NCBI RefSeq assembly: GCF_029051645.1
Contig: NZ_JAACFS010000021.1
Coordinates: 1-64,000, forward strand
Source of the DNA: Bradyrhizobium sp. CSA112
GTDB lineage: Bacteria > Pseudomonadota > Alphaproteobacteria > Rhizobiales > Xanthobacteraceae
Direction of reading: 5' to 3'
Length of the DNA: 64,000 bases
The notes under the pieces are model-generated. The model saw only the letters and a list, made by a program, of their open reading frames with translations, was not told the DNA's origin and did not search any database. Within the stretch, counting starts at the first letter, position 1, and every line of letters starts with the position of its first letter. Shown piece after piece: positions 1-64,000 of the stretch. The translations under genes were made by a program, and so were the position numbers.

Positions 1-39
1 CACGGGTGTTACCCAGGGGGTATCGGGCGACATCGCCGC

Positions 40-71
40 GCGCTTTGGCCGGTGGCCACCGGCCAAAGCGC
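40..71. repeat. 32-bp perfect palindrome
   Basis: Two 16-base arms (gcgctttggccggtgg and its exact reverse complement) abut with no spacer. RNA from either strand could fold into a strong GC hairpin. No T-run follows on either side, so it is not a textbook terminator. It may end transcription from the left or be a repeat-family hairpin. Confidence 0.6.
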
Positions 72-159
72 TCAGTCGCTTCCATCGCACATTTTGCTCA
101 ATGGGCAGATACAAGGGGGTACAGGTCCATCAACGGGCCGCAGCGCTCGCGGAGAGAGC

Positions 160-206
160 CCCTCACCCCAACCCTCTCCCCGCAAGTGCGGGGCGAGGGA
201 GAAGCC
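160..206. repeat. Intergenic palindromic repeat fragment
   Basis: The stretch cctcaccccaaccctctccc followed by cgcaagtgcgg and gcgagggagaa matches the hairpin family seen again at 14901 and 27068. It lies just past the 3' end of the GntR gene and may act as a transcription end for it. Confidence 0.5.
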
Positions 207-965
207 CTACCGCGCCCGCACCACCTTCGGCATCTTCACCACGCGGCCGCCTTCGCTTTCTTCCGCATAAGGCGCCAGAATATCCAGTAAATCGCGGCCA
301 CGCCGCGGCGCAGGGGCTACCAGCGCGCGGCTGGCCACCGAGTCCAGGTGGCTATGCATCAGGCTCATCACCTTGGCTTCGTCGCCCTTGACCAGCGCGG
401 CGATGATCGCGCGGTGCTCGTTGATCGCGCATTCCGACGAATGCGGGCGGCTGTAAAGCGATAGCGTCAGGCAGCAACGATAGGCGACCTCGCTGACGTA
501 ACGCACCAGGATCGGGCTGTTCGTCATGTTGGCGAGCAGGATGTGGAATTCCGTCGCGAGCCTGATCGATACCGCATCCGAGCCGTCTCGGGCGTGGTCT
601 TCGGCGTCGACATGGGCGTTCAGTTCGGCGACCTGGCTCTTGGTCAGCTTGCCGGCGAGCTGGCGCACCACCAGGCGTTCGAGCTCGATCCTGATATCGA
701 AGGCATCGCGCGCTTCCTGCCAGCTCGGCGTCGCCACGACGGCAATCCGGTTGCGCCGAAGTTCGACGAGACCTTCCGCCGCCAGTTGTCCCAGCGCATG
801 CCGCGCGATGGTGCGGCTGACGCCGAACCTCTCTCCAAGCGAATCCTCAGGCAGTTTGGCGCCGGGCTCCAGCGCCTGTTCGATGATGGCGCGGCGCAGC
901 GCGCGGCAGATCACGCCGACCTTGTCGGACGGTACGGCTGACTTGCTGGCGGAGCGGGGCGCCAT
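207..965 (-). CDS. GntR family transcriptional regulator (FadR/FCD subfamily)
   Basis: A cytoplasmic DNA-binding repressor or activator of 252 residues. The N-terminal winged helix-turn-helix (about residues 12-80) contains the GntR-type stretch GERFGVSRTIARHALGQL. The C-terminal all-helical FCD domain (about 90-235) carries His residues of the kind that bind metal or ligand in this family (EFHILL, NEHRAI, MHSHLD). An upstream in-frame codon would add 18 residues, but ATG 965 places the protein start just before the HTH as is usual. It is divergent from the ABC transporter operon starting near 1157, and palindromes sit in the gap, so it probably senses that operon's substrate or a breakdown product. 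The ligand cannot be read from the sequence. Confidence 0.85.
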   Translation of the reverse strand: MAPRSASKSAVPSDKVGVICRALRRAIIEQALEPGAKLPEDSLGERFGVSRTIARHALGQLAAEGLVELRRNRIAVVATPSWQEARDAFDIRIELERLVVRQLAGKLTKSQVAELNAHVDAEDHARDGSDAVSIRLATEFHILLANMTNSPILVRYVSEVAYRCCLTLSLYSRPHSSECAINEHRAIIAALVKGDEAKVMSLMHSHLDSVASRALVAPAPRRGRDLLDILAPYAEESEGGRVVKMPKVVRAR

Positions 966-1006
966 CGGCGAATCCTGGGGGAAGTGCTTCGGATGGCGTC
1001 TCTTAT

Positions 1007-1063
1007 CACAATTGTGCACCGATTGAGCGCCTCAATTGCATGCAGTTTGACGGGCTAACTGCA
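1007..1063. promoter_or_regulatory. Divergent control region with candidate GntR operators
   Basis: Two inverted repeats lie between the divergent GntR and ABC ATPase genes: cacaattgtg (1007-1016) and tgcagtt-N9-aactgca (1041-1063). Their position suits operators of the adjacent FCD-type GntR protein. No promoter boxes are clear enough to name. Confidence 0.4.
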
Positions 1064-1156
1064 CAAAAGGAATCCGCGGATCTGGTGGGCTTGCCGCGAT
1101 CCCATTGATTTAACAGGCGGGTTTTGCTGGCATCCGGCTTGCATGCACTTCCAGCC

Positions 1157-2038
1157 ATGATGCGCATGCAACCATATTCCGAATTCCTGATATCGCCGGT
1201 TCCGGCTTCCGTCGCACCCATTGCCATCGAGCTCTCGGAGGCCTCGGTCACCTTCGGCCGCGGCCCCCGCGCGGTGCCGGCCCTTTCCACGACGACGCTG
1301 CGGATCGCCGACGGCGAGTTCGTCGCTCTTGTCGGGCCTTCCGGATGCGGCAAGTCCACCATCCTGCGGCTGGTCAGCGGCCTGGTGCAGCCGACATCGG
1401 GCGTGGTGATCGTCGGCGGACGGGAAGTGGCGGCGCGTGCATTGCGCGTCGGCATGGCGTTCCAGAATCCGACCATGCTGCCCTGGATGACGATCGAGCG
1501 GAACATCATGCTGCCGCTCAAGATCGTCGAACCGTTCCGCTCGCAATTCCGCAAGCTGCGCAAGAGCGAATTCCGCGACAAGGCCAATGCGCTGCTGGAG
1601 CAGGTCGGCCTCAAGGGGTTCGGCAACCGCTACCCCTGGCAGCTTTCCGGCGGCATGCTCCAGCGCGCCAATCTGTGCCGCGCGCTGATCCATGAGCCGC
1701 GCATGCTCTTGCTCGATGAGCCCTTCGGCGCGCTCGACCAGTTCACGCGGGAAGAGCTGTGGTCGATCCTGCAGGACCTCTGGATCGCCCACAAGCCGAC
1801 CGTGCTGCTGGTGACGCACGACCTGCGCGAGGCGGCGTTTCTCGGCAGCCGCATCTGCGTGATGAGCGCGCGGCCCGGCCGCATCCTCGACGACAGCCGC
1901 GTCACCTTCGAGAGGCCGCGCACGGTCGCGATGACCTTCGAGCCGGATTTCGTGGCGCTCAATCAAAAACTGCGCGCGTTTATCGAGGATGCCCGAACAG
2001 CATCCAAGGACGCCTCGGCAGCACACGGAGCGGCCTGA
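1157..2038 (+). CDS. ABC transporter ATP-binding protein, NitT/TauT (SsuB-like) type
   Basis: The energy-coupling ATPase of an importer on the cytoplasmic face of the inner membrane, about 293 residues. It has Walker A (GPSGCGKST), Q-loop (FQNP), the signature region LSGGMLQRANLCRAL, Walker B (LLLDEPFGALD) and the switch His (VTHD). The family serves nitrate, taurine, sulfonate, aromatic and pyrimidine-precursor importers. A TTG at 1124 is also possible; I prefer the ATG cluster at 1157-1166 because the conserved fold begins about 20 residues later. The permease starts one base after the stop codon, so the genes are an operon. The substrate is unknown; the amidohydrolase downstream hints at a cyclic amide or nitrogenous compound. 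Confidence 0.88.
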   Translation: MMRMQPYSEFLISPVPASVAPIAIELSEASVTFGRGPRAVPALSTTTLRIADGEFVALVGPSGCGKSTILRLVSGLVQPTSGVVIVGGREVAARALRVGMAFQNPTMLPWMTIERNIMLPLKIVEPFRSQFRKLRKSEFRDKANALLEQVGLKGFGNRYPWQLSGGMLQRANLCRALIHEPRMLLLDEPFGALDQFTREELWSILQDLWIAHKPTVLLVTHDLREAAFLGSRICVMSARPGRILDDSRVTFERPRTVAMTFEPDFVALNQKLRAFIEDARTASKDASAAHGAA

Positions 2039-2039
2039 C

Positions 2040-2816
2040 ATGCCCGAGCTCGATTATCGCCAAAAAGCCTGGTCGGCGGGACTGATCGTGCTGTTCTTCG
2101 TCGCCTGGGAATTGTTCTGCCTGATGACCGGGATGTCCGACCTGGTGTTGCCGCGCCCGTCACAGGTGTTCGTCACGCTGTTTGAGAAATTCCCGATCCT
2201 GTGGCCGCACATCCTGCAGACGCTGGCGACCACGATGATCGGTTTCGTGCTCGGGGTCGGCCTCGGCGTCGTGCTGGGCGCGGTGATCGGCGTTTCAAAG
2301 ACAGCTTACGATACGGCCTATCCGTTGCTGGTGGGCTTTTCGTCGATCCCGAAAGTCGCCGTGGTGCCGATCTTCGTGCTGTGGTTCGGCTCCGGCACGG
2401 TGCCGGCGGTGCTGACTGCGCTGTCGATCTGCTTCTTCCCGATCGTGGTCAACATTGCGACCGGGCTCGCGACCACCGAACCCGAACTGGAGGACGTGCT
2501 GAAGGCGCTCGGCGCCAGCAAGCTCGACATCCTCTGGAACGTCGGGCTGCCCAGAACCATGCCGTTCTTCTTCGCCTCGCTGAAGGTCGCGATCTCCTAC
2601 GCCTTTGTCGGTGCGGTGCTTTCAGAGACCGTGGCATCGAACCGCGGCATCGGCAACGTCATGATGACGGCGTCCTCGAATTTCAACGTGCCCTTGGTGT
2701 TCGCCGGCCTGTTTGTACTCGCAGGTCTTGGCGTCGCGCTCTACGTCGTTTTCTCAGCTATCGAGGGCCGCGTCACCGGCTGGGCCACCCGCAAGAACGA
2801 CATGATCGCCACCTGA
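2040..2816 (+). CDS. ABC transporter permease, NitT/TauT (SsuC-like) type
   Basis: Inner-membrane permease of 258 residues with about six hydrophobic segments. The cytoplasmic coupling (EAA) loop is visible as EDVLKALGASKLDILWNVGLP-like sequence around residue 155-175. The start ATG 2040 is one base beyond the ATPase stop; a longer reading from 1989 would overlap the ATPase and lacks support. It forms the membrane channel for the ATPase before it and the binding protein after it. Confidence 0.88.
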   Translation: MPELDYRQKAWSAGLIVLFFVAWELFCLMTGMSDLVLPRPSQVFVTLFEKFPILWPHILQTLATTMIGFVLGVGLGVVLGAVIGVSKTAYDTAYPLLVGFSSIPKVAVVPIFVLWFGSGTVPAVLTALSICFFPIVVNIATGLATTEPELEDVLKALGASKLDILWNVGLPRTMPFFFASLKVAISYAFVGAVLSETVASNRGIGNVMMTASSNFNVPLVFAGLFVLAGLGVALYVVFSAIEGRVTGWATRKNDMIAT

Positions 2817-2864
2817 ACGAAGATTTTTCCAACCGTCATTCAACCCTTATCGAGGAGACCCGCG

Positions 2865-3890
2865 ATGTTAGCCAGAATAAGTGCCGCGCTGTTGGGAGCT
2901 GTCCTGTTTGCCGGCGCCGCCAACGCCCAGGAGACGACGATCAAGTTTACGCTGGGTTGGAAAACGCAAGGCAGCGATGCGGCGTTCTTCTATGCCAAGG
3001 ACCACGGCTACTTCAAAGCGGAAGGCCTCAATGTGGTGATCGACCAGGGCGAGGGCTCGGGCGCGACCGTGACGCGCATCATGTCCGGCGCCTATGACGC
3101 GGGCTTCGGCGACGTCAACGCCATCATACAGAACGCTTCGACCAAGCCGCAGGACGCGCCGGTCATGGTCTACATGATCTGGAACCAGCCGCCGTTCGCG
3201 ATCGTGACCAAGAAGACCAGCGGCATCAACACCATCAAGGATTTCGAGGGCCATACGCTCGGCGGCGCGCAGGGCACGCCGACGACGCGGCTGCTGCCGG
3301 TGTTTGCGCAAAAGAACAAGCTCGAGGGCGAGAAGATCAAGATTTCCAACATGGCGCCGAACCTGCAGGAGCCGATGCTGATCAAAGGCGATATCGACGC
3401 GGCGCTGGTGTTCAACATCACGAGCTACTTTAACCTCGTGCTGAACCGCCAGGATCCCGACAAGGATTACAAATGGTTCCAGTTCGGCGACTACGGGCTC
3501 GATCTTTATTCCAACGGCGTGATGGTCTCGCGCAAGCTATTGGCGTCCAATCCGAAGGCCGTCGCCGGTCTCGTCCGCGCCGTCAACAAGGGCATGATCG
3601 CGATCGCCAAGGATCAGAACGCCGGGATGAAGGCCGCGGTGAACTACGATAACCTGATTAACGTCGACGTCGAGAAGCGCCGTCTGCAATATTCCTTCGA
3701 CAAGCTGATCGTCTCGCCCGAGATGAAGGAGATCGGCGTCGGCGACGTCAAGGACGAGCGCATGGCCCGCGCCATCGGTATCATCGTCGAAGGCTATCAG
3801 CTCGCCCGGGCGCCGACGCCGGCGGAGATTTTCTCGCGCGAGTTTTTGCCGCCGCGCACGGAAAGGGAGCTGGTGTATACGGCGAATTGA
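2865..3890 (+). CDS. ABC transporter substrate-binding protein, NMT1/THI5-like
   Basis: Periplasmic binding protein of 341 residues with a cleavable signal peptide (MLARISAALLGAVLFAGAANA, cleavage after about residue 21). The start of the mature part, IKFTLGWKTQGSDAAFFYAKDHGYF, is the usual beginning of the NMT1/SsuA-like fold. A GAGGAG ribosome-binding site precedes ATG 2865. It is third in the importer operon. The family binds thiamine-pyrimidine precursors, sulfonates and nitrogenous bases, and the ligand here is not resolved. Confidence 0.85.
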   Translation: MLARISAALLGAVLFAGAANAQETTIKFTLGWKTQGSDAAFFYAKDHGYFKAEGLNVVIDQGEGSGATVTRIMSGAYDAGFGDVNAIIQNASTKPQDAPVMVYMIWNQPPFAIVTKKTSGINTIKDFEGHTLGGAQGTPTTRLLPVFAQKNKLEGEKIKISNMAPNLQEPMLIKGDIDAALVFNITSYFNLVLNRQDPDKDYKWFQFGDYGLDLYSNGVMVSRKLLASNPKAVAGLVRAVNKGMIAIAKDQNAGMKAAVNYDNLINVDVEKRRLQYSFDKLIVSPEMKEIGVGDVKDERMARAIGIIVEGYQLARAPTPAEIFSREFLPPRTERELVYTAN

Positions 3891-3898
3891 ATGTTTCC

Positions 3899-3976
3899 GT
3901 CATTGCGAGCGAAGCGAAGCAATCCATTCTTTCTTTACGCTGCGGGATGGATTGCTTCGCTGCGCTCGCAATGACG
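3899..3976. repeat. Palindromic intergenic repeat, tcattgcgagc family
   Basis: Outer arms cgtcattgcgagc and gctcgcaatgacg and inner arms gaagcaatcca / tggattgcttc form a long imperfect hairpin. It sits between the binding-protein gene and the amidohydrolase gene. Related copies occur at 54018 and 60477. It may shape or attenuate the message between the two genes. Confidence 0.75.
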
Positions 3977-3989
3977 GGGAGGGTGCGTC

Positions 3990-5432
3990 ATGATCACGGA
4001 CGTTGTTGCGTACAGCCTGTTCTCCGGCCCCGACCGCAGCCTGCTCGAAAACGTCGTGCTGCGGCACGACGGCGGAACCATAACCTCCATCTCCGCCGGA
4101 GTGCTTCCCGCCACAAGTCGGCGCTCCCTCATCCTTCCCGCCTTCGTCAATGCCCACGACCATGCGCGGCCGACCGCGTCATCGTTCGGCGCGGTCGGCA
4201 TGCCGCTCGAAAGCTGGATCCTGCGCTCCGCGCTCGGTACGCCGGTCGATCCCTATCTGACCGCAGCTTCCGCGCTGGCGCGTTCGGCGCGCGCCGGCTG
4301 CGCTGCCATGATGATCCATTACACCCGCCCGAGCGGCACGATGCCGCTGGTGGAAGAGGCCGGCGCGATTGCGCGCGCGGCATCCGATGTCGGCATCCGC
4401 ATTGCGTTTGCGCTCGCGGTCCGCGACCAGAATCCGGTCGTCTATGGCGATGAAGAACCCGTTCTCTCCGGCCTCTCCAAAGACGATCGCGGCACGATCG
4501 AGCAGATGTTCGTCCGCGCGCCGATGTCGCCGAAAGCCTATGTCGAGCTGACGGACGCGATCGCTACCGCCATCGCTGGTCCCAAGGTCGACGTGCAGCT
4601 CGGCCCGGCCGGCGTGCAGTGGTGCTCAAAGCCTCTGCTGGAGGCGGTCGCGGAGAATTCGGCACAGACCGGCCGGCGCATCCACATGCATCTGCTGGAG
4701 ACCGTCTATCAGCGCGCCTGGGTGGACCGGCATTTTCCGGATGGTATCGTCCGTTATCTCCGTGATATCGGCTTCCTGTCGGAGCGGCTGACGCTGGCGC
4801 ATTGCATCCATGCCCGCCCCGATGAAATCGAGATGATTGCCACTTCCGGCGCGCGCATCGTCACCAATTTCTCCTCCAATCTTCATTTGCGCTCCGGCCT
4901 CGCGCCGATCGCCGCCGCGCACCGATGCGGCTGCGCCATTGCGGTCGGCGTCGATGGGCTGGCGCTGGACGAGGACGACGACATATTGCGCGAGATGCGG
5001 CTGGTGCAGATGATGCACGGCGGCCTCGGCTTCCAGCGCACCTGGACCGCTTCCGAATTCCTCGCGCTCGCGATCGCCAACGGCCGGAAGGCGACCGGCG
5101 CGCCGGGAACGGGGGCGCTCATGTCAGGCGCGCCGGCCGATTTCGTCACCATCGATCTCGACGGGCTCGATCGCGACCAGATCATGCCGGTCGACCCCAT
5201 CGATCTCCTGTTCGCGCGCGGCAATGCCTCTCTTCTGCGCGACGTGGTGGTGGATGGACGGCTGATCGCGAGGGACGGCCGCTGCACCGGCGTCGATCTC
5301 CCCGCGATCGAAACGGAGCTGCGCGGGATCTACCGCGCCGGCGCCAACAGGCTCTCCGGCTTTCAGCGTGTCTGGCCGCAGCTTTCGGGCTCGCTGCAAA
5401 GCTGGTTCGAAGCGCAACTGGACTGCCGGTAA
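3990..5432 (+). CDS. Amidohydrolase family protein (cytosine deaminase-like)
   Basis: A metal-dependent hydrolase of 480 residues, probably cytoplasmic. The HxH metal motif is NAHDHARP (His56, His58). Later hallmarks are MHLLE (a His ligand), LAHCIHA and the catalytic Asp region VGVDGLALDEDDD. This order matches the cytosine deaminase/atrazine chlorohydrolase branch, which deaminates or hydrolyses heterocycles. GGGAGG stands seven bases before ATG 3990. It follows the importer with only a repeat between, so it may act on the imported compound. The exact substrate cannot be inferred. Confidence 0.8.
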   Translation: MITDVVAYSLFSGPDRSLLENVVLRHDGGTITSISAGVLPATSRRSLILPAFVNAHDHARPTASSFGAVGMPLESWILRSALGTPVDPYLTAASALARSARAGCAAMMIHYTRPSGTMPLVEEAGAIARAASDVGIRIAFALAVRDQNPVVYGDEEPVLSGLSKDDRGTIEQMFVRAPMSPKAYVELTDAIATAIAGPKVDVQLGPAGVQWCSKPLLEAVAENSAQTGRRIHMHLLETVYQRAWVDRHFPDGIVRYLRDIGFLSERLTLAHCIHARPDEIEMIATSGARIVTNFSSNLHLRSGLAPIAAAHRCGCAIAVGVDGLALDEDDDILREMRLVQMMHGGLGFQRTWTASEFLALAIANGRKATGAPGTGALMSGAPADFVTIDLDGLDRDQIMPVDPIDLLFARGNASLLRDVVVDGRLIARDGRCTGVDLPAIETELRGIYRAGANRLSGFQRVWPQLSGSLQSWFEAQLDCR

Positions 5433-5636
5433 CGGTAGCGCGCCGCGCTGTCTGTGAATTCCGTAATGCGGGACGAAATTCCGCTTGCACAGAATCTCGG
5501 CAAGGGTTGTTGTCCAGCAACAAGAAACTGAGGCGGGCGGCCGCATCGTGCTGCCGATTGGGGTATGAGGAAGCAAGCGGGGCGAGGTGCGCCGATGGCC
5601 CATTCATTACGCTCTGACGTCCAAACGGAATCGTCC

Positions 5637-8600
5637 ATGTCTTTCCACAAGCTGCTGATCGCCAACCGCGGCGAGATCGCCATCCGCATTGCGCGCGCGG
5701 CCGGAGATGCAGGCCTCGCCACCGTCGCGATCCATTCCGCCGACGATGCCCTTTCGCTGCATATCCGCGCCGCCGACGCGGCCCATGAAATTCCCGGGCG
5801 GGGCGCACGGGCCTATCTCGATATTGAGGCCGTGATATCGGCCGCCAAAGCGACCGGGTGCGACGCCGTGCATCCGGGCTATGGCTTCCTCAGCGAGAAC
5901 GCCACGCTCGCCCGGCGCTGCATCGAGGAAAGCATCGTCTTTGTCGGGCCGTCGCCGGAAGCGCTCGACCTGTTCGGCGACAAGGCGCGGGCCAAGGCGC
6001 TGGCAAAACAGTGCGGCGTGCCTGTTATCGAGGGCACCAGCGGGCCGACCAGCCTGGAAGAGGCAAGGGCCTTCCTCGAATCGCTCGGCGAGCGCGGCGC
6101 CATCATGATCAAGGCCATCGCCGGCGGCGGCGGGCGCGGCATGCGCATCGTCGATGACGCGGGCAAGCTGGAGGAAGCCTATGCGCGCTGCCAGTCCGAG
6201 GCGATGGCGGCCTTCGGCAGCGACGGCGTCTATGTCGAGCGGCTGATCCGCAATGCCCGCCACATCGAGGTGCAGATCATCTGCGACCATTACGGCGCGA
6301 TCAGCCATCTCTGGGAACGCGAATGCACCATCCAGCGCCGTAACCAGAAGCTGATCGAGATCGCACCGAGCCCGTCGCTGAACGACGCCTTGCGCGGGCG
6401 CATTATCGACGCCGCCAAGGAACTGGCTGCGGCTGCGAACTACGACAATCTCGGCACCTTCGAGTTTCTCGTCGATAACGACGCCAGGACGTCGGATAAG
6501 GCCTTTGCCTTCATCGAGGCCAATCCGCGGCTGCAGGTCGAACACACCGTCACCGAGCAGGTGCTCGGCCTTGATCTGGTGCAGTCGCAGCTTGCGGTCG
6601 CGGCCGGCGCCACGCTGGGCTCGCTCGGCCTCGCGCAAGGGTATATCCCCCGGCCGCGCGGCTTTGCGATGCAGCTCCGCGTCAACATGGAGGTGATGGA
6701 CGAAACTGGTGCGACCCAGCCGACCGGCGGCTTACTCGCGATATTCGACCTGCCGTCCGGGCCCGGCGTTCGCGTCGATACGTTTGGATACTCCGGCTAC
6801 CGGACCAGTGCCGCCTTCGATTCGCTGCTTGCCAAGGTCATTGTGCATTCGCCGGGCGGCAATTGGACCGACGTCGTGCACAAGGCCACGCGTACGCTGC
6901 GCGAGTTCCGGATCGGCGGCGTCGCCACCAACATCTCCTTCCTCGCGGCGATCCTGGCGCATCCGGATTTTGTCGAGAACCGCGTCAGCACGGGCTTCAT
7001 AGAGGCTCATGTCGCTGATCTCGTCGGCGAAGCCAGGAGGACGGTCGAGGCGACCGCCGAGACGGCGTTGATCGAATCCGGCGCCGCGGCTGACGGCGGC
7101 GTGCCCACGGTCGAAGTTGAGACGGCCGGGCCTGAGGGTTCGGTCGCCGTGCCGGCGCCGCTGCAAGGCACGATCGTAGCTATTGACGTCAGGGAAGGGG
7201 ACCTGGTCCGGCCCGGGCAGCAGATCGCCGTGCTCGAATCCATGAAGATGGAGCATCTGGTGGCCGCGCCTCATGGCGGCCGGGTGACGAAGGTCGCGGC
7301 TGAGGCCGGCGTGACGCTGATGCAGGACGAGGCGGTCCTCTATCTGGAGCCGGCCGAGATCGACGCCCATGATGTCGCCGAGGAAGAGGACGTCGATCTC
7401 GACCACATCCGCCCCGATCTGGCCGAGCTGATCGAGCGCCGCGCCATCACGCTGGATGAAAACCGCCCGGCTTCGGTCGAGCGCCGCCGCAAGACCAACC
7501 AGCGCACCGCGCGGGAGAACGTCGCCCATCTCGTCGATGACGGCTCGTTTGTCGAATACGGCTCGCTCGCCATCGCCGCCCAGCGCCGGCGGCGCACCGT
7601 CGATGACCTCATCCGCAACACGCCGGCCGACGGCCTGATCTCCGGCGTCGCTACCGTGAACGCCGAAAAATTCGGCGCGGAAGCCGCGCGCTGCATGGTG
7701 ATCGCCTACGACTATACCGTGCTGGCCGGCACGCAAGGTCATATGAACCACAAGAAGATCGACCGCATGCTGAGCCTTGCCGAGCAATGGCGGCTGCCCC
7801 TGGTGTTCTATGCCGAAGGCGGCGGCGGCCGTCCCGGCGACACCGACCGGCTCGGCATGACCGGCCTCGACGGGCCGTCCTTCGTGCAGTTCGCAAAGCT
7901 CTCGGGGCTGGTGCCGGTCATCGGCGTCGTATCAGGCTATTGCTTTGCCGGTAACGCCGCGATGCTCGGCTGCTGCGACGTCATCATCGCTACCAGGAAT
8001 GCCTCGATCGGCATGGGCGGCCCCGCCATGATCGAGGGGGGCGGCCTCGGCGTCTACCACCCGGCCGAAGTAGGCCCGGTGTCGTTCCAGTCGCCGAACG
8101 GCGTCATCGACATCCTGGTCGAGGACGAGGCGGAAGCGACGGCTGCGGCGCAGAAGTATCTGTCCTACTTCCAGGGCACGGTTGCCGACTGGAAAGCGCC
8201 GGACCAGCGGCTGCTGCGGCGGGCGATCCCGGAAAACCGCCTGCGGGTCTATGATATTCGAACCGTCATCGATCTTCTCGCGGACGAAGGCTCGGTTCTG
8301 GAGATACGTCGCGATTTCGGCGTCGGCATGATCACCGCCTTCATCCGCATCGAAGGAAAACCGTTTGGCCTGATCGCCAACAACCCAAAACACCTCGGCG
8401 GCGCGATCGATGCGCCGGCCGGCGACAAGGCCGCACGCTTCATGCAGCTCTGCGATGCCTTCGACATCCCGCTTCTGTCGCTGTGCGATACGCCGGGCTT
8501 CATGGTCGGCCCCGAAGCCGAAAAGACTGCGATCGTGCGCCATGTCGCGCGCATGTTCGTGACCGGTGCGAGCCTCACGGTGCCGCTGTTCGGCATCGTC

Positions 8601-8963
8601 CTGCGCAAGGGCTACGGCCTCGGCGCGCAGTCGATGATCGGCGGCGGCTTCCACGCCTCGTTCTTCACCGTGGCCTGGCCGACCGGCGAGTTCGGCGGCA
8701 TGGGCCTGGAAGGCTATGTCCGGCTCGGCTTCCGCAAGGAGATGGAAGCGATCGAGGACCCGGACGAGCGCGAGGAGTACTACCAGGCCAAGGTCGCCGA
8801 ACTCTACGCCAACGGCAAGGCGGTCTCGATCGCCTCGGTGCTGGAGATCGACGAGGTGATCGATCCCGCCGACACCCGGCACTGGATCATGTCCGGCCTG
8901 CGTTCGGTGCCGAAGCCGGAAGCCCGCACGACGAAGAAGCGGCCGTGTATCGATGCGTGGTAG
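5637..8963 (+). CDS. Single-chain biotin-dependent acyl-CoA carboxylase (BC-BCCP-CT fusion)
   Basis: A cytoplasmic enzyme of about 1108 residues that would carboxylate an acyl-CoA using ATP, bicarbonate and covalently bound biotin. Biotin carboxylase fills residues 1 to about 455 (KLLIANRGEIA start; KAIAGGGGRGMR ATP-grasp loop). The biotinyl domain is near 505-590 with the biotinylated Lys in ESMKMEH. Carboxyltransferase halves occupy about 620-1108 (GSFVEYGSLAIAA, then GYGLGAQSM). Most alphaproteobacterial acetyl- and propionyl-CoA carboxylases are split into two or more proteins, so a single chain resembles long-chain acyl-CoA or other broad-range carboxylases. Starts at 5565 and 5595 are possible (5595 has a GAGGTG before it); 5637 begins the conserved domain. 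It may be co-transcribed with the amidohydrolase across 204 bases. Confidence 0.87.
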   Translation: MSFHKLLIANRGEIAIRIARAAGDAGLATVAIHSADDALSLHIRAADAAHEIPGRGARAYLDIEAVISAAKATGCDAVHPGYGFLSENATLARRCIEESIVFVGPSPEALDLFGDKARAKALAKQCGVPVIEGTSGPTSLEEARAFLESLGERGAIMIKAIAGGGGRGMRIVDDAGKLEEAYARCQSEAMAAFGSDGVYVERLIRNARHIEVQIICDHYGAISHLWERECTIQRRNQKLIEIAPSPSLNDALRGRIIDAAKELAAAANYDNLGTFEFLVDNDARTSDKAFAFIEANPRLQVEHTVTEQVLGLDLVQSQLAVAAGATLGSLGLAQGYIPRPRGFAMQLRVNMEVMDETGATQPTGGLLAIFDLPSGPGVRVDTFGYSGYRTSAAFDSLLAKVIVHSPGGNWTDVVHKATRTLREFRIGGVATNISFLAAILAHPDFVENRVSTGFIEAHVADLVGEARRTVEATAETALIESGAAADGGVPTVEVETAGPEGSVAVPAPLQGTIVAIDVREGDLVRPGQQIAVLESMKMEHLVAAPHGGRVTKVAAEAGVTLMQDEAVLYLEPAEIDAHDVAEEEDVDLDHIRPDLAELIERRAITLDENRPASVERRRKTNQRTARENVAHLVDDGSFVEYGSLAIAAQRRRRTVDDLIRNTPADGLISGVATVNAEKFGAEAARCMVIAYDYTVLAGTQGHMNHKKIDRMLSLAEQWRLPLVFYAEGGGGRPGDTDRLGMTGLDGPSFVQFAKLSGLVPVIGVVSGYCFAGNAAMLGCCDVIIATRNASIGMGGPAMIEGGGLGVYHPAEVGPVSFQSPNGVIDILVEDEAEATAAAQKYLSYFQGTVADWKAPDQRLLRRAIPENRLRVYDIRTVIDLLADEGSVLEIRRDFGVGMITAFIRIEGKPFGLIANNPKHLGGAIDAPAGDKAARFMQLCDAFDIPLLSLCDTPGFMVGPEAEKTAIVRHVARMFVTGASLTVPLFGIVLRKGYGLGAQSMIGGGFHASFFTVAWPTGEFGGMGLEGYVRLGFRKEMEAIEDPDEREEYYQAKVAELYANGKAVSIASVLEIDEVIDPADTRHWIMSGLRSVPKPEARTTKKRPCIDAW

Positions 8964-8973
8964 TGAACTCTGG

Positions 8974-9081
8974 CCGTCATTCCGGGGCGCGCGAAGCGCG
9001 AACCCGGAATCCATTTCTCGACAAAGTATGCAGCACAATGGATTCCGGGCTCGATGCTGCGCATCGCCGCGGAATGACAGC
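8974..9081. repeat. Palindromic intergenic repeat, gtcattccgg family
   Basis: Arms ccgtcattccgg and ggaatgacagcgg plus inner arms aacccggaatccat / atggattccgggc give a two-level hairpin directly after the carboxylase gene. It could cap that transcript. Confidence 0.7.
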
Positions 9082-9299
9082 GGCAAACTGCGACCAATTG
9101 GCACGACAGGCAAATCACCAAAAGCCTGTCCAGCCCCTTTTGCAAAAATATTCTGCTTTCGTTCTCACCCAAATCACCGGCATAACTCCGCCCGTCTCAC
9201 GGCAGATGAGGGGCGCTCGCGATCGTCACGACCGTGCAGTGAGATGCAATGGACGCTGATGGCGCGCTAGACATACGCGCAGGAAGCGTACGGCGAAGT

Positions 9300-9620
9300 C
9301 GTGTGGTTCGGGCGCCGCGGTGCTGGCGCTAAGTCCTAGAGAAGCGAAGCTTCTCGGGGGCGACGGAGGCAAGAAAGCCGTTCTCCGGGAAGAGCACGAA
9401 GTAAGCCGTAAAGCCATTGCGCAGGGAAGGCCGGAATGCTCCAGCTGCCCTGTATGCTCGTGTGCATTTTTGTTTGCGCAAATCGCACGCGAGACCGCGG
9501 GTGCAGCAAGCACCCGGTCTTCCCTGCGCCCTCTGATTTCGAGGAGGGCAACGAAGATGCAAACCTCGGGCGAAATGCGCTGCGAGAACGAGAAGGCGCA
9601 TCAGCTCTTTGAAGATTGAA
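9300..9620. repeat. Probable multi-copy bradyrhizobial intergenic element
   Basis: This gene-free stretch has no credible coding frame with a start and ribosome site. Its reverse-strand translation (GAGKTGCLLHPRSRV, AFPAQWLYGLLRALPGE) is a phrase I recognise from many spurious small ORFs in Bradyrhizobium genomes, which points to a repeated non-coding element. Only one copy is in this window, so the copy number is from memory and not shown here. The rest of 8964-9768 holds the flanking palindromes and nothing else I can identify. Confidence 0.5.
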
Positions 9621-9635
9621 TCCGAAAGGTCTTCC

Positions 9636-9759
9636 GTCGTCCCTGCGAACGCAGGGACCCATAACCACCGGCCACAATTGCCTTGTGAGATCGTTGTTGT
9701 TTTGCCTTTTTCAACAACAAAAGCCGCGGAGTATGGGTCCCTGCGTTCGCAGGGACGAC
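9636..9759. repeat. 28-bp perfect inverted repeat pair
   Basis: Bases 9636-9663 and 9732-9759 are exact reverse complements over 28 bases, each holding an inner palindrome ccctgcgaacgcaggg, separated by 68 bases. The right arm ends ten bases from the monooxygenase stop codon. It could fold into a strong hairpin terminator for that gene or be a miniature mobile element. Confidence 0.75.
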
Positions 9760-9768
9760 CGAGACAGT

Positions 9769-11385
<1,617 letters not shown>

Positions 11386-11421
11386 GTTTGGGAGCAAGGC
11401 TATCCCGTCTCGTGCCGGCGA

Positions 11422-11460
11422 ACAAACCTGTATCAAGGCGCGGCAGGGTTGCAGGTTTGT
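11422..11460. promoter_or_regulatory. Inverted repeat in the divergent monooxygenase/GMC promoter region
   Basis: The nine-base arms acaaacctg (11422-11430) and caggtttgt (11452-11460) are exact reverse complements, 21 bases apart, centred in the 183-base gap between the two divergent genes. The geometry suits a dimeric regulator or a looped operator. No regulator gene adjoins it. Confidence 0.4.
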
Positions 11461-11568
11461 CCCACCAAGCCCGCCTCGCTCAGCTTTACTGCGGGCCGCA
11501 TCTGCCCCTATCGTGGAACACAGACCGCCCTTAAGGCGACGATAGTTCAGGGAGCGAAGCGAACCACA

Positions 11569-13167
11569 ATGAACGATCCCGTTGACGTCCTGATCATCGG
11601 CGCCGGCGCGTCCGGCGCGGCGGTGGCATGGAGCCTGGCCGAAACCAAGATGCACATTCTCTGTCTCGACCAGGGCGGCTGGATGAAGCCGTCGGAATAT
11701 CCGAGCACCGGGCGCGACTGGGAGGCCAAGTTCTACGGCGAGTGGTCGACCAGTCCGAACATCCGCGGCCGGCCCGAGGACTATCCGATCAACGACGATA
11801 ATTCGCCGATCAAGGTCGTAAACTTCAACGGCGTCGGCGGCTCGACCGTGATGTACACCGCGCATTGGCCGCGGCTGCACCCCTCCGATTTCAAGGTGAA
11901 GACGCTCGATGGCGTCGCTGACGACTGGCCGATCGATTACGATGCACTGACCCCGTTCTTCGAAGAGAACGACCGGATCATGGGCGTCTCGGGCCTGTCG
12001 GGCGATCCGCTGTCGCCGCTGACGCATCCGCCAATGCCGCCGCAGCCGCTCGGACTCTCCGGCCCGCTGATCGGCAAGGCCATGAACAAGCTCGGCTGGC
12101 ACTGGTGGCCGTCGGACACCACGGTCGCGACGATGGATTACGAGGGCCGGGCGCGCTGCATCAATCTCGGCCATTGCACGCCGGCCTGCGCGCAAGGCGC
12201 AAAGGCCTCGACGGATATTACCTATTGGCCGCAGGCAATCCGCGCCGGCGTCGAGCTCAAGACGCATTGCCGCGTGCGCGAGATACTGACCAACGAGCAC
12301 GGCATGGCCTCCGGCGTCGTCTATTACGACAAGGATGGCGTCGAGCAGTTCCAGCCGGCCGAAGTCGTCATCATCGCCTGCAACGGCGTCGGCACGCCGC
12401 GGCTGCTCTTGAACTCGGTTTCCGGCCGCTTCCCGAATGGCCTGGCCAATTCATCAGGCCTGATCGGCAAGAACCTGATGTTCCATCCCTACGCGCAGAT
12501 CTACGGCTTCGTGAAGGAGCCGACCGATAGTAACCGTGCGCCGCCGACCTGCCTCTGGAGCAAGGAATTCTACGACACTGATCTGTCGCGCGGTTTCGTC
12601 CGCGGTTACGGCATCCAGTTCGGCCGCGGCGCCGGGCCGGTGTTCGAAGCTGTCGCGAGCGAGCAGAAAGGCATTTTGCCGTGGGGCGCGGATCATCACC
12701 GCGTGTTCCGCAGGCTCAATGGTCATCGCCTTGCGGTCTCCGCGATCTGCGAGGATCTGCCCGAGGAGCACAACCGCGTCACGCTCGATCCGGTGCTGAA
12801 GGACAGCCATGGCATACCCGCGCCGAAGGTCGACTACACGATCAGCGAGAACAGCCGGAAGATGATGGAGCATGGACTGGCGCGCGGCCGCGAGATTCTC
12901 GAAACCGCCGGCGCGACCGACATCTGCATCAACAACCCTATACCCTGGGGCGGCTGGCATCTGCTCGGCACCGCGCGGATGGGCACTGACCCTGCGCGCT
13001 CCGTGGTCAACGAATGGGGCCGCTCGCACGACGTGAAGAATCTCTTCATCGTCGACGGCAGCGTGTTCGTGACCTCGGGCGGCGTGAACCCGACCTCGAC
13101 CATCCAGGCGATCGCGCTCTACGTCGCCGACCAGATCAAGCAACGCCTTGCCAACCTCTTCGACTGA
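11569..13167 (+). CDS. GMC family FAD-dependent oxidoreductase (gluconate/sorbitol dehydrogenase large-subunit type)
   Basis: A 532-residue flavoprotein that oxidises an alcohol or sugar and passes electrons to a partner. The FAD motif IIGAGASGAAVAW is at residues 8-20. The GMC C-terminal domain shows GWHLLGTARMG, the FAD-binding LFIVDGSVF and GVNPTSTIQA, which carry the active-site His and Asn pair of the family. The open frame extends far upstream to 9616 antisense to the monooxygenase; ATG 11569 is chosen because the Rossmann motif follows immediately. A small-subunit gene starts seven bases downstream, matching the two-subunit organisation of gluconate-2-dehydrogenase-like enzymes. No Tat signal is visible. 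The substrate is unknown. Confidence 0.87.
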   Translation: MNDPVDVLIIGAGASGAAVAWSLAETKMHILCLDQGGWMKPSEYPSTGRDWEAKFYGEWSTSPNIRGRPEDYPINDDNSPIKVVNFNGVGGSTVMYTAHWPRLHPSDFKVKTLDGVADDWPIDYDALTPFFEENDRIMGVSGLSGDPLSPLTHPPMPPQPLGLSGPLIGKAMNKLGWHWWPSDTTVATMDYEGRARCINLGHCTPACAQGAKASTDITYWPQAIRAGVELKTHCRVREILTNEHGMASGVVYYDKDGVEQFQPAEVVIIACNGVGTPRLLLNSVSGRFPNGLANSSGLIGKNLMFHPYAQIYGFVKEPTDSNRAPPTCLWSKEFYDTDLSRGFVRGYGIQFGRGAGPVFEAVASEQKGILPWGADHHRVFRRLNGHRLAVSAICEDLPEEHNRVTLDPVLKDSHGIPAPKVDYTISENSRKMMEHGLARGREILETAGATDICINNPIPWGGWHLLGTARMGTDPARSVVNEWGRSHDVKNLFIVDGSVFVTSGGVNPTSTIQAIALYVADQIKQRLANLFD

Positions 13168-13174
13168 GACCGCC

Positions 13175-13624
13175 ATGTCCGCAGCCAATGAACTGACTTC
13201 AGCCCAGCGCGACGATCTCCGCATCGTCGCGGCGATGATCATTCCCGCCAGCGACGAGTACAAGGTGCCCGGCGCGGACGATCCTGCGATCCAGGCCGAC
13301 ATGCTGGCGACGCTCGGCCGCGACGCCGCGCTGGTGGCGCAGGCGCTCGATCATCTCGCGCGTCTGGCCGGCAAGCCGCTGGCCGAACTCGATGCGGCCA
13401 AACGCGATGCGATCGCGAAGAAGTTCCGTGCGACAGGCGGCGTCGCGGCGGCCACACTCGTCCGCGTCGTCCTGCAATGCTACTACCGCGACGACCGCGT
13501 GCTGCGCTCGCTCGGGCTCGAGCTGCGCGCGCCGTTCCCGAAAGGCTATGCGCTGGAGCAGGGCGACTGGTCGCTGCTCGATCCCGTCAAGGCGCGGCCG
13601 GCGAAGCTCCGCCGGGCGCCGTAG
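13175..13624 (+). CDS. Gluconate 2-dehydrogenase subunit 3 family small subunit
   Basis: A 149-residue partner of the GMC oxidoreductase immediately upstream (seven-base gap). The family stabilises or exports the catalytic flavoprotein. The N-terminus LTSAQRDDLRIVAAMIIPASDEYKVPGA is the typical beginning of the mature family fold. Many relatives start with a Tat signal that carries the complex to the periplasm. This one has none, so the pair is more likely cytoplasmic or exported in another way. No cytochrome subunit follows. Confidence 0.7.
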   Translation: MSAANELTSAQRDDLRIVAAMIIPASDEYKVPGADDPAIQADMLATLGRDAALVAQALDHLARLAGKPLAELDAAKRDAIAKKFRATGGVAAATLVRVVLQCYYRDDRVLRSLGLELRAPFPKGYALEQGDWSLLDPVKARPAKLRRAP

Positions 13625-13650
13625 TTCTATTGCATCATGGCCGTTCAAAC

Positions 13651-13750
13651 CCTCATCCTGAGGAGCCCGCGGAGCGGGCGTCTCGAAGGATGTAGGCCAC
13701 AGACGGGCCTCATGGTTCGAGACGCGCTGCGCGCTCCTCACCATGAGGGG
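13651..13750. repeat. Palindromic intergenic repeat, ctcatcctgagga family
   Basis: Left arms cctcatcctgagga and gtctcgaagga pair with ggttcgagacgc and gctcctcaccatgagggg. The same family recurs at 27181 and 40597. Here it separates the GMC small-subunit gene from the protease gene and may end the former transcript. Confidence 0.75.
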
Positions 13751-13852
13751 CTTCTATCGCAGTACGACTGGCGGGCCGGCCCTGCGCCGGATACGGGCAT
13801 CTTGCGCAGGCGGTTCCCGGTCACCATCTGATGAGACCGAAGGAATCTCGCC

Positions 13853-14878
13853 ATGTTGGATTTTGCCTCAGATATCGCCGATGACGACCTGTCATCGCGA
13901 ACGGCCGAGCCTGCCCGGGACAATGACCAGGTTTTGCTCGATGCTTACTCCAATGCCGTGATCGACGTGACCGAACGCGTCGGTCCCGCGGTCGTGCGCG
14001 TCGAAACCGGACCGAAGGTGCGTACCGTGCGCGAGCGCGGCGGACTCGGCTCTGGCATCGTCATCTCGCCCGATGGTCTCGTGCTGACCAACAGTCACGT
14101 AGTCGGCTCATCGAAAGAGATCAGGCTGCGTGACATCGAAGGGTTTGTCACCGACGCCCATGTCCTCGGCGTCGATCCCGACACCGACCTCGCATTGTTG
14201 CGGGCCGACGGCGCGCGCGATCTGCACTACGCCTCGCTCGGCAATTCGAAGAGCCTGCGCCGCGGCCAACTCGTGGTCGCGATCGGCAACCCGCTCGGCT
14301 TCGAATCGACCGTGACCGCCGGCGTGGTGTCGGCGCTCGGCCGTTCGATCCGCTCGGTGAGCGGACGGACCATCGAGGACGTGATTCAGACCGACGCCGC
14401 GCTCAATCCTGGCAATTCCGGCGGACCGCTGGTGTCATCGGCCGCTGAAGTGATCGGCATCAATACCGCCATCATCAGCGGCGCGCAGGGCATCTGCTTT
14501 GCGGTCGCCAGCAACACCGCGCAGTTCGTGCTGTCCGAGATCATCCGCCACGGCTATGTCCGCCGAGCCTATATCGGCGTCGCCGGACAGACCGCGCCAA
14601 TCCCGCGGCGGCATGCTGTGGTCGCCGGCGTCGACAACAAGTTGGGCGCGCTGCTGGCGCAGATCGAGCCGGACAGCCCGGCGGCAAAGGCCGGCCTGTT
14701 GCCGGGTGACGTCGTGATCAAGCTCGACGGCGTCGAGATCAACGGTGTCGACGATCTGATCCGCGCCCTCGACCGCGACCGCATCGGCCGCACGCTTTCG
14801 ATGGACGTGCTGCGGATGGGCCGCCTGCGCGCGATCGACATTCATCCGGTGGAAAGGAAGCCCGCCGCGCGGCAGTGA
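13853..14878 (+). CDS. HtrA/DegP-like trypsin-fold serine protease with PDZ domain
   Basis: A 341-residue protease. The catalytic triad is visible as NSHVV (His82), DTDLALL (Asp112) and NPGNSGGPL (Ser189). One PDZ domain follows (about 235-335, including PAAKAGLLPGDVVIKLDGVEI). Typical DegP proteins have a signal peptide and two PDZ domains. This one has one PDZ and an acidic, polar N-terminus (MLDFASDIADDD) with no signal or membrane anchor, so it appears cytoplasmic. Repeats flank it on both sides, suggesting it is transcribed alone. Confidence 0.87.
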   Translation: MLDFASDIADDDLSSRTAEPARDNDQVLLDAYSNAVIDVTERVGPAVVRVETGPKVRTVRERGGLGSGIVISPDGLVLTNSHVVGSSKEIRLRDIEGFVTDAHVLGVDPDTDLALLRADGARDLHYASLGNSKSLRRGQLVVAIGNPLGFESTVTAGVVSALGRSIRSVSGRTIEDVIQTDAALNPGNSGGPLVSSAAEVIGINTAIISGAQGICFAVASNTAQFVLSEIIRHGYVRRAYIGVAGQTAPIPRRHAVVAGVDNKLGALLAQIEPDSPAAKAGLLPGDVVIKLDGVEINGVDDLIRALDRDRIGRTLSMDVLRMGRLRAIDIHPVERKPAARQ

Positions 14879-14900
14879 CGATTGCGGCGCCGAGCGCTGC

Positions 14901-15034
14901 TCACCCTCTCCCCTTGTGGGAGAGGGTGGATCGACGCCGCGTAGCGGCGGCGAGACGGGTGAGGGGTCTGTCTCTGCGGATGCAGACCCCTCATCCGGCG
15001 CTTCGCGCCACCTTCTCCCACAAGGGGAGAAGGA
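14901..15034. repeat. Palindromic intergenic repeat, tcaccctctccccttgtggg family
   Basis: Outer arms cctctccccttgtgggagagg and ccttctcccacaaggggagaagg, with inner arms around gacgggtgaggggtctg / cagacccctcat, form a large hairpin between two genes that converge. It can plausibly end transcription from both sides. Confidence 0.75.
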
Positions 15035-15051
15035 AGAGACGGAGCTCGATG

Positions 15052-15834
15052 CTACTGCCGCAGCGCCGCCAGCAGTTCGTCGGGCGCTTCGACCATCATC
15101 ATGTGGCCGGCGCCCGGCAGCACCACGGTGCGGGCGTTCGGTGTTGCCGCCGCCAGCGTCTTGCCGGCCTTGGCGGGCGTCATCATGTCGCGCTCGCCGA
15201 GAATGAAGGTCGCGGGCACCTTGACCTGGGCCGCTGCCGCGAGCGCGTTCTGATAGGAGTTGCAGGCGTTGAGATCGTTGTAGAGCACGCCAGGACGCGT
15301 CTGCTGCAGCACGCGCTGTGCGCCCTGATGCATCCAAAGTCCCGGCGCGAGGCTGCCGCCGAGTTCGGCCTTGAAGCCAAGGCCCCAGATCGAGACCATG
15401 TTGATGGCATCGGGATTGTTGACCTCGGCGGCCTTGAGCAGATCCGGCCCGACGGTCATCGTGGCGGCGGTGCCGATCAAACTGAGACCGGAGACCTTGC
15501 CGGGATGCCGCGCGGAAGTCTCGAGCGCGATCAGCGATCCCATGGAATGACCGACCAGCTTGGCCTTGGCCGCGCCGGCGGCATCGAGCAGCGCGGCAGT
15601 CCAGTCGGCCATGTCGGCGACGGTCGGCAGCGGTGCGCCGGAAGAGCGGCCGTGTGCCGGCAGGTCTGGCGCCAGCACGGAATAGCCGTGATGCGCAAAC
15701 CATCGGCTGTGCAGCGCCCAGGTCGAATGATCGAATCCGGCGCCGTGCAGCATCACCACCGCGGGCAGCGACGGATCGAACGGACGGCCGCCGGTGGCGA
15801 CAAAGACATCAGCACCATTGACGGAGAGCCGCAT
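15052..15834 (-). CDS. Alpha/beta hydrolase
   Basis: A 260-residue hydrolase. The nucleophile elbow is GHSMGS (Ser97), the oxyanion region is MLHGAGFDHSTW, and a catalytic Asp/His pair is likely at GERDMMTP and GAGHMMM. It starts three bases after the metY stop, so the two are translated from one message. It is last in the minus-strand run that begins with nicA at 22583. It could hydrolyse an ester, lactone or amide, and nothing fixes the substrate. Confidence 0.82.
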   Translation of the reverse strand: MRLSVNGADVFVATGGRPFDPSLPAVVMLHGAGFDHSTWALHSRWFAHHGYSVLAPDLPAHGRSSGAPLPTVADMADWTAALLDAAGAAKAKLVGHSMGSLIALETSARHPGKVSGLSLIGTAATMTVGPDLLKAAEVNNPDAINMVSIWGLGFKAELGGSLAPGLWMHQGAQRVLQQTRPGVLYNDLNACNSYQNALAAAAQVKVPATFILGERDMMTPAKAGKTLAAATPNARTVVLPGAGHMMMVEAPDELLAALRQ

Positions 15835-15837
15835 GGT

Positions 15838-17133
15838 TCAAACCTTCTGCGATGCGCGGAGCGCCTGGCCGAGATCGTCGATGATGTCGGAGACGGTTTC
15901 GATGCCGACCGACAGCCGCACCAGCTCCTCGCCGACCCCTGCCGCCTTCAATTGTGCTGCGTCCATCTGCTGATGCGTGGTGCTGGCGGGATGAATCACT
16001 AGCGTCTTGGCGTCGCCGACATTGGCGAGATGGCTGATCATTCGCAACGATTCGATGAATTTTTTGCCCGCCGCGCGGCCGCCCTTGATGCCAAAAGAGA
16101 CGATCGATCCGGCGCCGCGCGGCAGCAGCCGCTTCGCGAGCTGATGATCTAATTGATTCTCAAGCGCCGGGTGCAGCACCCAGTCGACGGCCTTGTTGGC
16201 GGTGAGCGCCTCAAGCACCGCGAGCGTGTTGCTCATGTGGCGTTCCATGCGAACGCCCAGCGTCTCGACGCCCTGCAGCAATTGGAAAGCGTTGGTCGGC
16301 GACAGGCACGCGCCGAAGTCGCGCAGGCCTTCGGTGCGCGCGCGCATGATGAAGGCGGCCTTGCCGAATTGCTCGTCGAAGACGATGCCGTGATAACCGG
16401 CATAAGGCTCGGTAAGCTGAGGAAATTTGCCGGAAGCATGCCAGTCGAACCGCCCGCCGTCGACGATGACGCCGCCGATCGCAATGCCGTGGCCGCCGAT
16501 CCATTTGGTCGCGGAATTCATCACGAGATCGGCGCCGAGCTCGATCGGCCGGCTCAGGAACGGCGTCGCAAAGGTATTGTCGATCAGAAGCGGAATCTTG
16601 GCGTCATGCGCGATCTGGGCGACCGCCGGAATATCCAGCACTTCCATCCCGGGATTGCCGATGGTCTCGCCGATCACGAGCCGCGTATTCGGCTTGATGG
16701 CGGCGCGGAATTCATCGAGCGCACGCGGCTTGACGAAGGTCGTCGTGATGCCGAAGCGCGGCAGCGTGTGCGCCAGCAGGTTGATGGTGCCGCCATAGAG
16801 TGAAGCGGAGGCCACGATGTGATCGCCGGCGTTCAGGATCGTTGCGATCGCCAGATGCATCGCGGCCATGCCGCTCGCGGTGCAGATCGCGCCGACGCCG
16901 GCTTCGAGCGCGGCGAGCCGCTCCTCGAGCACCGCCGTCGTGGGGTTGGAAATGCGGGTGTAGATGTGCCCGGCGCGCTCGAGGTTGAACAGCGCCGCGG
17001 CGTGATCGGAATCCTGGAACACGTAGGACGTGGTCTGGTAGATCGGAACCGCGCGGGCGCCGGTTGCGGGATCCGGGCGCTGGCCGGCATGCAGGCTGAG
17101 GGTTTCGAAAGCAGGCGGCTTGGGTGCGGGCAT
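15838..17133 (-). CDS. metY: O-acetylhomoserine sulfhydrylase / aminocarboxypropyltransferase
   Basis: A 431-residue cytoplasmic PLP enzyme that joins O-acetylhomoserine and sulfide (or methanethiol) to give homocysteine (or methionine). The opening [20 protein letters not shown] is characteristic of this branch, and the PLP Lys lies in [11 protein letters not shown] (Lys210). The length matches MetY (about 430), longer than cystathionine gamma-synthase (about 385). It is 45 bases after pncB and three before the hydrolase. Whether it belongs functionally to the nicotinate operon or simply sits downstream is unclear. Confidence 0.9.
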
Positions 17134-17178
17134 GCGGGGCTCGTCAAATCAACGGGTGGCGGGAAGGTATTTGATAGC

Positions 17179-18483
17179 TCAGACGTGCACGGCGGTGCGG
17201 ACGCGTCCGGCATTGCCGAACACGCGCAAGTAACGTTCGATCTCGGATGGCGTGCCGGTCGCCTTCTCGGGATTATCAGACAGCTTGACCGCCGGCCGAC
17301 CGTCAACCGACGTCACCTTGCAGACCAGCGAAATCGGATCGAGATCGGCAGATCCATCCGGTGCGCAACCGACGAAATCATTGGTGAGATTGGTGCCCCA
17401 GCCGAACGAGATGCGGACGCGTCCGGCGAAGTGCCGATAGGTCTCCTCGATCGAGTCGACATCCATGCCGTCGGAGAACACCAGCAGCTTCTCCCGGGGA
17501 TCGCGGCCCTTCTGCTTCCACCATTTGATGATCTCTTCGCCTGCCGTGATCGGCGGCGCGCTGTCCGGGCGAAAGCCGGTCCAGTCAGCGACCCAGTCCG
17601 GCGCGTCGCGCAAAAACACCTTGGTGCCGAAGGCGTCGGGCAGGGCGATCAGGAGGTTGCCACCGTAGGTGTGACGCCACTGGTCGAGAATGCGATAGGG
17701 CGCCCAGCGCAATTCCTCGTCTGAGTTCGCCAGTGCCGCTGCGACCATCGGCAGTTCATGCGCGTTGGTTCCGATCGCTTCGAGATCGTTGTCCATGGCG
17801 AGCAGCACGTTGGAGGTGCCGGTGAAGGAGGGACCGAGGCCCTCCTTGACCGCCTCGACGCACCAGCGCTGCCACAGATGGCCGTGGCGGCGGCGCGTGC
17901 CGAAGTCCGACAGGCGCAAGCCTTCAAGCTTGCGCAGGCGTTCGACCTTGGACCACAGCTTGGCCTTGGCGCGCGCGTAGAGCACGTCGAGCACGAAGCG
18001 TCCCTGTCCTTTGGTCGCCTGGCGCGAGCGCAGCTCGTTCATGATCGCGAGCGCCGGGATCTCCCACATCGTGGTGTGGGTCCACGGTCCGTGGAAGTGC
18101 AGTTCGTATTGGCCGTCGACCTTGTTGAGCTCGTATTCGGGCAGGCGGAAGTTGGCGAGCCAGTGGATGAAGTCGGGCGAGAACATCTGGGTCTTGCCGT
18201 AGAACGTATTACCGGCGAGCCAGATCAGTTCCTTCTTGGTGAAGCGAATGGTCCGCGCATGGTCGAGCTGCGCACGCAACTCGCCCTCGTCGATGATCTC
18301 GGCCAGGCGGACCTGCTTGGTGCGATTGATCACCGAAAAGGTGACGCGCTGATCCGGATAAAACTCGCGGATCATCTGCAGCATCAGGAGCTTGTAAAAA
18401 TCGGTATCGAGCAGGCTGCGCACGATCGGATCGAGCCGCCAGCCATGGTTATAGGTTCGGGACGCAATGTCGGTAACTGCCAT
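17179..18483 (-). CDS. pncB: Nicotinate phosphoribosyltransferase
   Basis: A 434-residue cytoplasmic enzyme that couples nicotinate to phosphoribosyl pyrophosphate, using ATP, to give nicotinate mononucleotide for NAD salvage. Family hallmarks are [15 protein letters not shown] near the N-terminus, FGTRRRH in the middle and the phosphate-binding stretch [11 protein letters not shown] near the C-terminus. Its length is normal for proteobacterial PncB. It lies 69 bases downstream of nicB on the same strand with no obvious terminator, so one operon contains both a nicotinate-consuming catabolic enzyme and the salvage enzyme for the same substrate. Confidence 0.95.
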
Positions 18484-18552
18484 GGCGGAACTCTACCGTG
18501 CCGGGGGCCGCCCAACCAGTGGGTTTTGGCGGCGGCATGGCTGGTCAGCGCG

Positions 18553-21500
18553 CTATTCCTGCCGGATACGGCTAATCGCAGCCTGGACATCGGTCCAGGC
18601 CGGCTTGTCCGGGGCAAATTGCCGGCGGAGATAGGTGGCCAGTTCCGCGATCTGGCTGTCGGTCAGGCTGTCCTTGAAGGCCGGCATATAGCCGAGGTCG
18701 GTTGTCGCCGGCTTCGCGATGCCGTGCAGGATGACCTGGATCAGATTGTCAGGTGCAGTGCTGTGCAGATTGCTGTTCAGCGCCAGCGACGGGCGGCTGC
18801 CGAACAGCGGCGCGCCGCCGACCTCGTGGCATACCGCGCAGGCTCCCTGATAGATCCGGGCGCCGACGCCTGTGGCCACCGAGGCGCGCGTGCCCGTCGA
18901 GGATTCCAGTCTCGCGGCGAGCGCTTCCTGCGCCGCTCGGTCCATGGAAATCTCGTTAAACGAAGCGAGATAGACCGCCATCGCGCGGATGTCGGAATCC
19001 GGAAGCGCAGCAAGCTCCTTCACCACGGGCGCCATCGGCCCGGCGGCGACGCCGTGAAAGCGCGACTCGCCGGTTCGCAAATAAGCGTAAAGCTCGTCCT
19101 CGCTCCACGGAATCGGCGCTTGCGACAGCGATGTCAACGCCGGCGCTTCCCAGCCTTCCGCGAATCCGCCGGCGAGGTAGGCGTTCGCCTTCTCTGCGCC
19201 GAGCGCATTGCGCGGCGAGTGACAGGCGCTGCAATGGCCGAGGCCTTCGACCAGATAGGCGCCGCGATTCCATGTTTCGGATTTGGCCGGATCGGGCTGA
19301 AAGACAGCGGGCTGGTGGAACAGCGCGTTCCACCCTGCCATCAGCGGGCGAAGGTTGAACGGAAACGCTATCACGTTCTGCGGCGTCCCCGCGCGCACTG
19401 GCGCCTGCGCCATCAGATAGGCATAGAGCGCCTGCATGTCGGCGTCGCTCGCCTTGGCGAAATGCGGATAGGGAAATGCCGGATAGAGATGCCGGCCGTC
19501 GCGATGAATGCCCTCGCGCATCGCGCGCTCGAAGGCGGGATAGGACCATGCGCCGATTCCAGTTTCGACATCCGGCGTGATGTTGGTCGCGTAGATCGTT
19601 CCGAACGGCGTTTGTAGCGGACGCCCGCCGGCGTTGAGCAGGCCGTTCGCTGAGGTGTGGCAGACCGCACAGTCGCCGAGCGCAGCGAGTTGCTGACCGC
19701 GAGCGATGGTCGCAGCGGAATAGACCGAGGCATCGGGCCGTGCGATCGGCGCGATAGCGCGCCACGGCAGCACGGCCGCGCCGATGCCGATCGCGGCGGC
19801 GCAGAGCGCGGCGGCGGTGGCAAACACGCCGCGCCGTCCGGCAAAAGGATTCTGCCATCTGCTTAAGTCGGGCCGCGATTCCGGCGGCGGCAACGCCTCC
19901 GGTGCTGCTAGTTCCTCGCCGCGTAATCCCCGAAGGATGCGTTCCGGCGTGAACGGCAATTCGCGAAAGCGCACACCGGTCGCATCAAAGATCGCGTTGG
20001 CGATCGCGGCCGCGCTGGGGACCGAGGCAGACTCGCCGACGCCGAGCGGCGGCTGATCCTGGCGCGGCAGCATCAAGACATCGATGTCCGGCACTTCTGG
20101 AAACTTGATAATGGGGTAGGCGCCCCATTCCCGCGCTGTCACCGAGGTGCGGTCGAACGAGACTTCCTCCATCAGCGCGCGGCTGGTCGACTGGATGACG
20201 TTGCCATGGATCTGGTGGCGGACGCCGTCCGGGTTGATCATCAGGCCGGAGTCCTGACCCGCCACGACACGCGTGACGCTGACATCGCCGGTTGCCTTGT
20301 TGACGGCGACGTCGGCGATCCACGCGGACCACGCCGCGCCATAGCCCGGAAACTTGCTGTGCACATAAAGCGCATAGGCAAAACCGCGCCCGCGCACGAT
20401 ATCGCCTTCGGCCTCTTTCTCCTGCCGCACCGGTCGCGGCTTCCAGCCGGCGCGCTCGGCCACCGCATTGACGAGATCGACGGCGCGCGTGTCCTTCAGA
20501 TAGCGCAGACGGTATTCGATTGGATCGATGCCGGCCTCGCTAGCGCATTCGTCGATCCAGGATTCATGCGCAAACGTGTTCGGCAGCGCCGAGACGCCGC
20601 GGAGCCACGAGGCACGCGCGATGGGCGGCATGTCGTTCGCCACCACGCGCAGATTCTCGTAGTCGTAGGGCGGGATTGCGGTGCGGTCTCCCATCTCGAA
20701 GATGGCCGGCGTATGCGGGACGGCGCCGGTCAGCAGCAACGCCAGCGTCGGCGCGCCGTTCGATGGATAACGCGTCGCGAAATCATAGCCGGCTACGCTG
20801 CCGTCGGCGTTCAGCCCGCCATCGACGTCCATCAACTGCGCGGTACCCTTCGGCTCCCACGCATGCTCCTGCTCCCGCGTCAACTGCACGCGCACCGGGC
20901 GGCCGACGGCACGCGACAGCAGCACCGCGTCGGCGGAAACGTCATCGGCGCAATTGCGGCCGTAGCAGCCGGCAGCTTCCAGCCGGATCACTTCGATTTC
21001 AGCTTCGCGCCGGTGGATCAGCCGCGCCAGATCGGTGCGCAGATGATGCGGGTTCTGCGTGCCGGACCAGACCCTGGTGTGATCGTCCTGATAATCAGCG
21101 ACCGCGCAGGACGGGCCGATCGAGGCGTGCATCTGGTACGGCCAGACATAGGTTCGCGGCATCGGCTTGGCGGCACCGGCAATCGCGGCATCGACGTCGC
21201 CCTTGTTGATCAGCGTGCGCGGCGTCGACGGATTGGCGCGCAGCGCGGTCTCGATGTCCTTCAGGTCGGGCAGCGTCGGCACCGGCTTCCAGCTCACCTT
21301 GAGATGGGCGGCAGCCTTGATCGCATTCTCCTCACGCTCGGCGACGACGCCGACGAAGTCGCCGATCCTGACGACGGCGACGAGACCGGGGATGTCGCGC
21401 ACCGAGGCCTCATCCACCGCGATCAGACTGTTGCCGATGAAGTCACCGACATCGACGCCGGCATAGGGCGGTCGCACCACGCGGCCGTGCAGCATGCCTG

Positions 21501-22104
21501 ATACCCGCACGTCGTGAACGTAGACCAGTTCACCCGTTGCCTTCGCCGGCAGGTCGACGCGCGGAATGGATTGACCGACAATACTGTAGGCGCTCACGTC
21601 CTTCACCGGAACGTCGTCGGCGAGTTCCAGGCGAATGGTCTCGCCCGCTATCAGTTCGCCATAGCTGACACTGCGATTGTCCTTGCCGCGGATCAAGCCG
21701 TCCTCAATGACGAAATCTTCGACCGGAAGCTCGAGCCGCTCCGCCGCGCGCGCGACCAGAAATTGCCGCGCCTGCGCTGCTGCCTTGCGCAGCGGCACGG
21801 CGGTGATCTGGATGGTCTCGCTCGCAATCGTCGCGCCCTGATTGGGTACGAGCGCCGTATCGCCGAGCACGACGACGACGCGGGCAAAGGATACGTCGAG
21901 CTCCTCAGCGACGATCTGGCCGAGCGCGGTGCGGATGCCGGTGCCGAGATCGACGTGACCGTTATAGGCGGTGACCGTTCCGTCGGCCGTGATCTTGATG
22001 AAGGTTTCGAACTTGACGGCCTCGACCGGTGAGGCCGGACGAACGACAGACAGCGATCCCTGCAACCGTTCGCGATGCTCGGTCGTATCAGGCCCAGTCA
22101 TCAC
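18553..22104 (-). CDS. nicB: Nicotinate dehydrogenase subunit B (molybdenum hydroxylase fused to tri-haem cytochrome c)
   Basis: A protein of about 1183 residues that, with NicA, would hydroxylate nicotinate at C6 and pass electrons to cytochrome c. Residues 1 to about 735 are the xanthine-dehydrogenase-type molybdopterin domain, ending with GVGESASVPSAAAIANAI, which holds the conserved catalytic Glu of the family. A hydrophobic segment (about 755-780) follows, then three haem motifs: CAVCH (about 811), CSACH (about 958) and CAVCH (about 1088). This architecture and length match Pseudomonas putida NicB (about 1180 residues), not the Tat-exported isoquinoline enzymes without haems. The start overlaps the nicA stop (two adjacent ATG codons at 22104 and 22101). 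Substrate is inferred from architecture and from hnr next door; related enzymes can oxidise other heterocycles. Confidence 0.87.
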   Translation of the reverse strand: MMTGPDTTEHRERLQGSLSVVRPASPVEAVKFETFIKITADGTVTAYNGHVDLGTGIRTALGQIVAEELDVSFARVVVVLGDTALVPNQGATIASETIQITAVPLRKAAAQARQFLVARAAERLELPVEDFVIEDGLIRGKDNRSVSYGELIAGETIRLELADDVPVKDVSAYSIVGQSIPRVDLPAKATGELVYVHDVRVSGMLHGRVVRPPYAGVDVGDFIGNSLIAVDEASVRDIPGLVAVVRIGDFVGVVAEREENAIKAAAHLKVSWKPVPTLPDLKDIETALRANPSTPRTLINKGDVDAAIAGAAKPMPRTYVWPYQMHASIGPSCAVADYQDDHTRVWSGTQNPHHLRTDLARLIHRREAEIEVIRLEAAGCYGRNCADDVSADAVLLSRAVGRPVRVQLTREQEHAWEPKGTAQLMDVDGGLNADGSVAGYDFATRYPSNGAPTLALLLTGAVPHTPAIFEMGDRTAIPPYDYENLRVVANDMPPIARASWLRGVSALPNTFAHESWIDECASEAGIDPIEYRLRYLKDTRAVDLVNAVAERAGWKPRPVRQEKEAEGDIVRGRGFAYALYVHSKFPGYGAAWSAWIADVAVNKATGDVSVTRVVAGQDSGLMINPDGVRHQIHGNVIQSTSRALMEEVSFDRTSVTAREWGAYPIIKFPEVPDIDVLMLPRQDQPPLGVGESASVPSAAAIANAIFDATGVRFRELPFTPERILRGLRGEELAAPEALPPPESRPDLSRWQNPFAGRRGVFATAAALCAAAIGIGAAVLPWRAIAPIARPDASVYSAATIARGQQLAALGDCAVCHTSANGLLNAGGRPLQTPFGTIYATNITPDVETGIGAWSYPAFERAMREGIHRDGRHLYPAFPYPHFAKASDADMQALYAYLMAQAPVRAGTPQNVIAFPFNLRPLMAGWNALFHQPAVFQPDPAKSETWNRGAYLVEGLGHCSACHSPRNALGAEKANAYLAGGFAEGWEAPALTSLSQAPIPWSEDELYAYLRTGESRFHGVAAGPMAPVVKELAALPDSDIRAMAVYLASFNEISMDRAAQEALAARLESSTGTRASVATGVGARIYQGACAVCHEVGGAPLFGSRPSLALNSNLHSTAPDNLIQVILHGIAKPATTDLGYMPAFKDSLTDSQIAELATYLRRQFAPDKPAWTDVQAAISRIRQE

Positions 22105-22583
22105 GTCTGCGCCTCAACCACATGACCTGCAGCCCGCATCGCCGCGCGCATGATTTCGATATGCGCGCCGCAGCGGCACAGGTGATGGCGCAGCGCTTCC
22201 AGCACCTCGTCCTCGGTAGGGTGAGGGGAGCGCAGCAATAGCGCTTTGGTCGTGATGATCATGCCGTTGAGGCAGTAGCCGCATTGAGCGGCTTGCTCGC
22301 TAATGAAGGCTTGCTGCACGGGATCGGGATGCTCGCGCGTACCGAGACCTTCGAGCGTCACAATGTCGCGCCCGGCGCAGCCTTCGATCGGGATCACGCA
22401 GGAACGCGCGGCGACGCCGTCGATCAGCACTGCGCAGGCGCCGCATTCGCCGAGACCGCAGCCATACTTCGGTCCATTCAAAACGAGGTCGTTGCGCAGG
22501 ACATAAAGCAATGCAGTGTCGGGAGCCGCGTCGACATCGTACGCTTTGCCGTTGACGGTCAGGCGCATCGTGTTCTGCGTCAT
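22101..22583 (-). CDS. nicA: Nicotinate dehydrogenase subunit A (2Fe-2S)
   Basis: The 160-residue electron-transfer subunit with two [2Fe-2S] clusters. The plant-type cluster ligands are in YGCGLGECGACAVLIDG and a later Cys (RSCV). The second cluster uses QCGYCLNGM and HHLCRCG. The length fits NicA and other small subunits of molybdenum hydroxylases. A GAGGGAG site precedes ATG 22583. It is first in the operon nicA-nicB-pncB, and its promoter contains a palindrome shared with hnr and ena/fpr. Confidence 0.9.
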   Translation of the reverse strand: MTQNTMRLTVNGKAYDVDAAPDTALLYVLRNDLVLNGPKYGCGLGECGACAVLIDGVAARSCVIPIEGCAGRDIVTLEGLGTREHPDPVQQAFISEQAAQCGYCLNGMIITTKALLLRSPHPTEDEVLEALRHHLCRCGAHIEIMRAAMRAAGHVVEAQT

Positions 22584-22635
22584 GCTCCCTCAAGCCCTCG
22601 CTGCGTTGCAACACTCTGCGCTGGATGTCCTGCGA

Positions 22636-22663
22636 AAGATACCGTTTGTGTACAAACGTGCAA
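22636..22663 (-). promoter_or_regulatory. nicA promoter with embedded operator
   Basis: Read on the minus strand, TTGCAC (22663-22658) and TATCTT (22641-22636) are separated by 16 bases. The palindrome cgtttgtgtacaaacg (22643-22658; seven-base arms around gt) fills that spacer. A repressor bound there would block RNA polymerase. The boxes are weak matches to the sigma-70 consensus, so the promoter is a proposal; the palindrome is seen directly and recurs at 22795, 39744 and 39758. Confidence 0.7.
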
Positions 22664-22765
22664 GCGCGCCATCCCGCGCTGCAGCGCGCTGCCCGCTTTA
22701 TGAACAGAGATGCGAGGCAAATGAGGTATTATGCGGCAAGCGAGGCTTTTGCCTTCTGGCCCCGC

Positions 22766-22810
22766 TTGACAGCGTTCAAGTCCGCGCGCAACATCATTCG
22801 TATACGAACA
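22766..22810 (+). promoter_or_regulatory. hnr promoter and operator
   Basis: TTGACA (22766-22771) and CAACAT (22789-22794) have a 17-base spacing. Directly after the second box lies cattcgtatacgaaca (22795-22810), whose twelve-base core ttcgtatacgaa (22797-22808) is a perfect palindrome. It aligns with the site in the nicA promoter 150 bases away. This layout suits repression of both divergent operons by one dimeric regulator. Confidence 0.7.
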
Positions 22811-22870
22811 AAGTGATCGGGCAGCGAGGAAGCAGCTCCGATCGGCGCCTTCTCGACTGCAGGCTTGTTC

Positions 22871-24319
22871 ATGACCGATGCGACCGTCGCCGGTGGCGAC
22901 AAGATCCGCTGCGATGCCTGTCCGGTGATGTGCTACATCAAGCCGGGCGCGGCAGGCGCGTGCGATCGTTACGCCAACCACAACGGCGAGCTGGTGCGCG
23001 TCGATCCGCATATCGTGCTGGAGCGAACGGTATCGCATGGCGGGCGGCTGGTGCCGTTCCAGGCCGGCGGCGGCGATTGGGACGGCAAGATCGTCCACGA
23101 GCCCAATGTCTTCGTCACCGCAATCGGCGCCGGAACAACTTATCCCGACTACAAGCCGGCGCCCTTCATCGTGTCGTCGGAAGTCGATGGCGTCGACATG
23201 GTCACGGTCGTGACCGAAGGCATTTTCAGCTATTGCGGCGTCAAGGTGAAGATCGACACCGACCGCTATCTCGGCCCCGAGACGGCAACGGTCCGCGCGG
23301 AAGGGGAAGCGATCGGCCATGTGACGACCAGCGAATACGGCTCGCAGATGCTGTCGCTCGGCGGCGTGCATCATCTGACCGGCGGCTCCAAGAAGGAAGG
23401 CCGCGTCACCTGCGACGCGCTGATGGATCTCTCCAACTGCAAGCCGGTGGAACTGACGATCGACGGCGGCGCCACGGTCGTGGTGCAGGCCGGCCATCCG
23501 CCCATCGTCAACGGCGTCGCCGAAGAGCGCATGCGCGTGGGCTGCGGCTCCGCGACGATCGGCATGTTCGCCAAGCAATGGCACGGCAAGGTCGACGAAG
23601 TCGTTGTCGTGGACGATCACATCACCGGCGTGCTCTCGGAGCATCAGGCCGGCAAGCTGCTCGATATTCCCGATACCGGGATCAAGATGAAGGGGCGGCG
23701 CTCGACGCCGGGCCGTTATTTCCAGGTCGCCGATCCCGGCACCGGCTGGGGCGGCACCAACATTTCCGATCCGCTGTCGGTGCTGGGACCGTTCAATCCA
23801 AAGGAGGCGCGACCTGGGCTGACCATGCTGATGGTTTCAACCACCGGAGAGCATGCGGCCTATTACGAACTCGACGAAGCGCTGCGGCCGGTCGAGAAGC
23901 AGATGCCGCCCGATCTGAAGTTCTCGGTCGAGCGCATCCAGGAAAATTGCGAACCGGCGCTGTGCACGGTGCTGTTCATGGGCGGCGCCGGCGGCTCGCT
24001 GCGTGCGGGCGTCACCGACAATCCGGTGCGGCTGACGCGCTCGGTCAAGGTCGCGCTGACGCGGGTCACCAGCGGCGGCGCGCCGGTTTATGTCTGGCCC
24101 GGCGGCGGCATCACTTTCATGGTCGATGTCACGCAGATGCCGGCAGGCGCGTTCGGCTATGTGCCGACGCCGGCGCTGGTAGCGCCGATCGAGTTCACGC
24201 TGAAACTGTCTGATTACGCTGCGCTCGGCGGCCACATGGATCACGTGCGTCCGCTGGCTTCCTTGCGCGATAACAGCGAAATCCGTCCGATGCCCTACAT
24301 GCCGGGACGGCGCGCATGA
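22871..24319 (+). CDS. hnr: 6-hydroxynicotinate reductase
   Basis: A 482-residue iron-sulfur protein resembling 6-hydroxynicotinate reductase of Eubacterium barkeri, which reduces 6-hydroxynicotinate to 1,4,5,6-tetrahydro-6-oxonicotinate with ferredoxin as donor. The N-terminus has Cys14, Cys17, Cys21 and Cys31 (RCDACPVMCYIKPGAAGACD), a likely [4Fe-4S] site. Further Cys-rich parts are RVTCDALMDLSNC and RVGCGSATIG, and the C-terminal half has VLFMGGAGGSLRAGVT. ATG 22871 is preferred over TTG 22865. The identification rests on remembered family likeness plus context: divergent nicAB, and an enamidase sharing the operator. The next gene overlaps its stop (ATGA), so they are translated together. 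Confidence 0.83.
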   Translation: MTDATVAGGDKIRCDACPVMCYIKPGAAGACDRYANHNGELVRVDPHIVLERTVSHGGRLVPFQAGGGDWDGKIVHEPNVFVTAIGAGTTYPDYKPAPFIVSSEVDGVDMVTVVTEGIFSYCGVKVKIDTDRYLGPETATVRAEGEAIGHVTTSEYGSQMLSLGGVHHLTGGSKKEGRVTCDALMDLSNCKPVELTIDGGATVVVQAGHPPIVNGVAEERMRVGCGSATIGMFAKQWHGKVDEVVVVDDHITGVLSEHQAGKLLDIPDTGIKMKGRRSTPGRYFQVADPGTGWGGTNISDPLSVLGPFNPKEARPGLTMLMVSTTGEHAAYYELDEALRPVEKQMPPDLKFSVERIQENCEPALCTVLFMGGAGGSLRAGVTDNPVRLTRSVKVALTRVTSGGAPVYVWPGGGITFMVDVTQMPAGAFGYVPTPALVAPIEFTLKLSDYAALGGHMDHVRPLASLRDNSEIRPMPYMPGRRA

Positions 24320-25224
24320 AACGGCTGCCGCAAATCGCGCTTCTTCCTGACGGCAAGCGGCTGCATTTGCAGGACGGTCCGATCGATCTGATTATCGAAG
24401 CCAGTGGCGAGGTGGCCGATGTGCGTGCCGCCTATCAGGCGGCGGCAAACCGCTTTACCGGTCTGCTCGATGAGCTCTGCGCGGAACTCGTGGAATTACG
24501 CCTCGCCGCCGATCCGGTGCGATGCAAGCTGGAAGGTGTTGTCGCGCGCCGCATGCATGCGGCGGTGGCGCCGTTTGCTGCCGAGCACTTCATCACGCCG
24601 ATGGCGGCGGTCGCGGGCAGCGTCGCGGAAGAGATCCTTGGTGCGATGCTCGGTGCGGCGCGGCTCGACCGCGCCTATGTCAATAATGGCGGCGACATCG
24701 CGCTGCATTTGACTGGTGGTGCGCAGTTCACCATCGGGCTGATCGACCGGCCGGACCATCATGGAGTGATGCAAACCATCAACATCGAATCCGGCGATGG
24801 GGCGCGGGGCATTGCGACCAGCGGCCGGCATGGCCGCAGCTTTTCACTCGGAATCGCCGATGCAGTGACCGTGCTGGCGCGCACTGCGTCGCAGGCCGAT
24901 GCCGCCGCCACCATCATCGCCAACGCCGTCGACTTGCCCGGTCATCCCGCCATCGCCCGTTGTCCGGCGAATGAATTGCAGCCGGACAGCGATCTCGGCG
25001 CTCGTCCGGTCACCCGCGACGTCGGCGCGATCAGAGGAAGCGAGATTGACGAGGCGTTGAGGGCGGGGGTGAGCCGGGCGCAGCAATTGCTTGCGGCGGG
25101 GTTGATCGAAGGTTCGGCCTTGCGTCTACTAGGCGAGACTGTCTTGGTGGGTGCAACAGGGATCAAGGCAGGCGTGTTGCCGGCGTTTCACGCAAGCGCA
25201 CTAGAAAGAATAGCGCATGTTTGA
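24316..25224 (+). CDS. UPF0280 family protein (ApbE-like fold)
   Basis: A 302-residue protein of the UPF0280 family, distantly related to ApbE flavin transferases. The stretch VNNGGDIALHLTG resembles the ApbE-family NxGGD motif, and GIATSGRHGRSFSLGIADAVTVLA resembles the later SGxxxR...HxxD region, but without the canonical HIIDP. It overlaps the hnr stop by four bases. The coupling suggests work on Hnr itself, for example flavin attachment or insertion, or a pathway step not yet assigned. No signal peptide is present. The function is inferred only. Confidence 0.75.
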   Translation: MKRLPQIALLPDGKRLHLQDGPIDLIIEASGEVADVRAAYQAAANRFTGLLDELCAELVELRLAADPVRCKLEGVVARRMHAAVAPFAAEHFITPMAAVAGSVAEEILGAMLGAARLDRAYVNNGGDIALHLTGGAQFTIGLIDRPDHHGVMQTINIESGDGARGIATSGRHGRSFSLGIADAVTVLARTASQADAAATIIANAVDLPGHPAIARCPANELQPDSDLGARPVTRDVGAIRGSEIDEALRAGVSRAQQLLAAGLIEGSALRLLGETVLVGATGIKAGVLPAFHASALERIAHV

Positions 25225-25242
25225 TCGAGAGCGAGGCTGATA

Positions 25243-25827
25243 ATGAGCGCGATCATTCGCAAGATCGTCACGGTGGTCGAGGAAACCCATCTCGAGATGG
25301 GACAAAAGGTTGCGCCGGCGACACGGCGCGCCGCGGCGATCGCCGTCATCGAGAACCCCTTTGCAGGCCGGTATGTGGAGGATCTCTCGCCCCTGATCGA
25401 AATCGGTGAGGAGCTTGGCGATCTGCTTTCGAAAAAGGCAGTGGCGGCGCTCGGCATCGACGGCGCAAAGGCCCACAGCTACGGCAAGGCCGCAGCCGTC
25501 GGCGAAAACGGCGAACTGGAACACGCCGCAGCGATCCTGCATCCGAAGATGGGCGCGCCGGTGCGCAAGGTCCTGGGCAAGGGCGCAGCATTGATCCCGT
25601 CGTCGAAGAAGCGCAGCGGCCCCGGGACGACGCTGGATATACCGCTCGGCCACAAGGACGCTGCGTTCGTGCGCAGTCATTTCGACGGCATGGAAGTGCA
25701 GATCAATGACGCGCCGCGCGCGAACGAGATCATGGTGGCGGTGGCCGTCACCGATAGTGGCAGGCCATTGCCGCGCGTCGGTGGGCTGACGGTTTCGGAA
25801 GTCAAAGGCGAAGACGGTTTGAGATAG
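25243..25827 (+). CDS. Amino acid synthesis family protein (AA_synth, DUF1185)
   Basis: A 194-residue soluble protein of the AA_synth family (PF06684), whose biochemical role is not established. Recognisable parts are RKIVTVVEETHLEMGQ at the N-terminus, VIENPFAGRY, HSYGKAAAVGENGELEHAAAILHPKMGAPVR and the C-terminal NDAPRANEIMVAVAVTDSGRP. The gene follows the UPF0280 gene by 18 bases and precedes the transporter binding protein by 24. Its position between hnr and the importer makes it a candidate for a missing step, for instance processing the aldehyde acid made by enamidase. Confidence 0.8.
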   Translation: MSAIIRKIVTVVEETHLEMGQKVAPATRRAAAIAVIENPFAGRYVEDLSPLIEIGEELGDLLSKKAVAALGIDGAKAHSYGKAAAVGENGELEHAAAILHPKMGAPVRKVLGKGAALIPSSKKRSGPGTTLDIPLGHKDAAFVRSHFDGMEVQINDAPRANEIMVAVAVTDSGRPLPRVGGLTVSEVKGEDGLR

Positions 25828-25851
25828 TTTCACAGTACATTGGAGGTAGGG

Positions 25852-27054
25852 ATGCGACGTAGACACGTACTTGGAGCAGGCTTGGCGATCGCGGTCGCGG
25901 GCATGGCGGGCAGCGCCATGGCGCAGAGCGAAATCAAGATCGGCGAAATCAACAGCTACTCGCTGTTGCCTGCCTTCACCGAGCCCTACCGCAAGGGCTG
26001 GCAGCTCGCGGTCGAGGAAGTCAACGCGGCGGGCGGTATCAACGGCAAGAAGCTCGTCGTCATCTCCAAGGATGACGGCGGCAAGCCGGCGGACGCGCAG
26101 ACCGCGGCCAACGAGCTGGTGTCGAGCGAGAACGTCGCGATGCTGGCCGGCACGTTCCTGTCCAACATCGGTCTCGCAGTCTCTGACTTCGCCAATCAGA
26201 AGAAAGTGTTCTTCCTGGCGGCAGAACCCCTGACCGACGCCATCACCTGGTCGAAGGGCAATCGCTACACCTTCCGCTTGCGTCCTTCCAACTACATGCA
26301 GGCGGCGATGCTGGTGGAGGAAGCCGCAAAACTGCCGGCCAAGCGCTGGGCGACGATTGCGCCGAACTATGAATACGGCCAGTCGGCGGTCGCGGTGTTC
26401 AAGAAGCTGATGTCGGAGAAACGTCCTGACATCCAGTGGGTCGACGAACAGTGGCCGCCGCAGGGCAAGATCGACGCCGGTCCGGTGGTGCAGGCGGTTG
26501 CCGCCGCCAATCCCGAGGCGATCCTCAACGTTACCTTCGGCGCGGATCTGGTAAAGCTCGTGCGCGAGGGCAACACCCGCGGCCTGTTCAAGGGCCGCTC
26601 GGTGGTCTCGTTCCTCACCGGCGAGCCGGAATATCTCGATCCCTTGAAGGACGAGACGCCGGAGGGTTGGATCGTGACGGGATACCCCTGGTACGACATC
26701 AAGACGCCGGACCATGACAAGTTCCTGAAGGCGTATCAGGCCAAATACAACGACTATCCGCGCCTCGGCTCGATCGTCGGCTACCAGACCATCAAGGCGG
26801 CGGCGGCGATCCTTGCCAAAGCCAATTCGACCGATCCGGAGAAGCTTATTGCCGCGACTGAAGGCCTGTCGATGCCGTCGCCGTTCGGCGAGATCACGTT
26901 CCGCAAGATCGATCACCAGTCGACGCTCGGGGCCTATGTCGGCAAGACCGCGCTGAAGGACGGCAAGGGCGTGATGGTGAACTCGGTCTATCGCAAGGGC
27001 GCGGATTATCTTCCTGGTGATGCCGAGGTCGCCAAGCTGCGTCCGAAGGAGTGA
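25852..27054 (+). CDS. ABC transporter substrate-binding protein, branched-chain amino acid (type I) family
   Basis: A 400-residue periplasmic binding protein with a signal sequence (MRRRHVLGAGLAIAVAGMAGSAMAQ). The mature start IKIGEINSYSLLPAFTEPYRKGWQLAVEEVNAAGGING is typical of LivJ-like proteins. TGGAGG lies before ATG 25852; an in-frame TTG at 25840 is within that site and is rejected. This family also binds aromatic acids and amides, and its place directly behind hnr, UPF0280 and AA_synth suggests nicotinate, 6-hydroxynicotinate or a related pyridine acid as ligand. That is inference. Confidence 0.87.
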   Translation: MRRRHVLGAGLAIAVAGMAGSAMAQSEIKIGEINSYSLLPAFTEPYRKGWQLAVEEVNAAGGINGKKLVVISKDDGGKPADAQTAANELVSSENVAMLAGTFLSNIGLAVSDFANQKKVFFLAAEPLTDAITWSKGNRYTFRLRPSNYMQAAMLVEEAAKLPAKRWATIAPNYEYGQSAVAVFKKLMSEKRPDIQWVDEQWPPQGKIDAGPVVQAVAAANPEAILNVTFGADLVKLVREGNTRGLFKGRSVVSFLTGEPEYLDPLKDETPEGWIVTGYPWYDIKTPDHDKFLKAYQAKYNDYPRLGSIVGYQTIKAAAAILAKANSTDPEKLIAATEGLSMPSPFGEITFRKIDHQSTLGAYVGKTALKDGKGVMVNSVYRKGADYLPGDAEVAKLRPKE

Positions 27055-27067
27055 GCCGCTCGCTTCT

Positions 27068-27291
27068 TCCTCGCCCCGTTGTTGCGGGGGCGAGACGAGC
27101 GAAGCTCGCTCTTAGAGGGTCGGGGTGAGGGGCTGTCTCTCCGAATCGAACTCGCAGAGACCGTCGCTCACCGCTATCGAGGCCTTCATGGTTCGAGACG
27201 CGCGGCGTTGCCGCGCTCCTCACCATGAGGGATTACCAGACCTCATCCTGAGGAGGCGCGAAGCGCCGTCTCGAAGGATGAAGGCCCCGCT
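27068..27291. repeat. Two palindromic intergenic repeats in tandem
   Basis: The first part (about 27068-27175) has the ctcgccccgttg...gggcgag and ggtcggggtgagggg motifs of the 14901 family. The second (about 27181-27291) has ggttcgagacgcg, gctcctcaccatgaggg, cctcatcctgagga and gtctcgaagga of the 13651 family. They lie inside the transporter operon between binding protein and permease, where a hairpin could lower permease expression relative to the binding protein. Confidence 0.75.
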
Positions 27292-27319
27292 CTGACGACT
27301 GCCCTAACCCGGACCGCCA

Positions 27320-29206
27320 ATGGCCTTTTACTTCGTTCAGTTCCTGACCGGTCTCGCCAGCGCGGCGTCGCTGTTCCTGGTCGCGTCAGGGCTGTCGATC
27401 ATCTTTGGCGTGACGCGGATCGTGAATTTTGCTCATGGCGCGTTCTACATGCTCGGCGCCTATATGGCGTTCACGCTGACCGAGCGCTTCTCCGGCGCGC
27501 TCGGCTTCTGGGGCGGCATCGTCGTCGCGGCCTTGATTGTCGCCGCCATCGGCGTGCTGGTCGAGATGGTGCTGTTGCGGCGGATCTATCACGCGCCGGA
27601 ACTGTTCCAGTTGCTGGCAACCTTCGGCCTCACGCTAATGGTCCAGGATATCGTCGTGCTGATCTGGGGGCCGGACGATCTGCTCGGCCGCCGCGCGCCG
27701 GGCTTCAGGGGCGCGGTCGATTTCTTCGGCCAGAACATCCCGAGCTATGACCTGTTCCTGATCGCGCTCAGTCCGGTCGTGCTCGGCGTGCTCTGGCTGT
27801 TGTTCCAGCGCACGCGCTGGGGCGTGCTGGTGCGCGCGGCGACGCAGGACCGCGACATGGTGGCGGCGCTCGGCGTCAATCAGAAATGGCTGTTCACCAG
27901 CGTGTTCGCGCTCGGCGTTTTTCTCGCAGCGCTCGGCGGCGCGCTGCAGATTCCGCGCGATGCCGTGCACCACGCGCTGGACCTGCGTATCATCGTCGAG
28001 GTGTTCGTGGTGGTGGTGATCGGCGGGCTCGGCAGCATCATCGGCGCCTTCGTCGCCGCCGTGCTGGTGTCCGAGCTCAACGCCTTCGGCATTCTCATTT
28101 TCCCGAAGATATCCATCATCCTGGTGTTCCTTGTGATGGCTGTGGTGCTGATCGTGCGGCCATGGGGCCTGTTCGGCAAACCGGAAGCCGCCGCGCGTCG
28201 CACGCCCGGCCTGACCGTCAATCCGTGGCGGCCGCTGACATCAGGCGAGCGGCTGATGTCGCTCGGCGCGCTGGTCCTTGCAGCGATGCTGCCGCTGTTC
28301 GCTGGTAACTATGCGCTCACGGTTGGGTCGGAGATCGCGATCTACGTGATCTTTGCGGCGAGCCTGCATTTCCTGATGTCGGTCGGGGGGCTCGCCTCGT
28401 TCGGCCACGCCGCCTATTTCGGGCTCGGCGCCTATGGCGTCGCGTTCCTTGCCAAGGCGGCGGGGCTGCCGATGATCGTTTCGCTGCTGCTCGGCCCGCT
28501 TCTCGGCCTGCTTGGTGCCGCGGTGTTCGGCTTCTTCGCCGTTCAGCTATCCGGCGTCTATTTCGCGATGCTGACGCTGGCGTTTGCGCAGATCGTCTGG
28601 TCGATCGCGTTCCAGTGGGTGGCGGTGACCGGCGGCGACAACGGCATTTTGGGCGTCTGGCCGGACAAGTGGGCCGCCGGCCCGGCCAGTTTTTACTGGC
28701 TGTCGCTCGCGATAGCCGCGCTCGCGGTCACGGTATTGCGCGTGATCGTGTTCTCACCGTTCGGTTTCGCGCTGCGCGCGACGCGCGACTCGCCGCTGCG
28801 CAGCGAGGCGATCGGCATCAACGGCAAGCGCGTGCAGTGGACGGCGTTCGTCATATCGGGCACGGTCGCAGGGATCGGCGGCGCCTTGTTCGCCTATCTG
28901 AAGGGCAGCGTCTTCCCCGACAGCCTCGGCATCTCGCTGTCGGTCGATGCGCTGGTCATGGTGCTGCTCGGCGGCGTCGAGACGGTTTCCGGCGCGGTCA
29001 TCGGCGCCATCGTGTTCAAGGCGGCCAATATCTGGCTGGTCAGCCAGACCGATCTCTCCAAGCTGGTGCTAGGGGGCTTCATCGTGCTGATGGTGGTCGC
29101 CTTCCCGAAAGGCATCGTTGGCACGCTGGAGACGATCAGGAATCGTTGGCGATCTCCTGATACGAAATCCGCGCTGCTCGCCTCCCGGATCGAGACTGCC
29201 GAATGA
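27320..29206 (+). CDS. Fused branched-chain-type ABC permease (LivH-LivM)
   Basis: A 628-residue inner-membrane protein joining two permeases that are usually separate. Residues 1 to about 290 resemble LivH (LSIIFGVTRIVNFAHGAFYMLGAY; coupling region RAATQDRDMVAALGVN). Residues about 300-628 resemble LivM (LMSVGGLASFGHAAYFGLGAYG; coupling region RATRDSPLRSEAIGIN). The two coupling loops indicate one complete channel in a single chain. The ATPase gene overlaps its stop by four bases. Confidence 0.88.
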   Translation: MAFYFVQFLTGLASAASLFLVASGLSIIFGVTRIVNFAHGAFYMLGAYMAFTLTERFSGALGFWGGIVVAALIVAAIGVLVEMVLLRRIYHAPELFQLLATFGLTLMVQDIVVLIWGPDDLLGRRAPGFRGAVDFFGQNIPSYDLFLIALSPVVLGVLWLLFQRTRWGVLVRAATQDRDMVAALGVNQKWLFTSVFALGVFLAALGGALQIPRDAVHHALDLRIIVEVFVVVVIGGLGSIIGAFVAAVLVSELNAFGILIFPKISIILVFLVMAVVLIVRPWGLFGKPEAAARRTPGLTVNPWRPLTSGERLMSLGALVLAAMLPLFAGNYALTVGSEIAIYVIFAASLHFLMSVGGLASFGHAAYFGLGAYGVAFLAKAAGLPMIVSLLLGPLLGLLGAAVFGFFAVQLSGVYFAMLTLAFAQIVWSIAFQWVAVTGGDNGILGVWPDKWAAGPASFYWLSLAIAALAVTVLRVIVFSPFGFALRATRDSPLRSEAIGINGKRVQWTAFVISGTVAGIGGALFAYLKGSVFPDSLGISLSVDALVMVLLGGVETVSGAVIGAIVFKAANIWLVSQTDLSKLVLGGFIVLMVVAFPKGIVGTLETIRNRWRSPDTKSALLASRIETAE

Positions 29207-29994
29207 GCATGGCCCCCACATTGCTGTCAGTCGAAGCCTTAAGCAAATCCTATGGCGGCGTGCATGCCGTGCGCAGCGTGTCGTTTGAGCTCCGGGCCGG
29301 CGAAATCCTGGCGTTGATCGGGCCCAACGGAGCCGGGAAAAGCACCTGCTTCGACATGCTCAACGGCCAGAACATCCCGGACAGCGGCCGGATTACTCTG
29401 CTCGGGGAGGATACGGTGGGGCGGAAGCCGCGCGCGATCTGGCGGCTCGGCGTCGGGCGCACGTTCCAGATCACCGCGACGTTCCCGACCATGACGGTGC
29501 GCGAGAACGTGCAGGTTGCACTGGTGTCCTATGGTAGGCAGTTGTTCAATCTCTGGGGCTCGACCGCGCAGTTTGCGCGCGACGAGGCGGGACGGCTGCT
29601 CGATCTCGTCGGTATGGGCGCCTATGCCGGGCGGCCCTGCGGCGAGTTGGCTTACGGCGACCTCAAGCGGCTCGAGCTTGCGATCGCGCTCGCCAACCAG
29701 CCCAAACTGTTACTGATGGACGAGCCGACCGCCGGCATGGCGCCGCGCGAGCGGATCGAGCTGATGCGGCTGACCGCGCGCATCGCCCGCGAGCAGTCGA
29801 TCGGCGTGCTCTTCACCGAGCACGACATGGATGTGGTGTTCGAACATGCCGATCGCATCCTCGTGCTCAACCGCGGCAGCCTGATCGCCGAAGGCTCGCC
29901 CGAGGAAGTCCGCGGCAACCCGCAGGTACGTGCGATCTATCTCGGCGAGGGCCTGGTCTACGACGCGCGGCATCGCGAGGGAGCCGGCGCATGA
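29203..29994 (+). CDS. ABC transporter ATP-binding protein (LivG-like)
   Basis: A 263-residue ATPase for the importer. Walker A is GPNGAGKST; the signature region is atypical for LivG (CGELAYGDLKRLELA, with AYGD in place of SGGQ); Walker B is LLLMDEPTAGMAP and the switch His lies in FTEHDMDVVFEHADRI. The FTEHDM and DRILVLNRG sequences are characteristic of LivG relatives. It overlaps the permease and the next ATPase by four bases each, so the three are translated together. Confidence 0.88.
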   Translation: MSMAPTLLSVEALSKSYGGVHAVRSVSFELRAGEILALIGPNGAGKSTCFDMLNGQNIPDSGRITLLGEDTVGRKPRAIWRLGVGRTFQITATFPTMTVRENVQVALVSYGRQLFNLWGSTAQFARDEAGRLLDLVGMGAYAGRPCGELAYGDLKRLELAIALANQPKLLLMDEPTAGMAPRERIELMRLTARIAREQSIGVLFTEHDMDVVFEHADRILVLNRGSLIAEGSPEEVRGNPQVRAIYLGEGLVYDARHREGAGA

Positions 29995-30695
29995 AGCTGC
30001 AGGTCGCCGATCTCAACAGCTTTTACGGCCCGGCGCATATCCTGTTCGATATTGCGCTCGAAGTCGGCGAGGGCGAAGTGGTGGCGCTGCTCGGCCGCAA
30101 CGGCGCCGGCAAGTCGACGACTTTCCGTTCCATCGTCGGCCTGGTCGAGAACAGGTCCGGGCGCATCGTGTTCGAGGGCAGGGACGTGTCGGCCCAGCCG
30201 ACGCATGCGATCGTGCGCGGCGGGCTCGGCTACGTGCCGGAGGAGCGACGCATCTTCACGGACCTGACAGTCGATGAAAACCTCGAAGTCGGCCGCCAGC
30301 CCAAGCGGCCGAACGCACCGTACTGGACCCGCGAAAAGCTCTTCACGCTGTTTCCCAATCTCGGCGAAATGCGCAACCGCCCCGGCGGGCGAATGAGCGG
30401 CGGCGAACAACAGATGTTGACCATCGCGCGGACGCTGATGGGTAACCCGTCGCTGGTGCTGCTCGACGAGCCCTCGGAAGGACTGTCGCCGAAGATCGTC
30501 GAGCAGATGGTCGAAGCTATCCTTGCGATGAAGAGAGAAGGCGTCAGTATCGTGGTATCCGAGCAGAACCTGCATTTCGCACGGCTGATTTCGGACCGCG
30601 CCTACATCATCGAGCGTGGCAAGATCTGCTTCGGCGGCACGATGGCCGAACTCGACGCGCGGCCGGACATCCGGGATGCGCATCTGTCACTGTGA
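29991..30695 (+). CDS. ABC transporter ATP-binding protein (LivF-like)
   Basis: The second ATPase, 234 residues. It has GRNGAGKST (Walker A), GYVPEERRIF, MSGGEQQMLTIARTL (signature), LVLLDEPSEGLSP (Walker B) and VVSEQNLHFA in the switch region. YVPEERRIF and the SEQN form are typical of LivF. It completes the importer begun by the binding protein at 25852. Confidence 0.9.
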   Translation: MKLQVADLNSFYGPAHILFDIALEVGEGEVVALLGRNGAGKSTTFRSIVGLVENRSGRIVFEGRDVSAQPTHAIVRGGLGYVPEERRIFTDLTVDENLEVGRQPKRPNAPYWTREKLFTLFPNLGEMRNRPGGRMSGGEQQMLTIARTLMGNPSLVLLDEPSEGLSPKIVEQMVEAILAMKREGVSIVVSEQNLHFARLISDRAYIIERGKICFGGTMAELDARPDIRDAHLSL

Positions 30696-30724
30696 TCGGC
30701 AAAGGGGAAGGGCGGGGAGCGCAG

Positions 30725-31180
30725 ATGGGAAGGAGTGTTTCGCCGAAACGAAGCGTCAAGCCGGCGCGGCCGTCCTACATCCTCGACGAGCAGATCGGCT
30801 TCATCCTGCGCCAAGTCTGGCAGCGCCATGCCACCATCTTCGCCCGCGAGATTGGCATCAACCTGACGCCGACGCAATGGGCTGCGCTCGCCAAACTGAC
30901 CGAGACCGGGCCGTGCTCGCAAAACCTGCTCGGACGGCTGACGGCGATGGATGTCGCGACCATCAAGGGTGTGATCGACCGCCTCACGGCGCGTGGCCTG
31001 ACAGAGACGAGCCCGGACCCTGAGGACGGCCGCCGCCTGCTGGTGAGCCTGACCCGCGCCGGCCAGCAACTGGCGGAGAAGGCCGCGCCGAACGCGCTCG
31101 CGATCACGCGGGAGACGCTGGCGCCGCTGGATGCGAAGGAGCGCGAGACGCTGATCGCGTTACTCGACAAGTTGCGCTGA
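30725..31180 (+). CDS. MarR family transcriptional regulator (candidate nicotinate regulator)
   Basis: A DNA-binding dimer of about 151 residues. The winged HTH runs from about 45 to 105 (LTPTQWAALAKLTETGPCSQNLLGRLTAMDVATIKGVIDRL and the wing DPEDGRRLLVSLTRAG). GGGGAG precedes ATG 30725; a GTG at 30692 overlaps the livF stop and is a second option. It is last in the operon hnr-UPF0280-AA_synth-importer. The MarR protein NicR represses nicotinate genes in Pseudomonas putida, so this one is the natural candidate to bind the four palindromes at 22643, 22795, 39744 and 39758. That binding is inferred. Confidence 0.87.
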   Translation: MGRSVSPKRSVKPARPSYILDEQIGFILRQVWQRHATIFAREIGINLTPTQWAALAKLTETGPCSQNLLGRLTAMDVATIKGVIDRLTARGLTETSPDPEDGRRLLVSLTRAGQQLAEKAAPNALAITRETLAPLDAKERETLIALLDKLR

Positions 31181-31201
31181 ATGCCGGCCGCGGCTTCCGC
31201 G

Positions 31202-31867
31202 TCAGCTCAGGTTGAATGCCAGTGCGACCGCGCCGACCAGGATGAGGCTGACGGCCCAGGTCGTGTCCAGGTTGAACCAGCTTTGCGATATGAATTTGAG
31301 GCCGAGATAGCGGTAGGCGAGCCACGCGCAACATCCACCGGCGGCGACCATCGCGGCGGCATGGATGGTAGCGACCAGCACGGCCATGCTGAGATTGGCG
31401 TTGATGAGCGTGCCGGCGGCAGCATGGCCGCTGTCGAGATCGGCTTCCTGGCAGAGCCCGAGATAGATCGGCACCAGCATCAGTGCGGCGCCGTGGGCAA
31501 GCGCCACGGCGAACGACCAAAGCCCCAGTTGCGCCGGTGATATCCGCGCCAGCACTCTCGGATGGCGCCTGTTGGCAAGCCGGAACAAACCGAAGGCGAT
31601 GACGAGGAGGCTGGCGCCAATCTGTATCGTGCGCTGCCATTCGACGACGGCAACGAGCAGCGCGAAGGGCAAGATCACGAGAAGCATCGCGAGCAGATGG
31701 CCGGCCGTGAGCGGCCAGAGCGCGGCCACCAGCGCCCTCGGGCTCCTTTCCATCAATCCAGCCGAAACGGCGAGCGGCCACCCCATGCCCGGGTTGACGC
31801 CGTGGTAGAGGCCGCTCGCGATGACAGCCAGCCAGAGCCAGGCCGGTGTCCAGTCGGCTGCGCTCAA
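31202..31867 (-). CDS. Multi-pass membrane protein of unknown function
   Basis: A 221-residue, very hydrophobic protein with about six membrane segments. Polar features near the start are YHGVNPGMGWP and, later, LTAGHLLAM and LAHGAALM, with His and Asn inside or next to helices, which may bind metal or protons. Its start codon is TTG 31867, two bases after the stop of the SBP56 gene, so translation is probably coupled. I do not recognise a characterised family. Coupling to SBP56 suggests a role in transport or maturation for that enzyme, possibly involving copper. Confidence 0.65.
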   Translation of the reverse strand: MSAADWTPAWLWLAVIASGLYHGVNPGMGWPLAVSAGLMERSPRALVAALWPLTAGHLLAMLLVILPFALLVAVVEWQRTIQIGASLLVIAFGLFRLANRRHPRVLARISPAQLGLWSFAVALAHGAALMLVPIYLGLCQEADLDSGHAAAGTLINANLSMAVLVATIHAAAMVAAGGCCAWLAYRYLGLKFISQSWFNLDTTWAVSLILVGAVALAFNLS

Positions 31868-31869
31868 AT

Positions 31870-33270
31870 TCAGACCGACGGATAGCAGAACGAATCCGTC
31901 GAACAGTCACCGCCGTCGAGCCGGACTTGGTGCGCGCGGTATCCGTCGGGGAAGTTGACCCAGTAGTCTCTTGCCAGCTCGAGGCCACCGTCCGGCTTCG
32001 TATTGGCCATCACCATGGCGCCCGGGACGCCGTCGGGATAGAACTGATCGTCCCACGTCGAGTAGAGCGAGTTGGTCCAGTACACCCGCTTGCCGTCGCG
32101 GCTGATCTCGACCATCTGCGGACCGCCTGCAAAGGCCTTGCCGTTAGGGTGCGGGGTATGGCGTGCGATGCCGCCGATGCGCACCGAGCCGGCAAGCTTC
32201 GGCCTTCGCGGTTCGCTGACATTGTATTGACGCATCTCGCCGGTACCCCAGCAGGCGACGTAGAGGAATTTGTCATCCATCGACAGGTCGATGTCCGTCA
32301 CCAGCGGCGGCACTGCGCCAAAGCCCTGCAGCAGCGGCGGCAATTGCTCCTTCGGCGCCGCCTCGGGCGAGATCGTCGCCGTCTTCTCGACGTGAAACTT
32401 GCCGCCCTCGCGCCACCAGGTCCAGATCGAGCCTTCGAGATTTGTGGTGTCGACCACGGTGCCCAGAAAGCCGTACTCGCGAACCGGATCGTGCGCGGGA
32501 CGCACTTCCAGCCCCATCTGATGATTGGCCCCGAGATCAATCGTCTGCACGTTTCGCCGGGCCCGCAGATCCCAGAAGTGAATATGGTGACCGTACTTGT
32601 TCGAGAGCAGATCCTCCGGCACGATTCCGTTTTCGAACTGCGGCGGCAACCCCCACTCGCTCGTCACCATGTAGTCGCGTGGCAGGTTCCACCAGAAATC
32701 ATAGTGCATTGTCTGGGGGCCGCGATCGATCTCCCACCGTCCGAGCACCTCGAAGGTTTCGCAATCCATGATGAAGACGCCGGGCGGTCCGTCGGTGCCA
32801 TCCTTGCCGCCGCCGCCGAGCGTAGAGACGTAGATGCCTTCCGGCCCGCAATGAACGGTGTGGGGCCGCGAGTATCCGGTCTTCCTGAAGATTTCCTCCG
32901 GCTCGATGATCTTGTGTATCGCCGCCTTGGTGGGATCGGGCTTGGTATCGACGATGTAGATGCGGGATGACCGCATGCCGGGAATGATCAGATAGCGGCG
33001 CTCGAGGAAGGCATGTCCGGTGAGCGGCGATAGCGCCGACGAGCAGGCGTTCCAGCCGAAATGGTGAAACTCGTCGCCCTTGTTCGGCATCGTCACCGTG
33101 TGAACGATCTGACTGTAGGTCTGGGAATTCGGATTGACGTCGATCACCGCCAGCGCATCCGGCTTTGAGGCGTCCGGGCTGAGCAGTACGGTATAGGCGA
33201 AGCTCTCCGGCGGAGCTTCCATGGCAAGCTTTGGCGAAGCGTGAAACGTGGGATCGGGCCGAATGTTCAT
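31870..33270 (-). CDS. Selenium-binding protein SBP56 family, probable methanethiol oxidase
   Basis: A 466-residue protein of the SBP56 family. Bacterial members (MtoX) are copper-dependent methanethiol oxidases giving formaldehyde, hydrogen peroxide and sulfide. The conserved Cys is Cys76 in HHFGWNACSS, matching the reactive Cys segment of human SELENBP1. Other family stretches are IIPGMRSSRIYIVD, SRPHTVHCGPEGIY, LSMDDKFLYVACWGTG and GGPQMVEISRDGKRVYWTNSLYS. GGGAGG precedes ATG 33270. No Sec or Tat signal is seen, whereas characterised MtoX is periplasmic, so the site of action is uncertain. The MauG and SCO genes that often accompany mtoX are absent. Confidence 0.82.
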   Translation of the reverse strand: MNIRPDPTFHASPKLAMEAPPESFAYTVLLSPDASKPDALAVIDVNPNSQTYSQIVHTVTMPNKGDEFHHFGWNACSSALSPLTGHAFLERRYLIIPGMRSSRIYIVDTKPDPTKAAIHKIIEPEEIFRKTGYSRPHTVHCGPEGIYVSTLGGGGKDGTDGPPGVFIMDCETFEVLGRWEIDRGPQTMHYDFWWNLPRDYMVTSEWGLPPQFENGIVPEDLLSNKYGHHIHFWDLRARRNVQTIDLGANHQMGLEVRPAHDPVREYGFLGTVVDTTNLEGSIWTWWREGGKFHVEKTATISPEAAPKEQLPPLLQGFGAVPPLVTDIDLSMDDKFLYVACWGTGEMRQYNVSEPRRPKLAGSVRIGGIARHTPHPNGKAFAGGPQMVEISRDGKRVYWTNSLYSTWDDQFYPDGVPGAMVMANTKPDGGLELARDYWVNFPDGYRAHQVRLDGGDCSTDSFCYPSV

Positions 33271-33676
33271 CGTACTGCCTCCCTGTTTGCCTCGATGTAC
33301 AGCGACACGGCTCAGCGGCATGCAGCAGCAAGACATCACCCGGCGCGTTGAGTTCCTCTTGCGAGCGCCGCCGGCCGGGGTTTGCCGACCGACCATACAC
33401 CGCAATACGGCGGGCGAAAATAACGATGGTGCTACTGATCCGCTGCGCGACGCAAAGGGCGCGGAAGCCTGCTGATGATTGCGCTTGCCGGTTTGGGCGG
33501 CGTCGCGAACGCGTCAACGCAGGTTCGATCATCGCCATTCGCTCGCGACCATTTGCAGGGAGAGGCGCCCTGCGTCCTATGCACGCTTTCTCCGTGCAAT
33601 CGATCGAGCGTTGGCTTGGCCAGATTGGCGGGGCTCCGTGAAACCATTGTTACCGTTGACGTCACGTCAAACTATT
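33271..33676. other. Gene-free gap between SBP56 and TetR genes
   Basis: About 400 bases between divergent genes. The open frames here lack ribosome sites and family likeness and look random. It must hold both promoters; only the TetR operator at its right edge is clear. Confidence 0.5.
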
Positions 33677-33693
33677 TGATAACATTGTTATCA
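33677..33693. promoter_or_regulatory. 17-bp palindromic operator overlapping the tetR start codon
   Basis: The sequence tgataacattgttatca has perfect eight-base arms around a single central base, and its last base is the A of the ATG at 33693. A bound repressor would block transcription or translation of its own gene, a common arrangement for TetR autoregulation. Confidence 0.7.
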
Positions 33694-34355
33694 TGAGCAA
33701 GCCCGCAATCTCTGCAAAGGACTGGTCGGACGTCGTGAAGGGGGCGAAGCGCGAGCTTCTCCTGCGCGCGGCGCGCGATGAATTCGCCGAGCAGGGGCTC
33801 GAAGGCGCGACCATGCGTGGCATCGCGGTTCGCGCCGGCTGCACGACCGGCGCGATCTATCCGCTGTTCGACAGCAAGGAAGCGATCTATGCCGAGCTGC
33901 TGAAACAGTCGTTGACGGCGCTCGATGCCTATGTCGCGGAGGCCGTGGCTGCCGCACGGACGCCGGAGGCGCAGGTCGAAGCGGCCTGTGGAGCCTTCCT
34001 GAATTACTATCTCGATCACCGCTTTGAGATAAATCTGGGCCTCTACGCTTTTCGCGGCTTCAAGCGGCTGGGCGTAGGCAAGCCGTCGGATGAGGAACTC
34101 AACCAGGCGCTATGGAAGGTGCTTGAACGCATCGCGCTGCCGCTGACCGAGGTGCGGGGCCTCAAGCCGGCCGAGGTTCGTCCCTGGGTCGCACTGCTGA
34201 CCAGCCAGATGATCGGCGCTCTCGTGCTGCAGATTGCGGGCCGTCTGGATTTTCTGGAAACCGGCGCACAGACGCTGCTTCGCATGATGCTGGCGCAATG
34301 CCTTGCCCCGACGAGGGCGAAGAACATGAAGGCCGCACGCAAATCAAGACAGTAA
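33693..34355 (+). CDS. TetR family transcriptional regulator
   Basis: A 220-residue repressor. The N-terminal HTH (about 18-62) reads AARDEFAEQGLEGATMRGIAVRAGCTTGAIYPLFDSKEAIYAELL, typical of the family; the rest is the ligand-binding helical domain. It precedes two crotonase genes by 13 bases, so it probably controls their expression in response to an acyl-CoA or the free acid. Its own start codon overlaps a perfect palindrome. Confidence 0.88.
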   Translation: MSKPAISAKDWSDVVKGAKRELLLRAARDEFAEQGLEGATMRGIAVRAGCTTGAIYPLFDSKEAIYAELLKQSLTALDAYVAEAVAAARTPEAQVEAACGAFLNYYLDHRFEINLGLYAFRGFKRLGVGKPSDEELNQALWKVLERIALPLTEVRGLKPAEVRPWVALLTSQMIGALVLQIAGRLDFLETGAQTLLRMMLAQCLAPTRAKNMKAARKSRQ

Positions 34356-34368
34356 GGGAGTAGGCGCA

Positions 34369-35181
34369 ATGGTTCGGATCGAAAAGCAGGGCGCGGTATG
34401 GACTGTCATTCACAGCCGGTTTGCGGAAGCCCGCAACGCGATGGACCCCGACAGCGCGGAAGCAATCGTGGCGGCCTTCAAGGAATTCGATGCGGATGAT
34501 TCCGCTAGCGTCGCCGTGCTTTGGGGCGAGGGCGGCGCGTTCTGTGCCGGCTGGGACCTTAAATTCGCCAGCACGCTCAGTGATCGCGACGCCTTCCAGC
34601 GTCATGTCGTCGATGGCCTGGCGTTCCCCACCGGTGCAAACCCCGCGCCGCGCGGCCCGCTCGGACCGACGCGACTGGAATTGTCGAAGCCGGTAATTGC
34701 CGCGGTAGAAGGACCGGCAGTGGCCGGCGGCATGGAGCTTGCGCTGTGGTGCGATATCCGCGTGATGGCCGAGAGCGCCTATTTTGGTGTCTAATTCCGG
34801 CGCTGGGGAATCCCGCTGTTGGATGGCGGCAGCGTTCGTCTGGCCCGTCTGGTCGGGCAGGGACAGGCGATGGAAATCATCCTCACGGGCCGCAAGGTTC
34901 CGGCGGACGAAGCGCTGCGCATCGGCATGTGCGAACAGGTGGTCGAGACCGGTGGCGCGCGTGCCGCGGCCGAGACAATGGCGCGGGAGATCGCGCGGTT
35001 TCCGCAAGCGGCCGTGCGGGCCGATCGCCGCTCGGTGGTGGAAACCTACGGTCTGCCGGTCCGTGAAGCGTTGCGGCAGGAGTGGACCAACGGCGTTGAA
35101 GCCATCTTCAAGGAAGGCGTCAGCGGCGCCGCGCGCTTTGCCGCCGGCAAGGGCCGCCACGGCGATTATGCCAAGATCTGA
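34369..35181 (+). pseudogene. Enoyl-CoA hydratase/isomerase (crotonase), interrupted by an in-frame stop
   Basis: Bases 34369-35181 encode one crotonase of about 270 residues in a single frame, but TAA at 34792-34794 cuts it after ESAYFGV. The downstream part resumes in the same frame with FRRWGIPLLDGGSVRLARL, exactly the sequence expected after that point in the family. The oxyanion-hole segments GAFCAGWDLKF and EGPAVAGGMELALWCDIR are intact in the first part. A family member would normally have Tyr or Phe where the stop is, so one base change from TAT or TAC explains it. The fragment alone would lack the C-terminal helices. A sequencing error or readthrough cannot be excluded. Confidence 0.85.
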
Positions 35182-35205
35182 ATTCCTCTATCCAGGGAGG
35201 CTCTC

Positions 35206-36063
35206 ATGGCCAAAGTCCTTTATGAACGCGACGGTCGCATCGCGCGCATCACGCTGAACCGGCCAGAAGTCATGAATGCGATCGACGACGAGTTGCCGGG
35301 CGCGCTTGCGGAGGCGGTGGCGCGCGCCGATAACGATCCGGGGGCGCATGTCATTGTGCTGGCGGGCGCCGGCCGCGCCTTCTGCGCCGGATACGACCTG
35401 ACTGCCTACGCCTCCGGCGACAGGGCCAACCGCTACACCCAGGAGATGCCGTGGGATCCGATGAAGGATTACGCGGCCATGTCCGACAACACCAACAAGT
35501 TCATGAGCCTGTTTCGCTCGAAACGTCCCGTGATCTGCAAGGTGCAGGGTTTTGCAGTCGCCGGCGGCTCCGACATTGCGTTGTGCTCGGACATGATCGT
35601 CATGGCGGAAGATGCGCGCATCGGCTATCCGCCGGTTCGGGTCTGGGGTTGTCCGACCACGGCGATGTGGGTCTATCGGCTCGGCGCCGAAAAAGCCAAG
35701 CGCATGCTGTTCACCGGCGACAAGATCACCGGCGTTGAAGCGGCGGCGCTCGGCCTCGTGCTGAAAGCCGTTCCGGCCGACAGGCTGGATGAGGAGGTCG
35801 ACGCGCTTGCACACCGCATCGCCACCGTACCGCAGAACCAGCTCATGATGCAGAAGCTGATGGTCAACCAGGCGCTCTACAATATGGGCCTGATGGGCAC
35901 GCAGATGATCGCAACCGTGTTCGACGGTATCACCCGGCATTCTCCCGAGGGGCTGAACTTCAAGCGGCGGTCGGAGGAGATGGGGTGGAAACACGCCGTC
36001 GACGAACGCGACCAGGGTACCTTCGACTGGACGACCAACCAGCCGATCACGCAAAACAGGTAA
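35206..36063 (+). CDS. Enoyl-CoA hydratase/isomerase (crotonase) family protein
   Basis: An intact crotonase of 285 residues, probably cytoplasmic, acting on an acyl-CoA thioester. The oxyanion-hole segments are AGAGRAFCAGYDLTAYA and KVQGFAVAGGSDIALCSDMIVMAEDARIGYPP. The usual hydratase catalytic Glu pair is not clearly present, so a hydratase, isomerase or other crotonase reaction cannot be told apart. It follows the interrupted crotonase by 24 bases under the same TetR control and may substitute for it only if the activities overlap. Confidence 0.85.
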   Translation: MAKVLYERDGRIARITLNRPEVMNAIDDELPGALAEAVARADNDPGAHVIVLAGAGRAFCAGYDLTAYASGDRANRYTQEMPWDPMKDYAAMSDNTNKFMSLFRSKRPVICKVQGFAVAGGSDIALCSDMIVMAEDARIGYPPVRVWGCPTTAMWVYRLGAEKAKRMLFTGDKITGVEAAALGLVLKAVPADRLDEEVDALAHRIATVPQNQLMMQKLMVNQALYNMGLMGTQMIATVFDGITRHSPEGLNFKRRSEEMGWKHAVDERDQGTFDWTTNQPITQNR

Positions 36064-36106
36064 TTCGAAGCGCAAGGATTCAGGGCAGGTGGAGAAGAGT
36101 TTCGCT

Positions 36107-36532
36107 CTATTTGACCGTGATGGTAATTTTCTGCGAGACCACCGGAGGAACGTGCGGGAAGTGTTCGGCATCGCCGAGCACGAGCTGAAGCGTGTGCTTG
36201 CCGGGTGGAAGTTCGATCCGGGCTTCGGTCTGACCCGCCCCAAAATGAAGATGTGACTTGTCTTGCGGGATCGGTTCGTTCGGATTGAGCGGGTCGTTCA
36301 CATTGATCAGAAGGTGATGATGGCCGCTGTTTGGATAATTATCGCCGGCGTGCGTTACGCCCATGTTGCGCAGACCAAAGCGGCACCAGAATGCGCCTTT
36401 GATGGTGGCGCCGTTCTGCGGCCACACGAAATAAAGAAGCGCATCCTTCGCAGCGGGCTTTCCTTGAGCGCACGCGGCGAACGGCAGGCAAGTGAGCGCT
36501 GCAGACAGAGCGATCCACTGCATAAACTTCAT
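36107..36532 (-). CDS. DUF4399 domain protein, exported
   Basis: A 141-residue protein with a signal peptide (MKFMQWIALSAALTCLPFAACAQ). The mature part has the DUF4399 motifs FGLRNMGVTHAG, NSGHHHLLIN and HLHFGAGQTEARIELPPGKHTLQLVLGD. The clustered His residues suggest metal binding in the periplasm. The family's function is not established. It stands alone between repeats. Confidence 0.82.
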   Translation of the reverse strand: MKFMQWIALSAALTCLPFAACAQGKPAAKDALLYFVWPQNGATIKGAFWCRFGLRNMGVTHAGDNYPNSGHHHLLINVNDPLNPNEPIPQDKSHLHFGAGQTEARIELPPGKHTLQLVLGDAEHFPHVPPVVSQKITITVK

Positions 36533-36551
36533 GACTGTCTCTCAACGCTTC

Positions 36552-36656
36552 CTAGAACATGATCCGGAAAAGTGGTGCCGGTTTTCTGAAAAGATCATGC
36601 TCGAATAAAGAGATAGAGCGGGACGACTTTTCGAAGGAAAGTTATCCCGCTCTAGG
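36552..36656. repeat. Rhizobiales-type palindromic repeat pair
   Basis: Part one pairs agaacatgatccggaaaag with cttttcagaaaa-type sequence through gatcatgctc; part two has arms agagcggga and tcccgctct around a 21-base loop. This motif is common in Rhizobiales genomes. It overlaps the stop codon of the cyclase gene and may end that transcript. Confidence 0.75.
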
Positions 36657-38235
36657 GGGAAAGTGCGACGCGGAACCCGTGGGTGGGATATCGCACGTTG
36701 GTGTCATAGCTGCCGCGGTTTGACGTCCGGGCATATTGCGAGTCTTTCCTCCAGGAGCCGGAACGGATGACATGCGAGGGACATCCATTCTCGACCCACG
36801 CTGACCCGTCCGCCGGCGCGCCTTGATAATTTCTGTGCCAGCAGTCTTCCACCCATTGGTCAACGCCGCCGCCCATATCGAATAGCCCAAAAGGATTTGG
36901 CTTGAGGCTGCCAACCTTCACCGGCTGGTCGATGGCTGGAATGTCACTGCAGTTCTTGCAATTGACCATGCCGGGCTGAAACTGATCGCCCCACCAGTAT
37001 CGGGTCTGCGTGCCGCCGCGCGCTGCATATTCCCATTCGGCCTCGCTCGGCAGTCGATACGGCTTGCGGGTGGTTTCCGCCAGCCACGCGGCATATTGCT
37101 TGGCGTCGCTCCAGCTCACGTTTGTAACAGGCGCATCGTCCTTTCCGCTCGCTGTGAATCCGCATGCTTTTGCGGCAGCGCATGCGTTCCATTCTCCCAC
37201 GGAGACAGGAAATTTCCCCATCGCAAACGGCTTGACGGTTACCTGACGGACCGGCTTTTCCGAAACGTCTTCGTTGCTGCCCATGGCGAAGCTGCCACCC
37301 CGAAGCGAGACCATCTCGGGTTCTCGAACCGAGGCGGGCGCCTGCGTGGTTGGTTGACCAGCGGGTGCGGCGGACGGCGGTAGCGGCGCGGCCTGTTTGG
37401 AAGCTGGAGACAGCTCTGGCTGAGGCATCGCCTGCTGCTGAGTTGGGGCCGTCGGCGCAGGCTGGGCGGGCGGCGCTGGTGGCTTCGCGGCGGGTGCCTT
37501 CTGCACTTCAGCCGGAGGTGAAACGGGGGCCGAAACCAGATTTAGCAGCTTGCCGGTTGGCAAGAGCGTCCAGAGAGCGCCGCCCGCAATGAGCAGCAGC
37601 GCAAGGATCAGCAAGGAGACCAGAATGCCCTCGCGCCGCTTCCGGCTTTGCAGAAGCGCAGCCGGATCGGAAAGCACACGATAGACCCGCACCGGGTCGG
37701 TGATGTTCTTGACGTGGCGGTCACCGAGCGATTCGTATCCGCAAACCAGCTTATGCTTTATCTGTTCGTAGATGCCGCCGGAGATATAGACTTCGCCGGG
37801 CTGGGCTATGCCTTCAAGCCGCGTGGCAATGTTGACGCCGTCGCCGTAAACGTCGTCCGTTTCGATGATGACATCGCCAAGATTGACGCCAATTCGATAC
37901 TCGATCCAATGGTGCTTCGGCAGTGCCGCGTTGCGTCCCACCAGATTCTGCTGAATCACGATGCTGCAGCGGACAGCTTCGACGGGACTATCGAAAATCG
38001 CAATGAACCCGTCGCCGGTGGTTTTAACGAGCCTGCCGTGATGTTCTATGATGCTGGGTTCGATGAGATCGCGCTCGATGCGCTTGACACGGTTGTGCGT
38101 GCCCTCTTCGTCGATTTGCATCAGGCGGCTGTAACCGGAGATATCGCCTGCCACGATGGCCGCAAGGCGGCGCGGTGCCGGTTCGCGCGTCGGCGCGCCA
38201 ACTCGGCCTGTCTTGATGTCACGAATCTGAGCCAT
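36652..38235 (-). CDS. Class III nucleotide cyclase fused to a SUMF1-like (formylglycine-enzyme fold) domain
   Basis: A 527-residue membrane protein. The cyclase domain (about 22-190) has the metal-binding Asp residues in VAGDISGYSRL (Asp31) and TTGDGF (Asp75) plus NIATR, so it looks catalytically complete. One membrane helix follows (about 203-226), then a Pro/Ala-rich linker (about 235-305) and a SUMF1 domain (about 310-527) placed outside the cytoplasm. The SUMF1 part has MVSLRGGSFAMGS, YRLPSEAEWEYAARGG and IRSGSW...GFRVAL, but where true formylglycine enzymes have catalytic Cys it reads DSQYARTSN, so it is probably a sensor or binding module. ATG 38235 is chosen; GTG 38292 is an alternative. 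A CRP-like site lies upstream. Confidence 0.87.
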   Translation of the reverse strand: MAQIRDIKTGRVGAPTREPAPRRLAAIVAGDISGYSRLMQIDEEGTHNRVKRIERDLIEPSIIEHHGRLVKTTGDGFIAIFDSPVEAVRCSIVIQQNLVGRNAALPKHHWIEYRIGVNLGDVIIETDDVYGDGVNIATRLEGIAQPGEVYISGGIYEQIKHKLVCGYESLGDRHVKNITDPVRVYRVLSDPAALLQSRKRREGILVSLLILALLLIAGGALWTLLPTGKLLNLVSAPVSPPAEVQKAPAAKPPAPPAQPAPTAPTQQQAMPQPELSPASKQAAPLPPSAAPAGQPTTQAPASVREPEMVSLRGGSFAMGSNEDVSEKPVRQVTVKPFAMGKFPVSVGEWNACAAAKACGFTASGKDDAPVTNVSWSDAKQYAAWLAETTRKPYRLPSEAEWEYAARGGTQTRYWWGDQFQPGMVNCKNCSDIPAIDQPVKVGSLKPNPFGLFDMGGGVDQWVEDCWHRNYQGAPADGSAWVENGCPSHVIRSGSWRKDSQYARTSNRGSYDTNVRYPTHGFRVALSP

Positions 38236-38377
38236 GGCTTGGATTGGCTCCCAACTGTCAATACAGTGTGAGGCAGGCAATCTTTCCAGCACCTACAGCG
38301 TACCATGGTGGCTGTTCACCGCAAGCAGCCGTGCGCGGGTTCCACGCGGCTCCTAAGGGCTACTCCTAAGGGCTAAG

Positions 38378-38393
38378 TGTGAGTGAGCTCACA
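38378..38393. promoter_or_regulatory. CRP-like site (TGTGA-N6-TCACA)
   Basis: The sequence tgtgagtgagctcaca fits the enterobacterial CRP pattern exactly, with arms tgtgag/ctcaca. It lies 143 bases upstream of the cyclase-SUMF1 start and just beyond the ena stop. Alphaproteobacterial CRP-family proteins often prefer somewhat different sites, so function is uncertain. Confidence 0.45.
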
Positions 38394-38470
38394 AAAATGA
38401 GGCCTGACCGGCAATTCGGTCATCGCGTTCGAGGGTATGGTCGCCCGGCGCACTCGCAGGTCCACCGGCA

Positions 38471-39670
38471 TCAATGCCCGATGAGGATCTCCGGCACCTT
38501 CCCCGCGGGCGGCGTGTTGCGGCTGCGCTGGGTGCGGACGATGCCGTCGATGATGGTCATGCCGATGCCGGGGAGGTCGCCGAGCTGGACGCTTTCAAGG
38601 ATGTTCTTGCCGGGCGAATGCTGGGCCTTGTCCATCAGCACGAAATCGGCAGAGCGGCCGACTTCAATTAGCCCGCAATCGAGCTCGCGCATGCGGGCGG
38701 TGTTGCCGGTTGCAAGGCAAAAGGCGAGTTCGGCGGGCAGGTCGCCGAGCGAGGACAGCATCGAGACCATGCGCAAAATGCCGAGCGGCTGCACGCCGGA
38801 ACCGGCCGGCGCATCGGTGCCGAGGATGACGCGGTGCAGGTCGCCCATCTCGCGCGCGGTGCGCAACGTGAACAGCGCCGAGCGCTCATTGCCGTTGTGA
38901 ACCAGCTCCAGCCCGCGCTTGCAGCCCTCGCAGATGCAGCGGATCTGGTCGTCGGGCAGCGCGGTGTGGCCACCATTGATATGTCCGACCACGTCGGTGT
39001 CGGCTTCCAGCACCACGTCCTTGTCGATCAGGCCGGAGCCGGGGATCGAGGGACCGCCGGTATGGATCGTGCTCTGGATGCCGTATTTACGCGCCCAGCC
39101 GACCATCTTGCGCGCGGTCGGACCGTCCTTGACGCCGCCGAGACCGACTTCGCCGAGCAGCTTGACGCCGGCCGCGGCCAATTCCTTGAAATCGTCCTCG
39201 ACCATCTCGCATTCGATAACGGGCGCGCCGGCGTGAACCTTCACGCCGCCCGGACGCAGCGTCCAGAACGCGCGCTGCGCAAAGATCGCCATCGCCTTCA
39301 GGCCGACGACGTCGCGTGGACGGCCGGGCATGTGGACTTCGCCGGCCGAGATCATGGTGGTGACGCCGCCATGGAGATAGCTGTCGATCCAGTTGATCTG
39401 GTTCTGCCGTGGCGTCCAATCGCCGGCGACGGGGTGGACATGGCTGTCGATCAGACCGGGCGCGACGGTGGTGCCATTGGCGTCGACGACCGTGGTGGCG
39501 CCCTCGGTGTTGACGTCCTTGAAACGGCCGATCGCGGATATCTTGCCGTTCTCGGCCACGATCGTATCGCCGTCCAGGATCGGCTTCTCCAGGGCCCCCG
39601 ACAGCAGCAGCCCGATGTTGCGGATCACCAGCTTGCTGGGACCGGTCGCCTGGGGTGCATCGTGGGCCAT
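38471..39670 (-). CDS. ena: Enamidase (1,4,5,6-tetrahydro-6-oxonicotinate hydrolase)
   Basis: A 399-residue amidohydrolase closely resembling Eubacterium barkeri enamidase, which opens 1,4,5,6-tetrahydro-6-oxonicotinate to 2-formylglutarate and ammonia. Shared features I recognise are LHGGVTTMISAG, GVKVHAGA, GEVGLG (Glu174), HTGGPSIPGS, VGHINGG, GTDAPAGSGVQPLGILR and the tail SRNTPPAGKVPEIL. Metal ligands are His77 and His79 (DSHVHP), with His203, His230 and Asp286 as further candidates. AAGGA precedes ATG 39670. It is divergent from fpr, and the gap holds two copies of the palindrome found at nicA/hnr. It supplies the third step after NicAB and Hnr. Confidence 0.92.
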   Translation of the reverse strand: MAHDAPQATGPSKLVIRNIGLLLSGALEKPILDGDTIVAENGKISAIGRFKDVNTEGATTVVDANGTTVAPGLIDSHVHPVAGDWTPRQNQINWIDSYLHGGVTTMISAGEVHMPGRPRDVVGLKAMAIFAQRAFWTLRPGGVKVHAGAPVIECEMVEDDFKELAAAGVKLLGEVGLGGVKDGPTARKMVGWARKYGIQSTIHTGGPSIPGSGLIDKDVVLEADTDVVGHINGGHTALPDDQIRCICEGCKRGLELVHNGNERSALFTLRTAREMGDLHRVILGTDAPAGSGVQPLGILRMVSMLSSLGDLPAELAFCLATGNTARMRELDCGLIEVGRSADFVLMDKAQHSPGKNILESVQLGDLPGIGMTIIDGIVRTQRSRNTPPAGKVPEILIGH

Positions 39671-39716
39671 GGTTTTTCCTTTTGGTTCAATGCCTTCGCT
39701 GCGCATTCTGCCCGGC

Positions 39717-39773
39717 TTGACGATCGGATCAAGCTGGATTATTCGTTTGTATACGAACGATCGTATACGAATG
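39717..39773. promoter_or_regulatory. ena/fpr divergent promoter with two overlapping operators
   Basis: Two 16-base sites, cgtttgtatacgaacg (39744-39759) and cgatcgtatacgaatg (39758-39773), overlap by two bases. Both fit CGWTYGTRTACRAAYG, the pattern of the nicA and hnr sites. Toward fpr, TTGACG (39717-39722) and TATTCG (39740-39745) are spaced by 17 bases, so the first operator begins inside the second box, much as at hnr. Toward ena the boxes are less clear. Confidence 0.7.
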
Positions 39774-39815
39774 ATTTCACCGGTCAATCCGGCTTGCAGG
39801 TCAGGGAACGGCAAG

Positions 39816-40589
39816 ATGAGCAATTTCAACCAGGAAAGCGTCCTCAGCGTCCATCACTGGACCGACACGCTGTTCAGCTTCACCACCACGCGCGATCCCT
39901 CGTTCCGCTTCCGCAACGGCGAGTTCACCATGATCGGGCTGAAGGTCGGCGAGAAGCCGCTGCTCCGGGCCTACTCGGTCGCCAGCGCCAATTACGAGGA
40001 CCGGCTGGAATTCTTCTCGATCAAGGTGCCGGACGGGCCGCTGACCTCGCGCCTCCAGCACTTGAAGCAGGGCGACGAGATCATCGTCAGCCGCAAGGCC
40101 ACGGGCACGCTGGTCATCGACAACCTCGAGGACGGCCGCAATCTCTATCTGATCGGCACCGGCACGGGCTTGGCCCCGTTTCTTTCCGTGATCAAGGATC
40201 CCGAGACCTATGAGCGGTTCGAGAAGGTCGTGCTGCTGCACGGCTGCCGCCGCGTCGCCGAGCTCGCCTATGGCGAGATGATCACCGAAAAGCTGCCGAA
40301 CGACGAACTGATCGGCGAATATGTCCGCAACCAGTTGATCTATTACCCGACCGTGACTCGAGACCCGTTCCGCAACCGCGGCCGCATCACCGACCTGATC
40401 AACTCAGGAAAATTGTTCGGCGATATCGGTTTGGCCTCGCTCGATCCCGCGCTTGACCGCGTCATGATCTGCGGCAGCCCGGCGCTGGTGGCGGACACGC
40501 GCACGCTGCTCAACGGCAAGGGGTTTGTCGAAGGCAATCACGGCGAGCCGGCCCAGTTCGTGGTGGAAAAGGCGTTTGCGGAGCGGTGA
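39816..40589 (+). CDS. fpr: Ferredoxin--NADP reductase
   Basis: A 257-residue cytoplasmic flavoenzyme moving electrons between NADPH and ferredoxin or flavodoxin. FAD binding shows as RAYSVAS, NADPH binding as GTGTGLAPF and MICGSPALVADT, and the C-terminus FVVEKAFAER is typical of bacterial Fpr. The length is normal. The open frame begins upstream at 39393, but ATG 39816 with AGGGA in front gives the family N-terminus. Its promoter shares operators with ena, nicA and hnr, which suggests it supplies reduced ferredoxin for Hnr; Fpr also has a general redox role elsewhere. Confidence 0.92.
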   Translation: MSNFNQESVLSVHHWTDTLFSFTTTRDPSFRFRNGEFTMIGLKVGEKPLLRAYSVASANYEDRLEFFSIKVPDGPLTSRLQHLKQGDEIIVSRKATGTLVIDNLEDGRNLYLIGTGTGLAPFLSVIKDPETYERFEKVVLLHGCRRVAELAYGEMITEKLPNDELIGEYVRNQLIYYPTVTRDPFRNRGRITDLINSGKLFGDIGLASLDPALDRVMICGSPALVADTRTLLNGKGFVEGNHGEPAQFVVEKAFAER

Positions 40590-40596
40590 TCTGTCG

Positions 40597-40694
40597 CCCC
40601 TCATGGTGAGGAGCGCGCAGCGCGTCTCGAACCATGAGGCTACAGTGGGGCCTGCCTTCGAGACGCCGCTGGCGCGGCTCCTCAGGATGAGGGG
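40597..40694. repeat. Palindromic intergenic repeat, ctcatggtgagga family
   Basis: Left arms cccctcatggtgagga and cgtctcgaacc pair with cttcgagacg and ggctcctcaggatgagggg. It lies between the converging fpr and soxA genes and could serve both as an end of transcription. Confidence 0.75.
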
Positions 40695-40717
40695 ATACAT
40701 ACTGGCTAGCCGTATCG

Positions 40718-41491
40718 CTAAGGCCTAACCCCTGGCGCTTCCATCGCCATCCCGCGCGCCCGTGACATCAGATACAGTTCAAGTTCGACCAGTTCCGGCG
40801 CGCCGTAGTCATAGGCCTGCGCGCGGATGCCGGTGATGCAGGCGCGCAGGCGCCGCTGCAGCGATCCCAGCGACTGCCATTCCAGCCGGTAGAGCGGGTA
40901 GCCGGTCGGGTGTCCCTGCGTGATCGCGGAGCCGACGAGCTTCTTGTCCCAATTGTCGTCATGGCAATTGGCGCAAGCGAGATTGAGCTGCCCCTGCCGC
41001 TGCATGTAACGCTCGCCGCCCCTGGCGATAAACGGCGCGAGTTGTGGGTCGGCGCCGGTTTCGATCGGCGTGCCCTGCGACTGCCGTGAGACAAAGGCCG
41101 TAAGCGCCAGCAGTTCGCGGCTCTCGAAGGGCAGCGGCGTCGCCTGCTGGTGGTTGCTGCGGCACGAATTGATGCGCTGCTCCAGATCGATCGGACGGCC
41201 GGCTGCCTTGTCGAAGGCGGGGTAACGGGCGGCTATCCCTTTCATGCTGGTGCGCGCATCGCCGTGGCAATCGGCGCAGGCCTTGTTGGCGGCACCTAGC
41301 TTGCGCTTCCATAGCGCTTCGCCGTCGAGCACCCAGAGCATGCCCGGATTGGCGGTATCCTCGTCCTGCATCGCCTTGGTGTCGGCCTTCATGAAACTGT
41401 AGCCGGAGCGGCGGTCGGCTTGGGGGATTTCGGCGGCGCAAACCGCGCTTGCGGTCAACAGCGCGGCGGCTATGGCGCCAAAAGGTCTCAT
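40718..41491 (-). CDS. soxA: Sulfur oxidation c-type cytochrome SoxA
   Basis: A 257-residue periplasmic dihaem cytochrome with a signal peptide (MRPFGAIAAALLTASAVCAA). With SoxX it joins a sulfur substrate to the carrier SoxYZ. Haem motifs are CADCH (72-76) and CANCH (173-177); Cys218 in RRLRACIT matches the cysteine that is the axial ligand of the active-site haem. The start overlaps the soxZ stop (ATGA). The longer open frame to 41659 lies over soxZ and is rejected. It is the last gene of the operon; no soxB follows. Confidence 0.9.
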   Translation of the reverse strand: MRPFGAIAAALLTASAVCAAEIPQADRRSGYSFMKADTKAMQDEDTANPGMLWVLDGEALWKRKLGAANKACADCHGDARTSMKGIAARYPAFDKAAGRPIDLEQRINSCRSNHQQATPLPFESRELLALTAFVSRQSQGTPIETGADPQLAPFIARGGERYMQRQGQLNLACANCHDDNWDKKLVGSAITQGHPTGYPLYRLEWQSLGSLQRRLRACITGIRAQAYDYGAPELVELELYLMSRARGMAMEAPGVRP

Positions 41492-41808
41492 TCGACCGTG
41501 ATCGAGGCGGACGCGGTTTCGGAAAAGCCCTTGTCGCCGGTCCATTCGAACTCGAACTTGCCGCTCTCTGCGGCGGTCGTGAAAAAAGTGATGAAGGGAT
41601 TGGCGGCGATCGCCGGAAACAGATCGGCGCGGAAAATCTCGTTTCCGTTGAAGCGGCACGTAAAGCTCGTGATGATGTTGCGCGGAACGGCTTCGCCTGT
41701 AGTCGTATGGCGATAGCCGGTTTCCATGATGTGCGACATCAGCGTCTTGATCTCGATAATGTCGCCGCGTTTGGCTTTCGCCGGAACGTTGATGAGCGCG
41801 GAAGCCAT
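41488..41808 (-). CDS. soxZ: Thiosulfate oxidation carrier complex protein SoxZ
   Basis: A 106-residue immunoglobulin-fold partner of SoxY. Family stretches are AKRGDIIEIKTLMSHIMETGYR and FFTTAAESGKFEFEWTGDKG. It has no signal peptide, as expected, because it is exported with SoxY by the Tat route. It overlaps soxY and soxA by a few bases on either side, and a GAGGAGG site lies within the end of soxY. Confidence 0.93.
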   Translation of the reverse strand: MASALINVPAKAKRGDIIEIKTLMSHIMETGYRHTTTGEAVPRNIITSFTCRFNGNEIFRADLFPAIAANPFITFFTTAAESGKFEFEWTGDKGFSETASASITVE

Positions 41809-42287
41809 CAGATTACCTCCTCGGTGCAGGCTGCGAGCGTCACCACGACGTCGACGCTGGCCGACCAGAACGAGCCATCCGAGAGTTTTGCGATCGCGAC
41901 GATCTTCTGGCTGTCGGCGAGACGGATGCGGGTCGAAACCTGCGCGCGACCGCTATGCGGGCCAAGATAGAAATTGGCGATGTTGGGCTGCGGATTCTTC
42001 TCATTGAAGACGTGAATGCTCCGGACGTGATCCTCCGGGGCCATCGGGTGGGCGACGGTGACCATCATCGGTACGGTGTTGCCGTTCTCCACCAGCGGCG
42101 GGATGTCGAGCTTGACCTTGCCGGTGTGCACCACCGCGCCGGCGGTGACATTCTGGATGGCGGAAGCAAGCATCGCGGGCGTCGCCTCCGCGGGCCGAAC
42201 GGTAATGACGGGGATTGCGCCGAGCGCGGCTGCGCCGCCGGCGAGGCCGAGGAACTGGCGGCGTGATGAATTTGGTGGTTGCTGCAT
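41808..42287 (-). CDS. soxY: Thiosulfate oxidation carrier protein SoxY, with altered C-terminal arm
   Basis: A 159-residue protein with a Tat signal (SSRRQFLGLAGG, Arg9-Arg10). SoxY carries sulfur intermediates on a Cys of a swinging C-terminal arm, normally GGCGG or close to it. Here the end reads VTLAACTEEVI: Cys154 is kept, but the flanking glycines are Ala and Thr, and four residues follow. The body is otherwise normal (VKLDIPPLVENGNTVPMMV; VHVFNEKNPQPNIANFYLGPHSG-like). The change should alter arm flexibility or access to partner active sites. It starts nine bases after soxX. Confidence 0.88.
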   Translation of the reverse strand: MQQPPNSSRRQFLGLAGGAAALGAIPVITVRPAEATPAMLASAIQNVTAGAVVHTGKVKLDIPPLVENGNTVPMMVTVAHPMAPEDHVRSIHVFNEKNPQPNIANFYLGPHSGRAQVSTRIRLADSQKIVAIAKLSDGSFWSASVDVVVTLAACTEEVI

Positions 42288-42296
42288 CGTCCCTTC

Positions 42297-42734
42297 CTAT
42301 TCTCGCAGCGTCATAAGGTACGCCACGATGTCCTCGATCTGTTCGGCCGACAGGATCGGCTTGCCGCGCCACAGCGTCCCGACGCGATCGAGGCCGTCCA
42401 CGCGATAATAGGACGGCATGATGGTCGCGGCATTGAGGCGGGACGCATCCACCAGCCGGAGCCGAAGCTGGCCCTCGGACGAACGGCTGCCGGAACCGGC
42501 AAGATCAGGCGCCAGATCGCCCTGGAATTTCTGCTCGGGAAATGGGCCGCTGTGACAGAGGATGCAAGTGCTGGAACGTTCGACGACGAGGGCGCGCCCA
42601 CGCGCTGCATCGCCTCGCGCATTCGTGAGCGGCTCCGGAATGGCATCGCCGACGACGGAATAGCTGCGAAGTTCCTGCGCGGCGGTGCCGCCGGGCAGGG
42701 CAAGGAGCGCTCCGACCAGGATCGGCGCCGACAT
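42297..42734 (-). CDS. soxX: Sulfur oxidation c-type cytochrome SoxX
   Basis: A 145-residue monohaem cytochrome that pairs with SoxA. A signal peptide (MSAPILVGALLALPGGTAAQ) leads, the haem motif is CILCH, and the C-terminal stretch TIMPSYYRVDGL holds the likely axial Met. The tail SAEQIEDIVAYLMTL is usual for SoxX. ATG 42734 is 13 bases after the fccB stop. The longer frame to 42914 runs over fccB and is rejected. Confidence 0.9.
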   Translation of the reverse strand: MSAPILVGALLALPGGTAAQELRSYSVVGDAIPEPLTNARGDAARGRALVVERSSTCILCHSGPFPEQKFQGDLAPDLAGSGSRSSEGQLRLRLVDASRLNAATIMPSYYRVDGLDRVGTLWRGKPILSAEQIEDIVAYLMTLRE

Positions 42735-42747
42735 GCGAAATCCGAAT

Positions 42748-44028
42748 CTAGCCAAAGACTTCCGCCGTAATGGTCGCGAACCAGGATTGCGCATAGTCGG
42801 CCTCGCGCGCGCGGACGTCGCGCGGCGCCTCCAGCGGGCTAACGCCGCCGGCGCCTTCGACATCGGCCAGCAATCCGTTCTTCGGTTGGTATACGCCGGC
42901 AATCGAGATGCCATAATCGGGCGCCGCCAGGCTATAGCAGGTGTTGATCAGTTTCGGCGCGGCGGGCGATCCGCCTGATAGCAGCGTGGCAATCGCGCGC
43001 GCGCAAGTCTTGGCCTGCGCATTCGCCGAGAATGCCGATTTTGGCATGCCGCCGGCGATACAGGCGTCACCGATGACATGGATGTTCGGCGCCGATTTGG
43101 ACTCGAAGGTAACGGGATCGATCGCGCACCAGCCGGTACGGTCGGTCGCGCCTGCGATCGTGGCGATGCGGCCGGCCCGCTGTGGCGGAATGACGTTGGC
43201 CACCTTGGCGGTGTGGTTGCCGAAATCGGTGATCAGGGTATTGGTCGCTGGATCCACCGCGTTCACCTTGCCGCCCTGCGACAGCGACACCCATTCGACC
43301 ATTCCCGGATAGAGCTCCTTCCACGCGTTCTGGAACAGACGCTGCTTGGAGAAGGTGTCCTTGGCGTCGAGGATGATCAGCTTGGAACGCGGCTTTTTGG
43401 TTTTCAGGTAATACGCAATCAGGCAGGCGCGTTCGTATGGCCCCGGCGGACAGCGGAAGGGATTAGCGGGGGCAGCGATCACCACCAGACCGCCGTCGTC
43501 CATGGCCTCGAGCTGCTTGCGCAGCAACAGCGTTTGCTCGCCCGCCTTCCAGGCATGCGGCATCTTCGCGGCGGCCGCTTCGTCATAACCCTGCAGCGCG
43601 TCGAAACGCAGATCGACGCCGGGTGACAGCACCAGCCGGTCATAGCCGAGCGAGGTACCATCGGCGAGGCCGACGGTCCGCGCCGCCGCATCGATCGCCG
43701 TTGCCGCCTGCGCCACCACCGTCACGCCGCCGGCGGCGATCTTGTCGTAGTCGAATTGCTGCTCCTCGATCGAACGCAGTCCGGCGATAACATTGTTGCT
43801 GAACGGGCAGGCGATAAAGGTCTTGTTCGGTTCGACCAGCGTGACCTGCAATTTCGGGTCGATCTGCTTCAGCGCCCGCGCACAGCTCACGCCGCCGAAG
43901 CCGCCGCCGATCACGACCACACGTGCCGCCGATTGCGCAAACGCGGGTAGCGGAAACGCCGCCGTCGCTGCGGCGCCCGCACCAACGCGGCAGAACTCCC
44001 GGCGGCTGATGCGATGCCTGATAGCCAT
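42748..44028 (-). CDS. fccB: Flavocytochrome c sulfide dehydrogenase flavoprotein subunit (FccB/SoxF-like)
   Basis: A 426-residue FAD protein of the sulfide dehydrogenase family with a Tat signal ([14 protein letters not shown]). It would oxidise sulfide to sulfur in the periplasm and pass electrons to the cytochrome encoded just before it. FAD motif [16 protein letters not shown]; redox Cys candidates in [11 protein letters not shown] and the C-terminal [14 protein letters not shown], a typical end domain for FccB. ATG 44028 is eleven bases after the cytochrome stop. Together with soxXYZA it forms one operon. Confidence 0.88.
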
Positions 44029-44039
44029 GCCGGCAGCCC

Positions 44040-44333
44040 TTAGTTTTGTGCCGCGAGCCACACCGCAATCGCGCGCGACTCATCGTCGGTGAAACCCTTG
44101 GCAATCCGGTTCATGACCGTGGCGGGAAGCGAGCCGTCGCGAAATCCGGCCATGGCTTTCACGATGTCGGCGGCGTCGCGGCCGTACAGCCGCGAAATCG
44201 GCGAGGCCGTTGCTCCAGCGGGATGGCAGCCGGAGCAGGATGCTGCGCCGGGCGGGGGATCGGAAGCCGCAAGCGACGGCTGATACCACACCGCGACCGC
44301 GGCAAGCGCGATGGCGACACGCAACGCTTTCAT
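44040..44333 (-). CDS. Monohaem c-type cytochrome (FccA/SoxE-like)
   Basis: A 97-residue exported cytochrome: signal peptide [22 protein letters not shown] and one haem motif CSGCH near residue 33. The remainder, [49 protein letters not shown]-like, resembles the cytochrome subunit of sulfide dehydrogenase. It is the first gene of the fccAB-soxXYZA operon, 11 bases ahead of fccB, which fits an electron acceptor for that flavoprotein. Confidence 0.82.
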
Positions 44334-44350
44334 CAGCAATCTCTCAATGG

Positions 44351-44382
44351 GAAAACGGCGGCCCCGGGGTGAGGCCGCCGTC
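44351..44382 (-). terminator. Rho-independent terminator after the molybdenum enzyme operon
   Basis: On the minus strand acggcggcc (44381-44373), a nine-base loop and ggccgccgt (44363-44355) form a strong hairpin directly followed by tttt. It lies eight bases after the stop codon at 44391 and so separates this operon from the fcc/sox operon. Confidence 0.8.
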
Positions 44383-44390
44383 CACTGTTG

Positions 44391-46577
44391 TCAGGCGAAC
44401 GTGATGTTCTGGTCCTTCAGCGGCACCGAACGGATGCGTTTGCCGGTCGCCGCGAAGTAGGCGTTGAGCACCGCAGGCGCAGCGACGCCGATGGTCGGCT
44501 CACCGACGCCGCCCCAGAAGCCGCCGCTCGGCACCATCACGCATTCCACCTTCGGCATCTCGGCGATGCGCATGGAATTGTAGGTGTCGAAGTTGGTCTG
44601 CTCCATCTTGCCGTCCTTCACCGTGCAGCCGCCATAGAACAGGGCGGACAGGCCATAGACAAAGGAGCCCGCGATCTGCCGCTCGACCTGCGCCGGGTTG
44701 ACGATGTAACCCGGATCGGTCGAGGCGACGATGCGGTGCACCTTGATCTTGCTGCCCTCGGTCACGGAGATTTCGGCTGCGCCCGCGACATAGCTGCCGT
44801 AGCCCATCACCTGCGCAATCCCGCGATAGACGCCTTGCGGCGCCGGCTTGCCCCAGCCGATTTTCTCGGCCACGGCGTTGAGCACGGCGAGATGTTTCGG
44901 GTGCTTGCTCATCAGCTTGCGGCGGAATTCCACCGGATCCTGGCCCACCGAATGCGCCAGCTCATCCATGAAGCATTCCATGTAGATCGCGTTCTGGTTC
45001 ACGTTCACGCCGCGCCAGAAGCCGGGCGGAACGTGCGGGTTGCGCATCGAATGCTCGACCAGCAGATTCGGCACAGAGTAGCCGATCGCCGCATCGCCGG
45101 AGGGACTGAGGCCCTGGAACGCAGCCGTATCCATGCCGTTCACCAGCGCCGCCGGACGCACCGTGTACAGGATCGATTGGCCGGACAATCTGACGTGCAG
45201 CGCGGTCAGATTGTTGTCGGCATCGAATGCTCCGGTCAGCTTGCATTGCGTGACCGGATGAAACTTGCCTTGCGCCATGTCCTCTTCACGCGACCACAGC
45301 AGCTTGACCGGCGTGCCGGGCATCTGCTTGGCTATCAGAACCGCTTGCCTGACGTAATCGGTCATGCCGCGACGGCCGAAGCCGCCACCGAGGATGAGCT
45401 TGTGTACCTCGCATTTTTCGGCCGGCAGCCCTGCGGCTTCCATGGTGGCGGCGAACGCTGCTTCGCCGTTCTGGGTACCGCACCAGACCTCGCATTTGTC
45501 CGGCGTATAGAGCGCCGTTGCGTTCATCGGCTCCATAGTGACGTGGTTTTGGTAGGGATAGTTGTAGACCGCCTCGACCTTCTTGGCGGCGCTTGCAATC
45601 GTGGCTTTGGCGTCGCCGTTCTGGTTGCCGATATAGGCTGGCTGGGAATTGTCGAGGCCTTCGGCCAGCCATTTGGCGATCGACTCGCTGGAGACCTTGG
45701 CGTTCTCGCCTTCGTCCCAGACGATCGGTAGCGCATCGAGCGCGGTCTTGGCGTGCCACCAGGTATCGGCGACGACGGCGACTGCGCTGTCGCCGACTTT
45801 CACCACCTTCTTGACGCCCTTCATGCCGGTGATCTTGGCTTCATCAAAGCTCTTCAGCTTGCCGCCGAAGACGGGACAATCCTTGATCGCCGCATTGAGC
45901 ATGCCCGGCAGCTTGACGTCGGCGCCATAGATCATCGCGCCCGTCGTCTTATCGACCGTATCGAGCCGCTTCAGGCCCTTGCCGGCGATCTTCCAGTCCT
46001 TGGGGTCTTTCAGCTTCACGTCCGCCGGCGGCTCGAGCTTCGCGGCGGCTTCGACCACCTTGCCGTAGGTCGTGGTCTTGCCCGACGGCGTATGGGTGAT
46101 GACGCTGTTGGTCGCGGTGCATTCCGAGGCCGGCACCTTCCAATCGTTGGCGGCCGCCTGGATCAGCATCACCCGCGCGGTGGCGCCGCCCTTGCGGACA
46201 TATTCCTGGCTGGAGCGGATGCCGCGGCTGCCGCCGGTTGAGAAATCGCCCCAGGCGCGCTTGCGTGCGACACTTTGACCGGGCGTCGGATATTCGGTGA
46301 TGACCTTTGACCAGTCGCATTCGAGTTCTTCGGCGACGAGTTGGGCGAGGCCGGTGAGAGTACCCTGACCCATCTCCGAGCGGGCAATGCGAATCACAGT
46401 CGTGTTATCGGGGCGGATCACCACCCAGACATTGACCTCGGGCGAGCCGTCGGCGGCGCGAACGACCGTGGGTCCGCCGAAGGGAATGTCGAGGCCGATT
46501 GCGAGGCCCGCGCCAGCGGCAGCGGTGCCAATGACGAAGGCGCGACGATTAAGTTTGGGCATGACGTGCTGATTCAT
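44391..46577 (-). CDS. Molybdopterin-dependent oxidoreductase, isoquinoline 1-oxidoreductase beta-subunit type
   Basis: A 728-residue periplasmic molybdenum hydroxylase with a Tat signal (LNRRAFVIGTAAAGAGLAIG). It hydroxylates an N-heterocycle or oxidises an aldehyde, passing electrons to the small subunit. Family features are MGQGTLTGLAQLVAEELECDW, GGGFGRRG and the C-terminal GGVGEPTIGVAAPAVLNA, which holds the catalytic Glu. It lacks the cytochrome extension of NicB, so electrons must leave through a separate cytochrome. GAGGGGG precedes ATG 46577. The substrate is unknown; isoquinoline is only the name of the founding member. Confidence 0.88.
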   Translation of the reverse strand: MNQHVMPKLNRRAFVIGTAAAGAGLAIGLDIPFGGPTVVRAADGSPEVNVWVVIRPDNTTVIRIARSEMGQGTLTGLAQLVAEELECDWSKVITEYPTPGQSVARKRAWGDFSTGGSRGIRSSQEYVRKGGATARVMLIQAAANDWKVPASECTATNSVITHTPSGKTTTYGKVVEAAAKLEPPADVKLKDPKDWKIAGKGLKRLDTVDKTTGAMIYGADVKLPGMLNAAIKDCPVFGGKLKSFDEAKITGMKGVKKVVKVGDSAVAVVADTWWHAKTALDALPIVWDEGENAKVSSESIAKWLAEGLDNSQPAYIGNQNGDAKATIASAAKKVEAVYNYPYQNHVTMEPMNATALYTPDKCEVWCGTQNGEAAFAATMEAAGLPAEKCEVHKLILGGGFGRRGMTDYVRQAVLIAKQMPGTPVKLLWSREEDMAQGKFHPVTQCKLTGAFDADNNLTALHVRLSGQSILYTVRPAALVNGMDTAAFQGLSPSGDAAIGYSVPNLLVEHSMRNPHVPPGFWRGVNVNQNAIYMECFMDELAHSVGQDPVEFRRKLMSKHPKHLAVLNAVAEKIGWGKPAPQGVYRGIAQVMGYGSYVAGAAEISVTEGSKIKVHRIVASTDPGYIVNPAQVERQIAGSFVYGLSALFYGGCTVKDGKMEQTNFDTYNSMRIAEMPKVECVMVPSGGFWGGVGEPTIGVAAPAVLNAYFAATGKRIRSVPLKDQNITFA

Positions 46578-46587
46578 GACATCCCCC

Positions 46588-47037
46588 TCAGGCGCTCGCG
46601 GCGGCGTGGATCGCCTCGCGGACCTGCTGGAAGGTTCCGCATCGGCAGATGTTGGTGATGGCCTCGTTGATGTCCTCGTCGGTCGGCTTTGGCTTCTCCT
46701 TGAGAAGGGCCGCAACCGCCATGATCATGCCGCTCTGGCAATAGCCGCATTGCGGGACGTCGTTCGCCACCCAGGCCTGCTGCACCTTATGCAGCGCGCC
46801 ATTGCTGGCGAGTCCTTCGATCGTGGTGATCTGCTTGCCGACGGCTTCGCTGACCGTCATGCCGCAGGAGCGCATCGCGACCCCATCGACGTGGACGGTG
46901 CAGGCGCCGCATAGTGCGATGCCGCACCCGTACTTGGTGCCGGTGAGGCCAACGTTCTCCCTGATCGCCCAAAGTAGTGGCGTGTCGTCTTCGACGTCCA
47001 CATTGATTGTTTTGCCGTTAATGGTGAGGTTTGCCAT
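46588..47037 (-). CDS. (2Fe-2S)-binding small subunit of the molybdenum hydroxylase (isoquinoline oxidoreductase alpha type)
   Basis: A 149-residue subunit with two [2Fe-2S] clusters: [17 protein letters not shown] plus RSCG, then QCGYCQSGM and NICRCGT. It lies ten bases before the large subunit. ATG 47037 starts the conserved MANLTINGK; a longer frame from 47064 is not needed. It has no signal of its own and would travel with the Tat-exported large subunit. Confidence 0.9.
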
Positions 47038-47189
47038 CGCGTATCCCCTTTTCGTCTGACCCATCGGTCGAGACCCGGCGCAATCTGGCCTGCAACCTGG
47101 AATCGTTCAAATCACGAAAATGCGTGGTTACGGTGGGGAAGAAGACCGATCCGCTGGTGTTGCGTGGGCACGCGCCCGTCGCATGGCTG

Positions 47190-47333
47190 TCATATCCGTT
47201 CTGCATCCACGGCCAGACGCAGGAAACTCATCAGGCTCCCAAGCGCGGCAAATCCGGCCCCGAGCATCAGCGCCACCGTCGCACCGTGGTGACCGGCGAG
47301 GGCAAAGCACAGGGCCGCCACCAGTGCGGCGCC
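47190..47333 (-). pseudogene. Remnant of an MFS transporter C-terminus
   Basis: Read on the minus strand, these 144 bases encode AALVAALCFALAGHHG..., LGAGFAALGSLMSFLRLAV and a stop. This closely matches the last 46 residues of the intact transporter at 48406 (AALAALCFALAGHDG, LGAGFAALGSVMSFLRLAV). The rest of the gene is missing. The TRAP binding-protein gene lies between the remnant and the intact copy, so an old tandem duplication followed by deletion is likely. Confidence 0.85.
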
Positions 47334-47369
47334 GCAATCTCGAAATCGCTGGCGCTGTCGTCCAGGCCG

Positions 47370-48353
47370 CTATGGTTTGCCGGCCTTGAAGGCATCGAGA
47401 ATCTCGGCGCAGACGGGCCCCGACCGGGTGCACCAGGCGCGCTGCGCTGCTGCCGCTCCCGTTCGCAGCGCTGCAACGATCGACGGCTCGGGATTTGAAT
47501 CGATCGTGACGCCGTTCTGGCGCATGCGTTGATAGTTCTCCTCCAACCGGGTCGACAGAGCGAGCCACAATTCGCTCTCGGTTTGACGGCTAGCGGCATC
47601 GACCGCGGCTCGCGTATCCGGGCTCAAACCGTCATAGGCCGCCTGATTGACGCTCGCGATCGAAAGCGGCAGCGAATAGGTGATTTCACTGAAACGGGGC
47701 AGATACTCCCAAAGCTTGCGGCCGGCGCCGCCGTCTCCCGACGACAACACCGCGTTGATGCTGCCGTCGACCAGTTTCGGCATCGTGTCCGCGAAACTGA
47801 TCGATGTGGCTTTGGCGCCGACGCTCAGGAATACTTCGGTTGAGGTCCTGTCATAGGTGCGAATGGAAAGCCCGGCGAGGTCGGGCGGTGACGTCAGTGG
47901 CGTCTTGGACCAAATGCCTGAAGGCGGCCAAGGCGTCAGATAAAGCAGCCGCAGGCCTTTCTTCTGCAGCGCCGCCGCAAGATGCGGCCGCGCGATGTCG
48001 GCAAGGCGTTTGGCGTCGGCGGTCGACGTCACCAGAAATGGTAGCGAGGGTAGCGCAAAGATCGAGTCTTCGGCCTCAAGCGCGCCGGCGAAGGCATCGC
48101 CGGCCTGCACCCGGCCTTCCGCAATCGCGGCGAGCATGCCGGCCGATTTGATGCCGGCCTTGGCATCGAAGCTCGGCTTGATCTCGAGTTTGCCTCCGCT
48201 GGATTGCGCGACGTGTTTTGTGAAGGCCGTCAGGCCAACGCCCGGCATCGCGTTTTGTGGATATTCCGTTGGCATGTCCCAGACGGTCTGGGCCTGAAGG
48301 GCGGCCGGAAACAGCAGGAGACACGCGCCGGCCAGCATACTGAGAAGTCGCAA
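47370..48353 (-). CDS. TRAP transporter substrate-binding protein (DctP family)
   Basis: A periplasmic binding protein of about 327 residues. The signal peptide (LRLLSMLAGACLLLFPAALQAQ) is best with TTG 48353, which has GAGGAC just before it; ATG 48338 is the alternative. DctP features are AGDAFAGALEAEDSIFALPSLPFLV and IRTYDRTSTEVFLSVGAKATSISFAD. TRAP uptake needs the membrane proteins DctQ and DctM, which are not in this window, so this is an orphan binding protein here. Its ligand is probably a carboxylate or related anion. Confidence 0.8.
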   Translation of the reverse strand: MRLLSMLAGACLLLFPAALQAQTVWDMPTEYPQNAMPGVGLTAFTKHVAQSSGGKLEIKPSFDAKAGIKSAGMLAAIAEGRVQAGDAFAGALEAEDSIFALPSLPFLVTSTADAKRLADIARPHLAAALQKKGLRLLYLTPWPPSGIWSKTPLTSPPDLAGLSIRTYDRTSTEVFLSVGAKATSISFADTMPKLVDGSINAVLSSGDGGAGRKLWEYLPRFSEITYSLPLSIASVNQAAYDGLSPDTRAAVDAASRQTESELWLALSTRLEENYQRMRQNGVTIDSNPEPSIVAALRTGAAAAQRAWCTRSGPVCAEILDAFKAGKP

Positions 48354-48405
48354 CTTCGTCCTCCAAATCGATCCCGTCGGCCCGATCGCCGCCGGGCGAT
48401 GACAG

Positions 48406-49803
48406 TCATGTACTACGCGGAGCACCCACGGCCAGACGCAGGAAACTCATCACGCTGCCGAGCGCAGCAAACCCGGCGCCGAGTGCTAATGCAAGTGTCG
48501 CGCCATCATGGCCGGCGAGGGCAAAACACAGGGCTGCCAGCGCTGCACCGAGTGTTTGTCCGGTGAGGCGGGCGGTCGCGACGATGCCGCTCGCGCTGCC
48601 ACTGCGGTGCGGCGGCGCGCTCGACATCAGCGCCCGCAGATTGGGCGTCTGAAAAAAGCCGAATCCGATCCCGCAAATCACGGTGCGCCAGACGATGTTG
48701 GCAATGCCGGGATCCGGTGGCAGCGTTGCCAGCAGCGCCATGCCGATGCCGAGCAGCACCAGCCCGAGGCCACCAAGGATGCCGACGGGATAGCGGTCGG
48801 AAAGCCGGCCCCCGATCGGCGCCATGATCGCCACCACCAGCGGCCAGGGCGTCATGAAGAAACCGGTCTCCACCTGCGACCGGTGCAGCACGTCCACGAA
48901 GTAGAAGGGCAGCGAGACGAACGCCATTCCCTGCACTGCGAATGCACAGACCGACGTGGCTGCCGACAGCGCAAACATCGGCCGCCGAAACAGGTCGATC
49001 GGCAGCATCGGCGCCGGATGGTCCGCATCTCTGCGGGTCATGATCCAGCCGAGCAGCAATGCAGCGCCAAGCGCCAGGCCGACCAGGACGGGCGGGGCTT
49101 GATGCGCCGCGCTGCCTATTCCGACAATGAAGAGCCCCAGGCAGCTTACGGTCAGCGCCGCGCTCGCAAAATCGAACGCGTGCTTCGCGCGCGGCGTTTT
49201 CGGCAAGGTCTTCAGGCCGATCCAGATCGCGATCACGCCGAAGGGGATGTTGATCGCGAACAGCCACGGCCATGTTCCAATCGCAAGGATCGCTGAAGCG
49301 ATCGTCGGACCGAACGTGAATGCCGTTCCGACCACGAGCGCGTTGTGGCCGAAGCCACGGCCCAGCATGTGGGTCGGATAGACGAAGCGGACCAGCGCCG
49401 CGTTCACGCTCATGATGCCGCTGGCGCCTAATCCTTGCAGCGCCCGGGCAGCCGTCAGGCTGGGCAGCGACCATGCCAAGGCGCAGCCGAGCGAGGCCAG
49501 CGTGAACAGCACGAGGCCGCCGATATAGATGCGTTCGTGACCCACGATTTCGCCGAGGGCGCCGAGCGGCAGCAGCGTCGCAACGAGCGCGATCTGATAG
49601 ATGTTGACTACCCAGACCACGTCGGCCGGGCTGACATGGAGGTCGGCAGCAATCGCCGGAAGGGCCACATTGGCGATCGCCGTATCCAGCGAAGCCATCG
49701 CCAGCGCCGTAAAGATCGCCGCGACCGCCCAGCGCCGGAGTTCCGGAGGCAGGCCGTCGATTGGCGCGGGGGCGCGCGGCTTTGCGGTTGTATTCAGTGC
49801 CAT
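48406..49803 (-). CDS. MFS transporter, DHA2 (EmrB/QacA-like) family
   Basis: A 465-residue inner-membrane exporter with about 14 hydrophobic segments. The first helices read LRRWAVAAIFTALAMASLDTAIANVALPAIAADL, with the D-x-x-I-x-N-V-A-L-P motif of the DHA2 branch, followed by PLGALGEIVGHERIYIGGL. It expels drugs or metabolites using the proton gradient. A C-terminal paralogue fragment lies at 47190. It is divergent from the ABC operon at 50053. Confidence 0.87.
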   Translation of the reverse strand: MALNTTAKPRAPAPIDGLPPELRRWAVAAIFTALAMASLDTAIANVALPAIAADLHVSPADVVWVVNIYQIALVATLLPLGALGEIVGHERIYIGGLVLFTLASLGCALAWSLPSLTAARALQGLGASGIMSVNAALVRFVYPTHMLGRGFGHNALVVGTAFTFGPTIASAILAIGTWPWLFAINIPFGVIAIWIGLKTLPKTPRAKHAFDFASAALTVSCLGLFIVGIGSAAHQAPPVLVGLALGAALLLGWIMTRRDADHPAPMLPIDLFRRPMFALSAATSVCAFAVQGMAFVSLPFYFVDVLHRSQVETGFFMTPWPLVVAIMAPIGGRLSDRYPVGILGGLGLVLLGIGMALLATLPPDPGIANIVWRTVICGIGFGFFQTPNLRALMSSAPPHRSGSASGIVATARLTGQTLGAALAALCFALAGHDGATLALALGAGFAALGSVMSFLRLAVGAPRST

Positions 49804-50052
49804 TAATCGGGCTCTCCGCGCGGGGGGCGGAAGCGCCCTCCGCGGCGTGTACTACGGACACGAGACGAGCCACAGGCGCTTCCTTGCATGATGCGTATGC
49901 GAAATGACGGCCGGCTTAGAAAAAGCGTCTCCGCGCCATATCCGCGCGCCGACGTTCGGATGGCTTTCCGCGCGCCGCGCGATCGACTAGGCTTTCCGCA
50001 CATCGCGACCGCAATTCCATAAAAAAGACGGTCTCCGGCGAGAGGAAGCGCT

Positions 50053-51822
50053 TTGAACGGACAGGTGAGCCGGCACAGCGAAGGCGTGCGTAGCGCGGGT
50101 GAAGGCAGGCGTGGGCGCGTATCGGCCAGCTTGTGGATTTCGCTCCTGCTGGCGATCCTCGGCTTTCTGGTCATCTATCCGATCCTGATGTTGTTGCTCG
50201 GCGCGCTCACCGACACCAATCCGGTGGTCGAGGGCATCTCGCTCAGTCACCTCTCAATCACGAACTTCCTCACCGTACTGGTAAACCCGAATGTCGCGGA
50301 GGCGCTGGCGAATACGCTGATCGCTTGCGGCGGCGGCACTTTGATCGCGGTTGTGATCGGATTGTTGTTCTCCTGGATCGTCGTCCGCACCAATACGCCG
50401 TTCAAGGGGTTCATCGCGGCAGCCAGCATCCTGCCGCTATTTGCGCCGCCGCTGGTGGCGGGCGTTGCATGGGCCATTTTGGGCTCGCCAAAGACCGGCC
50501 TGATCAACACCATGTTCAAATGGATGGGGCTGGACTGGCGCGTCGATTTCTATTCGATGTGGGGCCTGGTGTTCGTGTTCGGCATCTACTACGCGCCGTA
50601 TGTCTACATGTTCACCGCTTCGGCGCTGCGCAATATGGATCCGAGCCTGGAGGAGGCCGCCGAGATTTCCGGCGCCAGCGCGTTCGCGACACTGTTCACG
50701 GTGACGTTTCCGCTGATCATGCCGGCGATCGTCTCTGGCATGCTATTGTCGTTCATCGTCATGCTCGGCATCTACGGCATTCCGGCGGTGCTGGGCGCGC
50801 CCACCAATCTTGCGGTGTTGACTACCTACATATTCAAGCTCACGAACTGGTCGCCGCCGCTTTACAATACGGCGGCCGCGGTTGCCATCATCCTGATGGT
50901 CGTCACCGGCCTGCTCGTGTTCCTGCAGCAGAAGGTGCTGAGCGGCCGCAGCTATACCACCGTCGCCGGCAAGGCATTCCGTCCGCGCAGCCTCGATCTC
51001 GGGCGCTGGCGCTGGTTCACCTTTGGCCTCGGCATCGTTTATCTCGTGGTCGTGGTGGTGCTGCCGTTGTTCGCGCTGATCGTCGCCGCGTTTCGCAAGT
51101 TCATGTTCATCCGCGACGTCAGCAGCCTGTTCGATGCCAGGCAGTATTCCCTGATGCATTTCTACAGCATCTTCGACAATCCGCTGACCATGCGCTCGAT
51201 CTACAATGCGGTCGAGGTCGGGCTGATCACCGCCGTGGTCGGCGGCGCGCTCGCCTTCGCCATCGGCTACACCATTCACCGTACCCAGGTGATGGGCCGG
51301 CGCTGGATCGACGTGATCTCGACCCTGCCGGTCGCGATCCCCGGCCTCGTGGTCGGCGTCGCTTATCTCTGGGCATGGATCGGCATTCCGGGCGGTCTCT
51401 ACGGCACGATCTGGATCCTGGCGCTGGCGTTCATCGCCCGCTTCATGCCGGACACGGTCAAGTCGCTGTCAACCTCGTTCCTGCAGATTCATCGCGAGCT
51501 TGAGGAAGCCGCCTGGGTCTGCGGCAAGGGCATGCTCGGCACGATCAGGACGATCGTGCTGCCGCTGGCGCGGCCGGGCGTGATCGCGTCGATGACGCTG
51601 CTGTTCGTGCTCGCGATCCGCGAGCTCGGCTCCTCGCTGTTTCTCTACACCAGCGACACCATGGTGATGTCGGTGCTGTTGCTCGACTATTACGAAGGCG
51701 GAAACCTTGGAAAGACCGCCGCGTTCAGTTTGGTGCAAACCGTTTTGCTCGGCGTTCTCATCGGCGGCGCCAACTGGCTGTCGCGCGGCGCGGCGCAGGG
51801 CAGTGTCGCCCGAACCGGATAA
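50053..51822 (+). CDS. ABC permease, Fe3+/thiamine type, two permease halves in one chain
   Basis: A 589-residue inner-membrane protein with about twelve helices and two coupling loops (DPSLEEAAEISGASAFATLF near 195-215 and IHRELEEAAWVCGKGMLGTIR near 480-500), which is typical of FbpB/AfuB-like permeases. The start is TTG 50053 with GAGGAAG before it; no ATG fits better. It precedes the binding protein by 23 bases and the ATPase follows, giving a complete importer. Ferric iron is only one possible substrate; polyamines, phosphonates and sugars are also handled by relatives. Confidence 0.87.
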   Translation: MNGQVSRHSEGVRSAGEGRRGRVSASLWISLLLAILGFLVIYPILMLLLGALTDTNPVVEGISLSHLSITNFLTVLVNPNVAEALANTLIACGGGTLIAVVIGLLFSWIVVRTNTPFKGFIAAASILPLFAPPLVAGVAWAILGSPKTGLINTMFKWMGLDWRVDFYSMWGLVFVFGIYYAPYVYMFTASALRNMDPSLEEAAEISGASAFATLFTVTFPLIMPAIVSGMLLSFIVMLGIYGIPAVLGAPTNLAVLTTYIFKLTNWSPPLYNTAAAVAIILMVVTGLLVFLQQKVLSGRSYTTVAGKAFRPRSLDLGRWRWFTFGLGIVYLVVVVVLPLFALIVAAFRKFMFIRDVSSLFDARQYSLMHFYSIFDNPLTMRSIYNAVEVGLITAVVGGALAFAIGYTIHRTQVMGRRWIDVISTLPVAIPGLVVGVAYLWAWIGIPGGLYGTIWILALAFIARFMPDTVKSLSTSFLQIHRELEEAAWVCGKGMLGTIRTIVLPLARPGVIASMTLLFVLAIRELGSSLFLYTSDTMVMSVLLLDYYEGGNLGKTAAFSLVQTVLLGVLIGGANWLSRGAAQGSVARTG

Positions 51823-51845
51823 CAAAACGAAGGGGAGGATTGGCT

Positions 51846-52880
51846 ATGACTGGAAGGATCTTCACCAACATTGCCGCAATCACTGGTATTGCTGGTCTTG
51901 CGCTGACATGGAGCGCGGCGGCGCAGGCGCAGGAGTTTGGTTCGCCCGAGTTGATTGCGGCGGCGAAGGCCGAGGGCAGACTGGTGTACTACACCGCGAA
52001 CTTCGCCGAGGTCGAACAGCAGGTCATCAAGGCGTTCAACAAGCGCTTCCCCGAGATCAAGGTCGAGATGGTCCGTGCGCCGGGCGGCCAGCTCATCACC
52101 CGTGTGAAGACCGAGGCCGCGGCCGGCAAATTGATCGCCGACGTAGTCGATCATTCCGACCGTGCGCTGATGCAGCCGCTGGCGGACATGTTCCAGGATT
52201 ACGCGCCGCCGAACGCGGCCGACTACAATCCCGACGCGCAGATCGCGCCCCAGCTCTGGCCGCGCGCCACGCTGGTGTGGTCGATCGCCTACAATACCGA
52301 GCTGGTCAAGAACCCGCCCAAGACCTGGAAGGATCTCACCAAGCCCGAGTATGACAAGCTGATCGGGCAGGTTATCGGCCCGTCGGGCGGCACCACATGG
52401 ACCCGGATCATGTTCGAACGGCAAGTGCTTGGCGAGGACTACTGGGCCAAGCAGGCGGCGACCCATCCAGTGCTTTACCCGTCAGGCGCGCCAATGTCGG
52501 ATTCGCTGGTGCGCGGCGAGATCGCCATGGGACCGTTGCTCTACAACGCGATTTATCCGAAGCAGAAGGACGGCGCGCCGATCCAGATCTTCTTTCCGCC
52601 GGAGGGCGCACCGGTCAATCCGTATGCCACTGGCATTCCGAAAACCGCTGCGCATCCCAATGCGGCAAAACTGTTTCTGAACTGGTGCCTGTCGAAAGAA
52701 GGGCAGACCTTCATGATCAAGGAACTCGGCAACCTGACGTCACTGAAGGTGCCGCCTGCGTATCCGGAAGGCTTCGATCCCAAAGTGGTCAAGGTCTGGT
52801 TCCCCAGGTTCGACGAGTATGTGAAATTGCACGCGGCCTGGGTTGCCGAATGGAACAAGACCTACGGGTACGGGCAATGA
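51846..52880 (+). CDS. Extracellular solute-binding protein family 1 (Fe3+-type importer)
   Basis: A 344-residue periplasmic protein with a signal peptide (MTGRIFTNIAAITGIAGLALTWSAAAQAQ). The mature start ELIAAAKAEGRLVYYTANFAEVEQQVIKAFNKRFPEIKVE matches AfuA/FutA-like binding proteins. GGGGAGG stands seven bases before ATG 51846, preferred over TTG 51840. The Tyr pair that binds iron in true ferric-binding proteins is not evident, so the ligand may be an organic compound. Confidence 0.85.
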   Translation: MTGRIFTNIAAITGIAGLALTWSAAAQAQEFGSPELIAAAKAEGRLVYYTANFAEVEQQVIKAFNKRFPEIKVEMVRAPGGQLITRVKTEAAAGKLIADVVDHSDRALMQPLADMFQDYAPPNAADYNPDAQIAPQLWPRATLVWSIAYNTELVKNPPKTWKDLTKPEYDKLIGQVIGPSGGTTWTRIMFERQVLGEDYWAKQAATHPVLYPSGAPMSDSLVRGEIAMGPLLYNAIYPKQKDGAPIQIFFPPEGAPVNPYATGIPKTAAHPNAAKLFLNWCLSKEGQTFMIKELGNLTSLKVPPAYPEGFDPKVVKVWFPRFDEYVKLHAAWVAEWNKTYGYGQ

Positions 52881-52908
52881 TGATCGCATCACGGAAACCA
52901 TCGACCCC

Positions 52909-54012
52909 ATGACGGCGACGCTCGAAGTTACCGACCTGCGCAAGCAGTTTGCGATCGGCCGGCCGGCGATCGATGGAGTCAGTCTTGGCGTGCCGGCCGG
53001 CGAGATCGTGGTTCTGCTCGGCCCCTCCGGCTGCGGCAAGACCACGACGCTGCGCTGCGTGGCGGGGCTGGAGCACCCGACGTCAGGCGAAATCAGTATT
53101 GCCGGCAGGGTCGTATCGTCGCCTGAACGCGGGATCCTGGTGCCGCCGCGCTTGCGCGATCTCGGCATGGTGTTTCAGTCCTATGCGGTGTGGCCGCACA
53201 TGACGGTGCGCCAGAATGTGGTCTATCCGCTCAAGCACCGAAAACTTTCGCGCAACGACGCCCGCGGCAAGGTCGACGAGACGCTCGAGTTGGTCGGGTT
53301 ATCGGAATACGCCGACCGACCAGTGGTCGCATTGTCCGGCGGCCAGATGCAGCGCGTGGCGCTGGCGCGCAGCATCGTCTACCGGCCGCAATTGCTGCTG
53401 CTCGACGAGCCCTTGTCGAACCTCGATGCCAAGCTGCGCCTGCGGCTGCGCGACGACCTTCGCGCGATCCTCAAGCAGACCGGAATGACCGCGCTGTATG
53501 TCACTCACGACCAGGCCGAAGCGGTGGTGCTCGGCGATCGCATCGGCGTGATGCGGGACGGCAAGTTGCTGCAGATGGATACGCCCGATGCGATCTATAA
53601 TCGCCCGGCCGATCTGTTTGTCGCCAATTTCACCGGCGCGACCAATGAGCTTCCGGGCACGCTGGTGTCGCGCAACGGCGCGTTTGGCACGGTCGATTTC
53701 GGCGAAGGGCGGCGGGGCGAGGTGGCATTGCTGCATTCACTCGGCCCGGATGAGAAAGTGCGGATTGCGCTGCGGCCGGAGAACATCTCGATCGGCAAAC
53801 ATGACGGCGCCAATGTCTTTCCTGCCCGCGTCCTCGACCGCCGCTATCAGGGCACGCAGACGGCTTACGGCATCGAGCTGTTCGGCCGGCGGCTGGAGGT
53901 GGTCGAACTCGGCACCGCGGCCCGGCATCAGGTGGGTGTCGAGACCCAGGTTTCGCTGCCGAAGGAGAGTTGCTGGGCCTATCGCGATACCGGGCCTGTG
54001 GCGTATGAGTAG
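52909..54012 (+). CDS. ABC transporter ATP-binding protein (PotA/FbpC-like)
   Basis: A 367-residue ATPase with Walker A GPSGCGKTT, signature LSGGQMQRVALARSI, Walker B LLLLDEPLSNLDAKLR and switch VTHDQAEA. A C-terminal regulatory TOBE-type domain (about 280-365) contains IALRPENISIG. It completes the importer of 50053-54012, starting 28 bases after the binding protein. A longer upstream reading within the binding-protein gene has no family likeness. Confidence 0.9.
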   Translation: MTATLEVTDLRKQFAIGRPAIDGVSLGVPAGEIVVLLGPSGCGKTTTLRCVAGLEHPTSGEISIAGRVVSSPERGILVPPRLRDLGMVFQSYAVWPHMTVRQNVVYPLKHRKLSRNDARGKVDETLELVGLSEYADRPVVALSGGQMQRVALARSIVYRPQLLLLDEPLSNLDAKLRLRLRDDLRAILKQTGMTALYVTHDQAEAVVLGDRIGVMRDGKLLQMDTPDAIYNRPADLFVANFTGATNELPGTLVSRNGAFGTVDFGEGRRGEVALLHSLGPDEKVRIALRPENISIGKHDGANVFPARVLDRRYQGTQTAYGIELFGRRLEVVELGTAARHQVGVETQVSLPKESCWAYRDTGPVAYE

Positions 54013-54017
54013 CGGTC

Positions 54018-54137
54018 CGTCATTGCGAGCCAACGGGTCGCGCGAATGCGCGCCTGATGACAGGCTCCGCGAAGCAATCCATGGCGCGGCACACGGATGG
54101 GTGGATTGCTTCGTCGCTTCGGGCCTCGCAATGACGG
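54018..54137. repeat. Palindromic intergenic repeat, tcattgcgag family
   Basis: Outer arms ccgtcattgcgag and ctcgcaatgacgg and inner gaagcaatcca / tggattgcttc match the elements at 3899 and 60477. It sits between two converging operons and may end both. Confidence 0.8.
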
Positions 54138-54143
54138 TGGACT

Positions 54144-54923
54144 TTACCCGCTCGGACTCAATCCCAGGCTCGCATAAATTCGCCGCGCATAAGCGCCGAA
54201 TTCGTCCGTGGTCTTGATCGGCAACGCGCGCGGGAATGGCAGATCGATCGGGAAGTACTCCGCCATCCGCGCCGGACCGGCAGTGAGCACGGCGCAATGC
54301 GAGGCGAGAAACACCGCTTCCTGGATGCTGTGCGTCACGAACAGGATAGTCTTGCCGCTCTCGCGCCAGATCCGCAGCATTTCGAGGTTCATCTGCTCGC
54401 GGGTGAGCGCATCGAGCGCGCCGAACGGCTCGTCCATCAGGATCAGCTTGGGATCATGGATGAAGGCGCGCGCGATCGCGGTACGCTGCTGCATGCCGCC
54501 GGACAATTGCTGCGGATATTTGTCTTCGTGACCGGCGAGGCCGACCAGGTTGAGCAGGTCACGGGCGCGCGCCCGCGCGGCCTTCATCGGCAGGCCGACG
54601 ATCTCGGCCGGCAGCAGCACGTTGTCCAAAATGGTTCGCCATTTCAGCAGCAACGCCTGCTGGAACACCATGCCGATATCGCGTGCGGGGTCGAACGGTG
54701 TTGTCGAACTGCCGATTTTGATGGTGCCGCCGTCGGCCTCATGCAGCCCGGCCAGGATCTTCAGCACGGTAGTCTTGCCGCAGCCGGACGGGCCGACCAG
54801 CGAAACCAGCTCGCCTTCCTTCACGTCCATGGTGACGTCGGAGACGGCGAGGAATTCCGCGCCCTTGGACCGATAGATCTTGCGGACGTTCTTCAGGCTG
54901 ATGAAAGGCTCGTTGGCGCTCAT
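54144..54923 (-). CDS. ABC transporter ATP-binding protein, NitT/TauT (SsuB-like) type
   Basis: A 259-residue ATPase with GPSGCGKTT, LSGGMQQRTAIARAF, LILMDEPFGALDALTREQM and VTHSIQEAVFL, typical of the sulfonate/taurine branch. ATG 54923 overlaps the stop of the DapA-like gene (ATGA). It is the last gene of a minus-strand operon that starts with the permease at 58620; the binding protein is encoded separately at 59455, under the same predicted repressor. Confidence 0.88.
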   Translation of the reverse strand: MSANEPFISLKNVRKIYRSKGAEFLAVSDVTMDVKEGELVSLVGPSGCGKTTVLKILAGLHEADGGTIKIGSSTTPFDPARDIGMVFQQALLLKWRTILDNVLLPAEIVGLPMKAARARARDLLNLVGLAGHEDKYPQQLSGGMQQRTAIARAFIHDPKLILMDEPFGALDALTREQMNLEMLRIWRESGKTILFVTHSIQEAVFLASHCAVLTAGPARMAEYFPIDLPFPRALPIKTTDEFGAYARRIYASLGLSPSG

Positions 54924-55975
54924 GCCAGCCATTTCTGCAAGTTCGCCTTCACGAAGGCGTCGTCCGAGAGATCGGCATGTTCGCGGCAGACGCGGTCGAT
55001 CTGTTGCATCTGGCCCGGGCTGAGCCCTTCAGCAGGATCGAGGCACCAGAGCCCCTGCATCAAACCTTGCCGCCGCAGGATCTCGTGACAGCCCGCGATG
55101 CAGCCGTGAAAATTGTTGGCGACATCGAAGAACGCGCTGTTGCAGTCGGTGACGCGGGCGTCGAGCGCCAGCAGGTCCGCCGGCACGGTGTCCTTGCCGC
55201 GGGCCGCCTTGCACATCTCGAACTGCTTGATGGCGCTCGCGGTCCAGACCGACCAGTGCCCGAGCAGGCCGCCTTTGAGGTAGGCGCGGGTGGTGACGCC
55301 CTTGTCGCGCAGGTCGAACGGCAAAGTGAGATCGAGCAGGATGTGATCGTCATTGCCGGTATAGAGCGCAACGCGGTCGAGCGCGCCTGCAGCGGCCACT
55401 CCGCGCAGAACGTCAAGCGTCCGATAGCGGCTGAACGGCGCGATCTTGATGGCGATAACATTGTCGATGGCGGCAAAGCGGCGCCAGAAATCGGCGCTGA
55501 GGATGACGCCGCCGACGGCCGGCTGCAGATAGAAGCCGACCAACGGAATCTCGCGCGCCACCGCCTCGCAATGCGCGATGATCTCGCCTTCGGTGGCTGA
55601 CTTCATCGCCGCGAGACTGAGCAGGCCGGCATGGTAGCCAATGCCAACAGCGGTTTGGGCTTCCGCAACGGCTTGCTGGGTCGGACCGGCGAGACCCGCG
55701 ACCATCGCGACCGGCCGCTTGGTCCATGAAGCGGCGGTCTCCGCCGCCAGCTCCAGCACCGGCCGGTACAGACCGACGTCGCGGATGGCGAATTGCGTGG
55801 TGTGAACGCCGACGGCCAATCCGCCGGCGCCTGCATCGAGATAATAGCGCGTCAGCGCGCGCTGATGCCTGACATCGAGCTTTCGGTCCGCGTCGAGCGC
55901 GAGCGGATGCGCCGGGAGCACCGTGCCGTCGGCGATCAGCTTGCGAACCTCGGCCTTGATTTCGCTATGGTGCAT
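54920..55975 (-). CDS. Dihydrodipicolinate synthase (DapA) family aldolase/dehydratase
   Basis: A 351-residue TIM-barrel protein of the Schiff-base aldolase superfamily. The catalytic Lys is probably in NVIAIKIAPFSRY, and YLQPAVGG occupies the place of the substrate Tyr region. It is longer than DapA (about 290) and has an extended C-terminus with many Cys residues (NNFHGCIAGCHEIL, LWCLDPAEG). Members carry out aldol cleavage, dehydration or decarboxylation of 2-oxo acids. It is between the GNAT gene and the ATPase in an importer operon, so it probably acts on the imported compound or a product of it. Confidence 0.8.
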   Translation of the reverse strand: MHHSEIKAEVRKLIADGTVLPAHPLALDADRKLDVRHQRALTRYYLDAGAGGLAVGVHTTQFAIRDVGLYRPVLELAAETAASWTKRPVAMVAGLAGPTQQAVAEAQTAVGIGYHAGLLSLAAMKSATEGEIIAHCEAVAREIPLVGFYLQPAVGGVILSADFWRRFAAIDNVIAIKIAPFSRYRTLDVLRGVAAAGALDRVALYTGNDDHILLDLTLPFDLRDKGVTTRAYLKGGLLGHWSVWTASAIKQFEMCKAARGKDTVPADLLALDARVTDCNSAFFDVANNFHGCIAGCHEILRRQGLMQGLWCLDPAEGLSPGQMQQIDRVCREHADLSDDAFVKANLQKWLA

Positions 55976-55986
55976 GACGGATGTTC

Positions 55987-56811
55987 CTATCCAAATTCCG
56001 GGCCGGCGACGGCGAACGGCAGTTCTCCCGCCAAGACGGTCGCGGGACCGAAGCGCATGCGCTGAAATGGCCGCTCGATGTTCCAGCCTGCGCGGATGAG
56101 CCCGTCGAGAAACTCACCTTGCGAGAAGACGGCGTCGATCAACCAGGGGCCGGTTTCGGACCGGACAATCGCATCTATCAACGCCAGTGCTTGATCGGCG
56201 TGGTCGGCCAGGAGCGGACCGATGTGCCGCGCGGTGCGTCCATCGCGGACGAGAGTTATTGCTCCGGCCTCCGACACAATGCGAGAACCCGGCCGCGCTG
56301 CAAATTCTGACAGCAATGGACGACGGTCGAATCCCATGGCGTCGCAATCGCGCGCAATCAACGCTTCGGGGCTGCTGGCCGATAGTGGCCGCGTAACGGT
56401 TGTGTCCATCGGCGTCTCCAGCCGCAGCCGCCGCAATTGCAGGGTCGGGGTGAAACCGAGCGGACCGTAGACGGCGGCGCCGGCCGGCGTCGCATCTAGC
56501 CAGGTGGTGAGGCCGCGCTGTGTCGCTGCAGCGAGACAGGCATCGACCAGCCGGGTCGCGATGCCGCGGCGGCGCCAGCTTGGCGTCACCAGCACCATGC
56601 TGATCCAGGCATTGCCCGCCGAGTAGGACAGCAGTGCAGTGCTTGCGACCAACCGGTCGCCCTCACGCAGGCCGAATACGATTCCTTGGGCGAGGAAAAA
56701 CCGCCAGTCTGCCTCGTTCTGGTTCCAGCCCGCCTCGGCCGACAGCACGAGCGCGGCCTGCGCATCGCCAACGCCGAGCTCGACGATGTCGATAGGTTCA
56801 GTAGCGGCCAT
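55987..56811 (-). CDS. GNAT family N-acetyltransferase
   Basis: A 274-residue protein with an N-terminal GNAT domain: SMVLVTPSWRRRGIATRLVDACLAAATQRG holds the acetyl-CoA-binding motif (R-R-R-G-I-A-T). A second, more divergent half (about 140-274) follows. It overlaps the epimerase-like gene by 14 bases and is eleven bases before the DapA-like gene. It may acetylate an amine or the compound handled by its neighbours. Confidence 0.82.
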   Translation of the reverse strand: MAATEPIDIVELGVGDAQAALVLSAEAGWNQNEADWRFFLAQGIVFGLREGDRLVASTALLSYSAGNAWISMVLVTPSWRRRGIATRLVDACLAAATQRGLTTWLDATPAGAAVYGPLGFTPTLQLRRLRLETPMDTTVTRPLSASSPEALIARDCDAMGFDRRPLLSEFAARPGSRIVSEAGAITLVRDGRTARHIGPLLADHADQALALIDAIVRSETGPWLIDAVFSQGEFLDGLIRAGWNIERPFQRMRFGPATVLAGELPFAVAGPEFG

Positions 56812-57853
56812 CGCGCACCTCGTATTTGGTGGGCTTGCCGAGGCTCGGCATCGATCGCGACACCCAGTCGGCGGTCCAACTGATGAGCTGCTCGGTATCG
56901 ACGATCGGCAGGCCGAATAACTTTACCGCCTGCGAGGTGTCGGTGAGCCACGCCGTCGGCTCCTCCGTGCCGACGATCACGGGCGCGCGGCCAAAACGCT
57001 GGCCGAATTTTGCGGCGAGGTCGCGCACCGCGAGAATTTCATGGCCGCTGACATTGATCGGCGAGGTCGGTGTCTCGCAATGTGCCAGACAACGCAGCGC
57101 CTGCGAGGACGCGTCGCCCTGCCAGATGAAATTGACATGGCCGAGGCTGACGTCGATCGGCTTGCCCTGCAGCACCTTACTGGCAATATCGTGCAGCACG
57201 CCGTAGCGCATGTCGATCGCATAATTCAGCCGGAACAGCCGTCCGGGCGTCGAATACTTCCGCGAGAAATACTCGAACATGCGCTCGCGCCCGACGCAGG
57301 ATTGCGCGTATTCGCCGGGCGGATCGGGCGCCATATCCTCGCCCGAGCCTTTGCCGCTCACCGGCACGAACGGATAGACGCAGCCGGTCGAGAACGCGAC
57401 GATGCGTGACCTCGCAAAGGCCTGTGCGACCAGGGCGGGGACGTGTGAATTCATCGCCCAGGTCAGCGACAGATCGCCCTCCGCGCCGAATTTGCGTCCG
57501 GCCATGAAAATGATGTTCGGTATCTTCGGAAGCGCCTTGATGGCGGCCTCATCGAGCAGGTCGCAATTGATGGTCTCGACGCCGCGCTCCTGCAGCCAGT
57601 CTTTGATGGCGGGATCACTGAAGCGGGCGACGCCGATCACGCGGCGATCCGGCGCGGCGGCCTTGGCAAGTCCCGCCAGCGTCGGCCCCATCTTGCCGGC
57701 GACGCCCAAAATCATAATGTCGCCGTCGACCTTGCGAAGATCGTCGATCAGCGCCTGGCTCGGGCGGCACAGCAGTTCGTCGAGCGCAGCGATATCGCTA
57801 ATCGTCTGCGGCAGGTTTTCGCGCGTCAGCAGCATGTTCATTCCCTGTCTCAT
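56798..57853 (-). CDS. NAD-dependent epimerase/dehydratase family protein
   Basis: A 351-residue extended short-chain dehydrogenase. The nucleotide-binding loop is MILGVAGKMGPTLAG (a variant of GxxGxxG), and the catalytic centre would be the usual Ser/Tyr/Lys set; STGCVYPF contains Ser and Tyr, but the strict YxxxK (here YAQSCVGRE) has no Lys in the expected position. ATG 57853 overlaps the permease stop (ATGA); ATG 57841 is possible. Sugar or polyol oxidation or epimerisation is likely. Confidence 0.78.
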   Translation of the reverse strand: MRQGMNMLLTRENLPQTISDIAALDELLCRPSQALIDDLRKVDGDIMILGVAGKMGPTLAGLAKAAAPDRRVIGVARFSDPAIKDWLQERGVETINCDLLDEAAIKALPKIPNIIFMAGRKFGAEGDLSLTWAMNSHVPALVAQAFARSRIVAFSTGCVYPFVPVSGKGSGEDMAPDPPGEYAQSCVGRERMFEYFSRKYSTPGRLFRLNYAIDMRYGVLHDIASKVLQGKPIDVSLGHVNFIWQGDASSQALRCLAHCETPTSPINVSGHEILAVRDLAAKFGQRFGRAPVIVGTEEPTAWLTDTSQAVKLFGLPIVDTEQLISWTADWVSRSMPSLGKPTKYEVRDGRY

Positions 57854-58620
57854 TGCAGCCGGATGTCCCGGACGACGAACATCCGCTCCAAGCCCAGCAC
57901 GAGCCCGTACAGCGCCACGCCCAGCAATGTCAGGAGCACGACCGCCATCACCATCGCCGGCGTATCGAGCGAGGACTGCACCTGGATCATGAGGTAGCCG
58001 AGCCCTCGTTCGGAGGCGATGAACTCGCCGACGATGGCGCCGGCCACGGCCAGGATCGCGCCGACCTTCATCCCGGAAAACACGTAAGGCAGCGCGCCCG
58101 GCAACTGGATTTTCCGGAACAGCGTCCAGCGCGAGCCGCGCAGCGATTTTACCAGATCGAGCAGATCCGGCTCGACCTCGCTCAACCCGCGCGCAGTGGT
58201 GAGCAGGATCGGAAAGAAGCAGATGGAAAACGCGATCAGGATGTTCGGAAAGATGCCGTAGGAGAACCAGACGATGAACAGCGGGCCCAGCGCCACTTTC
58301 GGAATCATGTTCAGCGTCACGAACAGCGGCAGCAGCAACAGGCTGATCAGCGGCGACCAGGTGAACATCACCGCCAGCATGATGCCGACCACCGCGCCGA
58401 GGCAGAACCCGCCGAGAATTTCGATGGCCGTCACCGCGAGATTGGAGAGCCACGCATAGCTCGGCGAGCCCAGCGTCGCGACGGTCGCGAGCGGCGAGGG
58501 CAGGATGAATTTCGGAACCTGGAAGGCGTCGACCAAAACCTGCCAGAGGACGATCACGGCCAGGTGCACGATCAGGATGATCGCGAAAGACCGTATCGAT
58601 CGTCCGTCATCGCTGAACAC
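57850..58620 (-). CDS. ABC transporter permease, NitT/TauT (SsuC-like) type
   Basis: A 256-residue inner-membrane permease with six probable helices and the coupling loop EPDLLDLVKSLRGSRWTLFRKIQLP. It is the first gene of the operon permease - epimerase - GNAT - DapA-like - ATPase, all overlapping or a few bases apart. A 22-base palindrome stands 71 bases upstream of its start and covers the probable -35 box. Confidence 0.88.
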   Translation of the reverse strand: MFSDDGRSIRSFAIILIVHLAVIVLWQVLVDAFQVPKFILPSPLATVATLGSPSYAWLSNLAVTAIEILGGFCLGAVVGIMLAVMFTWSPLISLLLLPLFVTLNMIPKVALGPLFIVWFSYGIFPNILIAFSICFFPILLTTARGLSEVEPDLLDLVKSLRGSRWTLFRKIQLPGALPYVFSGMKVGAILAVAGAIVGEFIASERGLGYLMIQVQSSLDTPAMVMAVVLLTLLGVALYGLVLGLERMFVVRDIRLQ

Positions 58621-58690
58621 TGCGCACTCCCCTGGGTCCCGCGTCCGGTTCCCGGGCGCATGGCGGCAATCCTATCGCGGCCTCTTCAGG

Positions 58691-58712
58691 TAATCAACCA
58701 TCTGGTTGATTA
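58691..58712. promoter_or_regulatory. 22-bp perfect palindrome, operator of the permease operon
   Basis: Arms taatcaacca and tggttgatta are exact reverse complements around tc. On the minus strand TTGATT within it and TAGGAT 17 bases on form a possible promoter for the permease operon, so a bound repressor would block it. A related copy is at 59360. Confidence 0.75.
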
Positions 58713-59357
58713 GGGGCGCAGTGAATGCATCACCAGATCGACGACGTGCTTGCGGCGGGCCTGCCGCGCGGCCCGGCTCGACAGATCCTTGCCGAAGATG
58801 GCCGATAGGGTCGGGGTATTCGAGAAGAAGAAGTAGCTGAGCCCGGCGATCGAGATGTAAAGGTGCACCGGGTTGATACCCTTGCGGAATATGCCGGCCT
58901 TTACGCCTTCGCCGAGAATGGTCGAGACCAGGCTGACCAGCGGCGAATGCATCGCTTCCAGTTTGCGCGAGTTCCGTACGTGACGGGCGCCGCCGCGGTT
59001 TTCGTCGTTCAGCAGCACGATGAAGTCGGGGTGCGCGGCGAGGTGGTCGAAGGAACTTTCGATCAGCTTCTTGATGGCCAGTTCGGGCGGCAATCCCTCG
59101 AGATTGAGCTTGCGCTCCTGGGCGCGGATTTCTTCGTATACCCATTCGAGCACCGCCAAATACAGCGCATCCTTGTCGCCGAAATAGTGGTAGACGAGCT
59201 GCTTGTTGACGCCCGCCCGCGCGGCGATCTCGTCGACCCGGGCGCCAGCGAGGCCGCTACTGGCGAACTCGCGCCGCGCCGCCGTCAGCAGTTTCTTGCG
59301 GGTGGCGGCCGGATCGCGCCGCTGCGGCCTGGTGATGTCAGAACGTTTTTTGGGCAT
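58710..59357 (-). CDS. TetR family transcriptional regulator
   Basis: A 215-residue repressor. The HTH region (about 20-65) reads LLTAARREFASSGLAGARVDEIAARAGVNKQLVYHYFGDKDALYLAVL. ATG 59357 is chosen over TTG 59378. It lies between the binding protein (plus strand) and the permease operon (minus strand). Related palindromes flank it at both ends, so it probably represses itself and both transporter units. Confidence 0.9.
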   Translation of the reverse strand: MPKKRSDITRPQRRDPAATRKKLLTAARREFASSGLAGARVDEIAARAGVNKQLVYHYFGDKDALYLAVLEWVYEEIRAQERKLNLEGLPPELAIKKLIESSFDHLAAHPDFIVLLNDENRGGARHVRNSRKLEAMHSPLVSLVSTILGEGVKAGIFRKGINPVHLYISIAGLSYFFFSNTPTLSAIFGKDLSSRAARQARRKHVVDLVMHSLRP

Positions 59358-59359
59358 TT

Positions 59360-59400
59360 CCAACCAAATAGTTGACAACTCGTCTCGTCCCTAGTTGCAT
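59360..59400. promoter_or_regulatory. TetR operator and binding-protein promoter
   Basis: ccaaccaaatagttga (59360-59375) matches 12 of the 16 central bases of the palindrome at 58691. It overlaps TTGACA (59372-59377), which with TTGCAT (59395-59400) at 17 bases could be the promoter of the gene at 59455. It also lies three bases upstream of the tetR start. Confidence 0.6.
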
Positions 59401-59454
59401 TGGTAGCGTCACCGGCGCGCGGCGACAAGATCGGTTGCAAACGAGGAGGTTGCC

Positions 59455-60459
59455 ATGAAGGGGTTGCGAATTGCGGGACTGGCGCTTGCGCTTGCCGTAC
59501 CGGCTGTGCCCTGTGTGGCCGCCGAGTCCGTCAACCTGATCCTGAACTGGACGCCGACGGCGGATCATTCGCCGTTCTATTACGCCAAGTCGCAAGGCTG
59601 GTACGAAAAGGCCGGCATCGACCTGACGATCGAGGTCGGCAAGGGATCCGGCGTTTCCTCGCTGAAGGTCGGCTCCGGCGGCTCGCCGTTCGGTATCGCC
59701 GATCTCGCAACCATGCTGGTGGCGAAGAGCAAGGGCGCCGACGTGGTGGCGCTGATGAGCATCTACGCCAATACCGGCCAGACCTTCTACTGGCTGAAGA
59801 GCTATGGCGTGAACGGGCCCAAGGATTTCCCGAACCACAAGATCGGCAATCCGCCGGGCGATGCCTCGCGGGTGATGTGGCCGGCCTTTGCCAAGGCGGC
59901 CGGCATCGCACCTGACTCCGTGAATTTCGTCAATGTCGGACCGACCGCCAAGATCGCGGCGCTGAAAAGCCACACCGTCGATATCATCAGCGATTTCTAC
60001 AATGAACACGATCTAAAGGTGATCGAATTCGGCGCCGATCTCGGCTACGTCAACTGGAAGGATATTGGGCTCAATCCGTACGGCAATTCGCTGATCGTCA
60101 ACGGCGCTTACCTCGCGAAGAATCCGAAGCTGGTCGAGGAATTCGTCAAAATCAGCCAGAAGGCGTACGCCGCCTGCGTCGCCGAGGTCGCGCCCTGCCT
60201 CAAAGCGCTGCTCGACCAGGCTTCCGGTCTCGACAAGGAAAACCAGCAGCGCCAGTGGGAGCGCATCAAGTTCCTGATGACAGACGAGTTTACGACGACC
60301 AAGGCGCTGGGCTGGATCGACGCCGAGCGGATGAAGAAGGACTACGAGCTAGTGCAGACCTATCTCGGCATGGAAAAGCCGTTTGACGTGAACACCGCAT
60401 TTTCGGTCAAGATGCTGGATACGTCGATCAAGATGGATGCCAGCAAGGTGAAGAAGTAG
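59455..60459 (+). CDS. ABC transporter substrate-binding protein, NMT1/THI5-like
   Basis: A 334-residue periplasmic binding protein with a signal peptide (MKGLRIAGLALALAVPAVPCVAA). The mature start VNLILNWTPTADHSPFYYAKSQGWYEKAGIDL is typical of the family. A strong AGGAGG precedes ATG 59455. It serves the permease at 57850 and ATPase at 54144, which lie on the other strand across tetR. The ligand is unknown. Confidence 0.88.
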   Translation: MKGLRIAGLALALAVPAVPCVAAESVNLILNWTPTADHSPFYYAKSQGWYEKAGIDLTIEVGKGSGVSSLKVGSGGSPFGIADLATMLVAKSKGADVVALMSIYANTGQTFYWLKSYGVNGPKDFPNHKIGNPPGDASRVMWPAFAKAAGIAPDSVNFVNVGPTAKIAALKSHTVDIISDFYNEHDLKVIEFGADLGYVNWKDIGLNPYGNSLIVNGAYLAKNPKLVEEFVKISQKAYAACVAEVAPCLKALLDQASGLDKENQQRQWERIKFLMTDEFTTTKALGWIDAERMKKDYELVQTYLGMEKPFDVNTAFSVKMLDTSIKMDASKVKK

Positions 60460-60476
60460 GGCGATAGCTTCCTCCA

Positions 60477-60598
60477 CCGTCATTGCAAGGAGCGAAGCGA
60501 GGAAGCAATCCATCTTCCCGCGCGGAGAGATGGATTGCTTCGCGGGAGCCTGTCATCCGGCGGCGCTACGCGCCGACCGGGTGGCTCGCAATGACGGT
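60477..60598. repeat. Palindromic intergenic repeat, tcattgc family
   Basis: Outer arms ccgtcattgc and gcaatgacgg and inner gaagcaatcca / tggattgcttc match the elements at 3899 and 54018. It lies after the binding-protein gene. Confidence 0.8.
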
Positions 60599-60624
60599 GA
60601 GGCGAGGTCTGTGCCATTACCGAC

Positions 60625-60877
60625 TCAATCGTCGTCGCGGCTCTTGCCTAATTCCTGATCGAGCCGTTCGGATAACGTCGCGAGCAGGCGGCGCGTCTTT
60701 GCGAACTCTTTGGCGTCGATACCCTTCGCCAGCGCGTTCGCCCACGGCGCCTGTAATTGGCCGGCGGAGGCAAAGGCTTCCTCTCCCCGTTTCGTCAGCG
60801 CGACGAGATGCGCGCGGATGGTGCGGATTGGGGCGCAACTCGACAAGGCCATCTTCCCGCATCTCGTTGACGATAAG
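60625..60877 (-). pseudogene. Remnant of a MarR family regulator, truncated and frameshifted
   Basis: On the minus strand the end of a MarR-like protein is seen in two frames. One reads VNEMREDGLVELRPNPHHPRA, the wing of the HTH. Near 60811-60826 the likeness continues in another frame as HLVALTKRGEEAFASA and goes on to the stop at 60625. The whole N-terminal half is missing because the divergent DUF1772 gene starts at 60889. One lost base plus a deletion explain it. Confidence 0.75.
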
Positions 60878-60888
60878 TGGAGTGAATC

Positions 60889-61317
60889 ATGTTTGCAGGA
60901 CAGCTTGCGACGATTGTCGCCGCCGCGTTCGCCGGGGCCGCGTTCTACATCAATCTCGCCGAGCAGCCGGCGCGTCTCGGTCTCGATGACCGAGCCCTCT
61001 TGAAGCAGTGGAAGCCAAGCTACGACCGCGGCCTTGCGATGCAGGCGAGTGGCGCGGTCATTTCGGGCGTGCTTGGCCTGATCGCCGCCTGGGCGACTGG
61101 GGATTGGCGCTGGATTGTCGGCGCGGTGCTTATTCTCGCCAACTGGCCGTATACGCTGCTTGGCATCATGCCGACCAACCGCGCGTTGAAAGCGATTGCC
61201 GAGAACGACGCCGGGGCGCAATCACGCGCGCTGATCGTGAAATGGGGAGGCCTGCACGCGGTCAGAACGGGCCTCGGGATCGCAGCGACGCTGGCCTATC
61301 TCTGGGCACTCAATTAG
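60889..61317 (+). CDS. DUF1772 membrane protein
   Basis: A 142-residue protein with four probable membrane helices. Typical parts are [20 protein letters not shown] at the start and [20 protein letters not shown], the conserved core of the family. Relatives include anthrone oxygenase-like proteins, but the function of bacterial members is mostly unknown. A GGAG site precedes ATG 60889. It is divergent from the broken MarR gene, which probably once regulated it. Confidence 0.83.
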
Positions 61318-61329
61318 CGTACGAGAGGC

Positions 61330-61589
61330 GGTGCTCGCGGGCGAACGGTTTCAAGGAGATCGAAGTCACCAGAGAAGGCGAGGATCGCTGGGTCGAGCTG
61401 CTGCTGACGGGCGCTGGCCGCATGATCGGCTCACCTGACTGCACGCCCGGCTACTACAACAACGAAGGACGCGAGCCGGGGCCGGCGGCCAAGCTCAATG
61501 TCGGCCATCCCGCAGGCCCGATGGCCTATTTCAAATATATCGACGGCTGGCGCAGCAGCGGCCAGTTCGAGGGGCTGCAGTTTCGCTGA
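61330..61589 (+). pseudogene. Remnant of a flavin monooxygenase C-terminus
   Basis: This open stretch has no start codon of its own but encodes FKEIEVTREGEDRWVELL, then SPDCTPGYYNNEG and GPMAYFKYIDGWRSSGQFEGLQF. That is the usual C-terminal end of Baeyer-Villiger-type monooxygenases. About 85% of the gene is missing; the left edge lies near 61318-61345, just past the DUF1772 stop. A deletion probably joined the two. Confidence 0.78.
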
Positions 61590-61642
61590 CACCGTTCGAT
61601 TTCTCGATCTCGGCTTTTTACTGCGCAAGGGAGTACACAACA

Positions 61643-63589
61643 ATGAGCCAACCAGCCACGATCGAACCATCGAGGGAATCCCCGAAGGAAGCTTCCGCGC
61701 CGGTCATCGCGCAGCACGCGGCGACGCTGACGGCGCTGCCGTTTTCCGATACGCGCGATTTCGATGACGCCGCGCGCGGCTTTCTCGGCACGGTGGAGAA
61801 TGCGAAGATTGTTTCGCCGCAGGGCAGGGTAGTCTGGAGCCTCGAACCCTACGGCTTTCTGTCCGCGGAACAAGCGCCGCCGACCGTCGATCCCAGCCTG
61901 TGGCGGCAGTCGCGGCTCAACATGCATCACGGCCTGTTCGAGGTGCTGCCCGGCGTCTACCAGGTACGCGGGCTCGACATCGCCAACGTGACCCTGATCG
62001 AGGGCGAGAGCGGTGTCATCGTGGTGGATACGCTGACCTCGATCGAGGCCGCGCGGGCCGCCATGGAGCTCTACTTCCAGCACCGCGGCAAACGGCCGGT
62101 CGCCGCCGTCATCTTCACCCATACCCACACCGACCATTGGGGCGGCGCGCACGGCGTGCTCGACGACGAAACGCTCGCCAGCGGCCGCGTGCCGATCATC
62201 GCGCCGAATCTATTCATGGAACACGCCGTTTCGGAAAACATCATCGCCGGTCCCGCGATGCTGCGCCGCGCGCAATATCAGTTCGGGCCGTTCCTCGCCA
62301 AGGGCGTGCGCGGGCAGGTCGATTGCGGGCTTGGCAAGACCATGTCGGCGGGGGCAGTGGCGCTCGTGCGCCCGACCGATCTCATCATCGCGACCGGCGA
62401 CAAGCGGACCATCGACGGGGTCGAATTCGAATTCCAGATGGCGCCGAACAGTGAGGCGCCGGCGGAAATGCATTTCTACGTCGCCCGCTACAGGCTCCTC
62501 AATCTCGCAGAAAACTGCACGCATAATTTCCACAATCTGCTGCCGTTCCGCGGCGCCGACGTGCGCGATGCGCTAGCGTGGTCGAAATATCTCGGCGAAG
62601 CCCTGCAGATGTGGGGCGGCAAGGCCGATGCGATGTGCGGCCAGCATCATTGGCCAGTCTGGGGACAGGAGCGGATCGACACCATGATCCGCCAGCAACG
62701 CGACCTCTACAAATTCGCGCATGACCAGACCATCCGCCTGATGAACCACGGGCTCACCGCGACCGAAATTGCGGAAACCATCCGCTTGCCGGCGAGCCTC
62801 GAGGGCGCCTGGCATGGCCGCGGGTACTATGGCCACATCAGGCACAATGTGAAGGCGATCTACCAAAAGTATCTCGGCTGGTACGACGCCAACCCCGTCA
62901 ATCTCGATCCCCTGCCGCCGGTCGAGTCGGGCAAAAAATATGTCGAATATATGGGCGGTGCGGACGCGATCCTCGCGCGTGCACGAGAAGATTTTGCCAA
63001 GGGCGAATTCCGCTTTGTCGCGCAGGCGGTGAGCCACCTGGTGTTCGCCGATCCCGATAACCAGTCGGCGCGCGCGATGCTGGCGGACACCTTCGAGCAG
63101 CTCGGCTATGCCTCGGAGAGTTCGACGTGGCGTAACGCCTATCTGTTTGGCGCACAGGAACTTCGGCAGGGCATGCCCAAGGTGCCGCCGCGCTGGGCGA
63201 TGCCGCGCGAAACGCTGGCTGCGCTGCGCACCGAACAGCTATGGGACGTGCTCGGCGTTCGCCTCAACGGTCCCAAGGCCGAAGGCAAGCGCATCGTGCT
63301 GAACTGGGGTTTCACCGATACTGGTGAGACGTTCATTCTCAACCTGGAGAACTCCGCACTGACCTATACGGCCAATGCGCAGGCCGCCGATGCCGACGCC
63401 AGCTTCACGCTGCCGCGCGGCGTGCTCGACGAAGTGATCGCCAAGCTGACGACATTCCAGGATGCGGTCGGCTCCGGCAAGATCAAGGTCAGCGGCAACC
63501 CGGTGCGGCTCGGCGAGCTGATGGCGCTGATGGACGAGTTTCCGCGGATGTTCGAGATCGTCGAGCCGAAGCGGGTGGTCGTGAGTTGA
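61643..63589 (+). CDS. Alkyl sulfatase (SdsA1/BDS1-like metallo-beta-lactamase fold)
   Basis: A 648-residue zinc hydrolase that releases sulfate from linear alkyl sulfates such as dodecyl sulfate. The metal site is FTHTHTDHWGG (His160, His162, Asp164, His165), with more ligands near ENCTHNFHNLLPFRG. A dimerisation domain and a C-terminal SCP2-like lipid-binding domain (about 525-648) complete the family architecture. No Sec signal is seen, although some relatives are secreted. GGGAG precedes ATG 61643. It adjoins the monooxygenase remnant, which may once have worked on the alcohol product. Confidence 0.92.
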   Translation: MSQPATIEPSRESPKEASAPVIAQHAATLTALPFSDTRDFDDAARGFLGTVENAKIVSPQGRVVWSLEPYGFLSAEQAPPTVDPSLWRQSRLNMHHGLFEVLPGVYQVRGLDIANVTLIEGESGVIVVDTLTSIEAARAAMELYFQHRGKRPVAAVIFTHTHTDHWGGAHGVLDDETLASGRVPIIAPNLFMEHAVSENIIAGPAMLRRAQYQFGPFLAKGVRGQVDCGLGKTMSAGAVALVRPTDLIIATGDKRTIDGVEFEFQMAPNSEAPAEMHFYVARYRLLNLAENCTHNFHNLLPFRGADVRDALAWSKYLGEALQMWGGKADAMCGQHHWPVWGQERIDTMIRQQRDLYKFAHDQTIRLMNHGLTATEIAETIRLPASLEGAWHGRGYYGHIRHNVKAIYQKYLGWYDANPVNLDPLPPVESGKKYVEYMGGADAILARAREDFAKGEFRFVAQAVSHLVFADPDNQSARAMLADTFEQLGYASESSTWRNAYLFGAQELRQGMPKVPPRWAMPRETLAALRTEQLWDVLGVRLNGPKAEGKRIVLNWGFTDTGETFILNLENSALTYTANAQAADADASFTLPRGVLDEVIAKLTTFQDAVGSGKIKVSGNPVRLGELMALMDEFPRMFEIVEPKRVVVS

Positions 63590-63598
63590 GGGAGTGCA

Positions 63599-63699
63599 GG
63601 GTGGGCAAAGCGCAGCGTGCCCACCATTGTTTCGCGTCGAGTGTAGACGTCGAGTGTAAACGGTGGGCACGGCGCAGATGCGCCTTTGCCCACCCTACG
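63599..63699. repeat. Palindromic intergenic repeat, gggtgggcaaag family
   Basis: Arms gggtgggcaaagcgcagcgt and its near reverse complement near 63678-63695 flank two copies of gtcgagtgta. It lies between the converging alkylsulfatase and glycosyltransferase genes. Confidence 0.75.
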
Positions 63700-63738
63700 G
63701 TCGTCGCGCAATGACGACGGCGTGAAGCCGCGGAAATG

Positions 63739-64000
63739 CTACTCCGCGCTGCTGACGAGCTTGATCCGCGGCTCCGCTTCCTCCATCAGGCCGCGATAGG
63801 CGGCAAGATAATCGAGCGCCATGCGACGCGCGGTGAAGCGGGTTTCGAACCGCTTGCGGATCGCAGCCCGGTCCAGCGCGGCAAGGCGGTCGACCACGCC
63901 GACGGCACTGGTTTCGTCTTCGACAACGAAACCGGTCAAGCCGGCATCGATGATCTCCGGGACCGAACCGCGATTATAGGCGATTACGGGGGTCCCGCAG
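63739..64000 (-). CDS. Glycosyltransferase family 4 (GT1-type), C-terminal part
   Basis: The last 86 residues of a glycosyltransferase whose start lies beyond the window. The visible part begins CGTPVIAYNRGSVPEIIDAG, the conserved donor-binding segment of GT4 enzymes with the E-x7-E region, and ends LVSSAE. It would transfer a sugar from a nucleotide donor in envelope or exopolysaccharide synthesis. Confidence 0.85.
   Translation of the reverse strand, partial: CGTPVIAYNRGSVPEIIDAGLTGFVVEDETSAVGVVDRLAALDRAAIRKRFETRFTARRMALDYLAAYRGLMEEAEPRIKLVSSAE

Follow-up and report, generated by a model that had tools for sequence, protein, structure and literature searches.

The 6-hydroxynicotinate reductase (Hnr) of E. 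barkeri contains a covalent flavin and Fe-S clusters, and the enamidase of this organism releases 2-formylglutarate by itself. The covalent flavin on Hnr was reportedly described by Alhapel in 2006; among open-licence papers, none matched E. barkeri with a covalently bound flavin. In Bradyrhizobiaceae SG-6C and A. caulinodans, excerpts of a 2012 paper on the nicotinate cluster already note two conserved unknown proteins (PMC3511419).

The families concerned in this work are known from other settings. UPF0280 is COG2122, which according to passages of PMC5764234 is required for anaerobic homocysteine synthesis in Desulfovibrio, with mutants rescued by methionine. The same passages cite the view that its homology stops short of the flavin-binding region of ApbE, and propose persulfide transfer. 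A further member, MA1715, was termed a sulfur trafficking protein (PMC12068725). COG2122 has been a puzzle since the homocysteine link was made: it is ApbE-like, yet apparently without the ApbE flavin site. For AA_synth, excerpts of PMC7913881 report that the homologue TgnF stimulates the oxidation of succinic semialdehyde, while attempts to see a stimulating effect of another homologue, HcdD, failed. An initial annotation of the locus described here held neither family to be characterised. The homocysteine phenotype and the TgnF effect qualify this view.

Organization of the nicotinate locus

The window that we analysed comprises the first 64,000 nucleotides of contig NZ_JAACFS010000021.1 of Bradyrhizobium sp. 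CSA112. Three consecutive forward-strand genes encode an Hnr homologue (22871–24319; 482 aa from the ATG at 22871, with TTG 22865 as an alternative start), a UPF0280 protein (COG2122, DUF375) of ApbE fold (24316–25224), and an AA_synth protein (PF06684, formerly DUF1185; 25243–25827) recognized by profile match. The arrangement reported in the initial annotation was confirmed in the sequence: the hnr stop and the UPF0280 start share four bases (ATGA, 24316–24319), and 18 bases (25225–25242) separate the UPF0280 stop from the AA_synth start. On the reverse strand lie a molybdenum hydroxylase [2Fe-2S] subunit (22101–22583) and a fusion of a molybdopterin subunit with cytochrome c (18553–22104), presumed to be subunits of nicotinate dehydrogenase, the latter the large one. 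Forward-strand genes after AA_synth encode an ABC substrate-binding protein (Peripla_BP_6; 25852–27054, starting at ATG 25852 or TTG 25840), a fused branched-chain-type ABC permease (27320–29206), two ABC ATPases (29203–29994 and 29991–30695) and a MarR-family regulator (30692–31180). An amidohydrolase on the reverse strand (38471–39829) is an enamidase homologue, sharing 46.8% identity over 385 residues with the enamidase of a Clostridial nicotinate cluster, locus L178. A promoter scan gave 0 sites, and terminator-like sites numbered 6, versus 3.3 (sd 1.9) in shuffled sequences.

Neither Pfam nor NCBIfam gave a match to the Hnr protein at E ≤ 0.001. We named it from its similarity to the L178 Hnr (40.0% identity, 455 residues), from plasmid homologues annotated as 6-hydroxynicotinate reductase, and from the cluster in the excerpts of PMC3511419. 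The L178 gene is flanked by molybdenum-hydroxylase-like, enamidase-like and HIBADH-type genes; homology and pathway context both support naming the window's protein a 6-hydroxynicotinate reductase.

UPF0280 accompanies Hnr across phyla

Co-occurrence of UPF0280 with Hnr, which the initial annotation had put forward for comparison across genomes, was borne out. Within the window's phylum, Hnr was present in 20 of 299 genomes. UPF0280 exceeded its cut-off in exactly the same 20, adjoining Hnr in every one, and in 0 of the 279 Hnr-negative genomes. All 26 plasmids with Hnr, mostly records from rhizobia and Sulfitobacter, also carried UPF0280. For two phyla of anaerobes, 61 of 66 loci extended 1.5 kb or more past hnr and were counted; UPF0280 was adjacent in 57 of them. 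By genome, it was adjacent at one or more Hnr loci in 59 of 62, two of the other three being cut by a contig end. UPF0280 also adjoined Hnr in a Clostridial genome whose cluster is of the E. barkeri type, and followed Hnr paralogues that have no enamidase gene. None of the ORFs at the 66 loci fused Hnr to UPF0280 or UPF0280 to AA_synth. From co-occurrence and adjacency, the hnr–UPF0280–AA_synth linkage is more than chance.

On balance, we favour a joint reading, in which UPF0280 would be the flavin transferase for Hnr and AA_synth would handle the unstable formyl product of the enamidase. The two would be accessory proteins of consecutive steps in reductive nicotinate breakdown. UPF0280 would be a cytosolic, metal-dependent enzyme of ApbE fold that takes FMN from FAD and attaches it covalently to a Ser or Thr of Hnr. 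Such flavinylation would account for its overlap with hnr and its presence with several Hnr subtypes. Two observations speak against a flavin transferase: UPF0280 was not adjacent at 4 of the 61 loci (in G855, AA_synth comes after hnr with no UPF0280 between them), and one plasmid from Hydrogenophaga carries UPF0280 in four places but lacks Hnr.

UPF0280 has the ApbE fold and two separate clades

UPF0280 matched NF003322 with 414.5 bits over residues 4–284 (curated cut-off 290). Foldseek gave E 1.5e-5 to FmnB, with rows 3–41 all ApbE, Ftp or FmnB. VIA aligned it to the same enzymes with Z 14.5–16.7 and rmsd 3.2–3.8 Å over 204–222 residues, the next family reaching Z 7.8. Profile comparison with ApbE was likewise significant (E 2.9e-10), while three control families were not. 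Residues D195 and T199, aligned with the ApbE metal site, were each present in 145 of 146 UPF0280 sequences, and S169 in 143; their equation with ApbE residues is alignment-based. The likeness to ApbE noted in the initial annotation holds at the level of fold, and we narrow the flavin handling that it suggested to covalent attachment. In 9 of the 20 Hnr genomes, including that of the window, PF02424 had no match besides UPF0280 itself. No signal peptide was apparent by eye.

Other features argue against a flavin transferase. The window's UPF0280 scored 18.9 bits (E 0.0012) against Pfam PF02424, under the cut-off of 25.6; its Clostridial orthologue passes at 27.9 bits. The general-base His of ApbE (His257 in V. 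cholerae) is not retained, its loop being missing in the profile alignment. Because of this absence, we propose only that UPF0280 works like ApbE and do not file it as ApbE. Among open-licence papers, none treated UPF0280 by name or linked ApbE with hydroxynicotinate, though such a link may already be published elsewhere.

A tree of 146 UPF0280 sequences, excluding ORFs outside length limits, separated 77 Hnr-linked from 69 homocysteine-group proteins with 0 misplaced and support of 1.0. Position 174 (Arg in the window) was Arg in 75 of the 77 Hnr-linked sequences; the 69 homocysteine-group sequences had His (55) or Pro (14) there. The column of A167 held Cys in 68 of 69 homocysteine-group sequences versus 9 of 77 Hnr-linked ones.

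This last distribution bears on a possible, if unlikely, alternative, in which UPF0280, following the proposal for MA1715/COG2122, either provides sulfur in persulfide form or helps to mature the Fe-S centre of the protein it serves; Hnr and the homocysteine enzyme would then both depend on it for handling Fe-S or sulfide. The methionine rescue and persulfide proposal in Desulfovibrio, the naming of MA1715, and the missing general-base His are in its favour, as is the fact that both partners of UPF0280 are, or work with, Fe-S proteins. The near-invariant Cys of the homocysteine group would also suit sulfur transfer, but it is rare in Hnr-linked proteins, and an alignment of 18 UPF0280 sequences contained no invariant Cys. 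Moreover, UPF0280 keeps an FMN-transferase fold with the Ser and the metal-site Asp and Thr, nicotinate reduction proceeds without sulfur transfer, and Hnr reportedly bears a covalent flavin.

A bolder reading, which we rate as rather unlikely, makes UPF0280/COG2122 a single family of flavin transferases that serve both Hnr in nicotinate users and, in anaerobes and methanogens, the aldehyde sulfurtransferase HcyBio/DUF39. In that case, the enzyme that forms homocysteine would be an unrecognised covalent flavoenzyme; its flavin would provide the reduction needed to form the thiol, and the requirement for COG2122 would be explained. In other phyla, HcyBio/DUF39 lay near UPF0280 at 36 of 80 loci, these being the best 80 of at least 330 confirmed candidates. 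HcyBio was present in 24 of 24 genomes tested versus 0 of 20 Hnr genomes. Hnr and HcyBio share a D-x-V-T-x-x-T stretch whose register matches that of the ApbE motif. It reads VDVVTT[AG]T or IDVVTT[AG]T in all 36 HcyBio sequences inspected (32 of the 36 genes, those over 350 aa, plus four further loci), and [DE]xVTVVT in 22 of 22 Hnr sequences. The HcyBio stretch lies five residues ahead of a conserved Cys, probably the essential Cys of PMC12068725. For a remote homology between Hnr and HcyBio (PF01837), hhalign gave no significance in several modes (P 0.18 to 0.86), and we keep the idea only within this two-client reading. With better-filled alignments the best local match spanned the VD-x-V-T stretch.

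We rate as distinctly unlikely a role for UPF0280 as FAD pyrophosphatase, or as a non-catalytic, Ftp-like flavin carrier, that feeds FMN to an Hnr whose covalent bond is self-forming. The closest solved enzymes by VIA do include the bifunctional Ftp of T. pallidum (Z 16.5–16.7), and the catalytic His is absent, yet a general carrier would have no need to pair so strictly, one-to-one, with Hnr or to form its own clade.

Candidate flavin site of Hnr

Returning to the proposed flavinylation of Hnr by UPF0280, we looked at the putative acceptor. Hnr has a Cys cluster (C14-C17-C21-C31) and an invariant C225; the four N-terminal Cys were present in all 82 sequences with letters at those positions. 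A flavinylation-like stretch reads D109-M-V-T112-V-V-T115-E. Across 84 aligned Hnr sequences over 400 aa, [DEN]-x-x-T-V-V-T-E was found in 76, and T112 and T115 in all 84. Two points weigh against flavin attachment: the full ApbE-target motif D-x-x-[ST]-G-A-[ST] is absent from Hnr, where the register fits and the G-A does not, and the stretch falls in a predicted strand.

The AF2 model of Hnr (mean pLDDT 76) had no PDB match at E ≤ 0.001, which is not evidence for a new fold; its best VIA match was the glycine cleavage system T-protein (Z 4.6 over 65 residues). A second site, GCGSAT (S227/T229), was at first attractive because it is missing in G686 and L308. We dropped it as a discriminator because three UPF0280-linked Hnr proteins (L287, L303 and L317) lack the hydroxyl at 229 and L308 has UPF0280 3.1 kb downstream.

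AA_synth follows the enamidase

The window's AA_synth protein covered the full PF06684 profile (1–175) with 249 bits (cut-off 27). Of the 66 anaerobe loci, we used the 49 that reached 2.5 kb downstream and also 1.3 kb upstream: 37 contained both an enamidase homologue and AA_synth, 9 neither, 3 enamidase only and 0 AA_synth only (Fisher p 1.1e-7). In all 66 loci the counts were 46, 10, 7 and 3, respectively, the last 3 having hnr at the upstream cut end. Action of AA_synth on 2-formylglutarate, as the initial annotation proposed, fits this tie to the enamidase step, with the amendment that the tie is not to Hnr itself. In the proposed sequence, the enamidase would open the reduced ring to a reactive alpha-formyl acid (as enol, enamine or hydrate), and AA_synth would act on this acid so that the following enzyme receives it as free aldehyde.

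Against a role at the enamidase step, AA_synth was missing beside the enamidase at L283, L309 and L310, and missing in G139; the unaided release of 2-formylglutarate in E. barkeri likewise speaks against a helper. The family is wide, with 21 of 40 AA_synth genomes being without Hnr, and its nicotinate-linked copies almost, but not exactly, form a clade (54 versus 34, 4 misplaced, support 0.92). In favour of the proposed role, 12 of 33 other AA_synth loci contained a flavin reductase, a luciferase-like monooxygenase and an aldehyde dehydrogenase, a set which recalls trigonelline clusters, and the effect reported for TgnF points the same way.

In the window's phylum, four regions of 20 kb (L182, L183, L184 and L186) contained AA_synth and no detectable enamidase homologue. 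These too count against a role at the enamidase step, and would suit AA_synth itself being the ring-opening cyclic amide hydrolase, with a chorismate-mutase-like fold as in small cyclic-amide hydrolases. We consider this quite improbable, since AA_synth stood alone at none of the 49 anaerobe loci and with an enamidase homologue at 37, and the cluster in Sagittula has hydantoinase/oxoprolinase genes whose products could carry out the ring opening. Most improbable of all is that neither gene serves nicotinate chemistry and that a frozen operon was inherited and spread as a block; the 26 plasmid records would agree with such spread, but the same genes in the same order are found in three phyla, with Hnr proteins about 40% identical, and UPF0280 and AA_synth part by the presence of enamidase, as a neutral block would not.

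Implications

In many unrelated bacteria, UPF0280 and AA_synth stand beside an enzyme of vitamin B3 (nicotinate) breakdown. The strict pairing of UPF0280 with Hnr in bacteria without the homocysteine enzyme provides an independent client with a cofactor that can be weighed, which opens the biochemical role of COG2122 to direct tests in soil bacteria that are easy to grow. AA_synth has two crystal structures but no established reaction; it gains a candidate pathway step, and its amino-acid label, which came partly from neighbouring transporters, invites a fresh look.

Comparison with known systems

As far as excerpts of PMC3511419 go, the two proteins of that cluster appear without family names or roles, with no cross-phylum comparison and with the two genes not separated. 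Relative to ApbE, Ftp and FmnB (PF02424), UPF0280 shares the fold, the Ser of TSG, the Asp and Thr of the ADAxAT segment and profile homology, but is shorter, is without the HIIDP-type loop and apparently serves one dedicated enzyme. The COG2122 proteins of anaerobes (DVU1097, structure 2o34; DvMF_0044; MA1715) have family, fold, GGD, Ser 169 and the metal-site Asp and Thr in common with it. They differ in His or Pro at 174, Glu at 123 and Cys at 167, and form a separate clade.

For AA_synth, TgnF (trigonelline) and HcdD (7-hydroxycoumarin) are homologues that likewise belong to N-heterocycle or lactone breakdown; the passages of PMC7913881 concerned mention neither Hnr nor UPF0280. Structures of the same family are those of SPO0826 (2qtp), identical to the window's protein at 134 of 190 aligned residues, and BB2672 (3byq). 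SPO0826 also lies beside BCAA-type ABC transporter genes (PMC2954203), from which its structure paper partly inferred a role in amino-acid metabolism; in the window, such an arrangement belongs to a nicotinate cluster.

Gene order at the window locus

The hnr gene (22871-24319, + strand) opens a row of three, in which the UPF0280 gene (24316-25224, +) overlaps the hnr stop in ATGA and AA_synth (25243-25827, +) follows after an 18-base gap. Re-derivation of the overlap and gap confirmed the positions and spacing in the initial annotation. ABC importer and MarR regulator genes lie downstream of AA_synth, a two-gene molybdenum hydroxylase faces the row, and an enamidase homologue (38471-39829, −) lies approximately 14 kb away. 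Two conserved proteins of unknown function were noted earlier in nicotinate clusters of A. caulinodans and Bradyrhizobiaceae (PMC3511419), so the bare observation of this gene pair is not new.

Elsewhere in the window, a nicotinate phosphoribosyltransferase gene (17179-18483, −) adjoins the presumed nicotinate hydroxylase genes, placing salvage next to breakdown. Other features include an SBP56 protein (31870-33405), a guanylate-cyclase-type domain fused to a formylglycine-generating-enzyme-like domain (36652-38292, −), and a second molybdenum hydroxylase (44391-47031, −; large subunit 44391-46715, [2Fe-2S]-subunit match 46600-47031). The same genome holds a second AA_synth copy distant from Hnr (G000:C106:99762-100283).

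UPF0280 accompanies Hnr across phyla

The initial annotation regarded the position of both genes beside hnr as fixed. A single set of 299 genomes from the window's phylum, Pseudomonadota, was searched for Hnr, UPF0280, and AA_synth. Hnr was present in 20 genomes, and UPF0280 exceeded the cut-off in exactly these and in none of the other 279, lying immediately downstream on the same strand in every case (20 of 20). A 21st UPF0280 match (genome G291, 22 bits) was rejected, as it reads as ordinary ApbE. AA_synth adjoined UPF0280 in all Hnr genomes but one (19 of 20; G139 being the exception), and 21 of the 40 genomes encoding it lacked Hnr. Two genomes (G008 and G207) carry a tandem AA_synth pair. 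At the G016 locus (L182, 7725-9200), the Hnr frame is broken into two overlapping frames, reflecting a frameshift or assembly error.

On plasmids, all 26 Hnr records fell among the 27 with UPF0280, and the nearest homologues came from rhizobia and their relatives. The lone UPF0280 plasmid without an Hnr match, from Hydrogenophaga sp. BPS33 (NZ_CP044550.1, L189), carries the gene at four places inside repeated IS1071-bounded units; in the stretch read, these also contain Rieske oxygenase, PDR/VanB reductase, and MarR genes.

Among genomes with inferred group labels, Hnr was encoded by 50 of the 317 from Desulfobacterota and by 12 of the 319 from Bacillota, with two true matches in 391 Clostridia. 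The other 18 Clostridia matches (L160-L177; 18.6-23.7 bits) were rejected as short motif matches to the N-terminal Cys cluster of Hnr (window 22910-22963); they come from 18 genomes, lie in frames of 279-340 aa (17 cases) or 70 aa (one), and may be radical-SAM N-termini. One true Clostridial locus, L178, encodes UPF0280 and AA_synth along with molybdenum-hydroxylase-like subunits, an enamidase-like amidohydrolase, and a HIBADH-type dehydrogenase; its Hnr is fused with a dicluster ferredoxin. In the other genome (G686), the contig bearing Hnr is 3.1 kb long and lacks UPF0280, and the UPF0280 of this genome is of the homocysteine type, adjoining HcyBio. The usual order in 66 Desulfobacterota and Bacillota loci was ndhS-ndhF-ndhL-enamidase-Hnr-UPF0280-AA_synth, with ndh labels assigned by similarity to L178. 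UPF0280 adjoined Hnr in 57 of the 61 loci with enough downstream room; for three of the remaining four, the genome (G853, G735, G1136) has another Hnr locus with UPF0280, and the fourth is in G855.

AA_synth follows enamidase

UPF0280 and AA_synth are linked yet separable. Of nine uncut Hnr loci from Desulfobacterota and Bacillota without an enamidase homologue, none contained AA_synth, while UPF0280 adjoined Hnr in seven, lay 3.1 kb downstream in L308, and was absent from L273. With enamidase present, 37 of 40 uncut loci contained AA_synth (Fisher exact p = 1.1e-7, which is not an independent-sample probability, as the sequences are related). The pattern was looser in the window's phylum: enamidase and AA_synth occurred together in the window, L180, and L181, neither occurred in L179, and L182, L183, L184, and L186 had AA_synth with no enamidase homologue found within the 20 kb taken.

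Desulfobacterota also harbor Hnr paralogue clusters lacking both enamidase and AA_synth (L264, L275, L276, L280, L288, L290, L306), which keep molybdenum-hydroxylase-like genes and UPF0280. Three (L275, L288, L290) contain additional genes resembling, by eye, a TRAP importer. Such clusters might direct reductive processing of a different N-heteroaromatic acid. The nicotinate cluster of a Sagittula stellata plasmid (L190) contains a hydantoinase/oxoprolinase pair, two AA_synth copies, a ring-hydroxylating dioxygenase subunit, and, directly upstream of Hnr, a ferredoxin-NADP reductase gene that likely supplies electrons.

UPF0280 has an ApbE fold and forms two groups

The initial annotation's description of UPF0280 as ApbE-like was borne out at the fold level. 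Queried with the AF2-predicted structure of the window's UPF0280 (mean pLDDT 88.1), Foldseek ranked 2o34 first, and all other ranks to 41 were ApbE, Ftp, or FmnB. VIA gave Z of 20.6 to 2o34, 14.5-16.7 to ApbE relatives, and 7.8 to the next family. In a profile comparison, UPF0280 matched a set of nine ApbE sequences (E 2.9e-10) and nothing in three control families, with the alignment spanning GGD/GGN-type, TSG, and ADAxAT/ADAxxT segments. Together, the predicted model and a homologous crystal structure show that UPF0280 has the ApbE fold. Among 146 UPF0280 sequences, G125-G126-D127 was conserved in 146, S169 in 143, and D195 and T199 in 145 each. Of the conserved ApbE catalytic residues described in PMC12052999 (Ser241, His257, Asp285), S169 would, by alignment, correspond to Ser241 and D195 to Asp285; a counterpart of His257 is missing from UPF0280.

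A UPF0280 profile scan of other phyla gave at least 330 confirmed candidates from many, mostly anaerobic, groups, of which the best 80 were analyzed, many on short contigs. None of these 80 loci contained a full Hnr, with only two weak N-terminal matches. HcyBio (DUF39) lay near UPF0280 in 36 of the best 80 (upstream and no more than 1.3 kb away in 35, downstream in one), as did NIL-ferredoxin (34 upstream, two downstream); six-frame profiles across these whole loci gave 36 and 41, respectively. HcyBio was present in all of 24 genomes examined from such loci, most of them picked for lacking an adjacent HcyBio, and in none of the 20 Hnr genomes of the window's phylum. The loci pairing UPF0280 with HcyBio are the homocysteine system described in PMC5764234, where methionine rescues COG2122 mutants; MA1715 is termed a sulfur trafficking protein in PMC12068725. 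One HcyBio (L079, 8196-9353) had a sub-threshold FMN_bind match (E 0.17, residues 27-51) over a segment with VDVVTTAT.

In a UPF0280 tree, 77 Hnr-linked sequences parted without error from 69 of other phyla. Because of the HcyBio in these loci and genomes, we call the 69 the homocysteine group, although not each member was seen beside HcyBio.

UPF0280 as a candidate flavin transferase for Hnr

Hnr of E. barkeri reportedly contains a covalent flavin and Fe-S clusters. A search of the window's genome with PF02424 returned nothing, and in nine of the 20 genomes with Hnr, among them that of the window, this family matched at most UPF0280 itself. Its FMN-transferase fold, overlap with hnr, position beside nearly all Hnr examined, and status as the only such protein found in these nine genomes make UPF0280 the natural candidate for flavin attachment. 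We infer that UPF0280 would attach the covalent flavin to Hnr.

Candidate acceptors, judging from alignment, are T112 and T115, invariant in 84 of 84 Hnr sequences within a [DEN]-x-x-T-V-V-T-E stretch in register with D-x-x-[ST]-G-A-[ST]. An A-to-V change in the latter motif is reported to keep about half of flavinylation (PMC12052999). Against this assignment, the segment is a predicted strand.

A possible role of AA_synth in aldehyde release

Away from nicotinate clusters, 33 AA_synth loci were examined after clustering, with one representative scanned per cluster. Aldehyde dehydrogenase and flavin reductase were each found in 19 and luciferase-like monooxygenase in 12; all three occurred in 12 loci and none in 11. 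This neighborhood resembles that of trigonelline breakdown. The trigonelline and nicotinate routes both start from a pyridine-3-carboxylate and pass via a formyl group beside a carboxylated carbon. For TgnF of the trigonelline route, a stimulating effect on the oxidation of succinic semialdehyde has been reported (PMC7913881, citing Perchat 2018). Given the common start, the formyl intermediate, and the TgnF effect, AA_synth might speed conversion of an enol, enamine, or hydrate to the free aldehyde, a tentative suggestion with somewhat less than even chances and the weaker half of the overall proposal.

The window AA_synth is identical to SPO0826 (2qtp) at 134 of 190 positions. As described in PMC2954203, SPO0826 and BB2672 have a chorismate-mutase-like fold and form hexamers in solution, and the amino-acid-metabolism label of DUF1185 derives partly from BCAA-type transporter neighbors. 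The SPO0826 gene, as reported there, lies beside such transporters, the same arrangement as in the window's nicotinate cluster.
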